Shown: piece after piece, positions 1 through 64,000 of the stretch
Position numbering within the stretch: position 1 is the first letter of the stretch
Layout of the letters: each line of letters starts with the position of its first letter
Source: Aquanectria penicillioides
Lineage: Eukaryota > Ascomycota > Sordariomycetes > Hypocreales > Nectriaceae
NCBI GenBank assembly: GCA_003415625.1
Contig: PYIU01000001.1
Coordinates: forward strand, 6,264,210-6,328,209
Reading direction: 5' to 3'
Length of the DNA stretch: 64,000 bases
The notes under the pieces: generated by a model
Seen by the model: the letters and a program-made list of their open reading frames with translations, nothing else
What the model was told of the DNA's origin: nothing
Databases searched by the model: none
Position numbers and translations under genes: made by a program

Positions 1-1136
1 CGCTGCGCGGAGTCACGGAACAAACGCAACTCCTTCTTCTGCTTAGCTGAGAGGTGCTTCACATCGCCCTGGAGAATCTCACGGGCGCTCCTGCGAAGGC
101 GCCGAAGACGACCAGTCTGGAGGTAAAGCTCATCCTCGGCGCTGAGTTCCACGGCCGCATCGGCAGCCTCACCATCTTCACCCTCAGCAGCTTCTCCGTC
201 AGCAGGCTTAGCCTTCTTGCTTCGAAGTCGCTCAACGGCATCATCCTCAAGCTTTCTTCGGCCTTTAATGCTCTGCTCAAGAGGCGCATTCGCCTTCTGG
301 GGCTTCTGAACACCAGTACCGTAAAGGACCTTTTCGATATCAACTTGGAACATGTCACCGGGGTTGAGCTGATACGATGGGTGGATCATCTGTTTGGGGT
401 TAGCAAGACAATAAAACCAACGTCAAATGCTCTCAATTCTCAAGGAACCATACCTTCTTGCCATTGACCTTCACGGCTCCGTGAATGACGAACTGGCGAG
501 CCTGGCGCACACTGCTGGCGAACAAAGCACGGAAAACAGCGGTGTCAAGTCTTCGCTCAAGGGGAGCAAAGGTCATTTGCATATACGGAGTCATATCTCC
601 GAAATGCTCAGACAACATCGTGTTGACATCTCCAAACCCGGCGACTCGCTGGCCTGGGTGGGACGGGTTTCGTTTGTTGCTGCTGGCCTTGGGCACTCGC
701 GAATACGTCTCAGCTGACAAGTCCAGGGTGCTAAGACCAGACCCACGACCGGCAGCTTGTTCAGATCCATCATTTGCCGCAAGGTACTCGGGGGGCATAT
801 CGACAGCGGAGTTGAGGCGTCGTGAGAACATGCGCACCCACTTCTTCTCGGGGATGTGCTCGCCGTGGTAGGATCGGGTTTTCGACTTGGCGGCCCATTT
901 CTGCTGGAAAAAGGTGGCTCGGCCATTGACGAGAGGCTCTCGAGCGGCCGCACGAGCGATATTATAGAGGTTGAATTTGTTCCATGATTGCCTCAGTTTC
1001 TGTGTTGATTCTTGTCAGCCGATTGGGATTCCGGGTGGCGATATGCTAGAGGAAGCTAAAAAAAAAACGTCATGAACAAAAAGGATTCAATACTTACTGG
1101 GCGAGTAAGACTGTAGAATCTCCAGGGCTTGCGCAT
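1..1136 (-). CDS. NAM9: Mitochondrial small-subunit ribosomal protein uS4m (NAM9-like), partial
   Basis: This protein binds rRNA in the mitochondrial small ribosomal subunit. Three exons are visible: 1136-1098 (13 codons, starting [10 protein letters not shown]), 999-454 and 389 to the window edge. The introns begin GTAAGT and GTATGG and end CAG. The start is the ATG at 1136, which gives the basic N-terminus ([13 protein letters not shown] then [10 protein letters not shown]) that I associate with fungal NAM9. An S4 RNA-binding domain spans the second intron: [20 protein letters not shown], then [12 protein letters not shown], then [16 protein letters not shown] charged Lys/Glu-rich segment follows. 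The coding sequence is still open at base 1, so the C-terminus is missing. It is divergent from CTF18 across about 350 bp. The family call is firm; the exact ortholog name is inferred from the N-terminus and the S4 domain. Confidence 0.87.
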
Positions 1137-1485
1137 CTTGACGAATTGAGGCCCGCGATACTGGAAACTGGGCACGTCGTGATGAGCTTGAAGAGCCAAT
1201 TTTTTGGTCCCGAGTCGAGCTGGGCCAACGGATTATCCCGGCGGTCCGACCACACCAAGATTCGTCCATTTTTGGAAGCAGTTGGCTGCTGACCTAATCA
1301 AGCAGGGATCTGACCAGAATAAGTGGGACCGCAAATCGAGACGCGACTCAATTAAACAGACGCGTCGCGGGCCACGGGATGTCTCATACCCTCCTTGTCC
1401 GTGGGGAGAAACCAAATCAACAAGTTACGAAATCTTTCACAACCAGGAAAATCGTGTAGATTCTCACGGTTTTCCATTTTCGAAA
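1137..1485. promoter_or_regulatory. Divergent NAM9/CTF18 intergenic region
   Basis: About 350 bp separates the two start codons. The reading frame of CTF18 stays open upstream to about 1204 but contains no earlier ATG, so this stretch is read as shared 5' untranslated and promoter sequence. No TATA box stands out. Confidence 0.5.
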
Positions 1486-4435
1486 ATGCTGTCTGCCTCC
1501 TCACCTATCACTTTCCCAAAAAGCTCCTCACCTCCGGCGCCGAAGCGCACCAAACCCCACAGCCATGGTCCTCCAAAGCCAAAAGCTCGAGGGCCATTCA
1601 TCGTCGAAGACGACGACTCTGACGAAGAAGATGAAGTTGTCGAACCCTCAGAGCATATAGCAAAGCGACCTATGCTCGAAGATCCGCGAGAAAGCAATGC
1701 AAGACATAGTACTAGTGTTGCCATCAACACCCATTCTGGCGACAACCCCGATGTCGCTTCAGAGGACTCAAGACCACAAATCTCCCTCCCAGCTTGGCCC
1801 AGCCAGCGGCCTCTTTTTTCAACTTCATTATTGAGTGTACTGACTCCGAAATCATACACTGTCAGGGGGTGCAATGGCAAGGCAACAACGATTAAGGAGC
1901 GCAAGACGTGCGCTGCCCCATCATATGAAACGATGGTTGCCGCCCGGTCAAAAACCAAAGAAGGACGAGCGAAACGAAGTTACTACGGGATCGAGATCCA
2001 CGAACTCATCAGTGCAGCAAACGCAGAAATTGCCAGCAAGCAGCAGACACAACCCCCAGAACCAAGTGCCCCGATACGATCAGTCGAGACGGCACCAACA
2101 ACTGGCAAGAAGCCGAAGCGAACACTGCTATGGACGGAAAAGTATCGTGCTCGGAATTTTATGGACCTCTGCGGCGATGATGGTACCAACAGAATGGTGT
2201 TGCGATGGCTGAAGAAGTGGGATCCATTGGTATTCCCCGGCGCATCCAAGGCAAAGTCGGTGGTTGCAAGACGACCAGGCATGAAACAACAGGATGAGGA
2301 GGACAAGCCACACAGGAAGATTCTCATGCTTACAGGCCCTCCAGGTTTGGGCAAGACGACACTCGCACACGTGTGCGCTAGACAAGCGGGATACGATGTT
2401 ATGGAGATCAATGCCAGCGACGACCGGAGTCGAGACGTGGTGAAGAACCGAATTCGAACAAGTCTGGGCACCGAGAGTGTTAAGAATGTTACCAATCGCA
2501 AAGATGGTGATGGGCCCCAAAAAGTCGCAAAGCCCGCATGCGTCATTGTCGATGAAGTCGACGGTGTAGTATCAGGATCTGGAGCCTCAGGAGAAGGTGG
2601 CTTCGTCAAGGCCCTCATCGACTTGGTCCTCCTCGACCAAAAAAACAGCTCTGGTACTTCTGCAACCCAAAATCATAGCCGCAAGAAGAAGGGAGATGAC
2701 TTCCGACAAATGCGCCCTCTCATTCTTATCTGCAACGATGTATACCACCCCTCGCTTCGACCGCTTCGACAGTCTAACTTGGCGGAAATCATCCATGTTG
2801 GCAAGCCCTCGGTTGACGCTGTCGTTGGTCGGTTGAAGAACGTGTTTGAGAAAGAAGGTATTCCCTGTGACAAGGACGCAGCGCGGAAGCTATGCGAGGC
2901 AGCATGGGGAATGAGCAGCGGCATCGATGCCAAACGAGGGGCTGAGAGTACGGTGGAAGGCGATCTACGAGGCGTCATGGTTGTGGGTGAGTGGGTAGCT
3001 GGCCGCTTCCGTTCAACCCCCGTTGATGGCGCCGGGCGCCTCACCAGGCAGTGGATTGAACATCATGTCCTCGGCGATTTGGCCAAGGGAGGCGGCGGAG
3101 CTCGCGGCTTGGGTAGAGGTGGCGTGAAGGATATTGTGTCCCGACTCTTCCAGGAGGGTGGTGGCTTCCCCAAGCAGGCCATGAACCTATCCGAGTCCAA
3201 GACAAAGCACGAACAGCCTCAAGCCGAGCTGGGCTTCGGTGAACAACAAAAGAAGTACGCCATGGAGCGACTACAACACATGATTGAAACAAGCGGCGAG
3301 ATCAGCCATGTCATGACAGAGGTCTTTGCTGAGTATCCAAACCGAGACTTCAACGACGATCTATACCTTACCAAGCCCAACCAGGCGTACGACTGGTTGC
3401 ACTTCCACGATACCTGCCAGTCCCGCCTCTACGCCAGTCAGGAATGGGAACTTGCGCCGTATCTCAGCCAACCGGTCCTTGCTTGCCACCACCTCTTCGC
3501 CTCCCCCAAACGCCATATCCCTAACATGGGCTACGATCGACGTTGGGGCGGTGATGCCGAGGACGAAGCGCCACCGCTGCCTTTCTCTGGCCCCGAGCGG
3601 ACTATCAGGCGAACGAAGCAGAGCGACACAACCGCGCCCAGTTGCAGGGCTTGCAGAGCCAGCTCCCACCTACGCTGATGCGGTCGTTCCGCAGCGTGGA
3701 AGACGTGGCTGCCGAATTCCTGCCGTACCTGGTCCGTCTCGTCTCGCCCGACGTCAAGCCCGTTGTTGTAGGCGGCAGCCAAGGCACTACGGCTTCAGTG
3801 CGCAAAGAGAGCGAGCGCGCCATGGTCAAACGTGCCTCGGAGGTGCTCGCAGAAATCGGAATCCTGGTCCAGAAGGGCAAGATCGAGAGCGAGTCGCCCA
3901 TGAATCGAGGTGCTCAATATGTCTACCGGTTGGAACCGTAAGTGCCTTTTCCCCCTCAGCACTCGGCATCCGTGTGAACCCATTGCTGATATCGTATAAT
4001 AGTGACCTTGACGCCCTCGCCACCTTCGAAACAGGTGCCGCTCTGCTCCTCTCCCAGGCCCCAACGCGCTACGCGGTGCGCCAGGTTCTCGACCAGGAAC
4101 TCAAGCTCACTATCGCGGCCCGAGAAGCCCTCGCCCGGCAGGCTCGCTTCCAGGCCGGCAACCCCTTGGGCCACGACCACTTCGCCTTCGACAACAAGGA
4201 GAACGCTAAGGCCAAGGCTGCCGAGGAGGCGGCCAAGGAAGAGAGCTTGATCAAGCGTGACTTCTTTGGGCGCGTCATCGTGTCTCGTCCGCTGGCCGAA
4301 GCGACTGGCAACGGCAACGAGAAGCGGTCCAAAGAGCAGGAGAAGGAGCGCAAGGTGTGGGTGACGTATCATGAAGGCTTGAATAATGCAGTGAGGAAGC
4401 CGATGTCGTTGCAGGAGTTCATGAGAGGCCTATAA
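1486..4435 (+). CDS. CTF18: Chromosome transmission fidelity protein 18 (alternative clamp loader large subunit), with a 1-base frameshift
   Basis: Ctf18 replaces Rfc1 in an alternative RFC clamp loader that acts on PCNA in sister-chromatid cohesion and the replication checkpoint. The start is the first ATG in frame, at 1486 (MLSASSPITF). The protein has an acidic, disordered N-terminus (EDDDSDEEDEVVE), then the AAA+ module: LLWTEKYRARNFMDLCGDD, Walker A GPPGLGKTTLA, INASDDRS, and Walker B VIVDEVDG. A C-terminal Ctf18 region follows. One intron (3938-4002, GTAAGT...TAG) splits a Pro codon before DLDALATFE. The frame breaks at the C run 3591-3594: reading GGC CCC CGA GCG restores DYQANEAERHNRAQLQ and the rest of the conserved C-terminus. 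With one C restored the product would be about 961 aa. Exons are 1486-3937 and 4003-4435. It converges on the b2-like gene across 257 bp. Confidence 0.9.
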
Positions 4436-4692
4436 GGGAGCGGTTCCAGGATATGTACTTATTTCCGCATGGCATGGCTAGGATACACTTGGGTGAGGCC
4501 GGGGAATGATATTATGATAATTTTAAAATAGATGGCATTCATATAATATATGATATATGCTTTGGTTGTAAAAAGTCTCTGTCTCTTCTATTCCAAACAG
4601 TTTATACATCTAGGCCCAATCATGGCAACCCGCTTATCATTCTTCCCCTTCTACCGCTTCCGTCTAGTCGCTTTATCCAAACATGACCTCTT

Positions 4693-6484
4693 TTACAACT
4701 TCGACTTGGGTCTCTGGGACGGCACGGCCAGCGGGTCGTACACAGTCGATGACAGGTTATCGGCGTGGTATGCGGAGTGGTTGAACAAGCTGCGGATGTC
4801 GAGCAGGCCGGAGTGCAGCTCATCGATGCGGTTGCAGCCGATGAGGCGCATGTTCATCTCGAGCTCGTCCTTGAGGAGCTGCATGGCGCGCTCAACACCG
4901 GGCTGGCCGTAGGCGCTCATGGCGTAAAGGAAGGGTCGGCCGATACCAACACCACGGGCTCCAAGGCAGAGGGCCTTGAGGATATCGGTTCCACGGCGGA
5001 TACCACCGTCGATGTAAACTTCAATCTTGTCCTGCAGGCCCTGCTCACGCAACACAGGCATGGTCTCGGCAAGGACCTCAATAGCAGAGCGAGAGAACTC
5101 GAGCTGACGACCACCGTGGTTAGAGAGGACGACACCCTCGCATCCGTACTCGATGGCCTTGAGGACATCCTCAACACGCTGGACACCCTTGATGATGATG
5201 GGCATCTTGGTAATGCTCTGGAACCAGGGGATATCATCCCAGCACAGGGCGGGGTCGATGAAGCTGGAGATGGCACGAGCGGCGCCCTGGCTGTTATCCG
5301 TCTCCTCACCCTCCTGGACCTTGCTGCCGGGGTCTGTGAACTTGGATCGCATGTCCTTCTCACGACGACCCAGCTGAGGAGCATCGACGGTGATGAACAG
5401 ACCCTTGCAGCCACGTTTCTCGGCGTGCTGGACAATCTTGCGGGCGATTTCGCGGTCCTTGTTTACGTAGAGCTGAAGCCACTGGACCTGGTCGCCGGCT
5501 TTAGCATCAACAATTTCATCGAATGAGCAAGAAGCAAGAGTGGGAATCATCTGGATAACATCGTGCTTGCCCGAGGCTCGTGTGAGGACGACCTCGCCCT
5601 CATGATGGCCGAGCTTGCCGAGAGCAGTAGCGGTAACATAGACGGGGATTGAGGTCTTGGTGCCGAGCATGGTGGTAGAGATGTCGACATTTTCGACGTT
5701 GACGAGGACCTTGGGGCGGAACCAGATGCGGTGGAAAGCGCCGTGGTTCTCTCGGAGAGTCTATATTATGCTGGTCAGCACTTGCGTGAATGGGGATATG
5801 CGCCCAAATTATTGTTCAGAAACGAGGCCTCATACAATCTCGTCATCGGCGGCACTTGAGTAGTATCCCCAAGCGCCCTTCTTCATAACACGACGGGCCA
5901 CAGCCTCAAAATCGAGTAGGTTATAGCATTGCGACAGCAGCGGCTTTTGGGCGACACGCTCTAAGCGTTCAACCTCATCGGGATCCTCCTCCTTGACCTC
6001 CTGCTCGACAGTGTCCATGTCAACGGGGCCGAGGTGCTTGGAGGCATCGAGGTACTTGTCCAGGGTGTCGGGGGGGTGAATAGGCTCGTACTCTTCGGTG
6101 GCGTCCTTGCCCTGCATGTAATTGTGAGATGGGATGCGACAGACATGAGAAGCTAAGCAGCGGGTAATGACGTACGGCATATCTGAGAATGATTTTTTGG
6201 CCTCCGGGATGCTCTGTTGCGCGAGAGTCAGCTTGCTTTTGCTGCGGCAGGCTTGCTTGGCCACATGGCAAAGAGAGTTGAGAATAAGAATAAGGTCAGG
6301 AACAGCAGCCAAACGAACCTGGCAGGAATTCTGTTACGTCGTATGCCTTGCCCTACGCGCGAGAGTCAGTCTCAATTGAGGGGTTGCGCATAGTCGAAAA
6401 AAGAAGGAAAGTCCTTACGTGAACAATGACCCAGCACGACTTGGCATTGTTGTGCTCGGCGACCTCTGTGCCCTTCAGCACCAT
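4693..6484 (-). CDS. Cytochrome b5 / FMN-dependent 2-hydroxyacid (L-lactate) dehydrogenase, b2-type, with C-terminal SKL
   Basis: Flavocytochrome b2-type enzymes oxidise L-lactate or related 2-hydroxyacids with FMN and pass electrons to a fused b5 heme domain. Five exons: 6484-6419, 6352-6319, 6213-6176, 6111-5836 and 5760-4693, giving about 493 aa. The b5 domain starts MVLKGTEVAEHNNAKSCWVI. Its heme ligands are His35 in EHPGG and His58 in YEPIHP. After a linker comes the FMN barrel: YYSSAADDEI, VYVTATALGKLGHHEGE, LFITVDAPQLGRREKD, the catalytic-base region VVLSNHGGRQLEF, and IDGGIRRGTD. Yeast Cyb2 has a mitochondrial presequence. Here the protein begins directly with the b5 domain and ends PKSKL, a canonical type 1 peroxisomal targeting signal. 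The substrate cannot be fixed from sequence; lactate, glycolate and mandelate are all possible for the family. Confidence 0.9.
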
Positions 6485-7983
6485 TGTGGCTCAAGGTTTT
6501 TAGGATATGGGGTGGTGATGAGTAGCTGTTGTGGTTGTGGTAGTGGCGGACAAGGTTATTGCCTTTGGCCCGAGACCGGATGGGACGTGGAATGACGACT
6601 TGCGCGCGCGCTCGCTTGGCGTGACGAGATCCGAAGCAAGGATGAGGTCGTCCGATGCGGTGATGATCCGACGGATGGTGCGTGGAGAGGAAGCGAGGTA
6701 TCTAGAAACGAGGAAGCTTCAAGAAGTATGAGATGAACAAAGGAAGAAGAGAAAAAGAAGAAAAAGAAGGAGAAGAAGAAGAAGAAGAGTATTGACAGAA
6801 GGAGGGAGGAGGAGAAGGAGCAGGCCGCGGTGACGGAAAGCCGAAGCGGTTCCGCCGCCCAAGATAGAGACGGACCGGACCCGAAAGCAACGCAACGCAC
6901 ATCGACACTGAACAAGGCAAGCACCTTGGGAGACGGACGCCCAGATTGGGGGGATGGGCAGCCAGCAACCAGCAGCAACAGCAGTGGGCAACCCACTGAG
7001 AGAGGGAGAGAAACTGCGGGGAGGGGGCACACGGGTGTGTGTGTGGATGAGCCGGGGACCCGCCAGGGGCGCGCTACTCCCCACACAATGGCTGGGAGCA
7101 GCCTGTCGCAGCCCGCGGATTAGAACCTGCACCAGGTGCCAGGCACTGCTGGGCCCCACTGAAGCTCCCCCCCAAACCGGCCTCTCCAACAGTGCGCTAC
7201 AGCGGCCTGTGCGCAATGCGGCAGGCCTGTGGTTCAGTAATTTTGCAGCCGTGACTGGTTCTGCTGGTGCTGTCGCGCGCCGCCTCTCGGCTCCTCGGGT
7301 CAATGAGGTGCGGGGTCCAGCCCGGCTTGCCCGGACCGCCCCCTTCACGATGCATCTCCGGCCCAGACCGCCTCGGGGTAAAGCAACGGCGAGCCTCACC
7401 ACTTATTCTCTCAACCTCATCTCGGGTCCCATCTTCCCTCACTAGCCGCTCAACTATCTTCTTTTTGGTTTTTTGGATTTTCGTTTCGGTGCTCTTTGAA
7501 CTTTCGCGCGTCTGCATTATAACTTGATCCATTCAATTAGCATGGGGGCTGCTCCTGGTTCCTCCCGACTTTCTATGTGCTCCCTCGAACAAGTCCCCTA
7601 AAATCTACATCATCAAAGACCGCTGCATCATGGATCCTTCCGCCGTGCCACTGTCTCGACTCAGTCCCTTCAGCAAAATAAATATATGAATAAACTTTCT
7701 TTTGACCTTCTGGTTTCTCCGAACTCGGCTGATGACTTTGCGCTCGAAGCAGTCTAGACCCCGTTGATTTCCACCCACACGGATAGTCACGGACAGTGAC
7801 GGACACGGCACCACCGGCCCCGGTCGCTCCATCTTTTCTCTCCCCAGCCCGCTCGGGGAATCGGGATATTGTCCCCGTCAAAGCTTCTACGTCTCCTCCT
7901 CTTGTCTCCTCTTCCCCATCCCCCTCCCTCTCCCTCTTTGTCTTCGTCCTCGTCTTCGTCCTAATCTTCTTCGCCATTCCCGA
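6485..7983. promoter_or_regulatory. Intergenic region upstream of the b2-type gene and downstream of BRO1
   Basis: About 1.5 kb without a convincing gene. It holds a purine-rich tract (GAA/AAG-rich, about 6721-6810), then GC-richer sequence with no conserved reading frame. ORFs in this stretch are low-complexity and overlap in all frames. Confidence 0.5.
6728..6812. repeat. GAA/AAG-rich polypurine tract
   Basis: An almost unbroken run of A and G with GAAGAA and AAGAAG units, about 240-330 bp upstream of the b2-type start codon. On the transcribed strand it is a CT tract, a common promoter/leader element in filamentous fungi. Its role here is inferred. Confidence 0.6.
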
Positions 7984-10900
7984 TTATTTCCATGCGTTCA
8001 GCCCAGCCCACGGGTCGTGCTGCTGTGGCTGTGCGCTCTGTGGATGCGCGCTCGTAGGATCATACTCTTGGTTGCCGTAGTGGATTGTCTGTTGCGGTCC
8101 TAGAGGAGGGGGCCCGGGGGGAGGCGGTGGCGGCACGAAGCCCGGAGGCATGTAACCCCCCTGCGGCTGCGGCTGCGGGCTTCCAAATGAGCCAAAGGAT
8201 TGGTGCTGCTGTCCAAACGTCGTCTGGTTAGGTGGTGGCGACGCCGGGCCTCGCATGGCACTCATGCTAAATGTTGTCTGGTTGGGGGGTGGGGAAGTAG
8301 GCCCTTGGGTCCGGCCGTACTGGCTTGGGTTGTACGTCGGCTGCGCAAATGTATTAATGGGAGGCGGGCTGAAGGACTGCGTCGTTTGTTGACCTGGGAA
8401 GCTTTGGTACGCCTGCTGCTGCACCGCCTGCTGTTGGGGAGGAGACGAAGTAGGAACCTGATACTGTCCCTGGTAGTTCGAGTATCGAGATGCCTGGCCA
8501 GATTGGAATTGGGGCGGCGCTGGTGCAGGTCGGTTTGTTGGCTGCGGCGATGACTTGGTAGGTTCCATGGACATCCTGTCCATGAGCTCCCGCAATCGTT
8601 CTCGTTCCATCTCGGCCTGCGAGTTTTTGTTCGAAGACCGCTCCTGTTCAATCTGATTCAGAAGCTGGGCTCCCTCTGCCCTGCGGTTGTTGACGAATGA
8701 TTCGACATTCTTCTCCAGGCTTTCTACTGTCTCTCGCATTTCGGCGTACCAGTTCTTGGCACTGTGTAGTCCGGCTTCCAGGTCCAGGAACTCCTGGTAC
8801 GCGCGCTTATACCGGTTGACAACCGTCGATCGGTGCCGCTGAACGTTCTCATACTTGCTCTGCTCCGACTGGACCCTCTTGTCTTGCAAAAGCTTATTAA
8901 ACGCCAGTGTCAGCTCCTTCATCAGACTCGACTGCTTGTGGTTCGCTTGTAGAAGTCGGTTCTGGTGGGGCCGGAACTTTTCAAGCTCCTGCTCAAACAG
9001 CTGCGTCTCATAGTTGGATATCGACTTCTTGTTAAGGATCAGGATTTGAGAAATGTCATCGTTGTGAGCCTACCGGTTATTAGCACAGGCGACCTCAGGG
9101 CGGCTAACGGACAAACAGACCTTTTCTTTCAAGTCTTTGAGCACTTGGTTCCGCTCTCGCTTGATCAGACTGAGCTTCTTCAGGATGTCCTCCACCTTGT
9201 TGATCTGCTCCACCACACTAGGTCCTTCTTCGAAGTCGGTATCCAACAGGTTTGGCTCGATGCCTGCTGGGCTGGCAGCGTTGCTGCCCTTGGCTCGGGC
9301 TTGAGCCACAGCTCTGTGAAACAGTTGATCTACTTCGCCCGTCTGAGCCGCTCGCCGCATCTCGTCAAAGTCCAGCTCATTTAAGCGCAACTTGCTCGCT
9401 AGCTGATTATCACTCCTCGAAGCCTCGTCAAGTGCCTCGCGGTAGTTACGAATATCGCCTCGCAAAGTCGTCGTCAATCTCGAGCTTGGCTGCTGCGTCC
9501 ATTCACTTTCGTACTTGGATCGCATCTTCTCACACACGCCTTCCTCCATATCTAGCGACTTTGTGCCCTTTTCCAACATGGAAAGAATGGACTCCCTCTC
9601 AGTCCTCAGGGAATCGAAGATGGTAACAGGGTTCTCGTGATCAGAGACGTCCTCGCACCATTGCCGGAAATCCTCGTCAGGGAGAATGTCCTGGTCAAAG
9701 CCTCCTTTCAACACCTGAAGCGCTCCTGGGAGTCGGAGATAGTCCAGGCTTGCTTCCATCTCGCCATTGGCAGTGTCCACCCTCTCTGTCTCCGCTCTTA
9801 CTAGCTTGGCCTTCTCCTCGTCGTACAAACTCGCCGACTCCGTCACGGCAAAGGGGACAATCTTGCCGAAAAGGTCGGGGCCAGTGATTCGCTGGATATC
9901 TTGGCCAGCATAGAGCTCGCTAACTGGAATAGGCTTCGCGGCCGGGAGTTTACCAACGGGCTCCAGGCTCGCCTCAGCAGGAACGTTTTGATGGTAGATG
10001 TAATCATTGTCTTTTAGAAGTTCCTGCAATTTGTTCTGGACAGTGGAGTGGTGTCGCTTGGCGATTTCTTGGAGGAGTCCGCTACATTCAGCATTGAGGT
10101 TGGAGCTTGGGGGCATTGAGCTAGGGAAGTTTCGAGCTACCCGATCAGCCTCCTTCGCATGAGCTTCAGCGACCTGAAGTCGGCCAACCGCAATACCATG
10201 TTGATTAGCATCGTCATCTGCGAGAGCTTGGTAGTATTGCGCCATGGAGTTCAGGACATTGGTTTTGATCTGGCACGTGTTAGCTCAGCCTGCAACTTGA
10301 CAAGGTGCGGGTAGTTCATAGCCCCTCGAAAATATTTGGGGGCGAGAGGCTTACCTGGACAAACATCAACCAAACTTTCTCGAAAATGGCCTTGTTGACG
10401 TTCTCCTGAACCCCTTCCAGAGCCTGGCCGTAAAGATAGGCGGCTTGCGCAGCGAGCTTCGCGAGCAGTCCAATCTTCTTCTTGTCTGCGATTTGCTTTT
10501 CAAGAAACACTTCCTGGGCTTGGGCAAGCATGATGTTAATGAGAGCCTTGACGGTTTCCCTGCTTAGGTCGGACGAGGGAGCATGAAGGAAATTCTCATT
10601 GATGTAAGTAAACATGCCCGCAGAGGCCTGAAATGAGTGGTAAGCGGTTTTGAGAGCAGATTCCTCAGCGCGGTCTTGGGCGGCGGCATGGCAAGAGAGA
10701 ATGGCAGAGATGTTGAAGATGATGGAGGCTTTTTCGAAGGCAAGGGAATATTGGGCAGTGGACTTGTGGGTGAAGGCATCAAACCTGCACATGGTAACAC
10801 AAAAGATTAGTATTACGAATCTTCGTCTCTGGAAATCTCACATCATCGTGAGGAGGTGATGACAGATGACGTACCATGTAAATGATATTTTGATGTGTTG

Positions 10901-11152
10901 CTCGTCGACGGGGAAGCGCAAGTCGAGGAGCTCGAGCTGGCCATAGTATCGGTAGAGCATATCCCTCCCGGCAGTGCTGTCCTTTCCGGCGCCCCTCATG
11001 TCCTGCCTCAGGCGGTTGAGGGTGGCACATTCTTCCGCATATCGCTCGGGATCATCACCGTACGTGTCACGAATGTACGACTTGAGTGGCGCAACCCAGT
11101 CAATCTCGTTAGTGGCCTTGAGAGGCACCGAGATCATGGGAGACTGGGACAT
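7984..11152 (-). CDS. BRO1: BRO1-domain vacuolar protein-sorting protein (ESCRT-III adaptor)
   Basis: Bro1 binds Snf7 of ESCRT-III and recruits the deubiquitinase Doa4 during multivesicular-body sorting at endosomes. Four exons (11152-10875, 10784-10355, 10269-9121, 9069-7984) give about 980 aa. The start MSQSPMISVPLKATNEIDWV is typical of the BRO1 branch rather than PalA/Rim20. The BRO1 domain covers about residues 1-390 and includes FEKASIIFNISAILSCHAA and YLYGQALEGVQENVNKAIFE. The V-shaped coiled-coil domain follows, ending near residue 750 (LRELMDRMSMEP). A Pro/Gln-rich tail has two copies of SPPPNQTTF, a PPPPPPGPPP stretch and the C-terminus DPWAGLNAWK. Introns have GTACGT, GTAAGC and GTCTGT donors. 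All frames join cleanly. Confidence 0.93.
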
Positions 11153-11668
11153 GGCAGGCGACGGCAGTGTGCGACTGCGTCTCTATAGAGTAAAGGCGGC
11201 TCGAGGGCAGATTGGAAGCCCGGTGGATCGTGGGCCGCCGGCCAGGTGCATGCGGCGTGCGCGGGCGCAGAGGAGACGGAGGATGGACGACCGGCAGAGG
11301 ATGGAGAATAGACGGGCGGAGGCGGCGGCGGCGAGCTAGGTGAGAGATTGAGGGAGCCGGTTGGCGGGAAGCGAGGACGGAGCGGTCGCCTGCGATGCGG
11401 CCTGGTCTGGTGGGTTCTCGTCGGCGTGCGTTGCGGAGGAATCGAGCGAAGCGAGGGCGGGTCGGCGGGAGGTGTTTTGGGGGCTACGGCGGACGCGGCG
11501 GCGGGGAGACGAGGCCGGAGCGCAGGAGGCGAGGGGGGATGTCGATCGCCGGTCGGGACGGAGGGGGAGGGCACGGCCGTGCTGCCAGGCAGTGAAGGTT
11601 GACAGCAGCCAAGGTGCGGAGGCCACGAGGGAGGTTTGAGCGAGGTGGGAGGTCCGAGGTCGAGATCA

Positions 11669-11690
11669 GGTAAGGTAAGGTAAGGTAATG
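11669..11690. repeat. GGTAA pentanucleotide tandem repeat
   Basis: About four tandem copies of GGTAA in the gene-free region upstream of BRO1. It reads as a simple sequence repeat. Confidence 0.75.
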
Positions 11691-12100
11691 TAGGTCGACG
11701 TCGATGCCCACGGAGCGGGGTCCGAGTGTAACCAGGTCGGCGGGCGGCGGTGACGAAATAGGCACCTTAGAGCCCAAGCCAAGGGCAGGATAGCGGGAGA
11801 GCAAGCAGAAAGCTGGCCTGGACGCAGGCTGGTGGGGGGTGAAGATGGAGTCGGGTCTGACGGGTCTGACGGGCGCCAAAGACTGCGAGGAAGCCAGAGG
11901 CTGCCGAAACACGAAACGATGCGAAACGGGGCAGGATAAAACACCTGCCAGCGACTGGAGAAACAGGGAGGACGGTTTCCCTTGGGTCCCGATGCACTGA
12001 TGCAGCCCCGTGAGGACGACGTGGGAGTTCACTGGCTGGTGAGAGGGAGAGGGGACCCAGCGGCCAAGTGCGAGTGTGGTGGTGAGTACGGAGTATGCGT

Positions 12101-12128
12101 ATGTGTGTGTGTGTGTGTGTGTGTGTGG
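12101..12128. repeat. GT dinucleotide microsatellite
   Basis: An unbroken TG/GT run of about 28 bp, roughly 1 kb upstream of the BRO1 start codon. Confidence 0.85.
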
Positions 12129-15100
12129 TAGTGAGCGCGTGAAAGATGGGGGACCGAGACTGAGACTGAGACTGAGAGCTTGTAGCCGCTGGCACCAGAG
12201 AGCTAATTGCCTTGCCCGTCCCAAGTTCCTAGCCTAACTGCGTTTCCAGCAGGTGCTCAGCGGGTAAAAAGAGCTCTCCGAAAACAGATGCCTGGCTATC
12301 CTCGTCACACTAGGCTGGCACATGGAGCGCACATGGAGGGACTGAGAGGGAGGGTGTTCGGCTGAGGAGAGCATGTGGGAATGTGGATGTAAGGCACATT
12401 TTAGGTACGATACCCTGTCTGAACCTGCATGTTAGGCATCTTTGATTTCCTGGCTGTGCTTTCCAGCTATGGCTAAACTTAGAAATCATTGCTTTTCTTG
12501 TGCTTTTCCCTCCCCCCAGTCCTCCCGCAGCCTCAAAGCTGCCTCTCTCTCTGTCTCGTCGTCGGTGCTGTGCTGACCTGTAACATATGTGCCATGTGCG
12601 ATTGCTCGGCGTCGATTCTCAGCTGTTGCTGATGATCAAAGCCACACCCCGGTCCAGGCTAAGGCAATCCTGCCGAGCTCCCAACCCCAACGAGACCCCA
12701 GCTGCCCAGCTGCCACTGGGCCCCTACTCTGGGCTACGGAGCTGCCCACCCACGCTAGCAACCGCCTGATGAGGGCGCTGCCACAGGGCTGCAGCCAGTA
12801 AAGTCGCTGAAGAGCACTGTGGCGACTCGGCGCCCCGGCCCTGGCGTCTGGGGCTGGTGGTTGTTCTGGCCTCCCATCTTAGCCGCCCGGTCCGGCGCCG
12901 CCTCTGTCTTAACGTTCCCCTCCGTCTCTTTTCACACCGACGCCAGCAGAGTGAAGGCCACTTCACCGTCACAAGAAAACACAACGCGACTGGGTCTTCA
13001 TACATTTGCATTGTGGATGCCCCCTCCCCGGGGGCTCCAACCTACGTGGTCTCTGTCAGTGAGCATAAACACCCGTGAGCTGCTGGACTTGCGATGTCGA
13101 ATGCCAATGAAGCAAAAAACCCTTCAAATAGCTTCCGGCGCTCATGCAAGAGAGAGCATGCCGCGTCACAGATCTCCAGGCATCTCCCTCAGAACCAAGC
13201 CCCAAGTACACGAATCACAACCCCCGCCCATTAGCCAGTGTCATCATCACATTCCTGTCCGTCTCCATAATCATCTTTGCCCGCCTTTTTGCTCCTCTTC
13301 CCTCTCGACCTCATCCTCCCATGCTATCGGTAGCCACGCCAACCCACCAGGGCCACCTTCAAGCCATTGTCACTCGTCCCGTTCAAGCAGGGAACTTCCT
13401 TGGCCAAATCCACCCTATTTCGCATCACGGGCCTCTCGGATCGTTTGACATTGTTCGTCCGCTACCATCCGGGCCTGGGAGAGTGCGAAGCAGAATCCCA
13501 GCCAGCTGGCTACATTAATTGGGTAGGTAAGCTACTATGCGTTGTGGCGTTTCGAGTCGATGCCTATCCCGTCTGCTGCAGCGGGACGAATGACAAGCAT
13601 ATTGGCTCAGCACCGGGGCCGCTGTCACTTTGCTCCACGACAAAGCAAGCTACCGGTAATTTTTTTTATGGATAATCCTCCTGCAAAATACAGCGTGCCA
13701 GCCAAGGACTTTGCCGAACCCCCAAGATCCCATGTCCCTGGCGCCTTCGGGCAAGCAGCGCGGAGCCCGCTGATTTGCCCAGCCGCTGTAAGCGCCCAGG
13801 CGGCGAGTTGCGTTACCCTAAAGCTCCGCAACACTAATACTGGGCCAGCGACTTGCTGTCGAGACACACACAGCCCTCTGAAACATTGGGTCATGAACGG
13901 ACTATTTCGTCTCACATGGAGGTTTCAGTTCGAGAGCCGCCTTTATTATAACAGACTTGTACAAACTGTCTTGGCCTTGATCTCGAACCACCATGCCTAC
14001 TTGGCGATCCTGCTTTGACCTTAGCGTTATCACCAAGCTCCACAGGTTCCCGCTTCACAGCGCTTGCAACTCAGCAACATTGATGAGCAAGGGATTCTGC
14101 TCATCCCGTTTTGAGGCCTGCCACCTTGTACACGAAAACTGCTTCACATCACCGATGACACTATGCAAGCGAGCTTCATGCCTCGGCCGTCAACCAAATC
14201 AGTAACTATTCCCGGCCTAACCCACAGAAACCACTGGCAGCTATGCTCCCTCAACCTATATCAGATCTGTCGCCACAACGACAACCCGGACTGCCGACCC
14301 CGTCCCCGTCTATCACCATGAAGAAGGAAAAAATCCCACAAACGATACCACTCACTAGCCTCTAGCCTCCCATCCTCATGCGGGTGACATCGTGCTCACA
14401 TGCCCATTCCAGGCCCTCATTGGCCTGTCCTTCACACTCGGCAAACATGGGGGTCTTGCTCAACCACGCGCGGCCCGCTGCTGCAGGGGCCCTGGGCCTG
14501 TCTAGCGACCGACTCTTCCCCTCCCCTCCCCCTCCCGGGCTTTTAGACTGTGTTCCCCTCGTCTCACTCTTCAGATCGGCCGTCCGCGGCCGTTTCTGCG
14601 GCCCATCTGTGCCTTTCTGAACGGGCAAGATCTTTAAAACCTGTGTGACGGCCCTCGAAGGGGGGGCCCGGCAGCCTTCTTTTTGGGGGCCGTGGGAAAA
14701 TGTGACCACTTAACTTACATGTATCAGTCTGGGCGCTGCCGGACCGTCTCACGGAGGAGGGTAGCAGGCAGATAACTAAAAGCTACGCCAGAGGCTGCTG
14801 TATGGTTTTCCATTTTCTCATCTAGATCGCTGCTCGGGGGAGCGTCACATCGCGAGATGGGCTCGCCTTCGCCTTGACCTCTGTGGATGGATGGATGGGG
14901 CTTCTCAAGCGACGACACGACACGATACGATGCCTATGCGGGAATCGACCGAGGCGAGTTGCATCAGCCCATTCCCAGCCAGCCACTAAGACGTGCTGTC
15001 ACACCGCAAACCATGGCAGACATGGCTAGAAGGGTCGGTGATGTGATTAGAGACTCGACTACCTCAAGGTAACATGCCCCGATCTACTGATCTCTCCATC

Positions 15101-15305
15101 ATCCACATCCCATCGCCTTGCGATACATAGTACCGTCACTTCCGTCCATCCCATCTGGTCGCTGACCAGCCCATTCATCATATCATCGCTACTGCATTAT
15201 GGTATCCAATTCGCCTCCCACCAAGCCCCTTGACCCAGTCGTAAACCAGCAACGCAGTAATTGCGCCCCCCTCCCGAAGGAAAAAAGCCTACTCCCTGTA
15301 CTTGA

Positions 15306-18119
15306 TTAAGCAAAGACACTTTCGGTGAATGCGTTGACCTGCAGGCCCTTCTCCGCCATCTCGGCATCCCTCAAGAAATCTAGCGGGAACCAAACTAGGT
15401 GACCCTTGATCTGGTTCAGCTTATGACGGGCATCCTCTGGGGGCATCAACTGGTCATAGATGTGACCGGGCTTGAGGCCCCGCGGGGGTAGGTATCGGTC
15501 GTAATCCTCAAAGGTTTTGACTGCGAGGCAGCGTTAGTGTACATCCCAATTGTGTTATTCCGCTCTCAATTCTAGATTGCACTTACTGTAGTTGTTGGGG
15601 TCAGAGTGGAACAAATGGGTAAAGATTTTTGTGTTGATGTCGGCCTGGCCAGTCCACTTCTTCCAGAGATCGTCGGACAGCGGGTCCTCCACAAATTTCC
15701 AGCTGGAATCCCGATCGTAGACGTTGTTTTCAGGGTTCACCGATGGCGGCTGAGCGTTGATATCGTCCTTGGCATCGAGACTCTGGGGGCTCAAAAGGCC
15801 CATGTGCTCTCGCCACAGGTACCGACGCAAGGTGGTAGCGTGATATCCAGCCTGGAACGGCTTGCCGTCCATTATGGAATCGACCATGCGTGTATCCTCC
15901 ATAACGATGCTGAGCTCACTGTCATGATCTCCTTGTTGGCTGCGATCGTTGAGGTTGCTCGAACCGCACACCACGAAGCGATCGTCCACAATCAACAATT
16001 TGGAGTGCACGTAGAGTTCCTCCTGAATCCAGTTCGTAATCTCGGCCTCGGGGTCTTCCTCATACCAAACCTCATCAGTCAATGGACCGGAACCGACCAT
16101 TGCATGGTGCGCCACGGAGGAAGATGTGATGACCTTCTCCTTGGGCATGTTTTCCTCAAAGATCTTCCGGGCCTCCATAGTCTTCTTGATAGACTCATCC
16201 ATCTCCTCCTTCTTCATCTCTCCTCGCATATGCTGATCTCCCTCATGATCTTGAGGATCATATGTGCCGTGAATACCCTCGGCCATGATTTCTTCGGCCT
16301 CAGCACGCTGGACCTGTTGGTAGCTGATACCCGTCTTCTTCTCTGTCTCTGTAATTGCGGGGGTCTTGTTCAAGCGGTCATAAGATCGCAGATTGAAGAA
16401 GAAGAGATATTTGGTAGGGTCTACCCCTTGGGCCCGACACTGTCCAAAGATGGAGTGCTCGCCTCTGCAGATGCTCTTGTACTGGTAGTCCATAATGGCC
16501 CTCGTTCCTGTAGCCGCGTTCTCTCTCAAGTCTCCAGCAAAACCAGGAATGGCGGGGATGATGACAATAACGCGGAACCTCCTGCCCTCCTTGTCAGCGC
16601 GAACGATAGCATCGACAATAGCTCGGCCGATGGTGTTTCGAATAGGGGCCTGCTGGTCACCGGTGGCGGTGATAAAGAATTGATTCTCAATGTAGACGAA
16701 GTGTTGCGCGTTGCGAATTAGCTCGATATAGGCGTTCTGGATCGAATGGTCTTTCAGAATACCACTAGACCAGTCTGCACTCGATCGGACAATCTGAGCT
16801 TTGACAGTTCCCCGGTTGTCGAGATTCTTCGTGGCCAGGGCCGTCAGGGGTGCTTCACATATTCTCCCACTGGGTGCTTAGGGCGCTGAACGCCAACGAG
16901 ATCCTCATCTTCTCCTTCACGGCCTTCTAAGATGATCCAATCGAATCGTTCATCGCGCTTATATTTGTCGCGCTTGATGAAGTTCCATCGCAAGACAAAG
17001 TGCTCGGCAATGTCGTACACGCTGGGCCCAATTACAGCCATGGCTACATCGTGCCAGGGCATACGACCGTATTCAGCCTTACTCAATTCGTTGTCTTGCC
17101 ACTGAGACACTTGCTGAAAATCCATGATGCGATTGTTGTTAAAATCCTGGCCAGGCCAGATTTCCTCCTGGACGCCTTCAGGGTGAACGTCAGAAAGGGG
17201 GTGCTGGTGGTTGTCCCACCGTCCAAAACAGAGGTCGAGGCCACCAATGAAGGCCATGGAATAGTCGATGACAATGAATTTTTCATGGTGCGCCCAATAC
17301 ACAGTCACGTCAGCAAGGTTTTCGAAAGGATTATGATCTGGGTGACGGATAACTCGAATGTTTCCATAGCCGGGGCTTCCCTTCGGACACAAGCCGTTGA
17401 GAGCATGCTTCGTGTGTGCCGAATTGCAGGTCAAGGCCTGCTCAACCTCCTTGTACACGCTAACGAAGATCTTGACACCCTCCTCAGCCTTCTTCTTAAG
17501 GAGTTTGTCCAATCTATACTCCTGGGTATAATACGGCGGACGTCTCAAAAAGAGTTCGGGCGAGAGCCACCAATCTGCAATGTAGATGGATTCCTTGGCC
17601 TGCTCGAGTGCCACGGAGACGGCCCAGAAATAGTCGCGGCCATCCACGTACCACTTCACCAAGTTACCTTCGCGTTCTGGGAAGTATGATTGAAATCGAT
17701 TCGCTTCGGCGGCCTTTGTGCGTTTTGCATCGCATTTCTGCTCGTGCTCCTCGTCGTGTCGGTGGTTCGTGTTGAACTGGGTGGGTTTGGTTAGTCTCCT
17801 GATTTTTGGAGGGTTCAATCAACGAAGCGGTCGCCAAATGGCTGGGGAAACCCCCCACGTTATAGAATAGGGACAATTAAGAGGAGACTTGCAGGGCGGT
17901 TTCCTTACAATGTTTGCGACTTTGCCGAGTTTGTGCCTTGGGGAGAGTTAGTACATGAGTGGCCGTTTGTAGAGCACAATTCACGACTGACTTTTGGTGG
18001 ATCAAGCTAATCTTGGCCTCTTCAAGCTTGGTGTCTTGAAGTTTGTCTTTCAGGTCACCAAGCATGCTACCAAAGCCGAACCTCTTGCTACTGCCGCCCT
18101 CTTTCTTTTCGTTCGTCAT
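15306..18119 (-). CDS. Phospholipase D (two HKD motifs), with a 1-base frameshift
   Basis: This enzyme hydrolyses phosphatidylcholine-type lipids to phosphatidic acid. Exons are 18119-17992, 17936-17909 (only 28 nt), 17776-15587 and 15520-15306; with one base restored they give about 853 aa. Exon 2 reads HKLGKVANI after a split Lys codon. The first HKD motif is HHEKFIVID (about residues 215-223). The second is HSKLLIVDD (about residue 643), followed by SSNLNDRS. IENQFFI and GFAGDL lie between them. The C-terminus ends VNAFTESVFA. The frame breaks at the G run 16847-16850: the minus strand reads CAC CCC TGA, and one more C gives HPLTALATKNLDNRG and rejoins the downstream frame. There are no obvious PX or PH domains, unlike yeast Spo14. 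It resembles the shorter PldA-type enzymes of filamentous fungi. Confidence 0.88.
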
Positions 18120-19801
18120 GGTGTACGCGGAACGTGCTTAGGCGTCGAATTGGCAGGAATGCGGGACAGAGGGAGGGTTGTGGGTTACCCCGCGGTGAGA
18201 ATGGAAAATTGACGGAAACAACGAGAGGAATCAGAAACAGAAGTGCGGAAGGGCTGTAGGTAACGACATATGAAGATTTTAAGGAATCCAAAAAGGAATA
18301 AAGCCAAGAGCTGCACGCGATCTTGGCCGGAAAAAGCGGCACCGGTCAGACGCAGGTAGAATACGGCCAACGATGTCATCGGCTGGTGGGAGCTGAGAAG
18401 CTGTTGCCAAGCCTGAGCAAAAAGCCTGCAAAAACCAGCTGTTGCTCCAACAAAGCGGGGGACTTTGTTGCGACTTTGGTTTCGTCACAGCTCGTGGCTT
18501 GCAAGCCGGGACCCTCTTTTCGCGCCCAGAGCACAGAGATCCAGGATCCTCCTGGTCCCTGCAACCAACGATGGCTGCGAATAGCACCGATGTGCTTTTT
18601 CCGGTGCTCACTACTGCGTAGGACTGCAGCAGATTGATAGACCCGCCGTGGGACCACGTCTCTGAGTGATCACCATAGGCCACGCGGGATGGCCTGTATG
18701 CACTATGTGAGGCCCTGCTGGGATCATTGGCGTGGCCTTGGCGCTGCTGATGAAGCCTTATTAGAGGCCATAAGGATAAGCTTGTTGGGATTGTCGTTCC
18801 TCAAGCTACCCTCCAACTCGGATGCGCTGCTGCGCGACCAGAGTACTGGCTGTTGGCTGGATCTTTTCTTGGAAGTAGAGGTGTCATGGAGGGATCGAAC
18901 GAGGCACATGACGTCACAAACCGTTCCTGAGCCGCCTCCCCTTCCAGGCCCTGGCGGGGATCATCTACCTCTGTCGCAAAGGGGCGTTTCTCGCTTCTTG
19001 GAGCCGCACGCAGAGGTTAAGTAATTCCATTCTCTGGTCGCAACAGCCGGGAAATGTTGCAATCAGCTCGCGGGGCACCCGAGACATTTTCGACCTGGCC
19101 TGGTTCAACCAGCTGGTCATGCTCGCCAAGCCCAATGGCCTCAGCTCTGGCCGGTGGGCAAGGAAGTGAGAGTGGTGTAATAGGCCTCCCTCACCCTAGG
19201 TTGGTACCAAAGTCCTGTAAGAACACCACACACACACGCCAGAGCTCAGGTATGCAAGAGTGCAAAACAGCGAAAAAAATCTAAAAATGCAACAATACAA
19301 GGAGTGCAAGAATACGTACCCTCTCAACGTAAGCCACCAATTCCTGGAGCTTTGACAACGTGCAATGGGCAGACACTTGCTGACCTTCTCAGCTAGGATC
19401 TCTGGGGCCTCGCACCAGACATGTTTGTCTTTGCTACTGGGCGGTGAAGCTCCATTAGCTCTCGACTTGCCCCTCGTAAAACGGTGACCCACGAACTCGT
19501 ACCATCCCCGCTCAAATCACGCTAGTGGGAGCCAGTGCCCCTATCGGAGCTAGATAGTTCCGGTCCCGTTGCAGCACAGTGCTCCAATGGTGCACAGTGG
19601 CTTATCGGCCCGTTGGTCTTATCAATCCATACTGTGCATTGCCCCTCCTTGACCCGCCCCCTCGATTCGTCTCCTGTCGCAAGCCCGAAAGGGACAGCTT
19701 GACCGCTACCGCTCTGGCCCCTTATTACTTCAATCTCTCCTCCTCCTCATTTCTTCTCGTTGCTCTATCTCCTCAGTATCTCTACACCAACCTCGCCCAT
19801 C
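18120..19801. promoter_or_regulatory. Divergent intergenic region between phospholipase D and the glycolipid transfer protein
   Basis: About 1.7 kb between two start codons, containing no supported gene. The last 100 bp before the transfer-protein ATG are C/T-rich (TCTCCTCCTCCTC and similar), typical of strongly expressed fungal leaders. Confidence 0.5.
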
Positions 19802-20615
19802 ATGTCCGCTCCTACCTTCCCTCCCGGTGGCACTATTGTGCAGACCTTCAAGCGCTCTTTCACTGATGTCCCCGTCGACGAGGCCAACGGCAATGCCGTC
19901 TCCACCGTCGAGTTCCTCGAGGCTGCTGAGGCCCTGACCACTATCTTTGGCACGTCCATCTCGAATTGGTTCGCAAAGTGCCCGAAGAAGTTCTAATCTC
20001 ATGATATAGACGTCCTTGGCTCCGTTGCCTTCTCCCCCGTCAAGAACGATCTCACCGGCAACATCAAGGTTTGTCTTCTCATTCATACGGCCTCTCACAA
20101 GGATTGACCTCTGACTGATGTTCTTGAAATATACAGAAGCTCCGTGAGCGATATGAGGCTGCCCCTGCCGAGTCTGCCAACATCCAGGACCTGTGCCGAA
20201 ACGAGCTCAAGACCAAGAAGCACGTTGCCACTGAGGGTGCCCTCTGGCTCGTCCGGTAGGTGGCCATGATAACAATTGATCCCCGTATTTGGACTGGTCT
20301 AATACGATTCATCATAATAGTGGCCTTGATTTCACTAGCCAGGGCCTTGTCGCCAGTGTTGCCAACCCCACCCAGGAGCTTGCCGACTCATTCAGGGGTG
20401 CTTATGGTAACACCTTGAAGCCCCACCACAGCTTCCTCGTCAAGCCCATCTTCTCCGCTGCCATGTCTGCCTGCCCTTACCGCAAAGATTTCTACGCCAA
20501 GCTGGGAGCCACCCCCGAGCTGGTTGAGCAGGAGCTCGGTATCTACCTTGCCGCTCTCACCAAGATTGTCAACATCTTGAAGGAGTTCGTTAGCAGCAAG
20601 GAGGCTAAGTGGTAA
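19802..20615 (+). CDS. HET-C2-like glycolipid transfer protein
   Basis: The GLTP fold moves glycosphingolipids between membranes; in Podospora the homolog HET-C is a heterokaryon-incompatibility factor. Four exons (19802-19949, 20010-20068, 20137-20255, 20321-20615) encode about 206 aa, the usual length. Seen in order: FKRSFTDVPVDEANGNAVST, FLEAAEALTTIF, DVLGSVAFSPVKNDLTGNI, TEGALWLVR, GLDFTSQGLV, FSAAMSACPYRKDF and the C-terminus EFVSSKEAKW. The family's Asp and Trp/His lipid-headgroup contacts should lie in the DVLGS and ALWLVRGLDF segments. Intron 1 must use a GC donor (TTTG/GCACGT ... ATATAG) to keep the conserved TIFDVLG junction. The other introns have GT donors (GTTTGT, GTAGGT). Paralog-level function (incompatibility or housekeeping) cannot be told from sequence. 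Confidence 0.92.
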
Positions 20616-23600
20616 TCAACCACTCAGCATATTCTTACGAAGAACATGAGGCAACATATCATGATACATAACGACAAGTCATTTATCTAGGGCCTTAGGC
20701 CAATCAGTCAAACAGGCCCTCCTAGGAAGGGTTCAAACAAACAAAAAAGCTAAGGCAGCGCAACTTGGCAGCCAGAACTGAATATAGCCATTTTAATGAC
20801 CATTGCATTCAAATGTGTTGATGCGGGGTTGATGCGAACTGTAACGTGGATGTTTCGCCTAAATGAAGCCAATCAGCTTACAGCAAGCGCTACAAGACTG
20901 TGTTGCCAAGAGATTAATCACACAATGAAGAGTTCTCCCACAATTCACCTCGTAGAAGTGGATTGTTGAGGCTCTAATGCCGTCAGTCCCCTGATGTGGT
21001 TGAGATTGCCCCGCCACCCCTTATTCTTATTAGACGCCGCCACCTTATCAATTTGCAAGCTAGTATCACCAAGGACGACGGGGCAACCGGGACATTGCGA
21101 TAGAAAGTTCAGACCTTTCAAGAAACTAACTGAGATGCCCATTGATTACTCATTAATTGTGTGTCTAATGCTATCAGTGTGCTCGGAGCCGGTGCCGATC
21201 AAACTCTTGTTCGGCGTAGCTTCTCGGAGCTTCGGGGCCGGACTCGTACCATTCAAACCCACCGAAGTCCCGATCTCCGGACTGCATCACCCCGATTGGA
21301 GGTTTGTTTCTTTTTTTTTCCTTTTTCTATTCTGAGCTTTGCCAAGGCTGAGAAGGATGAGCTGCAGTCAGATAGCAGGGGGGTGACGCAAGCTATTGGG
21401 TGTGACAAGCGAAGAGTAGTCAAATGGAGGAGAAATTTAGCTTTTAAATTTCTTCTATCTAGCATAAAAGTCAAGCAGAGAGGTTGAAGGATTCTCTCTT
21501 GTTTACTGAGATTCTGGTTGTGGGAATTGATACTCCTATTAGTTAGAATTGCGGCATGACAGTATAAAAAAAAGAGTGAACGATCTAGTATCAGTATTCA
21601 TCCGTCAAAAGCTCAAGGGATCAGTTAATCAATACAGTAGATGTAAAAGTCGATTCACTAGAGTAATGGCTCACCATGGGATTCACTAGTCTTTCAGAAG
21701 CAGACAAACGATTTTATCACGAGAACTCTGATAATAATGCACTATAGGGTAAGCCTCTCTGTTGGGATACTCTTTTGAGTATCTCGCTGGTTCATCTATG
21801 AGTTGGCTTGTAAGTGATATGCTCGAATATATCCGTCTAGGCCAATTTTCTATGAAGCGAGTTCTCTTCCATATGATCTGGCTTTTTCCAAAACTCGTTT
21901 AATGCTTTATGTGGACGGAACACAATGTGCAGTGAACCTTCCTTGTCGCCACTGCCTATGAAGTCCTCTCATTAACCATTTCAGATGATCGCATCGCTAG
22001 TATTCATAAGAATCAAATCCTCAGGTATTTAGTAATAATGGCCGAATTTGGTTGGCGTGTCTACAACTATCTTCTTTACAAAGAAACATCTACCTACGCC
22101 TGACTAATCGTGTATTTCAAGCAGAGTACGCTTCAATTTTGTCGATAACATTCACAATTGTCAATTATATTTCTTATCAGCGTACTAAAAAAGCCCCCTT
22201 TGGTCGGGTTGACAACTTCTAATAGATATCTCTCATCCAAAGGGCTCAAATTGGCGGTTTCTTGATCCTGTTTCGCAACCAACATCACAAAAATGCCTTA
22301 CTTTACCCCTTTTGCTCTTACAAAAGAGTAGACATCAATATGACTGAATTTACCGGATTAATATCTCCCGAGGCCTCGCGATCACGGATTATCAATCCGC
22401 TCTGGTCTGACTGAAGCTCGAGACGTGTGTTGTCGTTAAGAAGGATCAATATACGTAAACTAGACGATGATCATCTGGCCTTGGCAACGCCATACGCGGG
22501 CGATGATAAATATGATTCCTCGAATGGGACGGGAGGCAAGGGAACTAGGCTTAGTATTAGATGTATAGGTTCAAGGCTTTGATATGCTTCGATTGAAAGA
22601 TATTGATATGAATACAGGGGCTATTTGAGATATACGTTTATCGCAGGTGATCAGAGGTTAGGTGGTAGATGGTCTCGAGGCAGCCTCCTGACCATACATA
22701 TCTCTGTAATTTTAAATTATTTGTTACGAAATCAACTGGGTGGCTTTTGTGCTGTTATCCATAATGACGGTGAAAAACACCATCCCGTCATCACCTGGTC
22801 AATCTTGAAGTGAAGTGCGCATCTACTCTTATTCCGACGCCGAACTGAACGCTCTCATGACTACCTAACCAGTAATCCGATATTTCTTCCCCGCCATGTG
22901 CTATGGCTTCCCCAAAGCCAACACTGAGATGAGAGTTTATTCTTCCGTATCTTGCAATGGCTGAACCCATCCTCCCGGATGGCCTCAGCCGTCAAAAGCA
23001 CACCGTCTTTCTCTGCGAACCCTATCATATATCAGGTACCTATTCATATATTCCAGTCTTGGCCAATTGGATGGTATCAAGACAATAATAGTAAGATTGA
23101 CTAGATAACACCCTAGTAGGCAAAATGCTGACGGACGGATGCAAGCCCATATGCTGTCGGATCACAAGCCAAATCCTTCCTGCATGCATGCATGTATGAG
23201 CACGACAGCGGCCGAACGGGCAGCAGCTGTCACGTCCTAGAGGGTGACACCACATCTGACCAACCCATCACTAACTGCGGGGAATTGATTCCAAAAAAAA
23301 AGCGTCTTTCGTCTGCTCGGCTGATGTACGCCAGCTAGTTCTGAAGTAATACATTTATTGTTTCGAGACCCAGCACATATTTGTGGGCCTTTTGCTCTTG
23401 TATAAGCTTTCGCCTTTACCGGCGAGACTAACGGGGCCTAAGTGGCCCGCTTTTGAGAAAGCTCTGCTCAATATACCGCGGTAGATGAGGGAAGGGGGGA
23501 ACTAGAAGGTGGTCGGTTACATGCTTGATCCAGTTGCTGGCATCGGTGATAAGAAATGCATGGTCTTGCATTAGGACGATTTTTGTCCCTCTGCGAGCTG

Positions 23601-24741
23601 GCCAATAATGGCGACAAAAGAACTCAACGGAAACTTTCATCGCCCACAACTCAAGGTATTTTTGAGTCCGCGGGGCCGGAGCGGACTAAGACCTCGGACT
23701 GCGAATCGAGACAGATGTCCGAAGCCTCACCTGTGCACCTGTACTGCACCAGGTGACCACGCCTTTTTTTTATTTGTATTCTTTTTTTAAATCCTTCCTT
23801 TCTTTCTTTGATTTAGGTCGCCCCTACACACCCGAAGATCCCGCCCGCATAAACAAACGCGGGTTGGCATTTCCGTCTCCGCAGAGATGCCGGGGCGCCG
23901 TTAGAGTGCATATTTTGGAGACCAGCCAGCCTCCGCTCCGAAGCATCCGAGATGGGGGTGTGCGAACCGTTAGGCCAATGCAACGGGAATAAAAAAAGAT
24001 TGCCAAGAGCGGCAAATAGTCCTGCACCAGGTGATCAAATATCAACGAGGCGATCGTGAGTCGATCTTTATTCTAATCTCATGACGGGGACTTTGAAAAA
24101 AATAAGAGGCGTTTGGGTGTCACACCGGGATGTGGACACGGGTACAAAGGAGTGGCTCTCCACGTCCGAAGCTCTTGGGATTAGGCCGTCCACGTGCTGG
24201 ACTGCGGAGGGCACGAGGGTATCTTGGGGACTTTTTAGCGGACTGGAGGAGGGTTGTTAGAAGCTGCAAAGATACCCTCAGCGGATGGACTCGGCCGTGT
24301 TGGTGAGTCTAAGCTATAAGGCTAGCGAAGGTGGGTGGTGGGCCGGCATCCAATTTCAAGGATGTCAGTGTGACCACGACTTGGCATCATCCCGCTGTGA
24401 CACGGGAGTTGAGACAACTCCCGAGAAGCTGGTTCCACCTTATTTCGATGCCAGTCTGAGTGAGACTGGGGAATGCGGTCTTGGCGAAATACCGTGATAT
24501 AAATGAATATGCAGTCGTCGTGCTTCTCATAGCCGTACTGTACTGTCTGCTATGCCAACGAGACATGTACCTAAAAACCATTAAGTCCTCCCTGAGCGCC
24601 GCGCTTCTTTCTATCATACAAAAAAAAAAGTCCATGCCTTTCCTCGTGTGCTCTTAAATGTCCTAAATGAGAACGTCTATATGAACCCTGAGAATCTCTC
24701 TCTCTGGGCTATCTAACAAAAAGAAAAAGAGACCAAACATA
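20616..24741. other. Gene-poor region with an A+T-rich stretch
   Basis: About 4.1 kb without a supported gene. Roughly 21480-23100 is clearly richer in A+T than the flanks, with only short frames interrupted by many stops. That fits a decayed mobile element, possibly altered by repeat-induced point mutation, but no terminal repeats or protein motifs could be identified. The rest is ordinary intergenic sequence. Confidence 0.45.
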
Positions 24742-25881
24742 TTACTTTCCTGACCAAGATTTGAAAGAGAGATACTTGGGCCGTTTTAGCGTAGGCCGTT
24801 TCATCTTCATGGATCTCATGGATTCTCGGTCTGTCTCGCAGTCGCGGCCTAACCAACCTGCGATAGACTGAACAGCTTCTTGATATTCTAGCAATACACT
24901 TGGCTTTAGTGTCATTGGCGGTGGATTATCCCATGCATGCTTCTCGCCCTCTACCACACGCAAGGTGAGCGTCTTCCCGGCTTCCGCGAGGCGCTTGGCA
25001 AATTGCTTGCCTTCGGAGAGAAGCATGTCATACTCGCAGAGCACGAGATGTATTGGTGGCAACCTCTGCAGAAGCTCATCTGGCATTAATCCCGGCGAGA
25101 GACGTGGGTCTGTCCTCTTCTCACGGTCGATGGAGGGGTATATATAAGAGGCATCGATCAGGTCAGTGAGACCCTTGGGCAGTGTGAGGTCGGGACGACA
25201 GCACGTTAGACGCTTTGCTGGGCGAGTAATGGTCCAGTCCAGCATGGGGTAGAAGAGAGCCAAGCCGGCAATGCGAGGTGGACTGATGGGTAGCTTGTAG
25301 CCCCACCGATCCGGATCGTTGAGAATGAGCCAGGTGGAGAGAGCATTGGAGGCACCTGCAGAGAAGCCTGAGAGAACAATACGGTCTGGGTCGATGCCGA
25401 ACTCGGCAGCACGATGCTTGATCTGGAGCACGGCGTCGACGCAGTCCTCAATGGGGGTGGGAAACGGATGGGTCGGAGCCAGACGGTAGTTGACGGTGAA
25501 GACGACAGCATCGAGGGAGGCAAGAATGGAACCGGCCCATCGCGCGTTGTCAGTGCCCTGGCCTAGGATCCAACCTCCACCATGGAAGACGATGACAGCA
25601 GGGCGAGCGCCGATGGAGAGCCGCGGAGGGTTCCATACCTCGGCCTTGATCTTGGCACGACCCTCGAAGCCGGGAGCAAGGGTGGCATCGAGAGAGATTT
25701 CGCGGGATGGCTCCGGGGCAGGAGGGTCAGTGCGGTTAGCGATGCTGAAGCCCAAGCTGGCTGCAGAGCGTATGGCCTGGGCCCGGGCGTTGAGGTACCA
25801 GCGGGAGCTGGCCTCGAGGGGGTTGATGTATCCCTCGGGCTCCGGGGTAGTAGGGTTAGAGGTGGAGGGGGTGGTCTCCAT
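24742..25881 (-). CDS. Alpha/beta hydrolase (HSL-type), candidate ergosteryl-aspartate hydrolase
   Basis: Single exon, 379 aa from the ATG at 25881 (METTPSTSNP). The frame is open further upstream but has no earlier ATG. Hormone-sensitive-lipase family features are complete: oxyanion loop HGGGW at residues 100-104, nucleophile elbow GFSAG with Ser174, acid Asp285 in CEYDMLLSEGK, and base His315 in EKHAWD. NYRLAPTHPFPTPIED is also typical. The N-terminal segment carries LGFSIANR and the C-terminus is Lys/Arg-rich (MKMKRPTLKRPK). It lies divergent from the AspRS-DUF2156 gene, 2.7 kb away. Fungal sterol aspartylation is reported to be reversed by a dedicated hydrolase, ErdH. Identifying this gene with ErdH is inference from context plus enzyme class; a general esterase or lipase is the alternative. 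Confidence 0.88.
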   Translation of the reverse strand: METTPSTSNPTTPEPEGYINPLEASSRWYLNARAQAIRSAASLGFSIANRTDPPAPEPSREISLDATLAPGFEGRAKIKAEVWNPPRLSIGARPAVIVFHGGGWILGQGTDNARWAGSILASLDAVVFTVNYRLAPTHPFPTPIEDCVDAVLQIKHRAAEFGIDPDRIVLSGFSAGASNALSTWLILNDPDRWGYKLPISPPRIAGLALFYPMLDWTITRPAKRLTCCRPDLTLPKGLTDLIDASYIYPSIDREKRTDPRLSPGLMPDELLQRLPPIHLVLCEYDMLLSEGKQFAKRLAEAGKTLTLRVVEGEKHAWDNPPPMTLKPSVLLEYQEAVQSIAGWLGRDCETDRESMRSMKMKRPTLKRPKYLSFKSWSGK

Positions 25882-26067
25882 GGCGGAGGAGGGTGAGCCC
25901 AACGGCGGAAGCGTCCGGCCGGCCAACAGAGTAGGAGTGCCCGGCAGGGAGGCGACGAGGATAGCGGCAAGAGGGAAAGGTGAGGGAAGACGTGAGGGAC
26001 GGGAGTCAAGAGACACAGTCAGAGACGGACGCAGTCGTCAAACACGTGGTTTAGCCTCTACGGAACC

Positions 26068-26082
26068 GGGGGGGGGGGGGGG
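26068..26082. repeat. G15 homopolymer
   Basis: Fifteen consecutive G bases upstream of the hydrolase start codon. The exact length is unreliable, given homopolymer errors elsewhere in the window. Confidence 0.8.
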
Positions 26083-28233
26083 ATGGTGTAGTGGTGGGAA
26101 GCCTGGACTAGGACTGGGGTGGATGGTGTCAAGTCAGGCGGGCGGGATGGAAAGGGCCAGATTGGACGATGGGAGGAGCTGGGAGGCCTGGTGCTGTTGG
26201 TTCTGTTGGTTTGGACGTCGAGATGAGGCGACAGATAGAGACGCAGCGGCAGAGAGGGAGGGTTGGGGTAGGGCTGGCTGCGACGAGGCCGTGAACAGGG
26301 CTGCGAAATGGATGCACCGAGCTGCACCGCACAGAGTCCGCGGAAAGCTTGAATGACAACGAGGGTGACGAGGATCCTGATTCTGATGGCCGATGGCTGA
26401 TAGTGTGTTCACCGTACGACGCGCGAGGAGCCAACGCACCCGCATTAAGAGTGTCGCCCCTCTAGCATCACAGGCTCCCGAGACACGGCCAAACGCTGCG
26501 GGGGCCAGCGGCTATGGAGCAAGACCTCGCCGCGCCTAGGCGAGCGTCGCCGAGCTTGCAGACTGGGCTGGCCTGGGGTCTGAATGGGGGACCTGGACTG
26601 GGACCTGGCTGACTTAACGGAGCTGGGACACAGTGGCTTGCCCGTTAATTGAGAGCGATGATGTCGTTTGAGCAATGGAACTGGGCAGAAGCGCTCTTAC
26701 AAAGCGTCAGCCCTGGTTCTCCTGGGGCCTCTGTCATGCTTGGACGTGCTGACTGATGACGTCTGGCGGGCTTTCCGTCGACTCAGCCAATAGCGTGTTA
26801 TGTGGCGCCCAGATCACTCTTTTCCTGGTTCTAGTTGAAGCTGGAACCCCCAAAAAATTCATGGCCAAAAAAGAAAAAATGGATAGTGGGGCACTCTTCC
26901 CCCCCAAACCCGACACATCCGATCAAGCTTCGATGGTTGACGTCACATTTGGAAGCAACAACAATGTCGCATCACTTTTGGAGCTGTCCCTTGTCGTGCA
27001 TTGTCTCACAGCGGTGCAAAGAGGTGTTTCCTGTGCGTTCATTATCGTTCGACCACTAATCCTGTTGTTGCTCGGTAATGCTTTCGCTCTGCAGTGAGCT
27101 GTCTCGGAGATCGATTCTCGAGATGTTGGTTGGCCTTGTAGAGTTCTTTCGTGGTTCCAGGTCCGGCGCCGACAGCACCGAAATCTCCACTCAAGTGTAA
27201 GTACCTACCACTCGGCCCCGTCCAGGGCCCCGGCAGCCCGCCGAGGTCAGAACGTTAAAGGGTACCTTTTCATGGTAACTCACTGTGGGTACCTAGGTAC
27301 CTATTCAACGTGGTGCATACCAGCACATGTTTCGCAATGGGCAAATACTGGTGGTAGGTTTCTTTTGCCGCCATGCGTCTCGACGGACTTCAGCTTGATG
27401 CCGAGACGGGTGACGGCACAGGCCCGGCCATCGAGTGGCCCAAAGCAGCGTTGCAGCGCATCTCCTTCAAGTTCGTAGTGGTCACCTTTTGGTTCCCAGT
27501 GCCGTCTGTCCCACCGCCTTGGTTCTGCAGGTCCCACTTTCATGAGTCCCATTCAAGAGTCCCATCTATCTCCAGCTCAAAGTCCGGAAACCCAATCGAA
27601 AAATCCGGCCCATTTCAGTCACGCGTACATGGGTCGTTGAGGCAAGGGTACTGGGTATCAGGGTGCTGTACTCTGTACAATGCAATGCGAGTGAAACACG
27701 TAATGTGCACCAATGCGGTCCGGTCCAGGAGTGAGGGCTGGCAGCACCAAGACGGACATAGTAGAGCTACATCGATGCATCACGTACCGACCTAGCCTAG
27801 CCCTACGTCGCAGGCCCGGAGGGGCGTGTGTGCAATCCCGTCACACCGGAGATAATGACGCACCATTCGTCAAGTGGCCGGCCACGCCGCTCCAACTTTC
27901 GGTGCGGTGCGGAATTGTCAGCAAAACCGGCGTCCCGCGCGCGGCTCTGACCTTAAACTCGAATGCTGACTTGACTGGAGGGGATAACTCGGCACGCGGA
28001 CCATCCTGGGTGGTGGTGGAGCGGCCCCCATCTAAGTCAACGTGCTGGACTTTTTGCACCTCGCCCAATGCATCGCGAAATGCCGAGTCAAGGCTCCATC
28101 CCACCAACACGCGCTCCACGGCTTTTGAGTCCGGGGCCGAGAAGGGTGCCGTGAGGTAAGCATCCCTAGTACGGAATTTTTTTTGCTCATTCTTCGTGAA
28201 TCCCTCGCTCGCCGTCGGGCCCCGAGCTCTCCC

Positions 28234-28243
28234 GTATATAAGG
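28234..28243 (+). promoter_or_regulatory. TATA-like element upstream of AspRS-DUF2156
   Basis: GTATATAAGG lies about 310 bp before the ATG at 28554. It is the clearest TATA-type sequence in the intergenic region, and its orientation fits the plus-strand gene. Transcription start is not shown. Confidence 0.4.
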
Positions 28244-28553
28244 CTCGTTGCCATACGCCACTGGATCAGGTTTTTATTTAACCCTGTTGTTTCACTCTGT
28301 TGATCATCGAGCCTCACTGCCTTGCTTTTGTGCAAGTAACTCCAAGTGGCTCCTGGATAGCTGACAGTTCAGTCCGCCCCGAACCTGGCCAAACAGAGAA
28401 AGACCAAAACCATATAGGGACTGGACTCGCCCGCCTTGGTGTCACACCCGTCCCTGATTTACGACTTAGATAACTCAGCCCTCGGCCGCCATCGTCACCA
28501 CTCGCCCAAGGTGTGGTTCATATCTTCCCTGGACCCACACACCAAAAAGAGAG

Positions 28554-31424
28554 ATGACGGCTTCAACGGGGATAATCACCCCTGTAACCTCAGCTTTTGG
28601 CGGTGCTCCATTGTCACCCAAGCATCGGGTTAAAGACTCGGTCTCGTCCTTGCCTTCGTCCCCAATTTCGACAACTCCTTCCACATTTTCCAACATGACT
28701 GCCCACTCGAGTACCACCACCGTCGCTGGGGCTGGGGATGTCCAGAAGGACGCCGCCAGCGATTCTGGAGTGGCGACTTCTCCCACTAGCAACATCACCT
28801 ACAGCTCTGAATCCTTCAAGCCCGTTCGCTCCTCTTCCGTGCGATGTTCCACAAACAGGCTCCGCGACAGCGCCATCGAAATCAAGTCCGCTCGATCTAG
28901 CATGGACGGCTTCAGCCGGGAGGCCTTCAACAAAGAGGCTTTTACCAAGGAAGCTTTCACCAAGGATGGCCACCGAAGTGCCATGGCTATGGCCATGGCC
29001 ATCTCCGGAGGAGGTTCTGGTAGTGGAACCCCCAACAGCCGCGCCTCGATTGAGAGCGGCCGCACCACAAACAGCGCCGACTGGCCTACACACCCCTACG
29101 AGCTCAACGCCATTTCTCAGCTCGACACTCTTCCCATCGGCACTGAAGTCACCTTCCGCGCTCGCATTGAGACCCAGCGCCCTCTTTCTAAGGCCCTCGA
29201 CTTCCTTCTCCTGCGTGATCAGACCCACTCCGTCCAGGGCGTCCTCGGCCGCGATGCCGGTAATACCGAATTCATTCGCTGGGTCCGCAAATTGACCCCG
29301 GAGTCGCTTGTACAAGTGTCAGGAACACTGAAGGAGCCCCCGGAGCCCATTCGATCGGCCACTCAGACTTGCGTTGAGGTCGACATCGAGTCTATTTTCC
29401 TCGTCAATGCCGCCCACAACCTAGCTTTCACCAACTACAAGCCCCCTGAGACTCTCCGCAACCGCATGTCGTCGCGAATCCTCGACCTTCGACATCCCGC
29501 CAACCAGGCCCTCTTCCGAGTTCGTTCTCTTGTCGCCCGAACATTCCGCAACACCCTCGAAGACCGCGGTTTTGTCGAGATCAATACCCCCAAGCTCCAG
29601 CCTGCCGCCACCGAGAGTGGTGCTGCTGTCTTCGGCGTCAATTACTTTGATCGCAAGGCGTTCCTTGCCCAGAGCCCTCAGCTTGCTAAGCAAATGGCTA
29701 TTTCCGCCGATTTTGGCCGTGTCTTTGAGGTCGGCCCAGTCTTCCGTGCTGAAAACTCCAACACTCATCGTCACTTGACTGAGTACACCGGTCTCGATAT
29801 TGAAATGGCGATTGAGTATGATTATCATGAGGTCATTGAAGTTCTTGACGAGTTCCTGAAGTCCGTGTTCAAGGCCGTCTACAGCATGCCCGAGGTTGAG
29901 GTCATTCGCAAGCGATGGCCCAGCGCAGAGTTCAAGTGGCTCGAACAGACTCCCATCATCCCCTTCACCGAGGGTCTGCAAATGCTTCGTGATGATGGAC
30001 GTGACGTTGAAGAAGAGGATCTCTCAACGCCCGATGAGATCCGCCTTGGCGAACTTGTCAAACAGAAGTACGGCACTGACTACTACGTCTTGGACAAGTT
30101 CCCCGCCAATGCTCGCCCTTTCTACACTGCCAAGGATCCCGAAGATCCCAAGTGGACTCGATCCTTTGATATTTTCATTCGTGGCCAGGAGATTTGCTCC
30201 GGTGGTCAGCGTATCCACAACGCTGACGAGCTCCGAACCAACATGGCCATTGCTGGCATGACTGAGGATGGCATGGAGGACTATCTTACTGGTTTCGACC
30301 TCGGTGCTCCCCCACACGCCGGTGCAGGTCTCGGCCTCGAGCGCATTGTTGCGTGGATGCTTGAGCTTGGCGATGTTCGATATGCGTCGCTGTTCCACCG
30401 TGACCCCAAATCGCTGCCCGCCAAGGCGCCCGGCCTGCCCCACCCCGAGGCCGACACCACCAAGCCCCACTCCGCCGAAGCCCCGCCGGCACTTGAGAAG
30501 CTCATTGCCAACTACGGAGACGCCTCCAACACATCCTGGCTGGATGACCGATTCCACATCTGGCGCCACTCCACTGGTGCAGCTATTGGATGGGTGCCTC
30601 AAGAAAAGTTTGCCATGGTCACTGGCGATCCCCTCTGCGACCAGAGCCAATATCCCGAGGTGATTCGCGATTTCGTCAAGTACCTTGTCTCAGAGCGGCG
30701 CCTGACCCCAGTTTGGATGCTTGTCTCGTTCGATGTGCAAAAGATCCTCGCCCGCGAGCTCCGCTGGCGGACTTTGTCGTGCACGGAGGAGCAGCGCGTC
30801 GACACCGATCGCCAGCAGCTCAATGCCGCTAACCAAGCCAACGGCCTCGCTGCGAAGGCGCGGCGCGTCGAGCGCGAGGGTATCAAGATCCACGAGGTCA
30901 AGGCCGATGCCGACTTCATCAGCCGCGCGGACCCTGCCATCGAGGCCTGGAAGGCCAACCGCAAGGGTAAGCAGGTCCATCTCACCGAGGTTCGTCCCTG
31001 GGTCGATCCCGAACACCGTCGCTACTTTGCTGCCGAGAAGGACGGCAAGGTTCTCTCTATGGTGGTCTTGCACCGCCTGGCTCCCCGCCACGGCTGGCAA
31101 GTCAAGTGGGCGCTTGATTTCCCCGGCGCCACCAACGGTGCCATTGAGGTGCTCATTGGACACGCTCTGGCTTGCGTCTCTGGAAAGGTGACGTTCGGTG
31201 CTGGTGTTTCTGAGAAGCTTACCCCTGGTGAACATATGGGTGGTATCCGTGCTCGATTCCTCGCAGCTACCTATAAGTCGATTGTCGACAGCCTCGGCCT
31301 GCGCCGCAAGGCTAGCTTCCGTTCCAAGTTTGGCGCTTTGGGCGAGGAGGTCTACATCTGCTACCCCAAGCATGGTGTCGGTCTGCGTGACATGCAGCAG
31401 ATCATCAAGTTCTTCCAGGACTAA
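28554..31424 (+). CDS. erdS: Aspartyl-tRNA synthetase-DUF2156 fusion (ergosteryl-3beta-O-L-aspartate synthase, ErdS-type)
   Basis: An intronless 956-aa fusion. Residues 1-180 are a Ser/Thr-rich extension with a short repeat (REAFNKEAFTKEAFTK, residues 122-137) and AMAMAMA. Residues about 185-290 form the OB-fold anticodon-binding domain (IGTEVTFRARIET). Residues about 300-625 are the class II AspRS core: FLAQSPQLAKQM, motif 2 FRAENSNTHRHLTEYTGLDIEM (397-418), FIRGQEICSGGQRIH, motif 3 GAGLGLERIVAWML, and LFHRDPKSLP. Residues about 645-956 are a DUF2156 / lysylphosphatidylglycerol-synthase C-type transferase domain (FHIWRHSTGAAIGWVPQEKFAMVTGDPL; WALDFPGATNGAIEVLIG). In ErdS the synthetase domain makes Asp-tRNA(Asp) and DUF2156 transfers Asp to the 3beta-hydroxyl of ergosterol. 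Catalytic synthetase motifs look intact. It is not a lysyl-tRNA synthetase: the core motifs are AspRS-like. A second in-frame ATG at residue 48 is a possible alternative start. Confidence 0.94.
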   Translation: MTASTGIITPVTSAFGGAPLSPKHRVKDSVSSLPSSPISTTPSTFSNMTAHSSTTTVAGAGDVQKDAASDSGVATSPTSNITYSSESFKPVRSSSVRCSTNRLRDSAIEIKSARSSMDGFSREAFNKEAFTKEAFTKDGHRSAMAMAMAISGGGSGSGTPNSRASIESGRTTNSADWPTHPYELNAISQLDTLPIGTEVTFRARIETQRPLSKALDFLLLRDQTHSVQGVLGRDAGNTEFIRWVRKLTPESLVQVSGTLKEPPEPIRSATQTCVEVDIESIFLVNAAHNLAFTNYKPPETLRNRMSSRILDLRHPANQALFRVRSLVARTFRNTLEDRGFVEINTPKLQPAATESGAAVFGVNYFDRKAFLAQSPQLAKQMAISADFGRVFEVGPVFRAENSNTHRHLTEYTGLDIEMAIEYDYHEVIEVLDEFLKSVFKAVYSMPEVEVIRKRWPSAEFKWLEQTPIIPFTEGLQMLRDDGRDVEEEDLSTPDEIRLGELVKQKYGTDYYVLDKFPANARPFYTAKDPEDPKWTRSFDIFIRGQEICSGGQRIHNADELRTNMAIAGMTEDGMEDYLTGFDLGAPPHAGAGLGLERIVAWMLELGDVRYASLFHRDPKSLPAKAPGLPHPEADTTKPHSAEAPPALEKLIANYGDASNTSWLDDRFHIWRHSTGAAIGWVPQEKFAMVTGDPLCDQSQYPEVIRDFVKYLVSERRLTPVWMLVSFDVQKILARELRWRTLSCTEEQRVDTDRQQLNAANQANGLAAKARRVEREGIKIHEVKADADFISRADPAIEAWKANRKGKQVHLTEVRPWVDPEHRRYFAAEKDGKVLSMVVLHRLAPRHGWQVKWALDFPGATNGAIEVLIGHALACVSGKVTFGAGVSEKLTPGEHMGGIRARFLAATYKSIVDSLGLRRKASFRSKFGALGEEVYICYPKHGVGLRDMQQIIKFFQD

Positions 31425-33994
31425 ACCATTTGTTCCATAAAATTTCCTCGGCAGGACCACGAGGGATACGATACACGCAAGGTTGTTTGTCGAGTTCTAA
31501 AGATACCACGAGAGGATGCGCATAAAGTATGGCAGGAGACGTACACAGGGGTCAAGCTCAGGAAGTTTGTGGGTGAAGGTGATGATGACGCCACGGCCTC
31601 GGGTTTGGAAGATTTCCTTGTTTTGGGTTTTTTTCGGGCACATTCAAATGATTCAAGCAGGCGTTCGCGTTTCTTTTCTCCAAGTACAAGATTTTGTTCT
31701 TATTCCCCTCTTGATACCTATTAGACAGAAGAAGGATGGCAAACAGCTTGTTATTGTAGTTGGAAACTTATACGCAATTCTATTAACACGCCTCTTCATC
31801 ACAAACATACATCCGTGAATATCTACGATCTGATTGTGATTTTCACCAGACAATAGGAAGTTGCTAAATTTAGCACTCGCCAAATGTTGAAGGGTTGCAC
31901 ATTGTGCCATGTGTTCAATGCTCGAGAGGATTAGTGTTTGCATAGGCTTGGCATGATCCCAAGTTTGTTTCGAAGAGCCTTTGCATAAAGGTGCAGCGAT
32001 CCTATTCCTTCTCTCGGTGACTGTTCTTGGCGCCGATGAGGGCAATTTGAAACAAGCGGTTGCGAATGTGGAACAGGTCAATTGGGGCGTTGCACGAACC
32101 TATATATGACAACAGAAAGAACTGCTTTTGGGGCTTAATAGGAACACGAAATTCTTAAACCCGGCTTTGATACTGTACGCTAAAGGCCATCATGCCATGT
32201 CTTTCTGACATGCTAGAATTGGTCAAAACGTGGCGAAATAAAGTATCAAAATAATTTAGAACAAAGCCCCAACATGACCTGACGAACGGCACACACGATG
32301 AACAAAGCTCCCCAAGGAATCTAGCAAGTTTGACGTATTGTCGCTCATTCATCCTTCACCAATTATTTCCTTCGATTTTTCAATTTAAATTGTCATGTGA
32401 GTTTACTTCACTGTCACTCTCGCGATGGCAGGGGGGCTTAGCAAGGTGGCTCAAGCACGACGATCGGCCATGGGTATGGTATTGTGCTCTGCCGGCTGAC
32501 CAGGAGATCCTGGCTCAGCCAATTGGTCCTTTTGGTCAGAGGGAGGGCTTCGGTGCCAATGACATTGTTATGCCCTTTTTGATCTTGGGACAAGCGCCAA
32601 GAATGAGCGTGATAGGCTGGTTGTTGAGGGCCGTGTGGGATGAGGTTATGGGCCCAACAAAAGTCAAGTATCCTCCACAAACATTTTGGAGATTTCAATT
32701 TCATCGGTATCCACTTTGTTCCGCAATGTTAAATACTGCTGTGGTGAGAATCAATCGGGTCTATGTTTTGAGCTCGTCAAATAGCCGTCATTGATACTCT
32801 ATGGTCCAGGGTTGCATGTGGCACCTTTGCTGGGCTCTGGCCAGCTAGGAAGACAGTAGCTTTGAGGCTATACGAAGAACAACAAACCTTGGCCAACGTC
32901 AACACCCCACCCCCTTCTCTTGAAGCAAACCTAGACGAGCACGCGACAGCAATGTGCGTCCAGGAAGGCAATGAAGCGAAGGAACACTAGGTAGCGCCCA
33001 GCGCGGGCTCCTCGTGAATAGGCCAACCGGATCTCCGGGTTCGACAGCGGGGGAACGGTGCTATGCTCCCGCCCAGCCCTTCTAGCGTGGCCTGTTTCCA
33101 GAATCTCTTAGTTGTGAGGTGCCAACCGCTTGTTGAAAGCGACGGGAGGTGGAGAATTGCGAGTGGATAGGGCGTGCTGGTGGCAGCGTAATCTAACTCA
33201 ACTAATGCTGACAATCTGTATCGCGCCTGAGGGACGCGTCTGGAGCAACGGACCCCACGTGGGCAGGCGCAGTCGTGATTACGCTCGAGCTTAGCCGAGA
33301 GAGTGTTAACCTGGGGCAAGCAAGTACCTGCGGTAAGCTGAAAGAGTACCTGCCTAGGGCCTAGGGGGACTAATGCTTCATTGGCCGGCCAATTGGCATT
33401 TGAGGTCGTGAGAGGTAACATTTCAAAATAAAACCGGACAAAAGAAGAAAGAGGAAAACATAGAGGAAAATAGTGCGTGTGCCAGCAGTTTGGGTGGCTT
33501 ATCTGTTAGGCAAGTGGCTAATTAGTAAGGGTTCTAATAAGGCCCAGGGGGTTGTAGTTGCAGTCTAGATGTGCTAGGTTTCATGTCGGGTCCCGAAAGT
33601 GGGCAACTGCGATCTACATGTTCGCAACGGGCTAAATGGTACGAGGTAGCCAGGCTTTGCCCAGGACAGGGTACTTCTATTGGCTTCCATTCCAGCCACG
33701 TATCGGGGCTGGCTGGCTGGCCGCCATAGATAAAACTGTCAGAGAGCTCGATTTAATCAGTGCACACTCGGGCGGAACTTATCGCAGCCCACTTCTTGCT
33801 TCACGTCAGATGCGTCGATGATGCCCTGACGCTCGCTCCGTCCGCTGCCACAGCTGTACCCCCCCCCATAACCATCAATCATAGACTGCCAAAGACCAGG
33901 CCATCGGCGACACTCAAGACTCTGCCTCTGGCCCGTCGTGTAGTAGCTCAACCCAGGATATGACTCACGAACGGGGTCCCAATGATTGATCACC
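31425..33994. other. Intergenic region after AspRS-DUF2156
   Basis: About 2.6 kb with no supported gene. The first 400 bp probably include the 3' untranslated region of the synthetase gene. The rest carries short frames only; the longest plus-strand frame (32330-32794) has no recognised domain. Confidence 0.45.
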
Positions 33995-35671
33995 ATGGCT
34001 GCTCTTGAACCAACGTCCGGGATCGTGGAGGTGCCACAGGCCAAACAGCTCCTGATGCTCCCCGCCGAGATAATCACCTCAATATGCCAATACCTTCCTA
34101 ATAGAACCATCAAGCAATTGCGCCTAACATGTTCGGCCCTCGCAAATATGGCCACGCTCCGCCTGGACCGCGTCTTTCTGTCGGCAAACCCGCTCAATGT
34201 CGAAGTGTTCCTGGCTATTGCAAATCACGACGTCTACCGCGAGCAAATTGTTGAGATTATCTGGGATGAAGCCTTGCTCGCCGAGCGCTGTGAGATTGTC
34301 GACGAAGACACAATCTCGTTTTATTCAACACCACACGGGGGCGTTGACACCGCAGAGGACTCGATGGAGAGTGCCTTCTGCAAAGTCAGGTCTGACAATC
34401 TCCAGCTGTTGGCTCATCTCAAGGCCGGCTACGGGCGGCGGCCTGCCCCGGCCACCGACTTGGAGTCGGATTCGGACAACCAGTCCCCGAAATCCATTTA
34501 CTCCGCCCTGCAGGATCAAGAGCTTGATCTAAACGCATCGCTGGAATACTATCAAAAGCTGCTCAAGGACCAGAGAGATGTAATGAGGTCGAGCACGCAC
34601 ATACAAGCCCTAGAGACTGGGCTCGATCGCTTCCCCGCTTTGCGAAGAATCACCATCACGTCTGCCGCACATTGGCGGTTATTCCAGCCGCTGTACGAGA
34701 CGCCCATGATCCGGTCATTCCCCGCCGGTTTCAACTACCCACTACCTCTTGGCTGGCCGACCACAGCGCAATGGCCGTGGACCTTGCCCTACTCGCAGGG
34801 TGGCCAAGAGTGGCTTGAGGATGGGCTATGGCAAGCGCGCATGCCCGATCCACCAGACTTCGTTTTCAGATATACCGGCTTCCGAACTGTAATGCGTGTT
34901 TTGACTCGACACAAGAATGCAAGGAGGGTTACAGAAGTACGTATCGATGCCAACCAGCTTGAGTCGGGCATCAACATCCGCGTCTTTGATAAACCATATT
35001 CCGACTACAAGAACTTTGCAGCAGTTCTCGCCAACCCTACGTGTCGGTATCTGCATCTTGACCTCCTTGTTGGAGGGCAGAACAGACTGAATTGGCGTAG
35101 TCTGCGCAGCGGGCTACTGGGCAAGGCTCTGGCTGGAGCTGCAGGCGGCAAAGGTCTTGAGCACTTGAGCCTGAGGGCAAGCGAAGTCCCCAGCGGTAAC
35201 CCGCGTTTTCAAAAGAGACATCACGTCCCGCTGCGGACGATATTTCCACCTGGGAGCTTGTTGAGACTACGGCATTTTGGCTTTTCCCGGTTCTACGTGA
35301 AACAACCTGATCTCATGGAGCTTCTGGCGACACTGCCTAACACGCTACGGACCATCGAACTGAGCTTTCTTGTGTTCCTTGAAGGCAGCCACAGACAGAT
35401 GCTGATTGAAATGAAAGATACCTTGGGGTGGCATCTCCGCGAAACAAGACCACGAGTTAGCATTGGGCTTCATCCAGTTGGCATGCACCCTGAGATAGAT
35501 GGGCTAGCAACGTGGGTTGACAAAGAAGTGAATGAATTCCTGTACAATGACGGACCAAATCCTTTCCATGACGATTCGCGGCAAGATATTACGACTGCCT
35601 TTGGAGTTACGAGAGACAGCTTTGATCCAAACTATGAGCGCTCCCCGAGTGAACTACGGCGGATACCATAG
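33995..35671 (+). CDS. F-box protein
   Basis: F-box proteins are substrate receptors of SCF ubiquitin ligases. The single-exon frame starts at the ATG at 33995 (CACCATGGCT context; MAALEPTSGIVEVPQ) and gives 558 aa; the frame has no earlier ATG. The F-box is at about residues 18-60: LLMLPAEIITSICQYLPNRT then IKQLRLTCSALANMATLRLD. The remainder matches the general pattern of large Sordariomycete F-box families, with LRR-like hydrophobic stretches near the end (LRHFGFSRFYVKQPDLMELL, LRTIELSFLVFLEGS). The substrate is unknown. It has no operon-like partner; the next gene, CYP505, converges on it across about 360 bp. Confidence 0.8.
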   Translation: MAALEPTSGIVEVPQAKQLLMLPAEIITSICQYLPNRTIKQLRLTCSALANMATLRLDRVFLSANPLNVEVFLAIANHDVYREQIVEIIWDEALLAERCEIVDEDTISFYSTPHGGVDTAEDSMESAFCKVRSDNLQLLAHLKAGYGRRPAPATDLESDSDNQSPKSIYSALQDQELDLNASLEYYQKLLKDQRDVMRSSTHIQALETGLDRFPALRRITITSAAHWRLFQPLYETPMIRSFPAGFNYPLPLGWPTTAQWPWTLPYSQGGQEWLEDGLWQARMPDPPDFVFRYTGFRTVMRVLTRHKNARRVTEVRIDANQLESGINIRVFDKPYSDYKNFAAVLANPTCRYLHLDLLVGGQNRLNWRSLRSGLLGKALAGAAGGKGLEHLSLRASEVPSGNPRFQKRHHVPLRTIFPPGSLLRLRHFGFSRFYVKQPDLMELLATLPNTLRTIELSFLVFLEGSHRQMLIEMKDTLGWHLRETRPRVSIGLHPVGMHPEIDGLATWVDKEVNEFLYNDGPNPFHDDSRQDITTAFGVTRDSFDPNYERSPSELRRIP

Positions 35672-36027
35672 AGAACCGGTGTTAGATTGATTGGAGTCTG
35701 GCTTGATGATGGGGACTTTCTGTTGAATTAAAATATCTGGACTTCAACGTCCTTGCGCACATTGTTCCATGAGCTTATGTATCAGTGCATGATTCACGCA
35801 GACCGGTCTAAATAGACAACAATGAACAATAAGAGTAGTCATTCACTTTTTTTCTTTTTTCTTTTAAAAGGTGGGATCCAAACATGCGCAAGCTACAAGG
35901 TGAATTGATATGTAAGTATCCAACTAACTAGGCCAGACAACCTATGATCCTAACCATTGTCCCATTATAATCCTCATCGTTCCTGTCATAATTCGTAGAT
36001 GGAAAATCAAGCAAACGCGCATGCTTT
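35672..36027. other. Short convergent intergenic region
   Basis: About 360 bp between the F-box and CYP505 stop codons, presumably both 3' untranslated regions. A T-rich stretch (about 35848-35867) is present. Confidence 0.45.
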
Positions 36028-39000
36028 TTAATCAAACACATCCGTAGCGAAGCGCTCGTTTCGGTGCTTGTCAAACCACTCCCTCGCCTGCTCCTGGCTG
36101 ACCTCCTCACCCTTGTTCTCCTTATTCCACTCCTGCGCGAGGCGCACGCAGACGTCCTCGATGGCCCTGCCGACCTCGCGGCTGCCGCAGATGTACACCT
36201 TGGCGCCCTGGTCCCACAGGGGAAGACGTCGGCGCGGTCGTGGTACAGGCGGTCCTGGACGTACTTGCAGCCCTGCGACTTGTCCGTGGCGCGCGAGTAT
36301 GCCCGGCGCACCTCGACGGCGCTGAGCTTCTCCCAGCGGGCGAAGTCGTCCTTGTAGAGGTCGTCGACCTCCGGGTCGCGGCAGCCGTAGAAGATCAGGG
36401 CCGGGGCCAAGTTGCGGCCGGCGGCGAGCATGGCGGCGCGCTCCTGGGCGAAGCCGCGGAAGGGGGCGAGGCCGCTGCCGGCCGCGATGCAGATGATGGG
36501 CGTGTTCTCGGCGTCGCGGGGCAGATGGAAGGCGGCGGTGGATGGCCGGACCGTGACGTGGAGCTTCTCGCCGGGGGAGAGCTCGGAGAGGAAGTTGGTT
36601 GCGACGCCGACGTGGCGGCCCTGGCCGGAGAGCGAAGGGGCGTCCAGAAGGGAGTAGGTGAGGGTCAGCTTGGATGGGTCGGCAAGAGGAGATGATGAGA
36701 TGGAGCTGTAAGAGTTAGCAGCTTGTCCTGTCTATATCAAAGATGATATAACTCACTATTGTCGGACTCTCATCGGAGGCAACATGGCTAGGTAGGAGCC
36801 AATGGGGAGCGCAACCGAGGTGAATCGTTCCAGGAGCTCCAGAACGGAGACCTTCTTGGCAACGATGCTATCCTGGTACTCGTCTCCAGAGAGCTTCTCG
36901 AGTTGCTCGATAGTTTTCTTATCTTCAGTGGCCTCGGCCAGTGCCAGGATGTTCTATGTTCAGTTAGTCGGAGTGTTCTTTTCCTGTTAGTTTTGAGGAT
37001 TGAACTAAGCGCTTACCCTCTTGGTGGCAGGCTGAGAGAGTTCGACATATGCGCTCAAGACATCCCAGGCGGAGATTGGGGTGTTGGTGGGCAGCGACGT
37101 CGGTCGGTCGGATTGGATCTTCAGGGCGGCGTCCCAGACCAGCTCAAAGCGACGGAAGACACGAGAAACGGTGGCCCTGGGGTTCATCGGCAAAACGGCG
37201 AGGTAGTCTCCGGCCTTGTAAGTCATACCTGTGGGGAGCTGGATCTCAATGTGGTTCTTAGGGGGGCCAGAGGCGGTCAGAGTCTTGGTCGAGACAACCA
37301 AGGCCTCTTCGACGTCCTGGCGGAGAGTTGCCTTTCGAGGGGTAGACACCTCGACAGTGATGCCGACCTGGACACCGGTGGTGTCGGTGGTGTCACTTGT
37401 ACCATACTTCTCCTTGAGAGCGGGCCACAGGGTCTCGTCCTCCCAAGCCTCAAAGTCGCTAAACATGTCGCTGCTGGCCGCGTCGGCGCTGCCCATGCCG
37501 ACCAGGCGAGTGCCGCCCAGCTTCTCAAGCGTGGCGTCGACGAGCTTAGGAACGCGGTGGAAGGTCTGAATCCAGTCGTGGTGACCGCAGGCGAAGACGG
37601 CATAGTCGACCTTATCCATCTCGCTACCCGTCAGGTTCTCGATCCAGTTCACAAAGTGAGTTGCGTTCGATGGCGGCTGGCCCTCGTATGAGGCAGTGAT
37701 GATAACAACGGGGCGATCTTGGGGCAGGTTCTGCTTCGCGTCGTCGAGAGGGCTGATGTTAGTGGCAGAGAAGCCATGGGTGGGAGCATCAGAAGCCAAT
37801 CGCTGAGCCAAGGCTTCGCAGGTGCCACTGTTCGATCCGTAGTAAATAGCCAGGGGTTTTCCGGGAGCGGCGTTTGAAGGCTCATCAGTCGTGTGCTTCT
37901 TAGCGGCCGCCTTTGTATGGGTGGCCTTTCCGGCAAGTCGCTGCTCCAACTCGGTGGCGGTCATTCCATGGCGGAGACTTGCTCGCATGTCAAAATGATC
38001 GGGCTTGAGGGTGAGGGTCTCCTTGATCTGAAGTTGGTAGTTGGGGTCGTTCATGGTGAAGTTGAAGTTTTGGAAGAGCATGGCCATGGCCAGAACAGCC
38101 TCCTGCCAGGCGAACGGCCGTCCAATACATGCTCGCTTGCCATTTCCAAAGGGCTTCCAGCAGTTGGGGAATTCCTGGTTGAGGCGAGCAAAGTTGTCGT
38201 CAGTCATGCGCTCAGGCTTGAATTCGTTCGCGTCGTCTCCGTAGACTACGGGGTCCAGGTGAGCCCTGCTGACGAGGGCGCTGACGACCTCGCCCTTTTG
38301 AACCAGATACTTGCCGCCAAGTACAGTATCCTGGAGCGCTTCTACACCGAAGGCGCCGATGGTGGAGCGGAGGCGCAAGGCCTCACGGAGCACAGCGTTG
38401 ATGTAGGGGAACTTGTTAAGGTGGTCCACCGTGATGGCATCGCCGCCCAAGACTTGGTCAACTTCTTCTTGGACCTTTTGGTACTCGGCCGGGTGCTTGA
38501 GCAAAAGGTAAAAAGCAAATGAGAGCAAGCCGGAAGTGGTCTCATGTCCAGCGATTAGGAAGGTGATCAGCTGGTTCGTAATGTTGTCGTCAGAAAGCTT
38601 CTCGCCAGTCTGAGGATCAACACCCTCAAGCATAGCCGCGAGCAAGTCCTTTCTGTCGCTAGGGTTCTGCTTTCTTGACTCGACAACCTCGTCGGCTGTG
38701 TTCTTCATAATGCCAATGTCAGCGGCAAACTTTTCGTTGGCGGCCCGGAACAAGAAGCTGGGTGCAATGGCGGGGCGTCGTTGCTTGTTGCCACACTCAA
38801 CAAGGAAATCGCCCATGGCCTGGACAAATGGATGCATATCCTCACGGTAAAAGGAGTTGAAGCGGAAGTCCATGGCACACAGGGCCAGTGTGTCGAGGGC
38901 TAGGCGAGTGAAGTCGTCGGCGACATGAATCGGGGTGTGGGGGCCATGGCGAGCAAACTTCATGCAAAGCTGAGTGGCGATGTCGTGCATATCAGAGAAC

Positions 39001-39402
39001 ATGCCGCGAATTGGGAGAGGGCCGAAAGCTGGGATGAGAATTCGGTGAGCCTTGCCCCAATTGGGCTCGTCATTGTATGCCTAAGAAAGGAAGAATTAGA
39101 TGTTGCATGCTGCGGGGTGACACAGTGGAACTTACAGTGAAAAGACCATCATGGACACCTTCTCTGACAACGCCAAGCACAGTCTTCAGTGTCTTTTGAA
39201 AGCGCTTCTCGTCACAAACTTCATTGACAAGGGCGTTGGATGAGACCATGATTACTGACTTGGTGCCGAACCGGACTCTGTAGATGGAGCCATATGTGTC
39301 GGCGAGTCGCAAGAGGTCGTTCATGGGGCTGGTGGTGAACTCGCCAATGTGGCCGAGGAGGGGAAGTCCTCGAGGCTCGGGAATTGGGACGAGATCTGCC
39401 AT
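36028..39402 (-). CDS. Self-sufficient cytochrome P450-reductase fusion (CYP505 / P450foxy type), with a 1-base frameshift
   Basis: CYP505 enzymes hydroxylate fatty acids near the omega end using a fused NADPH reductase. Exons 39402-39136, 39080-37017, 36953-36757 and 36705-36028 give about 1068 aa once one base is restored. Seen in order: proline-rich start MADLVPIPEPRGLPLLGHIG, I-helix FLIAGHETTSG, ExxR in VLREALRLR, heme-ligand loop FGNGKRACIGRPFAWQEA, flavodoxin FMN loop YYGSNSGTCEALAQRL, FAD contact RQYSISSSPL, and NADPH-binding CIAAGSGLAPFRGF. The C-terminus is RFATDVFD. There is no membrane anchor, as in P450foxy and bacterial BM3. The frame breaks at the G run 36219-36222: minus strand TTC CCC TGT should read TTC CCC CTG TGG to give VFPLWDQGAKVYICGS. 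Confidence 0.93.
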
Positions 39403-39670
39403 GATGTCTGAGATGGATGACTGATGAGATAGAATGTAGTGGATGGGAACTCGAGAGATGAAGAGGGGGGGGCTTTGCCGTCGTCTTTATCAAGGTTGAA
39501 GGAACTCTGTGGCTTTCAAGGTGAGGAGATGCAGCCAATCACTTCAGGCATGTGAAAAGGGTCTTTGCAGGGTGGTACTGCAGGTCTGAGCCCCTATTGT
39601 TATGTGTTTCGAGACGGGCGGTGTAAGCTCGTATGAGGGGTTCCCAAGGTTTAGTTTGAGGTGGGAACTC

Positions 39671-39718
39671 AGCGATGAGGTTGAGAATGAGGTTGAGAAT
39701 GAGAATGAGAATGAGGAG
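39671..39718. repeat. GAGAATGA-type short tandem repeats
   Basis: Repeated GAGAATGAG/GTTGAGAATGAG units about 270-320 bp upstream of the CYP505 start codon, in the presumed promoter. Confidence 0.65.
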
Positions 39719-40269
39719 TTGATTTGATAGCTTGGGAGAGGCGAGATGTGAGGAGGTGGTTGTGGTGGGTTTATTATGGGTTGGATGGAAGGAAGGAATG
39801 CAAAACAGGCTAATTGAGATGAGGAGAATGTCTTTGTTCTTCCAGGAGCAACTAACATAGCTAGATGCCGGACATCTCTTATATTAATTCATTCCCCCTC
39901 GTCATGATGGATGGAATTAGAATTTTCGCTTTCGCATGGCCCTGGTTGCAGCCCCGCCGGCGTCACATCCAAGATGGCGCCCGAGATCCACGCAAGCCAC
40001 CGCCGACGGAGCGAGAAGATGGCCCGCCGGGGATGGTTGGTCCGCACGGCAGCAGCCGGCCGTCCTCACCGTTGGCCAGCGAGCTTGAGCCCCGTTGTTC
40101 ATATGAAACAGGCTGAGTTTGACCGGCGGCAGCACGGGAGTCTGGTACGAAAACAGGGCCCCGTCGGGGTCGTCCAAGAATGCGATCCCGGCAGCCAATG
40201 GCGGCGCCTCCATTTGATTACCGGTCGATCACTTGCAGGGCTCCGGGGGGGGGGGCCACACAATGCCGC

Positions 40270-40307
40270 AGGGTGCTCCAGGGTGCTCCGGGGTGCTTCA
40301 AGGTGCC
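40270..40307. repeat. GGGTGCTCC tandem repeat
   Basis: Three to four near-perfect 10-bp copies (AGGGTGCTCC, AGGGTGCTCC, GGGGTGCTTC, AAGGTGCC) in the CYP505/VOC intergenic region. Confidence 0.65.
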
Positions 40308-40919
40308 ACGGGAGGCGCTCCTTTGCCTCTGCAGTGGAGACAAGACGGAGCCCGCGGGGCTCGGTGGACGGGTTTCGCTCTCGGCTGGGAAGCTTGAGGC
40401 GCCGATGCGCGAGGGCGCAGCGGCGCGAAGGCACACAACAGCGCGCACAAAGGACTCCGCCTTCACAGCATCAGAGCCAGAGAGGGACGATTGTTCCCAA
40501 CAAGCAAGCTCTTATCTCGACCGCTTACCAACGACGTAACCCAGCACGGAGACGCTCTACTCCAATAATACACACACGTCGGCGACTACAGCGCCGACAC
40601 TCCGGTCAAGGAACGGATTTGCCATGCCCCTTCTTCTCGAAGCCCGATCGATGTGAACCATCGCCACGTCCATTGCGGCATAAGTATACGTCATCTCCCC
40701 AGACATTTTCTCACCCACGAGCCGAGGCAACTTGGCGTAGCCCATGGCGGACCCACAGAAAATTGTCGCTAGCCCCGAACTGCGTCGTTTTCAAATCTCC
40801 ATGAAGACGCCATGCCCCAGCCAGCAATTGCATTTCTACTAAAATCCGGCTGCAAACCATTCCCGCTCTCTAGTCGAACTCGCCCTCCCATCAAACCCGC
40901 AATCGTCCAGCCATCAAAC

Positions 40920-41324
40920 ATGGCGTCGCCAATAGCAACTGCACACCTCCGTGTCGCAAGACCCACTAACAATACCAAGGCTCTGCTTAAATTCTACTGC
41001 GAAGGGCTTGGCTTCAAAAAGATTGGCGAGTTTCAGGGTCATGATGGCTTCGACGGTGTAATGCTAGGACACAGCGGTGCAGGATATCACTTGGAATTCA
41101 CGACGAAACACGGGCACGATGCCGGGATAGCGCCCACGCAGGACAATCTTTTGATCTTCTATCTGCCGGACAAGGCAGACTACGACGAGGCCGTATCAGC
41201 CATGGAGAAAGCAGCGGGACCTGCCGTAGCAAGTTTCAACCCTTACTGGGATGCCTGCGGGAAGACATTCGAAGACTCGGACGGATATAGGGTCGTCCTC
41301 GCATGTATGAAGTGGACTCTGTAG
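40920..41324 (+). CDS. Small VOC (glyoxalase/bleomycin-resistance fold) protein
   Basis: 134 aa from the ATG at 40920 (MASPIATAHLRVARPTNNTK). Upstream codons in the same frame include no clear start with a better match to the fold. The beta-alpha-beta-beta-beta pattern of the vicinal-oxygen-chelate family is visible: AHLRVARPT...LLKFYCEGLGFKKIGEFQGH, YHLEFTTKHGH, LLIFYLPDKADYDEAV, NPYWDACGKTFEDSDGYRVV. One VOC half-module pair suggests a homodimer, and the NPYWD...FEDSDGYRVVL end is typical of the YycE-like subgroup. The substrate is unknown; metal-ligand residues cannot be assigned without a structure model. It is divergent from CYP505. Confidence 0.8.
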   Translation: MASPIATAHLRVARPTNNTKALLKFYCEGLGFKKIGEFQGHDGFDGVMLGHSGAGYHLEFTTKHGHDAGIAPTQDNLLIFYLPDKADYDEAVSAMEKAAGPAVASFNPYWDACGKTFEDSDGYRVVLACMKWTL

Positions 41325-44182
41325 CATCTGCAACCGCAAATTCCAAGTCAGGAAGCTTCGGCGGGACCGCGAGCATGTAGCAGATCCATCTCCATCTCGG
41401 ATTGGATGGCCACTTAAACCTCGAACCCAGTCGTTACATGCGGATCAACCTTCCGGATCAACGTTGCAACCCGGGTTAACTCTGCCGACTTCGATAGATT
41501 CGCACATGGAGCCGGCAGATATCATCCTTGCCATGCCACTACCAAATAGATACCACGGCTCGATCCAAAGTCGTCTCTCAGCCTGGTCAGCTCTTCGCAT
41601 GCCGCCCACCAGTGCTCAGTGGTGTTTGCAAGGCGCTCCTGGGTCATCACACATGACAAATTGGTTGACAGGAACATGTCCCCGGTTACGCGTTTCATGG
41701 GATCATTCTCATGTTAACACAGCGATAATTCAAAGCACAGTATCCATGTGGAACATTGGCGTGGCTTATAGAAATTTGATGTTGGCGAGGTTTTCATACC
41801 TATCCAACCTGCCAAGTCTCATCAGGTCCATTGGGCGATTGTCTTATCTCACGCTATCTCATCCTCCCGATCCCTTCAAGTCTTATAACTGCCGAGGACT
41901 CCTGCTTGCAACATGACTCGGAGCATCATCCGACTGGTCGGTCCATTCAACATGACAACGCGCGTTGAAGTATTCAGACCCCACATCAACAGGATTCTTT
42001 GGCAGGCTGCGTAACCTGTTCTGTTCATGTTCATCAATGTTACCACTACTTCTCATTCTGTTTCAAGCCAAATCGCTCATAGGCGGAGAGTCGGAAGTAT
42101 CACTCGCCGATGCTTTCGTCATCATCAAGGCCAAGTCTAAGCCTCTTGCAAGAAAGCACAGCCATTCATGTCTACTAAATGCTGTCTCCTCTCATTGACT
42201 GGTGGACGGTATTTTTTTCCTTGATTCCAACTCATGCTCCTTGGCACGCTACGTTGTGGATCTGGACTGTATACCATAGTCATAGACAGCGCAGTCTGCG
42301 AGTGGTCATTTCGGCTCTCACAGCTTTCATGATGCGAAAGCCACCTAGACTAATAACCCCGCAATTTGGTATGCATCTCGACCCCAGATTTTGCGATATG
42401 CGGCTGAACGCGAACTTTGGGGGTGGGTTCCCCAAACGGTCACCAATCATGCTCGCTTCACCCAAGCGAATCGCAGAAGATTATTTTTCCGTCAATAGGA
42501 CAACGGAGTATGGCATTTCTTGGCCAAAAGAGACGACGGCAGTGTCGCTAGCTGAACGTCTTACAAAGGTTCGACTGTAGAGTGAGGCCAGTCACAACAC
42601 ATCAGGCCAGTGTCTAGACATTCGGGCATTGCACCATAGCCAAGGGCAATCCTCCCTGTGAGCCGCAAGGCAGAATAGAATATTCATGACAAGTATATCA
42701 AGATTACGTTGTGTATTCATTAGGAAGCATTTGAATCTTCACGGTGTTCTTACTATGTTGTTGAGCTCTAGTAGTACTATACTATGTTCTAATGTTGTGT
42801 GTCCGTCCTCTTTCTCTATTCCTACCTTGGATGGCTTCGTAAATGGCACTTGGGGTAGTGGGTCGAAGCGAACATCACCTCAGGGCCCTGTTGTTGTGCA
42901 GCCAAGACCGGATACGACTGGACATTCTAGGAAGCATGGGTGTGCCCCCAATCGTGGGACAACACCATGGCTGATCAAGGACCTCTGCGAAACCTCACAT
43001 CAAATGAGACGAGGATACATTGGCTCGTGCGACACCTATTCGCAAACAGAAACCAGCTCCTCCCGTACCGTCGGGAATCAATCCATCACGAACTATAATA
43101 GTGAAGCTATAAGGAAAACGCATGGTCAGGCAGCAGACAAGCAGAAACCGGACATGGAATTTGTCCTCTGGCGGGATGACCTCGCCATGAATCCTAGCCG
43201 ATTGGCTTGGCGGGAAAATATGGTCCGTCTGTCAGCTGGCTTCCTGCAGGAACAGTACGGTATCGGTGTATCACCTTTAATAGGAATGACCAATGCGAGA
43301 TGTGCTGGAGGCTGAGTATGGAAAGTAGCATTCCGCTGTAAAACCACACAGACACACACGGCACCCCTGTTAGTTACCTATGGGATGGCCAAAGGAAAAA
43401 AAAAGACCCCAAGCCCGTCAAGCCACCGTTTTTTCTGTCCTCGGCCACAAAGTTAAAGGGAGAAGTATAAATCGTGTAAAATGAAGAAACGGGAGGTGAA
43501 ACGGTTTTGGAGACCAGGGTTCCCCAGTATATGGGAAAGCAAGCGTAAATTTACCCCTTTTCCTTAGCCAAAGCATAACGGAACAGGCGGATTGGAAATG
43601 CACCCAATTTCTCCCAAGTCATGGTGCCCAAGTTCCAATCTTTTCAGCTACACACACGACAGCGTGTTGGAAAATGCCAAGAGCTCCATGATACCGTATT
43701 TTCCGAGAGAAGCACATGCCTAGCCGAGCCATTGGGCAAGTGAAGACTCCAAGGATTAAACACGCGACTTGCAAAGAGACTTTTGGCCGACTTTGGACAG
43801 CCAACCCCCAACCGACCACCTCTGAGCAGCGAGCGGTCCCCGCACCATCTCCGCTCCCAATGCTTCCCCGGATCGCGTCCCCCCTCCACTTTGATTTCGG
43901 AGCGTAATTTTCCACCCACTCCGAGCCCGCCGTCGCCACAGCTAATGCGCCTACCCCAGGGACAACGGCCTCCTTCATAGTTACGGAGTTGGAGTGTTCA
44001 TGAGATGCGGTACAGATTTGCGCTGTTGGAGATCCTTGCCCGCGTTGCGTGAAGGGGAGGAGAAGAAAGAAAAAAAATCAATATATATATCACAATGGTT
44101 TGCGCACGTTCATGTCCGTCTGCTAGGTGATCTCCATCCCGATCCTCATCCCCCTGCCTGCCTCTAATCGCCTTCATCCATC
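41325..44182. other. Gene-free region between the VOC-fold gene and the GH28 gene
   Basis: About 2.9 kb. Two uninterrupted frames start with ATG, at 42179 (133 aa) and 42686 (209 aa), but neither shows a recognisable domain, clear codon bias or plausible partners, so they are not called as genes. The last 200 bp are C/T-rich leader sequence of the GH28 gene. Confidence 0.45.
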
Positions 44183-45628
44183 ATGGTGTCCGCCAAGTTG
44201 CTGTCGCTGTCTCTGCTGAGCTACCTGTCGTCGGCCGTCTACGCCAAGACGTGCATCGTTCCCGCGACTAACGGTACCGGCTCAGACGCCGCCGCCATCC
44301 AGAAGGTCTTTGCCGAATGCGCCAAGGACTCGACCATCTTGTTCCAGAAGGGCTACGAGTACAATGTCTTTGAGCCCATCACCGCGACCAACCTGTCCAA
44401 CGTCATCATCTCCGTGCAGGGAAACCTTAACCTGCCTCAGAACATCACCGCCGTCCAGAAGATTGTCAAGGATGGCGGAGGTTCCGTTTACTGGTTCGAA
44501 TTGAAGGGAACCAATGTCCAGTACGTCGGTACTAACGACGTAAGATTTCTCCTCTCACAGCCTCAATTGTTCATATATACTAATTCGACTAGATCACCAC
44601 GGGATGGATCCGATCCTATGGCCAGCAGTGGTGGGATGCTAACCCAGCCGGATCCACCGGTCTTGCCAACCGCCCTCACCTGATGCGCTTCCAGGTCACC
44701 AATGGCGCTCTCAAGCACTTCAAGTCTTGGAAACCCATTGGCTGGAACGTTGCTGTCAAGGGTTCCAACATTGCCATCTCCCACGGCATTGTTGATGCTG
44801 TTTCCGAGACCGGCAGCTTCCCCTTCAACACTGACGGCTTTGGAATTGCCGCAACCAACGTCACCGTCACCGACTGCGTCATCTACAATGGTGACGATGC
44901 CATTGCCATCACCGATGGTGCCCACAACGTTTTGGTCCAGCGCAGCACTGTCGGATACCAAACCCACGGTCTCAGCATTGGATCTCTTGGTTCCGATTAC
45001 ACCAAGTATGTCAACGTCACTGACATCAAGTTCAACGACATCACCTTTGCTGGTGGCTTGTACGCTTCCCGACTCAAGTCGTGGACCGGTGGACAGGTGC
45101 GCCTATATTTCATCCTCTACTTGATAGATATACTAACAGCGCTCCAGGGTCTTGTCAAGAACGTCGAGTGGAGCAACATCCGTCTCTTCAACGTAACCTT
45201 CCCAATCTTCATCACCCAGACTTACTGGGACCAGAACAAGGCCACCAGCGATCGACCTACCAACCAATCCGTTGCCATGGAGAACTTCACCTGGGATAAC
45301 TGGAGGGGTTCCATCAACTCTTACCAGCCAGGAGATGGCTCATGCGCCTCCGATGTGAGCATCAAACTTCTTCCCAAAATATCTGTTCATCTCTAACAAG
45401 AAGCAGCCCTGCTGGTACGATGTCGGTCTTCCCAACCTCAAGCACAACGAGGCCATCATCCTCGAGTGCTACGACGAGAAGTCGTGCCAGAACTTCAAGT
45501 TCAACGACGTTCGAATTTACGCCCAGGATTTGAGCACTCCCACCGTCATCTGCATGAATGCCCAGGCGAGCTTGAACCCTGAGATGGGCATTTCATGCCG
45601 CAACGGAACATATGTGCCTCTTTACTAA
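44183..45628 (+). CDS. Secreted GH28 glycoside hydrolase (polygalacturonase type)
   Basis: GH28 enzymes cleave galacturonic-acid linkages in pectin. Exons 44183-44539, 44593-45096, 45148-45354 and 45407-45628 encode about 429 aa. A signal peptide of about 21 residues ([21 protein letters not shown]) precedes the right-handed beta-helix. Catalytic-region motifs are NTDG at 198-201, DD at 220-221, THGLSIGS with His244, and RLK at 279-281. The usual family motifs are NTD, DD, HG and RIK. Here the DDC seen in many endo-polygalacturonases is DDA, which leans toward an exo-acting or rhamnogalacturonan-type branch. Several N-glycosylation sequons (NGT, NVT, NQS) fit secretion. It is flanked by gene-free DNA rather than other pectinases. 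Confidence 0.9.
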
Positions 45629-46589
45629 GCTACTAAAAGCGATTTTGTGGGAGTTTTGAGCAGACGGGAGGTTACGGTTGTCATGGAGCGTTGACACCTG
45701 AGGATCTATTACGGGGCATTCAAACCGCTTACAAAATTGGAAGATTTTTAATACACATTTCTCCATTTTCATCATTTCTCATCTTGACTTTGCATTTATT
45801 TCGATACCGTCCATCTCACCAGTAACCAGATATCAGAAGCTAAGGAAGGTGGGTCTATTTTGTTTTGATCGGGCTTCCGAGGTCGGGTTATCATTCACGT
45901 GTGGGATTGAAATATGTATTCTTCCAATTGTGAGAAAGCTGAGCTAAACTGTTTTGACCTAAAACGAAGAGGTTTTTATATGAAGAATTTGAGAGATGGC
46001 CTTGCTTCGGAAGGAAGCTGAAACATGAGTTCAGTGTGTTTGCCACTCAATCATTCCAGTTTCAGACATCATCGAGGGAGCTTTGAAGGGATACTTACTC
46101 CGATCCCTGCAGTTCATCATCGTCACTATAAGTTAGGTAGTTGGAGCACCGGTTTACTGATTGTAATTGGTCGCAAAGTACAGTTAGTGAAGCACCCCTG
46201 CAATGCTTGACGACAATGTTGAAGAACGACGCACAAACTCAGTATCGACACCAGATCTCAGCGAAAATGTTGTCTTTTGGCTCTAACCACAACTTTCTAT
46301 ATATAGAATCACTTATCATGTTCTATCACGTCACATGATAAGCCGGCATTTAGCAATGAAAATACAGTCTTGGCCACCAAGTCAACCAGGTGGCAAACGC
46401 TCTCTTCGTGGCGCTCGCATGCCGCCCACAGCCCGGTCAGCTGCGGGGTCTTCCCCTGCCCAGCCAGTTTGAGCTTCGATTGATCAAATCAGGCTGTGCC
46501 TCAGTTTCGTTTTTGTCTTCTTCATCAGTCGCCTCAATGCCTACCTTGCCACCCGAGAGTTGTATGCATGATCGTGTACCATCGCTCTG
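45629..46589. other. Intergenic region between GH28 and the NLR-like gene
   Basis: About 1 kb, A+T-richer than the flanking genes. It holds presumed 3' sequence of the GH28 gene and the promoter of the NB-ARC gene; nothing else was recognised. Confidence 0.5.
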
Positions 46590-48912
46590 ATGGACTCGTC
46601 CACGCAGTTCCACAACGCCGTGAGCGGCCAGTATACTATCGCCGCCCCACAGGCCTCCCACGGCGGATCGAACAACTTCTACTTCGCCGGGCACAGCACC
46701 GGCGCCGACACAGCCGGCCTCCTGCACCAAGCCCGACCGTCTCGCGAACCCTTCTCCACCGTTCCTTTTCCTCCGGACCCTCGCTTCGTTGATCGTCCCG
46801 GGATTCTTAGTTGGATTTCCGAGAGGTGTGGCCAACCAGGTGCTCGTGCCGCGTTGGTTGGTCTAGGAGGCATTGGGTATGTAGGAACGCGTCATCCTTG
46901 TGCTTCACTCCTCTTACGGTCAAAGGAAATCTCAGATTGCCATACATTATGCCCACCAGGTTCGAGAACGGTCGCCCAACACATGTGTATTCTGGGTGCA
47001 TGCCAGTACCCAAGCCCGCTTCAAACAAGCCTTCCAGACTATAGCAGACAGACTTGGGCTACCTATGAGAAACGACCCCAATTCCAATATCCTTCGCCTG
47101 GTGTATGATTGGCTGTGTATTGAGGAGAATGGGCGCTGGGAGATGATCCTCGATAATGCCGATGACATCGACGTCTTCTTTTCCGATACCCAAGAACCCC
47201 TGGCCGCATACTTGCCACAGAGCAAAAATGGGTCAATTCTCGTCACGTCCCGCAGCATGAGCGCCGCAGATAGGTTAGTTGGCAATCAGCAAAACGTCTA
47301 TGCAGTACCAGCAATGGATGCTCATCAAGCCACCCAACTACTACGTGAGAAGCTGGACGAACATTATGACGACACTGCAGCCCCCCAGCTGGTAACTTTC
47401 CTTGGCCATATGCCTCTCGCAATCACACACGCAGCCGCTTTCATCAGTCGTCGAGCGCCCAGAATGTCAATACGCAGATACCTCGAGGAGTTCCAGAAGG
47501 GCGATGCACGAAAAGAAAGTCTCTTGGATAGGGAATTCGGCGATCTTCGAAGGGATGAGTCAGCCTCCAATTCAATAGTGAAGACATGGCAGATCACCTT
47601 CGAGCAAATACGTCACGAGAGGCCCTCGGCAAGTGAGCTCCTCACTTTTATGAGCTTCTTCAACCCCTACGGAATCCCGCTTTTTGCCCTACGTGCCTAT
47701 AAGCTTTTCTACAGAGTTGGGGCCGAGGTTGACTTGGATACGGACCTCGAGGATGATCTCGAAGTTCTTCATGAATATTCGTTAGTGTCAGCGACAACAG
47801 AACGCGAGATGTTTGAAATACATGCTCTAGTAAGACTCTGCACTCGAGTTTGGGTCTCGTCCTTTGACGATAAGCTGCAGTGGAAGAGCAGGTTTCTCAG
47901 GGTCATGGCGTACCTGTACCCTTTCGGAAAATTTGAAAACTGGAGAGTTTGTGAGATATTAAATCCGCATGTTGAAGACGTCATGGCGGATAATCCAAGT
48001 TGCGATATGACAGACATGAATCTTTTGGCCACCCTATTTCACAATGCAGCATGGTATCAACACGAGAGAGGTAAGTACAATGATGCTGAGCAGTTGGGTC
48101 GACAATCTATCGCATTACGTGAAAAACTGCATGGGCGGGATCATGTCAATTCGGCTTCCAGCCTTGGTAATCTTGGGCTAGCTCTCCGACAACAAGAAAA
48201 GTATCATGAGGCAGCGCAGATCCATCAAAACACCTATGAGATACACCGGCGGTTTCTCGGCATGAATCACCCTGATACGGTCTCAAGCCTCGATAATCTT
48301 GCAGCATCACTCAAGTTCCTGGGAAAGTATAGTGAAGCAGAGAAGATGCATCGGGCCGCACTAGAGATGTACAAACAGCTACGTGGGCTCTACCACCACG
48401 ATACCGTCTCATGCCTTACCAACCTTGGAATATCCCTGTCGCTGCAAGGAAAGCATCGCGAAGAAGAGCAGATACATCGTAGCGCCCTGGAAATACGCAA
48501 ACTGCTATCGGGGATGACGCACCCGGAGGTAGCCAATTGCCTCAATAACCTTGCGCTGGCCCTCTCTAAACAGGGCAAGTTCGGTGAGGCAGAGCAGATT
48601 CATAAAAGTGCGCTTGGGTTGCATGAGACTTTACTTGGTATGGAGCATCCCTCCACTATATCGAGTGTGGAATCTATTGCAAGGGTTCTCCATAAACAAT
48701 TTCGATTTGCAGAGGCTTCTGTATTTTATGAAAGAGCATATAGAGGTTATATACAAACCAGGGGATCACATCACCCGGGCACGATCCGTTGTTTGTTTAG
48801 ATATAGGATGCTTAGAAGAGACATGGAAAGTGGCAGGGCAAAAGGAGGGCATTCGGCAAGGATAGCAAGTGTCGGTGCGATACCCGATGATGTAAATAGA
48901 CTCAAGGAGTGA
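46590..48912 (+). CDS. NB-ARC/TPR (NLR-like) protein
   Basis: Fungal NLR-like proteins act in non-self recognition and programmed cell death. Exons 46590-46876 and 46926-48912 (49-bp intron, GTATGT...AAAG) give about 757 aa. Splicing restores the P-loop LVGLGGIGKS at residues 89-98. Walker B-like RWEMILDNADD, the RNBS-B-like ILVTSRS and GHMPLAI (GLPLA motif) follow. From about residue 500 there are six TPR_10/12-type 42-residue repeats (for example ALRQQEKYHEAAQIHQ, ASLKFLGKYSEAEKMH, SLSLQGKHREEEQIH, ALSKQGKFGEAEQIH). The N-terminus before the NB-ARC domain is only about 60 residues, Gly/Asn/Ser-rich (GGSNNFYFAGHSTGADTAG), with no effector domain I recognise. Its specificity is unknown. Confidence 0.9.
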
Positions 48913-50272
48913 GACTTCTATAGTCATAATAAGTTAAATCACTAGTTCTTCACTAACAATGTTGTTGGGGAGAAGATAACCTATGTCCCTCATGGGCAAC
49001 GGGGAAAGTTTGGTTTTGCCTCGGCTTGTATATACAACGGATAAAGGGGCGAGGTTTGACATGAGTCTTCGCAACTTATCATAACCATGGGCGATAAATG
49101 TCAAGACCTCGCATGTGATGACTCTAAAGAGCGTAGCATTAACCGTAAAAAGCCACTCATTTATCCTGGAGAATAAAAATAGCTCAATCCAATTCGGTGA
49201 TTGCGTCTAAATATCCAAAATCAGTAGACATACACGATGGGCAGCACTGGTGTTTACTAATGCCTGCCCCTTTATTCTAGTCAGACGGGGCACACCTCGA
49301 ACGCTTCAGACAACAGGCGCATCTGATCACAAGTTTTTTTTTTTCCCTCATGCCGAAGCACTTTGGTCCTCCTTTTTTTTTCAGCCTTATGGTCATACAG
49401 ATTAGATGCCTCCAACGAGTGCGAAACCTGTGTTGTGAGACCGGAATCCGTCGATCCGACACAGCACGTTTCGGCAATGCACGGATGCAACATCGCTCGG
49501 CACCAGGAAAGATCCGAAGCGATTGAGCAACAAGGGAGACAATCAAAAATGGAAAAGCAATTACGGGTATCTTGATTTTTAAGATCCGATAAAAATTAGC
49601 TCTTATGGGGTTAAGGGGTTGTCTTTTAGAGCGGCGGGCTGGTTGCACGAGGTTGCACGACTGGTCAAGGTGGTGGTTTTGAGACTGATTCAATTAATGC
49701 CGTTGGCTTATATGCTATCTAAGTCCGAGAGTCATTGAGACTAGGGTGTGGGGACTTGGCGCGACACCCTCCAACACCAGAAACGCCAAGGTGTATCGAG
49801 ACACGGCTCGATACAACAACCGTGTTGTGTGTCTCCAAGTCTCGTTGCCCAGTTACTTCCCATCATTCCGTCATCGTCATGTCTTTCCAAGGTGGTTGGG
49901 TTTCCTCCATCGTCCAACGCCACCTGGGCAAAAAAGGCCCCCGTCAACATCAGGGCGCCCCCCCAATCGTTGTCATGCAAGACTCTTTCACTGGGAAAGA
50001 TGAAATAATAAAACAAAAAGAGAAAAACCGTCGTGGTATGGTATGGGATATCTTTCCGGGGGAAAAAAAAAAACGCCGAATGCTCGCTCGATGCCATGAA
50101 TAAAATGCTGGTGATGGTGGGAGTGAGTGTAAACGAGGCACTAGCGCAGCAATGCAACTAGATACCCCGCTGACCTCTTTTGCTTGGGGGTAAGTGTATT
50201 GAATGTTACACGCTCTAGATCCTCCAGGGATGTGGTGAGGATAGAGGATGGATGTCTTGATGGTGCATGTGT
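48913..50272. other. Convergent intergenic region
   Basis: About 1.4 kb between two stop codons, containing poly-T and poly-A runs but no supported gene. Small frames on both strands are unremarkable. Confidence 0.45.
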
Positions 50273-50844
50273 CTATACACGGGTCCTGCCACCAGCACGG
50301 CCACGTTGAGGCAGTGTCCAAGGCTTCGCGCAGATAATCTGTACGACACGTTAGCATGAATGGTCAAAGTTGGTTGAAGCGGTGGGAAGCCATACCTCGC
50401 CTTCACTGTATGCCCAAAAGTACACAACCATACCGATGAGGTAGTACAGGGCAGCATTGGTGCCCTGGTAGATGAGGACTGCGGAGAGCGCCGTCAGGGG
50501 CAAGATGGCAAGTCGGACTTCCAGCGAGCGGTGGACGGAAGAGCCGGCAATGAAGCTCAGAGGCCACTCGAGGCCGATCATGACAAGCCCCAAGACGACG
50601 TTTATGATCTGTAATACCGGGATTGGTCTCACAGCTCCGTCTAGCGTGCGTGTCAAAAAGTCCCAAAAGATCTTGGGCCAGACAAAGCACTCGATAGCGG
50701 CAATAATCTGGTCTGTGAGAGTTTGTGTGTTAGTTGCGTCCTCGGGGATCAAGCGTTTGGGTGAGAATCAAGGGGAATCAACTTACAGACTGCCGCGGTC
50801 AAGATGATGAGGCGAGCCCAGTGGTTCTTGATAAGCTTGCCCAT
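50273..50844 (-). CDS. Small fungal integral membrane protein (four predicted helices)
   Basis: Three exons (50844-50787, 50712-50396, 50338-50273) give 146 aa, starting MGKLIKNHWARLIILTAAVY. Hydrophobic segments are LIILTAAVYQIIAAIECFVW, VLQIINVVLGLVMIGLEWP, LAILPLTALSAVLIYQG and ALYYLIGMVVYFWAY, each long enough to cross a membrane. The last exon encodes IICAKPWTLPQRGRAGGRTRV, a basic tail. I recognise the architecture as a conserved filamentous-fungal membrane protein (a DUF7727-like family), but the family number is from memory and the function is unknown. Exon joins preserve frame. Confidence 0.8.
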
Positions 50845-52443
50845 TGTGGATGTTTTTTTTTAGTGTGAAGTCCTGATTAAAATTCCTTTGCGTTGTTCTG
50901 TTGATGATTGCTCCTTGCGGATATGCAATGCTGTTTCCGTTTCTCTTGCTTGGGTCGTCTAAGGTGTAGTATGAATTATAAATACACGTCGGCTCTGTCA
51001 AAGATGCCGTCGAGATGTGCGAATGAAAAAACAAGAAAACAGGTAACCGGACCTGAAGGGTGAGGAGGGGATGTATATTAAGATGGTTGTGAAATGAATG
51101 ATGAATGATGAATGAGAGAAGTCGTCAGGCCAGCAGACGATGTTGATAATAAAAGAAGGCTGAAGATGAGACGGGAAGGGCCAATGTATATTGGATCCTA
51201 GAAGCCGAGGATGAGAGAAGAGGTGGGATGGGGATGCCCCCGGTGGAGAAGAGTTTGAGCAGTGTCCGTCGATCCGGATCACAAATGAAGCCGGCGATGT
51301 CGCGGGGGGGGTTGATTCGGAAGACCAAGGTTCCGACAAGATTTTTCTTTGGCTATGATGGCGGGTGTGCGATTGTCACTGGCATGATTCCACCATGAGA
51401 CGGAGGGCGGGTTTGGAGGGAGGCGCGGAAGCGATGACAGCCGGTCTTGTAGGTTGGGCGGTGCAAGTATGGCGAGGCTATCGTCGTCGCAAGATGGAGG
51501 CAGCGAGGGCGATCATACACAAGGGCGTCCGGGAGTGAGGAATCTGAAGCATGAGCATCGGGAAGGGGAGGGCAAAAGCGAGGACGGGGCGGAAGGCGGC
51601 ATGACGAGTTTTAAGAATGCAGCTCCAGAAACGGTCTTGGTCGGCGCTACGCTACGGTGCGAGGCCAAAGGCAGAAGGGCGGGCGGGTAGAATGCGACGC
51701 AATGCAGCGCAGCGACCGCAGAGTCACGCAGGGCCACGGCCGAGGCCCCAAGACAGCCCCAAGAACGGCCCCAAGACCCTCCGGGACCCGCCCACGAGAG
51801 GCGCCGGGATGCAAACGCACAACGGTGAGAGGCCGTGACAGCAGATGGAACCCCCGTCCCCGTACGATCTATCCTGGGAATGGCGGGGGAGAGAAAAGCT
51901 GCTGGCCTTCTGATGGACGAGGAGCTAATAGCGGGAAAAGGATTATTAGTTGATGCCCAGCACAGAGCTACAGTACGTACGTACGTAGTACCCAGCCAGC
52001 TGCAGCTCACAGCACACACAGCACACAACCCGATCCAGGACGAGGACCAGGACCAGGATCAGACGCCAGCGCCATGCAGCGCGCCATGCAGACCGGTGCA
52101 GAGCGGTGCAGAGGCAATTACTGCCCATTGGCCGCTCGCCGTCACCTCAATGTGCCCTCCTCAACACCATCGTCCCGCCGTGGCTGGTGATTGGCGATGG
52201 CGTCGGCGGTTACACACAACCGCAGCGCCAATGAGATGCCCTCCCGCTCCGGTCAACAGGGGAGCCCCCCCGGACGGACTGCAGGGCCGGCACGAGGCTA
52301 ATTGGGCTCTTGCGTCTCTTGATGCCCTCCAAGACATCCGACACCCTGGCCGATGTAGCTCCTCTGTGCTGAGACTGGCCGACCGCCTTTGATGGGATTG
52401 ATTAAACATACCGCTCTGCAGCGCGTGCGTGTCCGCCCGTCCA

Positions 52444-52491
52444 TGTGCTGTGCTGTGCTGTGCTGTGCTGTGCTGTGCTGTGCTGTGCTGG
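52444..52491. repeat. TGCTG pentanucleotide tandem array
   Basis: About nine to ten uninterrupted copies of TGCTG, followed by GGCTGGCTGC. A simple tandem repeat; no spacers, so it is not a CRISPR array. Confidence 0.9.
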
Positions 52492-52533
52492 CTGGCTGCT
52501 ACCACAGCGGCACGCACGTACGTGCTATGGGAA

Positions 52534-52561
52534 ATAGGTAGGTACCTACCTACCTACCTAT
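52534..52561. repeat. AGGT/ACCT inverted tetranucleotide repeat
   Basis: Two AGGT-type units followed by four ACCT-type units (TAGGTAGGTACCTACCTACC), able to form a short hairpin around GGTACC. Similar palindromic AGGTACCT clusters occur at 27266-27303. Confidence 0.6.
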
Positions 52562-55332
52562 TCGCACTATTCGTGCTCATGATCCGATATCTCATTACCT
52601 ACCCGAGTCATGGGCAATCATCCTCAGCATATCCGGACCTCTCCTCCGTGTCCGTCTTATTATTTTCCCTCTCTGGCCCAATCCCAACCTTCCGCCCCCA
52701 TGGCTTCATTATCTCGCTCATCTCATGATGCGGGACTACTGTTCGGCCGCTCCTTCACGCTTCACGGAGGCTTCCGTTTCGCCTAGCGACGATATCATGT
52801 ATTCTTAGACTCACCCAATGCCTTCCCCCCCCCCCGGGGCCCGCTTCCTCTCACCCTCACGGCGGCGCTTGTTCTCTGCCCATTCATTCCCACGTTTTTG
52901 CTCATCTTCTTGTTCTTCCTTTGCATTTTTCCTTTTTGCTTGCTGCACGGCGGCTCCTGCCACGTCGTGAGACGTCTGAGCCAAGCGCCCCTCCTTTGGA
53001 GACTGTCTCGCGGCGCTTTGGGGTCTCATGTGGTGGTGCTGAGGCAGACGGGGTTTTGCTGTCATACCTACCTAACACACCCTAACACACCAGCATGTTG
53101 TACCGTGCGTCTCGTGTGTCCGGGGTGAGGCGAGGGGTCGGTCTGCGCGCTTGGGGACCTGGGGTTGGATTGGAGAAGCAAGACGGGCAACGAGTGGCAG
53201 CCCAAGCTCGGCCACTCGCCCTGGCATCCTGGTCTTCCCGCCTCCCCCCATCGGGCCCATCCACACATCCACCCATCACTTGACAAGCAATTTTCGCTGG
53301 GGGACGCTGCAGATTGCAGCGCGCGTTCTTTTTTTAACTGCGACCCTTGCCGCCGTCCTGATCCTTGCCCTCCTCGGTTTAGCTGCCATGACGTTTTGTT
53401 TCCCGCCCGTCCTCCACCACCACCACCACCCCTCCTCTGCTCTGTCCCACGCTGCCTGCTGCTTGCTGGGCCGCCGTTGCGCCCAACACTGTAAGATGTC
53501 GGCTGTGGCCGAGTATAATTCGTGTTGGTTGCCCTCATAAACGTCCCCGAGGGCGGTCGTGCCTGAAATCTAGCCTTCCATCCGTCTCAGATCTGGCATG
53601 AGCATGTAAGATTTCTCCTGGCGGTTAATCTTGAATTTTCGTTTCAACGACTTTGCTCTGCCACCATCTCTGGGTCCAGCAGCCGCCGGCCGCCGCTGAT
53701 GGCTCGACTCAGGCGTAATCATCATCAGATGGCGACCCCCGGCAGTGTCTTTTTTGCTCTGCTGTGCTGGTCATCTGCCAGTGGGGTTGCTCTCTTGGCT
53801 CTCTCTTGGCCCTCTTCGTTCACGCCGCTAATTAGCTAGCTATCACCATAGCTCGTCACCATTGCAGACACATCTAGGTATGTCTGCGCACCTCACATGG
53901 GTGATCGCATTTGGGGCACTAACACGATATATCCCCCGGCCTGGGCGAATCGCGATGTCGACGCAGTGTGATTTGCCCCCAAATCTTGCAAGCGAGAGTA
54001 ACGACTCGTCCCATAGTGCGTGATTCATCAATTGAATCCCATCGTTTTTGTGCTTGGCTCAGCTACTAGGCTGGGCCGCCGTTTCTGCAATGCCTTGGTG
54101 CGAGATGTGCGGTCGAGTGCCGAGATTCGCTGGGCGGTTGCAGCTCGCCTGCCATTGGCCAAACCCCCGTGTGATGTCCCAGCCCCCAGCCACGCCAACC
54201 GTCACTCTGCGTTGGCCCCGCAGCGGCCACGGTGACGACAATGCTCTACATAGTGCATGCCCGATCCTAGTCCCTTGAACCAGCGCCGCTGGCGGAGTTT
54301 ACACCAGACTGGGCTCGATTAATGAAATTGGAGCCTCTGTTTTGTGAACTCCTACCCATGCACTCAATTACCATGCAGGTGCCATCACCATTTTTGCCCG
54401 CCAACTTCGTCTCCATCTCCGAAGCGCTCAGCGACCAAACCCCACAACTCCAACCTCCAAGACCCTGCCCGTTCGCCGGGTCCCATAAACAATTGTGGCC
54501 GGGATCCTTGAACGGGGATCTGCTTTGCGTACGGTCTTCTAAATGGGTCTAATGCCCATGGGTTCTTAAATCACTTCATGGCCCAGCGTCGGTGAAGTCG
54601 ATCTGCTGATATGTTTCGTCCCATCGTGCCGGTTTAACCTCAGCCTCGCGAACATCTGCCCATTTCGGGTCACCATTTCATAAATCACTACCCTCCATCA
54701 CTGACTTCATGCCGGGACGCAATCGATATCACATCTCAGCTCGCATTATGCATTGGCCCATGAGCACCGTTGTATCCGCCGAGCTGGTTATCCATCATGC
54801 AACTCTGCATCACCACCAAGACCGTCATGAGCATGCAACCGATGCGTCGGCAAACACGGCGGGTAAGCATCGAAATCTAAGAAACCCCCTATTTCGACTT
54901 GGTCTCGTATCTCCGTAGCGATTTCCCATCAGACATGAGAGAATCATCTGGCCCCCCCGTGTTATTCATGTCCACATCCACTCAGGCAAGCAGCCTCCCG
55001 TACAGGGTAAGTTGCCTTGCCCTAAGTGATTGAAGCAAATTGGCATTTCGTCCGTGGTTTGGTGCTTGATCCTGGTTTCCCAGTATTTGGGATTGGATGT
55101 GTTACACAAATCAACACAATTTTTTGTTGGTTCGAACTGCAGAATGAGATCTGTTCCGTATCTCCATAGTGTATGTAGGAAAGAACCTAATAAGGCATGT
55201 CACACGTGACTGAGTTGTTACAACCCCCAACCAACAACATGCAAGAACTGGTTGGGCAACAGTTGCTCACTTTATCGATATACCATATGATGAGTCTTTT
55301 CATACAAGGCAACTGAAAACCATACCCAGCCC

Positions 55333-56851
55333 ATGCCTTCTGTCACAGTCGATGACATCTCTGCAGAGGTACTTTTGCTAGTTTTCCGCAACTTTTGCCT
55401 TCACCGTTGTGGAGTGTATCACAAGTCATGAGAGTTAGGTGCACCAGAGCATCAAGAACAACGAGCGAGTCATGGGCGAAGATAGGAACCAGAAGAAAAG
55501 TCCTGTCACTCGCTCTATCTTCAAATACTCCGGTCGCCTTGTCTTGTTTCCAAGAGATTCAGGGACCTCCCTCAGAGCGTCCTGTATCACGAGTTTTCTC
55601 TGGGCTATGGCGACTCGTACCACTCACAGTGCTATTATGGGAGGGCCGATTTACTTCTTTCGCTGAGACAATAATCCAGCGGCCTGACCTAGCCAAGGAA
55701 GCGAAGTGTGTTTCCTTGCATGGAAATCTCTTTTAATTCATCATCATCTTTGGTCAGTACGCTCGCATTGCTGAGGAACCTGGATCACAAAGAACCACTA
55801 TCCCAGAGACTGAGAGGTAGGGGTTTTGAAAACTCTTCAGAGCTTCAAGAGAGCCAGTGGCCAGTCGACAATGCGGATTACCTCACCTCTAATCAGGGCA
55901 GCTGTGACGATTCGTTAAGTCTGTGGGCCCAGGAGATAAAACGCCAGGCCCTTCTGACAGGCGGGACGGCGTGGAGGCAACCAGATCTCATCGCGATGCT
56001 GATTGCCCAACTGCCTAATATTGAGTATTTAGACATTCGTTCTCACCTGGCATGGCATAGTTCGACTTTCTACGAGTCTGTTCTTCAAGCCTTCAACGTC
56101 AGCAACCTCCCCCTAAAGACTCTCGAGCTCCATGCGTTGGATGGGCCTACTGCGAGCTGCTTTATGCAAAGATCAAAACACCTAGAGTCGCTCGATATAA
56201 TCAATTTTGATCCCGAAGTCGGGCACTTGATGCCACAATTGCCATGTCTGACTAGCATACGTCTTGTATGCACGAGTATAACCGAAAGTGATTTCCACGA
56301 TTTTTTTTCTTGTATCCGCAGTTTACGTTCATTTGTATACGAAGCTCGAAATTCTCGCCGCGAAGCTCATCATCCGTCCATGGCCGTTGAGATTTCTCGC
56401 ACGGCACCGAGAAACTCTAGAGTTAATACATCTAGACATTCGAAATAGCAATCATTCAAGAGGATGGGAACCTCCATTGTCCGAAGAATTCAACCTCTGC
56501 GAATTTCAAGCACTCAAGAACATTTTTTTCGCCGCCCGTATATGCTACCGAAGTAGTGACAATGTCGCAAATGGTTTCACTTCTCTGGTTACACAACTGT
56601 CCAAATCAATCGAGTCTTTGTATATTCAGTCCGCTATCCAATGGTCTGATCTACTTCTCGAGCGAGGTTTGTTTGGCCTCGCATGTGCAACGCAACGACG
56701 GCCCGTAGGGTTTCCCAACCTCAAACAAGTCCATTGTGACTCGGGAAAGGGATTCGGCAATGCTCTTAGAGGCGCATTTGACTCTTCTGGGGTACAATTC
56801 GAGTCCGAAAACTGGCCATTCAGTAAAAGGCATCAGCCCACTCGGCGATGA
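55333..56851 (+). pseudogene. Disrupted F-box/LRR-type gene
   Basis: A degraded member of a fungal F-box family. The frame starting at ATG 55333 reads MPSVTVDDISAEVLLLVFRN (F-box start) but stops at 55429. Related F-box sequence resumes in the same frame at 55513 (SKRFRDLPQSVLYHEFSLGY). Homology-like continuation then shifts frame near 55655 (RFTSFAETIIQRPDLAKEAK), shifts again near 55735 (LVSTLALLRNLD, MLIAQLPNIEYLDIRSHL, LPCLTSIRLV), and again near 56375 (PLRFLARHRETLELIHLDIR), ending at 56851. Unlike the single homopolymer breaks in other genes, the shifts go in both directions and there are at least two internal stops. One or two of the gaps could be unrecognised introns, but the whole does not resolve into an open gene. 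Confidence 0.7.
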
Positions 56852-57629
56852 AGGAATTTTGAATAGGTTCTAGACCTTCCCATTAGTGACTTGCCAAGCT
56901 TTCAGCACACAACATGTTCGGATCTTGAATTGAAAGCGATTCCTAAGGATTATGAAGGCCGGGCAATTACGATATATCAGCGGCGTACAGGAACAACTGG
57001 AACAGGGACAGTGAAACTTGGCCAAAGTCGCAGTGGTAAGTTCTGGCAAGGTGCAGTTTACGGGATTTCAACAAAGTCGAGGTACTGAAACAAGAGAGGC
57101 ACAACCAGCTCACCATTCCGCTCATTAGGATGACCTGGGACAGTCGAATGAAATGCAACTAACAGGAGCATTCTCCCGGCATTTGGATCATGGTAATGCG
57201 TAGATCCAAGCTTGACAAACGTTCTCCAACACCAATAAGGAAGTTTTCAACATCAATTCTTTATAAATGTGGTATCTCTATTTTCGCTGGTCAAGGCATG
57301 CCCGCGCGTCTACCTAGCTGTGACTGCGGGCGGAGTGGAAAGATTGTTTTTGCTCTCCAGTTTTCTTCTCAGTCATAGCTTGAGTGAGGTGATGTCTAAG
57401 TAAATAATGGTGATACTGTACAGGGCCATCGGGCCAATAAAGGTGACAAAGAAAAGGCCCTTGGATAGTCCGAATGTGGCCCAGTGCTAAAAGTTGATCA
57501 TTGTCTAGATTTTACAGAGAGATTTTTTTTTCTTGGCGTAGATCGAAATGAGACGACCAAGTCTCGTAGGGACTGCGGGACTCTGTTGTTAGAGGGACGC
57601 CACCAGTTCCTTAGGAATTGTGGTTAGGT
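56852..57629. other. Intergenic region between the F-box pseudogene and OPA3-like gene
   Basis: About 780 bp without a supported gene; ORFs are short and unremarkable. The right end is the 3' flank of the OPA3-like gene. Confidence 0.45.
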
Positions 57630-58364
57630 TTATGACAATTGTAGGCTTGGGAGCAACGGCTGCTTCGTCTTGGGGTCCTTCAGGGCGCGCAAGGCTTCCT
57701 CCAAGCTCTCGAAGCGCTGTCGTTGCTTCTCCTCGGCAAGTTCCAGCTCCTCTTCCCTCTTCTGGAGTTCCTCGAAGCGCTTGTTCAGCTCGTCAAAGCG
57801 GTCCTTGGCGGCATCGGGCTTCTGGGTTGACTTCCAGTATTCATAGACGATAAGCGCGCCAGCCACACTGAGGATGAAAACATCGCCGATAACATCGGCA
57901 AATAAATCAACAGCCTTGGCCTCGGGGAGAGGACGGAACTTTCGTCGCCACACGCTCTGGAAAGGTACATTCTTTTTGGCGGCGGCGGCCTCGGGGCCAA
58001 GCTTCTCCTTGAGCTCGTCCTCGCGCTTTTGCTGCTCCTCGGTCTTGACGGTCGGGGCTTCGGCTCGTTCTTTGGCGCGCTTCTCTGCTTCGGGGTTTCG
58101 CAGCAACGCGACCGACATTTTCATGTTCAATTGGTGTATCGACTGGCCATACCGGGCGGCGAACGCTCGGAAACCGGGGTGGTCATGGGCCTGAGCCTTT
58201 ATTTGATTCTATGCCTTATGTCAGCGAGCAATCGCGGCGGGGTTTGAGAGGCAGAGAGAGGCAGAGAGAGGCAGAGAGAGAGGAGAGGGGATTCATACCG
58301 CGCCATACTTGGAAACATGTCGCACAAGGAGCGAGCCAAGCTTGAAGAGGGGGAGAGCAACCAT
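57630..58364 (-). CDS. OPA3-like mitochondrial protein
   Basis: OPA3-family proteins are associated with mitochondrial membranes; the human gene is mutated in optic atrophy type 3. Two exons (58364-58299, 58208-57630) encode 214 aa. Exon 1 reads MVALPLFKLGSLLVRHVSKY, the family's signature N-terminus. Exon 2 continues IKAQAHDHPGFRAFAARYGQ. A hydrophobic segment (FADVIGDVFILSVAGALIVY, about residues 130-150) precedes a long charged coiled coil (FEELQKREEELELAEEKQRQ). The length and domain order match fungal OPA3 homologs. The intron contains a GGCAGAGAGA tandem repeat. Confidence 0.9.
58251..58290. repeat. GCAGAGAGAG tandem repeat inside an intron
   Basis: Four nearly perfect 10-bp copies of GCAGAGAGAG (CT-rich on the transcribed strand) within the OPA3-like intron. 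Confidence 0.75.
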
Positions 58365-60006
58365 GACGACGGGTGGCCGGGTTGGAAGTCTTGGCTGTGG
58401 TGTCCCTGCGCGTGGGCGCTGTGGTGGTTCAGAGTGTGGTGGGGCTTTTGTTGACGTCGATTGAGATTGAAGGGCGATGCCAAGGCGGAAAAGGAATATC
58501 ACAGGAATCAATTCAAGAACAAGTACAAATGAATCGAACAGGCTGGCCGCCTTGGATCTCGCCGGGTTCTAGAGCATTGAGTTGCAGAAAAGAGGCAGCA
58601 TTCGTGGTGACTCCTTCGATGCTAACCTAAGCTGCTGCCGCCTACGCCGGATTCTACGATGTTCCGCTCTCGACGTGTCCCGTGGTGGCACGTGCGCCCC
58701 GTTATCTCCGTTATCGAGGGACAGTGACCGAGGTTCTACGGACGTACGCTTCGCAGTGATGTTCTTACAGAGTGCATTTATTTTGATAGATTCTTTTGAT
58801 GACGCATTGGACCTGAATTGATTATTCTTCAACGTCAATTTGACCTGTATCGCGTCTATCTGGCGAATTGATATACGTGACGTCAGTTCTGCTTTCTAAA
58901 GCTATGATGTTATGAAGTCACCGAAAACACTTGTTGTACTCGGCCAGCTACTAGGATAAATATCTAACAACTAGCATTGTCTTGCATTTAAAATGTCATG
59001 GGATCCCTATGCGGTACATGGAGCTATCATTTGAGATGTGAGAACTTGGCGTCCTCTAATAAGCCTGTGGAGACGAGAAACAAAACAACGTATGCGCGGT
59101 CAGGGAGAGTCAGGGAGGGAGTGTTGTAGGTGAGTTGATACCCCGCAACGCGAGGCATCTTTGCTGGTGCTCCATGGTTAGGAACAAGGAGCCAAACACG
59201 CTTGTTGACCTGTGCGCTCATGGATGCTCCCGTCTAAAACAATCAATTGTCCAAAAGAAAAATAATTAAAAAAAAAAAAAGGATTTGATCGCAAGCGAGG
59301 ACCATTTTCGGACAAACCCTGGTCCAACTCACCACGGCCGCCGGAAATTCTGGGGCACATCGGCTCGGTGTGGGGCCCAATTGACAGTGGGTTGCAGCGG
59401 TGTGAGTGCTGCTCATCAGCGACCCGCCCGGGATTGTATTGGTTGTAAAAATGGTTGCCAACGGCAACGCCCCCAGCAAAGTACACAAATCACACACGAG
59501 CCGCTCCCGGTCGCGGCAACGGCAACGGCAACGAACCAAACCTGCCTTTGCCTTTCTCTTCTTCCTTCGCATGACTTCGCCTTGCGACTTCTCTCCAGCA
59601 GTTACTAACCTTTACAGCCCGTCGCAGTGCAAAATCAGAAGCCTAGCTCCAGCATTGCTTAATGCCCGTGAGGCCTTCGTGCGCGACTAGGCCTGTAGTT
59701 GTTGTTGTTCCTCTCTTCTCTTGTATGGTGTTTTTGCGAGCCTCGTAAGTTGTTCTATTTTCCCGCTTGTACCTCGCAACCTTTCCCAGAAAACCTCGAA
59801 TCGAATCTGGCAAACCTACAGCGCGCTGCACATGCTCCTAGTGACCTCCCGAGAGACCTTACCCTAACCTATCTTCATCCAGGTCGGCCCTTGCGACTCC
59901 CAGTGGCCGTTGCTAAGCTTCTGCAACTTGCTGTCACGTCCCCTTTTAGGTGTCGACTTGCCCATCAATTCACCCATCCTTCGAGAGAGATCGCCAAAGA
60001 ACCACC
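58365..60006. promoter_or_regulatory. Divergent region between OPA3-like gene and polo kinase
   Basis: About 1.6 kb with no supported gene. Short frames before the kinase ATG could be upstream ORFs in a long leader. A GGCAAC repeat sits at about 59513-59532. Confidence 0.45.
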
Positions 60007-63000
60007 ATGTCTCACAAGCTGGCGCCTCGGCCCGGCGTCGACTTGGAGGCTTTGTCCCCTCGGGACGCCAATGCTCAGCGAGCACCCAAAACCGCTGAAA
60101 TCAAGACGAAGACGGTTGCGCAGTTGAAGGCCGCCAAGGACAAGGAACACCCTCCACCACCTCCCCCTGAGGTTTTCGAGCCTCCCAGCGCCGATCGTCC
60201 AGGCGGCGCGACATACCAGGTCGGAAAGCTGCTGGGCAAGGGTGGTTTTGCTATCTGCTACAATGGTCAACTCCTCCCCACAAAGCAACGATATGCCCTC
60301 AAGGTTGTAAAGAGTCACATGCCTCCCAAGATGGAGCAGAAGGTAAATGGCATCGCCTCCACTATCCAGAATGATCCTAACAGCGCGTCCAGTTCCAAAC
60401 CGAGCTTCAGATCCACTCCAAGATGAAGCACAAGAATGTTGTCGAGTTTTTGAGAGCCTTCTCATTCGAGGGCTGCACATACCTGGTGCTTGAGCTCTGC
60501 ACCAACGGATCCCTTATGGACATGGTGAAGCGCAGAAAAGGCCTGACTGAGCCCGAGATTCGCTTCTACTCTGTTCAGATTGCCGGTGCCATCAAGTATA
60601 TGCATAGCAAGGGTATCATCCACCGCGACCTGAAGATGGGCAACATCTTTCTCGACTCTCAGATGAACGCGAAGATTGGTGACTTTGGTCTTGCTGCTTT
60701 ATTAGTGACTGGTAGGGACATGCACACCATTCGTCGAACAACCCTCTGCGGTACACCCAACTACATCGCCCCCGAAATTCTGCAGAAAGGAAAGAAGGGG
60801 CACGACCACATGGTTGATATTTGGAGCTTGGGCATCATCATGTAGGCATTCTTTCACCAGGTTAATCCTGTGCTGTCAACTAACCAACCTTGATAGGTTT
60901 GCCATGTTTACTTCTAAACCTCCTTTCCAGTCATCCACAACCGATGAGATTTACCGTCGAGCTAGAGAGAGGGACTACGAGTGGCCGAATCCGGAGACCA
61001 CGCAAAGATACATCAGCCCAGAGGCTAAGGACCTAGTTGCCACAATGCTCCAGGACGCCGATCGCCGTCCTGATCCCGATTTCATTCTCGAACACCCGTT
61101 TTTCACTGTGGGCTACATGCCCGACGAGGCAGAGATGACCCCTCGCTTACGCGAGATCCCCCCGAGCGACAAGAGTTCTACGCTGTCCGAATGGGCACCG
61201 CATTGCAGGCGCAGTCGCTGAAGAACCTGAAGGAAATGTGCCGAGAGTGCTGCGTTGGTCCGTTGAGCGGAGTTCAAGTGGTTCATTCCCAAACCTGGAA
61301 AGAAATGGCCGCTGAGGAGAAGGCCGGCCTGACCCCCATGATTCCCCTTGAAGAGGGCATAGTTTACCGACCCTTTGAGCAGTGGCTGAAGGAGCAGCAC
61401 CAGCTCAAAGCCAAATACGCGGCCTCCATGTCGCGATCGGGTAGCTCATCGGAGCAAATGTCGTCGAGCCAAAGAGCGCCGGTCGGATTGCTTCGACAGC
61501 CACCCCAGAGCTTTGCCGCCCAGCAAAGAGCTCAAAACCGCCCTACCACCGTGATTCCCTCGAGGCCTAAGCCTGCCCCCGAGCCTACCCTATCAGCCTC
61601 TCAGAGTGTCCGGGCAAGGTCGCGAAGGGAACTTCCCAGCGAGGCTCCCCGAAAAGAAGCTGCCGAGCCAGCTTATAAGAGCATGCGAGCGTCAACGCGA
61701 ACAAACCTACCATCATCGAGATCCTCAGCCTCTGAAGCCCCCGAACGACAGAGCTCACGACAGGTCTCCGCAGCTGCTGAACTGGTCGCCGCATTGAAGC
61801 CGCAAAAGCCAGAGGGAATGCGCCCTGCAACTCTTTTCAGTCCTTCCGAGAGACAGAAGGAAATCACTGGAACTCAGCCCGACGTGATTCTGGACCGACT
61901 GCAGCGACTCCAGACCGAACTGGAGCGAGCTCTCAACTCCCGAACCATGGCCATCATTTCCTCCAAAACAGTGGCCCCCCCTCATCCTCACGTCGTTGTC
62001 AAGTGGGTTGATTACACCAACAAATTTGGGTTGGGATACATTTTGAATGACGGGAGCGTGGGCTGCATTCTGCGAGATATCCCTACCGCAGAAGGCAGCA
62101 AAACCGCGCTGCTCCCTCCGGCTGGCGTGTTCATTCGTGGAGCCGAGAGGCACATCCTGCGACGCCAGGATGAGTCTTACTCCGACAGGAGTCAGCCTCT
62201 CCCAATGGCAGAGCCCATCAAGTTCTTTGAAAACAACGGTGAAACAGGTCTTTCAGAGGTCATGGTCTCTCCCGAGCACTTCCGTGTATCGGTGAACGAT
62301 GACGGTACTGCTGGCAAGATGCAGCCTGGCAAGGATATCTTCCAACACCGAAAACGTGAGAGGATTATTCTCTGGAAGAAGTTTGCCAATTACATGATTG
62401 CCTACGGAAGAGACGATGTTGTGCCGGTTGAAGAGACCGACATGGCAGGGGCTATGTCTCCAGGGCAAAAGGGCACCATGGCCGAGCTTGTGACATTCTA
62501 TCAGCGATTCGGTGATGTTGGATGTTGGGTGTTCTGCGATGGCCATCTCCAAGTAAGTCAAAAAAATCACCTGTCTAGTAAATCGTATGGGGCACTAACA
62601 TGAAATAGTTCAACTTCCCAGACCACACCAAAATCGTGATCGATTCTACAGGCACCTGGTGCCACTTCTGGCATTTGCCTCAGGATGCTGCCGAGAGCCT
62701 TGCCTCAACTGGCACTATCGGAGCTGCTGCATTGGACGATCGCTCAATGCTCTCGTACCCTCTCCAGACTCTGCTCAACTTTCAGGCAAAAGCCTCGACA
62801 GCTCGTCCTACCCGTACCAGCACTACGCGAAGACGACCCGAGATTGACCCCGAGCTCCAGGGCATTCCTGCGGCAAACGACTTCCGTCGAAAGATTACCT
62901 TCATCAAGGATGTCGTCAAGGAGTGGGTTGTGAACGGAGGTATGGGCAACAGTGACATGAGTCGAGAGGGCCGCCTTCGATGGGGTGGATTCCGAGAGAC

Positions 63001-63136
63001 GATCAACGCGAATGCTCCTCAAAAGCACGTCTGGGTCACTGTTGGAGCTCGATGGGGCGACCAGCGGCTGTCCACATATGTCGACCCGCGTAGGCCGTGG
63101 GAGCTTGGCGCTGACGTGGATTCTGCGAGGCGATGA
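60007..63136 (+). CDS. Polo-like serine/threonine kinase (PLK1/Cdc5/Plo1), with a 1-base frameshift
   Basis: Polo kinases control mitotic entry, spindle assembly and cytokinesis. Exons 60007-60342, 60393-60841, 60897-62552 and 62609-63136 give about 989 aa once one base is restored. The start is ATG 60007 in an ACCACCATGTC context. The kinase domain has the glycine loop LGKGGFAICYNG, YALKVVK, catalytic HRDLKMGN, DFGLAAL, and activation-loop RRTTLCGTPNYIAPEIL, ending near FTVGYMPDEAEMTPR. A Ser/Arg/Pro-rich linker with RSSASEAPERQSS follows. Polo-box domains are visible as VVKWVDYTNKFGLGYILNDG and ILWKKFANYMIAYGRDD. The frame breaks in the C run 61158-61163: one more C gives REIPPERQEFYAVRMGTALQ. 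Introns have GTAAAT, GTAGGC and GTAAGT donors. Confidence 0.94.
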
Positions 63137-64000
63137 GGACAGGACGGGTTTTGATGACAGCGAGGCGTTGTTTTCATTCTGCTTTCTTCTTGCATGCCCT
63201 AATGAGCAATGATGCACTTCCATGTAGACAAAGAAAGGTTCGCCAAAGCTAGTCGGCGTTTCTGGAACATTTTGCGCGGCGCAGTAAGGGTTTACAGGGG
63301 CTTAGGCAACTTGCTTTAGAGTTTTTGGGCTTCATGTTTTGAAGTCGTAATGATTATGCCATTTCCCGGTTCAGTCAGTACTGATCTAGTTCGCTGTGTT
63401 ACTTGAATCAAGCTATGTATGGTTTGTCAATCGATGAAAGACTCGAGGTGTATTGTGCCGTGTCGCATTTGCCTAGTTCCTTATTCTCGCCTAATTTCTT
63501 GAGAATCAGTCAGTTGAACTAACTAGTTGTAGTTCCGACGCAGTAAGAAGAGATTTATGCGGTTGGGCAAATTTCGCAGAATTTTCTTCTCCAGGTTTCA
63601 TTTCATGAAAACCAACGAATACCCAGCTATGCAACCATGACAGCTGTGACGCTTTTGTGTTAGCTGAGAATTAGATAAATCCCATGCTGAGTGGTTGGGC
63701 GGGCTCCTTATCCGCCGCAAGACGCAGCACCAGTAGCAGGAAAAAACTCGAAGTGTAGGGCTCTACCAACAAGAGATCCCCTGTCGATGCATCTTACTCC
63801 AGGCTTCCATGGCTGGGAAGAGTCACACGTTCGCGGCTACATCCTTTGTCAATTATCAAGTCGCCAAGACCATCAAAACATTACATCTCTCCATCAAGAA
63901 AAGCTTCTAGTCGTGGTGCCCGTAGCGGCGTTGCACATCCAACACCACGCAACCAGAACGACGAGGCACATTCAACAGACACGACATCGCCCATCGTCAT
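63137..64000. other. 3' flank of polo kinase and window end
   Basis: About 860 bp with no supported gene. The last 150 bp are C/A-rich, which could be the leader of a plus-strand gene beyond the window edge, but no start codon can be assigned. Confidence 0.4.

Follow-up and report, generated by a model that had tools for sequence, protein, structure and literature searches.

Two uninterrupted genes lying head to head in the genome of Aquanectria penicillioides are very probably the ErdS and ErdH orthologues of this fungus, predicted to make and to cleave ergosteryl-aspartate. At the family level this identification is well supported, because the synthase matches a solved structure, relatives carry the corresponding names, the hydrolase has no close paralogue and falls in a separate clade, and the two genes are linked in related fungi. 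The genome searched comprises 53.76 Mb in 13 contigs, and the window (the whole stretch of 64,000 nucleotides that was analysed) corresponds to C1:6264210-6328209. The synthase and the hydrolase point away from each other, and the locus contains the following features:

28554-31424, + strand, putative ErdS orthologue of 956 aa (Pfam, PDB match, names of relatives)
24742-25881, - strand, putative ErdH orthologue, an HSL-type alpha/beta hydrolase of 379 aa (Pfam, triad, tree, relatives)
25882-28553, no strand, intergenic region of 2,672 bp (2.67 kb) from start codon to start codon

The original prediction had described a divergent gene pair around one intergenic region, and this holds for both the coordinates and the opposite strands of the two open frames. 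Six of the 11 open frames of at least 80 aa inside the intergenic region were searched together with one overlapping its edge, and none of these gave a Pfam match. A shared promoter in the 2,672-bp region was sought by means of repeats and nothing notable was found; the two genes may be co-regulated from this common region. In the whole window neither a tRNA (ARAGORN, bacterial setting) nor an Rfam match was detected.

Several other genes were observed in the window. An open frame at 46885-48912 (+) encodes an NB-ARC and tetratricopeptide repeat protein with an NLR-like architecture, which also matches the FxSxx-COOH system TPR model NF040586 with 314 bits against a cut-off of 300, and at 37005-39080 (-) cytochrome P450, flavodoxin and FAD-binding domains are fused as in the self-sufficient P450 type. 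At 7984-10284 (-), BRO1 and ALIX V-shaped domains occur in two adjacent open frames that probably make up one Bro1/PalA-like gene, and the phospholipase D active-site motifs found in two open frames at 15555-17818 (-) probably also belong to a single gene. Further matches are an AAA ATPase like the replication factor C large subunit at 1192-3678 (+), under the cut-offs of those models, a glycosyl hydrolase family 28 (polygalacturonase-like) match in the open frame at 44593-45396 (+), and an FMN-dependent dehydrogenase at 4693-5760 (-).

The synthase is formed by four parts:

residues about 1-186, variable N-terminus, differing between species
residues 199-281, OB fold (Pfam, under the cut-off)
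residues 303-616, class II AspRS core, tRNA-synt_2 PF00152 (Pfam E 3.7e-74)
residues 658-936, C-terminal LPG_synthase_C/DUF2156 transferase, PF09924 (Pfam E 2.3e-12, 47 bits with the cut-off at 27.5)

An AspRS core of 956 aa fused to a DUF2156 domain had been predicted; the fusion is confirmed by Pfam, whereas 956 aa is the size of the entire fusion, whose core spans about 303-616. The best NCBIfam model for the synthetase part, over its cut-off, is the nondiscriminating aspartate--tRNA(Asn) ligase, which belongs to the AspRS group. Residues 187-956 (770 residues, through the last one) align to the full-length fusion of PDB 9w9f with an E value of 6.3e-239, the identity being 207/321 in the AspRS core, 146/309 in the DUF2156 part and 32/104 in the OB fold. 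The chains of 9w9e, 9w9f and 9w9g were deposited under the name 'Aspartate--tRNA ligase, cytoplasmic', and from their architecture we infer that they are ErdS. The active-site stretches of the AspRS core match those of 9w9f, and the class II motifs are intact and kept in the 37 aligned sequences (the window protein and 36 relatives drawn from the best 120 of 2708), in all of which the DUF2156 part was also found. A by-eye comparison of 9w9g with 9w9f reveals nine differing positions, at all of which the window synthase carries the residue of 9w9f; six of the nine fall in what we take to be the motif 2 loop, and the changes in 9w9g look designed.

Both PF00152 and PF09924 are present in all of the best 120 of 2708 relatives of the synthase. 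Among these 120, P0162 and P0230 are labelled ergosteryl-3beta-O-L-aspartate synthase, most printed names are aspartate--tRNA ligase or hypothetical, and the nearest named relative by identity is Mariannaea sp. PMI_226 (91% over 82%), of a genus of Nectriaceae. The window synthase begins with MTASTG, as do its close relatives P0121, P0123, P0124 and P0126. The full-length match to a solved fusion and the two relatives carrying the synthase name strongly support the earlier equation of the AspRS-DUF2156 protein with ErdS. Passages of a review (PMC9437257) describe ErdS as an AspRS core with a C-terminal DUF2156 fusion, and we found no difference of kind from it, the first ~186 residues being those that vary by species. 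LysX/MprF, as treated in the same passages, resemble the window synthase in their aminoacyl-tRNA-dependent lipid aminoacylation and in their transferase family, but they are bacterial and use another amino acid and another lipid (PMC9437257).

The hydrolase start codon lies at 25881, within an open frame that extends to 26037 and matches Abhydrolase_3 with a Pfam E value of 1.5e-45. Counting from this start, the catalytic residues are Ser174 (GFSAGA), Asp285 (CEYDM) and His315 (GEKHAW), with HGGG at 100-103; by analogy with HSL enzymes and from their position we take the three residues to be the triad. Each of them is conserved in 69/69 sequences of an alignment of the window protein with 68 relatives drawn from the best 120 of 686, so that the complete HSL-type hydrolase of the original prediction was right in both coordinates and residues. 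The model of the hydrolase fits many HSL esterases equally well and hence indicates no substrate. ErdH is the ergosteryl-3beta-O-L-aspartate hydrolase reportedly described by Yakobov et al. 2020, and the window protein is likewise a serine hydrolase with a complete triad. Within the best 120 of 686 relatives, P0017, which is 72% identical to it, is named 'putative ergosteryl-3beta-O-L-aspartate hydrolase' by a JGI source, and the name ErdH for the window hydrolase depends on the label of this one source. Lipase, arylacetamide deacetylase, acetyl esterase and similar generic or hypothetical labels make up the remaining printed names in that set, the named relatives being headed by Dactylonectria and Neonectria. 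Among the matches listed in a literature search the string ErdH occurred only within other words (Erdheim-Chester) or was absent.

The hydrolase scores 879 bits against itself and 434-766 bits against the best 120 of 686 relatives, and its top other match in the same genome reaches 85 bits; the own-genome search gave 28 other matches, none of them a close paralogue. In the tree the 69 sequences fall on one side and 11 own-genome paralogues on the other, with a branch support of 98/87, the paralogue branches being long and of the kind for which the tree program warns that joins may be false.

As a proxy for linkage in relatives, the longest contigs of the hydrolase relatives were compared with those of the synthase relatives for identical size in bases. 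Among the hydrolase relatives (best 120 of 686), 24 had a contig identical in size to that of a synthase relative (best 120 of 2708), the smallest such size being the 10,171 bases common to P0050 and P0164. As a control, size differences of between 1 and 5 bases were seen in just 2 pairs, or about 0.2 for each offset. The other 96/120 are without a size match to any listed synthase relative and are uninformative. In six assemblies with a common locus-tag prefix the two tags are consecutive (4/6), two apart (1/6) or far apart (1/6), the latter in Cordyceps sp. RAO-2017, with two short contigs. Because of the 24/120 size matches and the consecutive tags in four of the six assemblies, we conclude that the pair is linked in many Hypocreales. 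Together with the name of P0017, the lack of a close paralogue and the separate clade, this linkage supports at the family level the predicted role of the hydrolase as the ErdH partner.

We propose the following substrates and activities on the basis of these homologies. The AspRS half of ErdS would load tRNA-Asp with aspartate, the DUF2156 half would transfer the aspartate to the 3beta-OH of ergosterol, and the hydrolase would cleave the aspartyl ester via its Ser-Asp-His triad, giving back ergosterol.

One alternative takes the 956-aa protein as a plain translational AspRS with an inactive appendage, as the annotation of many of the best 120 of 2708 relatives as aspartate--tRNA ligase would allow. 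We consider it highly improbable, since the DUF2156 part is kept throughout the 37 aligned sequences and the genome has a separate AspRS gene on contig C8, without DUF2156 and with at least two exons. Two open frames of this gene, searched singly, gave AspRS models as their best match, the second reaching the end of the model, and the window synthase is thus distinct from it, as an ErdS should be. The arrangement parallels that of A. fumigatus, which has both erdS, AFUA_1G02570 (PMC11619415), and a separate AspRS elsewhere, Dps1, AFUA_2G02590 (PMC4551469). A weaker synthetase match of 27% identity was observed on contig C13. Keeping the synthase as ErdS, the neighbour may instead be a general HSL esterase or a steryl ester hydrolase that is merely adjacent. 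Its Abhydrolase_3 family and ordinary HSL fold would suit this, as would the printed names of the best 120 of 686 relatives, generic or hypothetical except one; nevertheless it seems improbable in view of the recurrent linkage in other Hypocreales, the ergosteryl-aspartate hydrolase label given by one source and the clade apart from the 11 own-genome paralogues.

A possible broader role of the hydrolase involves the second of the two DUF2156 matches in the genome, the fusion to a synthetase being found only in the window copy:

L001:1237-2541, outside the window, stand-alone DUF2156 protein of 434 aa (matched part C7:6672272-6673147)

PF09924 is the sole Pfam match in its 434 aa, with no synthetase domain; all those of its 58 relatives with a printed species name are fungal, and the name ErgS is absent among the 58. 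We regard this protein as a candidate ErgS, because passages of PMC10449517 describe A. fumigatus ErgS as an ergosterol-glycine synthase relying on a separate glycyl-tRNA synthetase. Given this second protein, and the transfer of glycine onto ergosterol by the A. fumigatus enzyme in those same passages (PMC10449517), the hydrolase might not be restricted to a single amino acid on ergosterol, and would then serve the synthase and the candidate ErgS alike. Such a role is compatible with the ErdH reading but rather unlikely, for the hydrolase is linked to the Asp synthase, whereas the stand-alone protein lies on a different contig.

Returning to the hydrolase as ErdH, a basic motif R220-P-x-K-R224 was found in which R220, K223 and R224, together with D243, are conserved in 69/69 sequences and P221 in 64/69. 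Among the 11 paralogues R220 and D243 are each present in 1/11 and R224 in 0/11; the specificity residues were derived by setting the hydrolase against these 11, out of 28 other matches in the genome, in an alignment that is poor around 187-254, and K223 failed the filter applied. Of the HSL esterases used for comparison (EstE1 2c7b, EST2 1qz3), EST2 offers no counterpart in the family profile for residues of about 187-254, where R220, K223, R224 and D243 lie, but the alignment from a single-sequence search ran through this region in one piece. As a specificity motif R220-P-x-K-R224 may serve as a lead only. We tentatively suggest, as a possibility that we hold doubtful, that the pair forms a tightly linked writer/eraser module whose head-to-head layout would set the level of ergosteryl-aspartate, and in which the motif would read the aspartyl carboxylate and thereby make the hydrolase selective in a way not shared by other HSL esterases. 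The linkage and the clade-conserved residues of the hydrolase would offer a direct route to testing substrate recognition.

The pathway is already published, and the pair in the window is an ordinary instance of it, common in related fungi, and neither new nor a new kind of system. The present study adds one more species to those known for this tRNA-dependent lipid modification, which was described in eukaryotes only recently, as well as evidence of a linkage between synthase and hydrolase in many Hypocreales.
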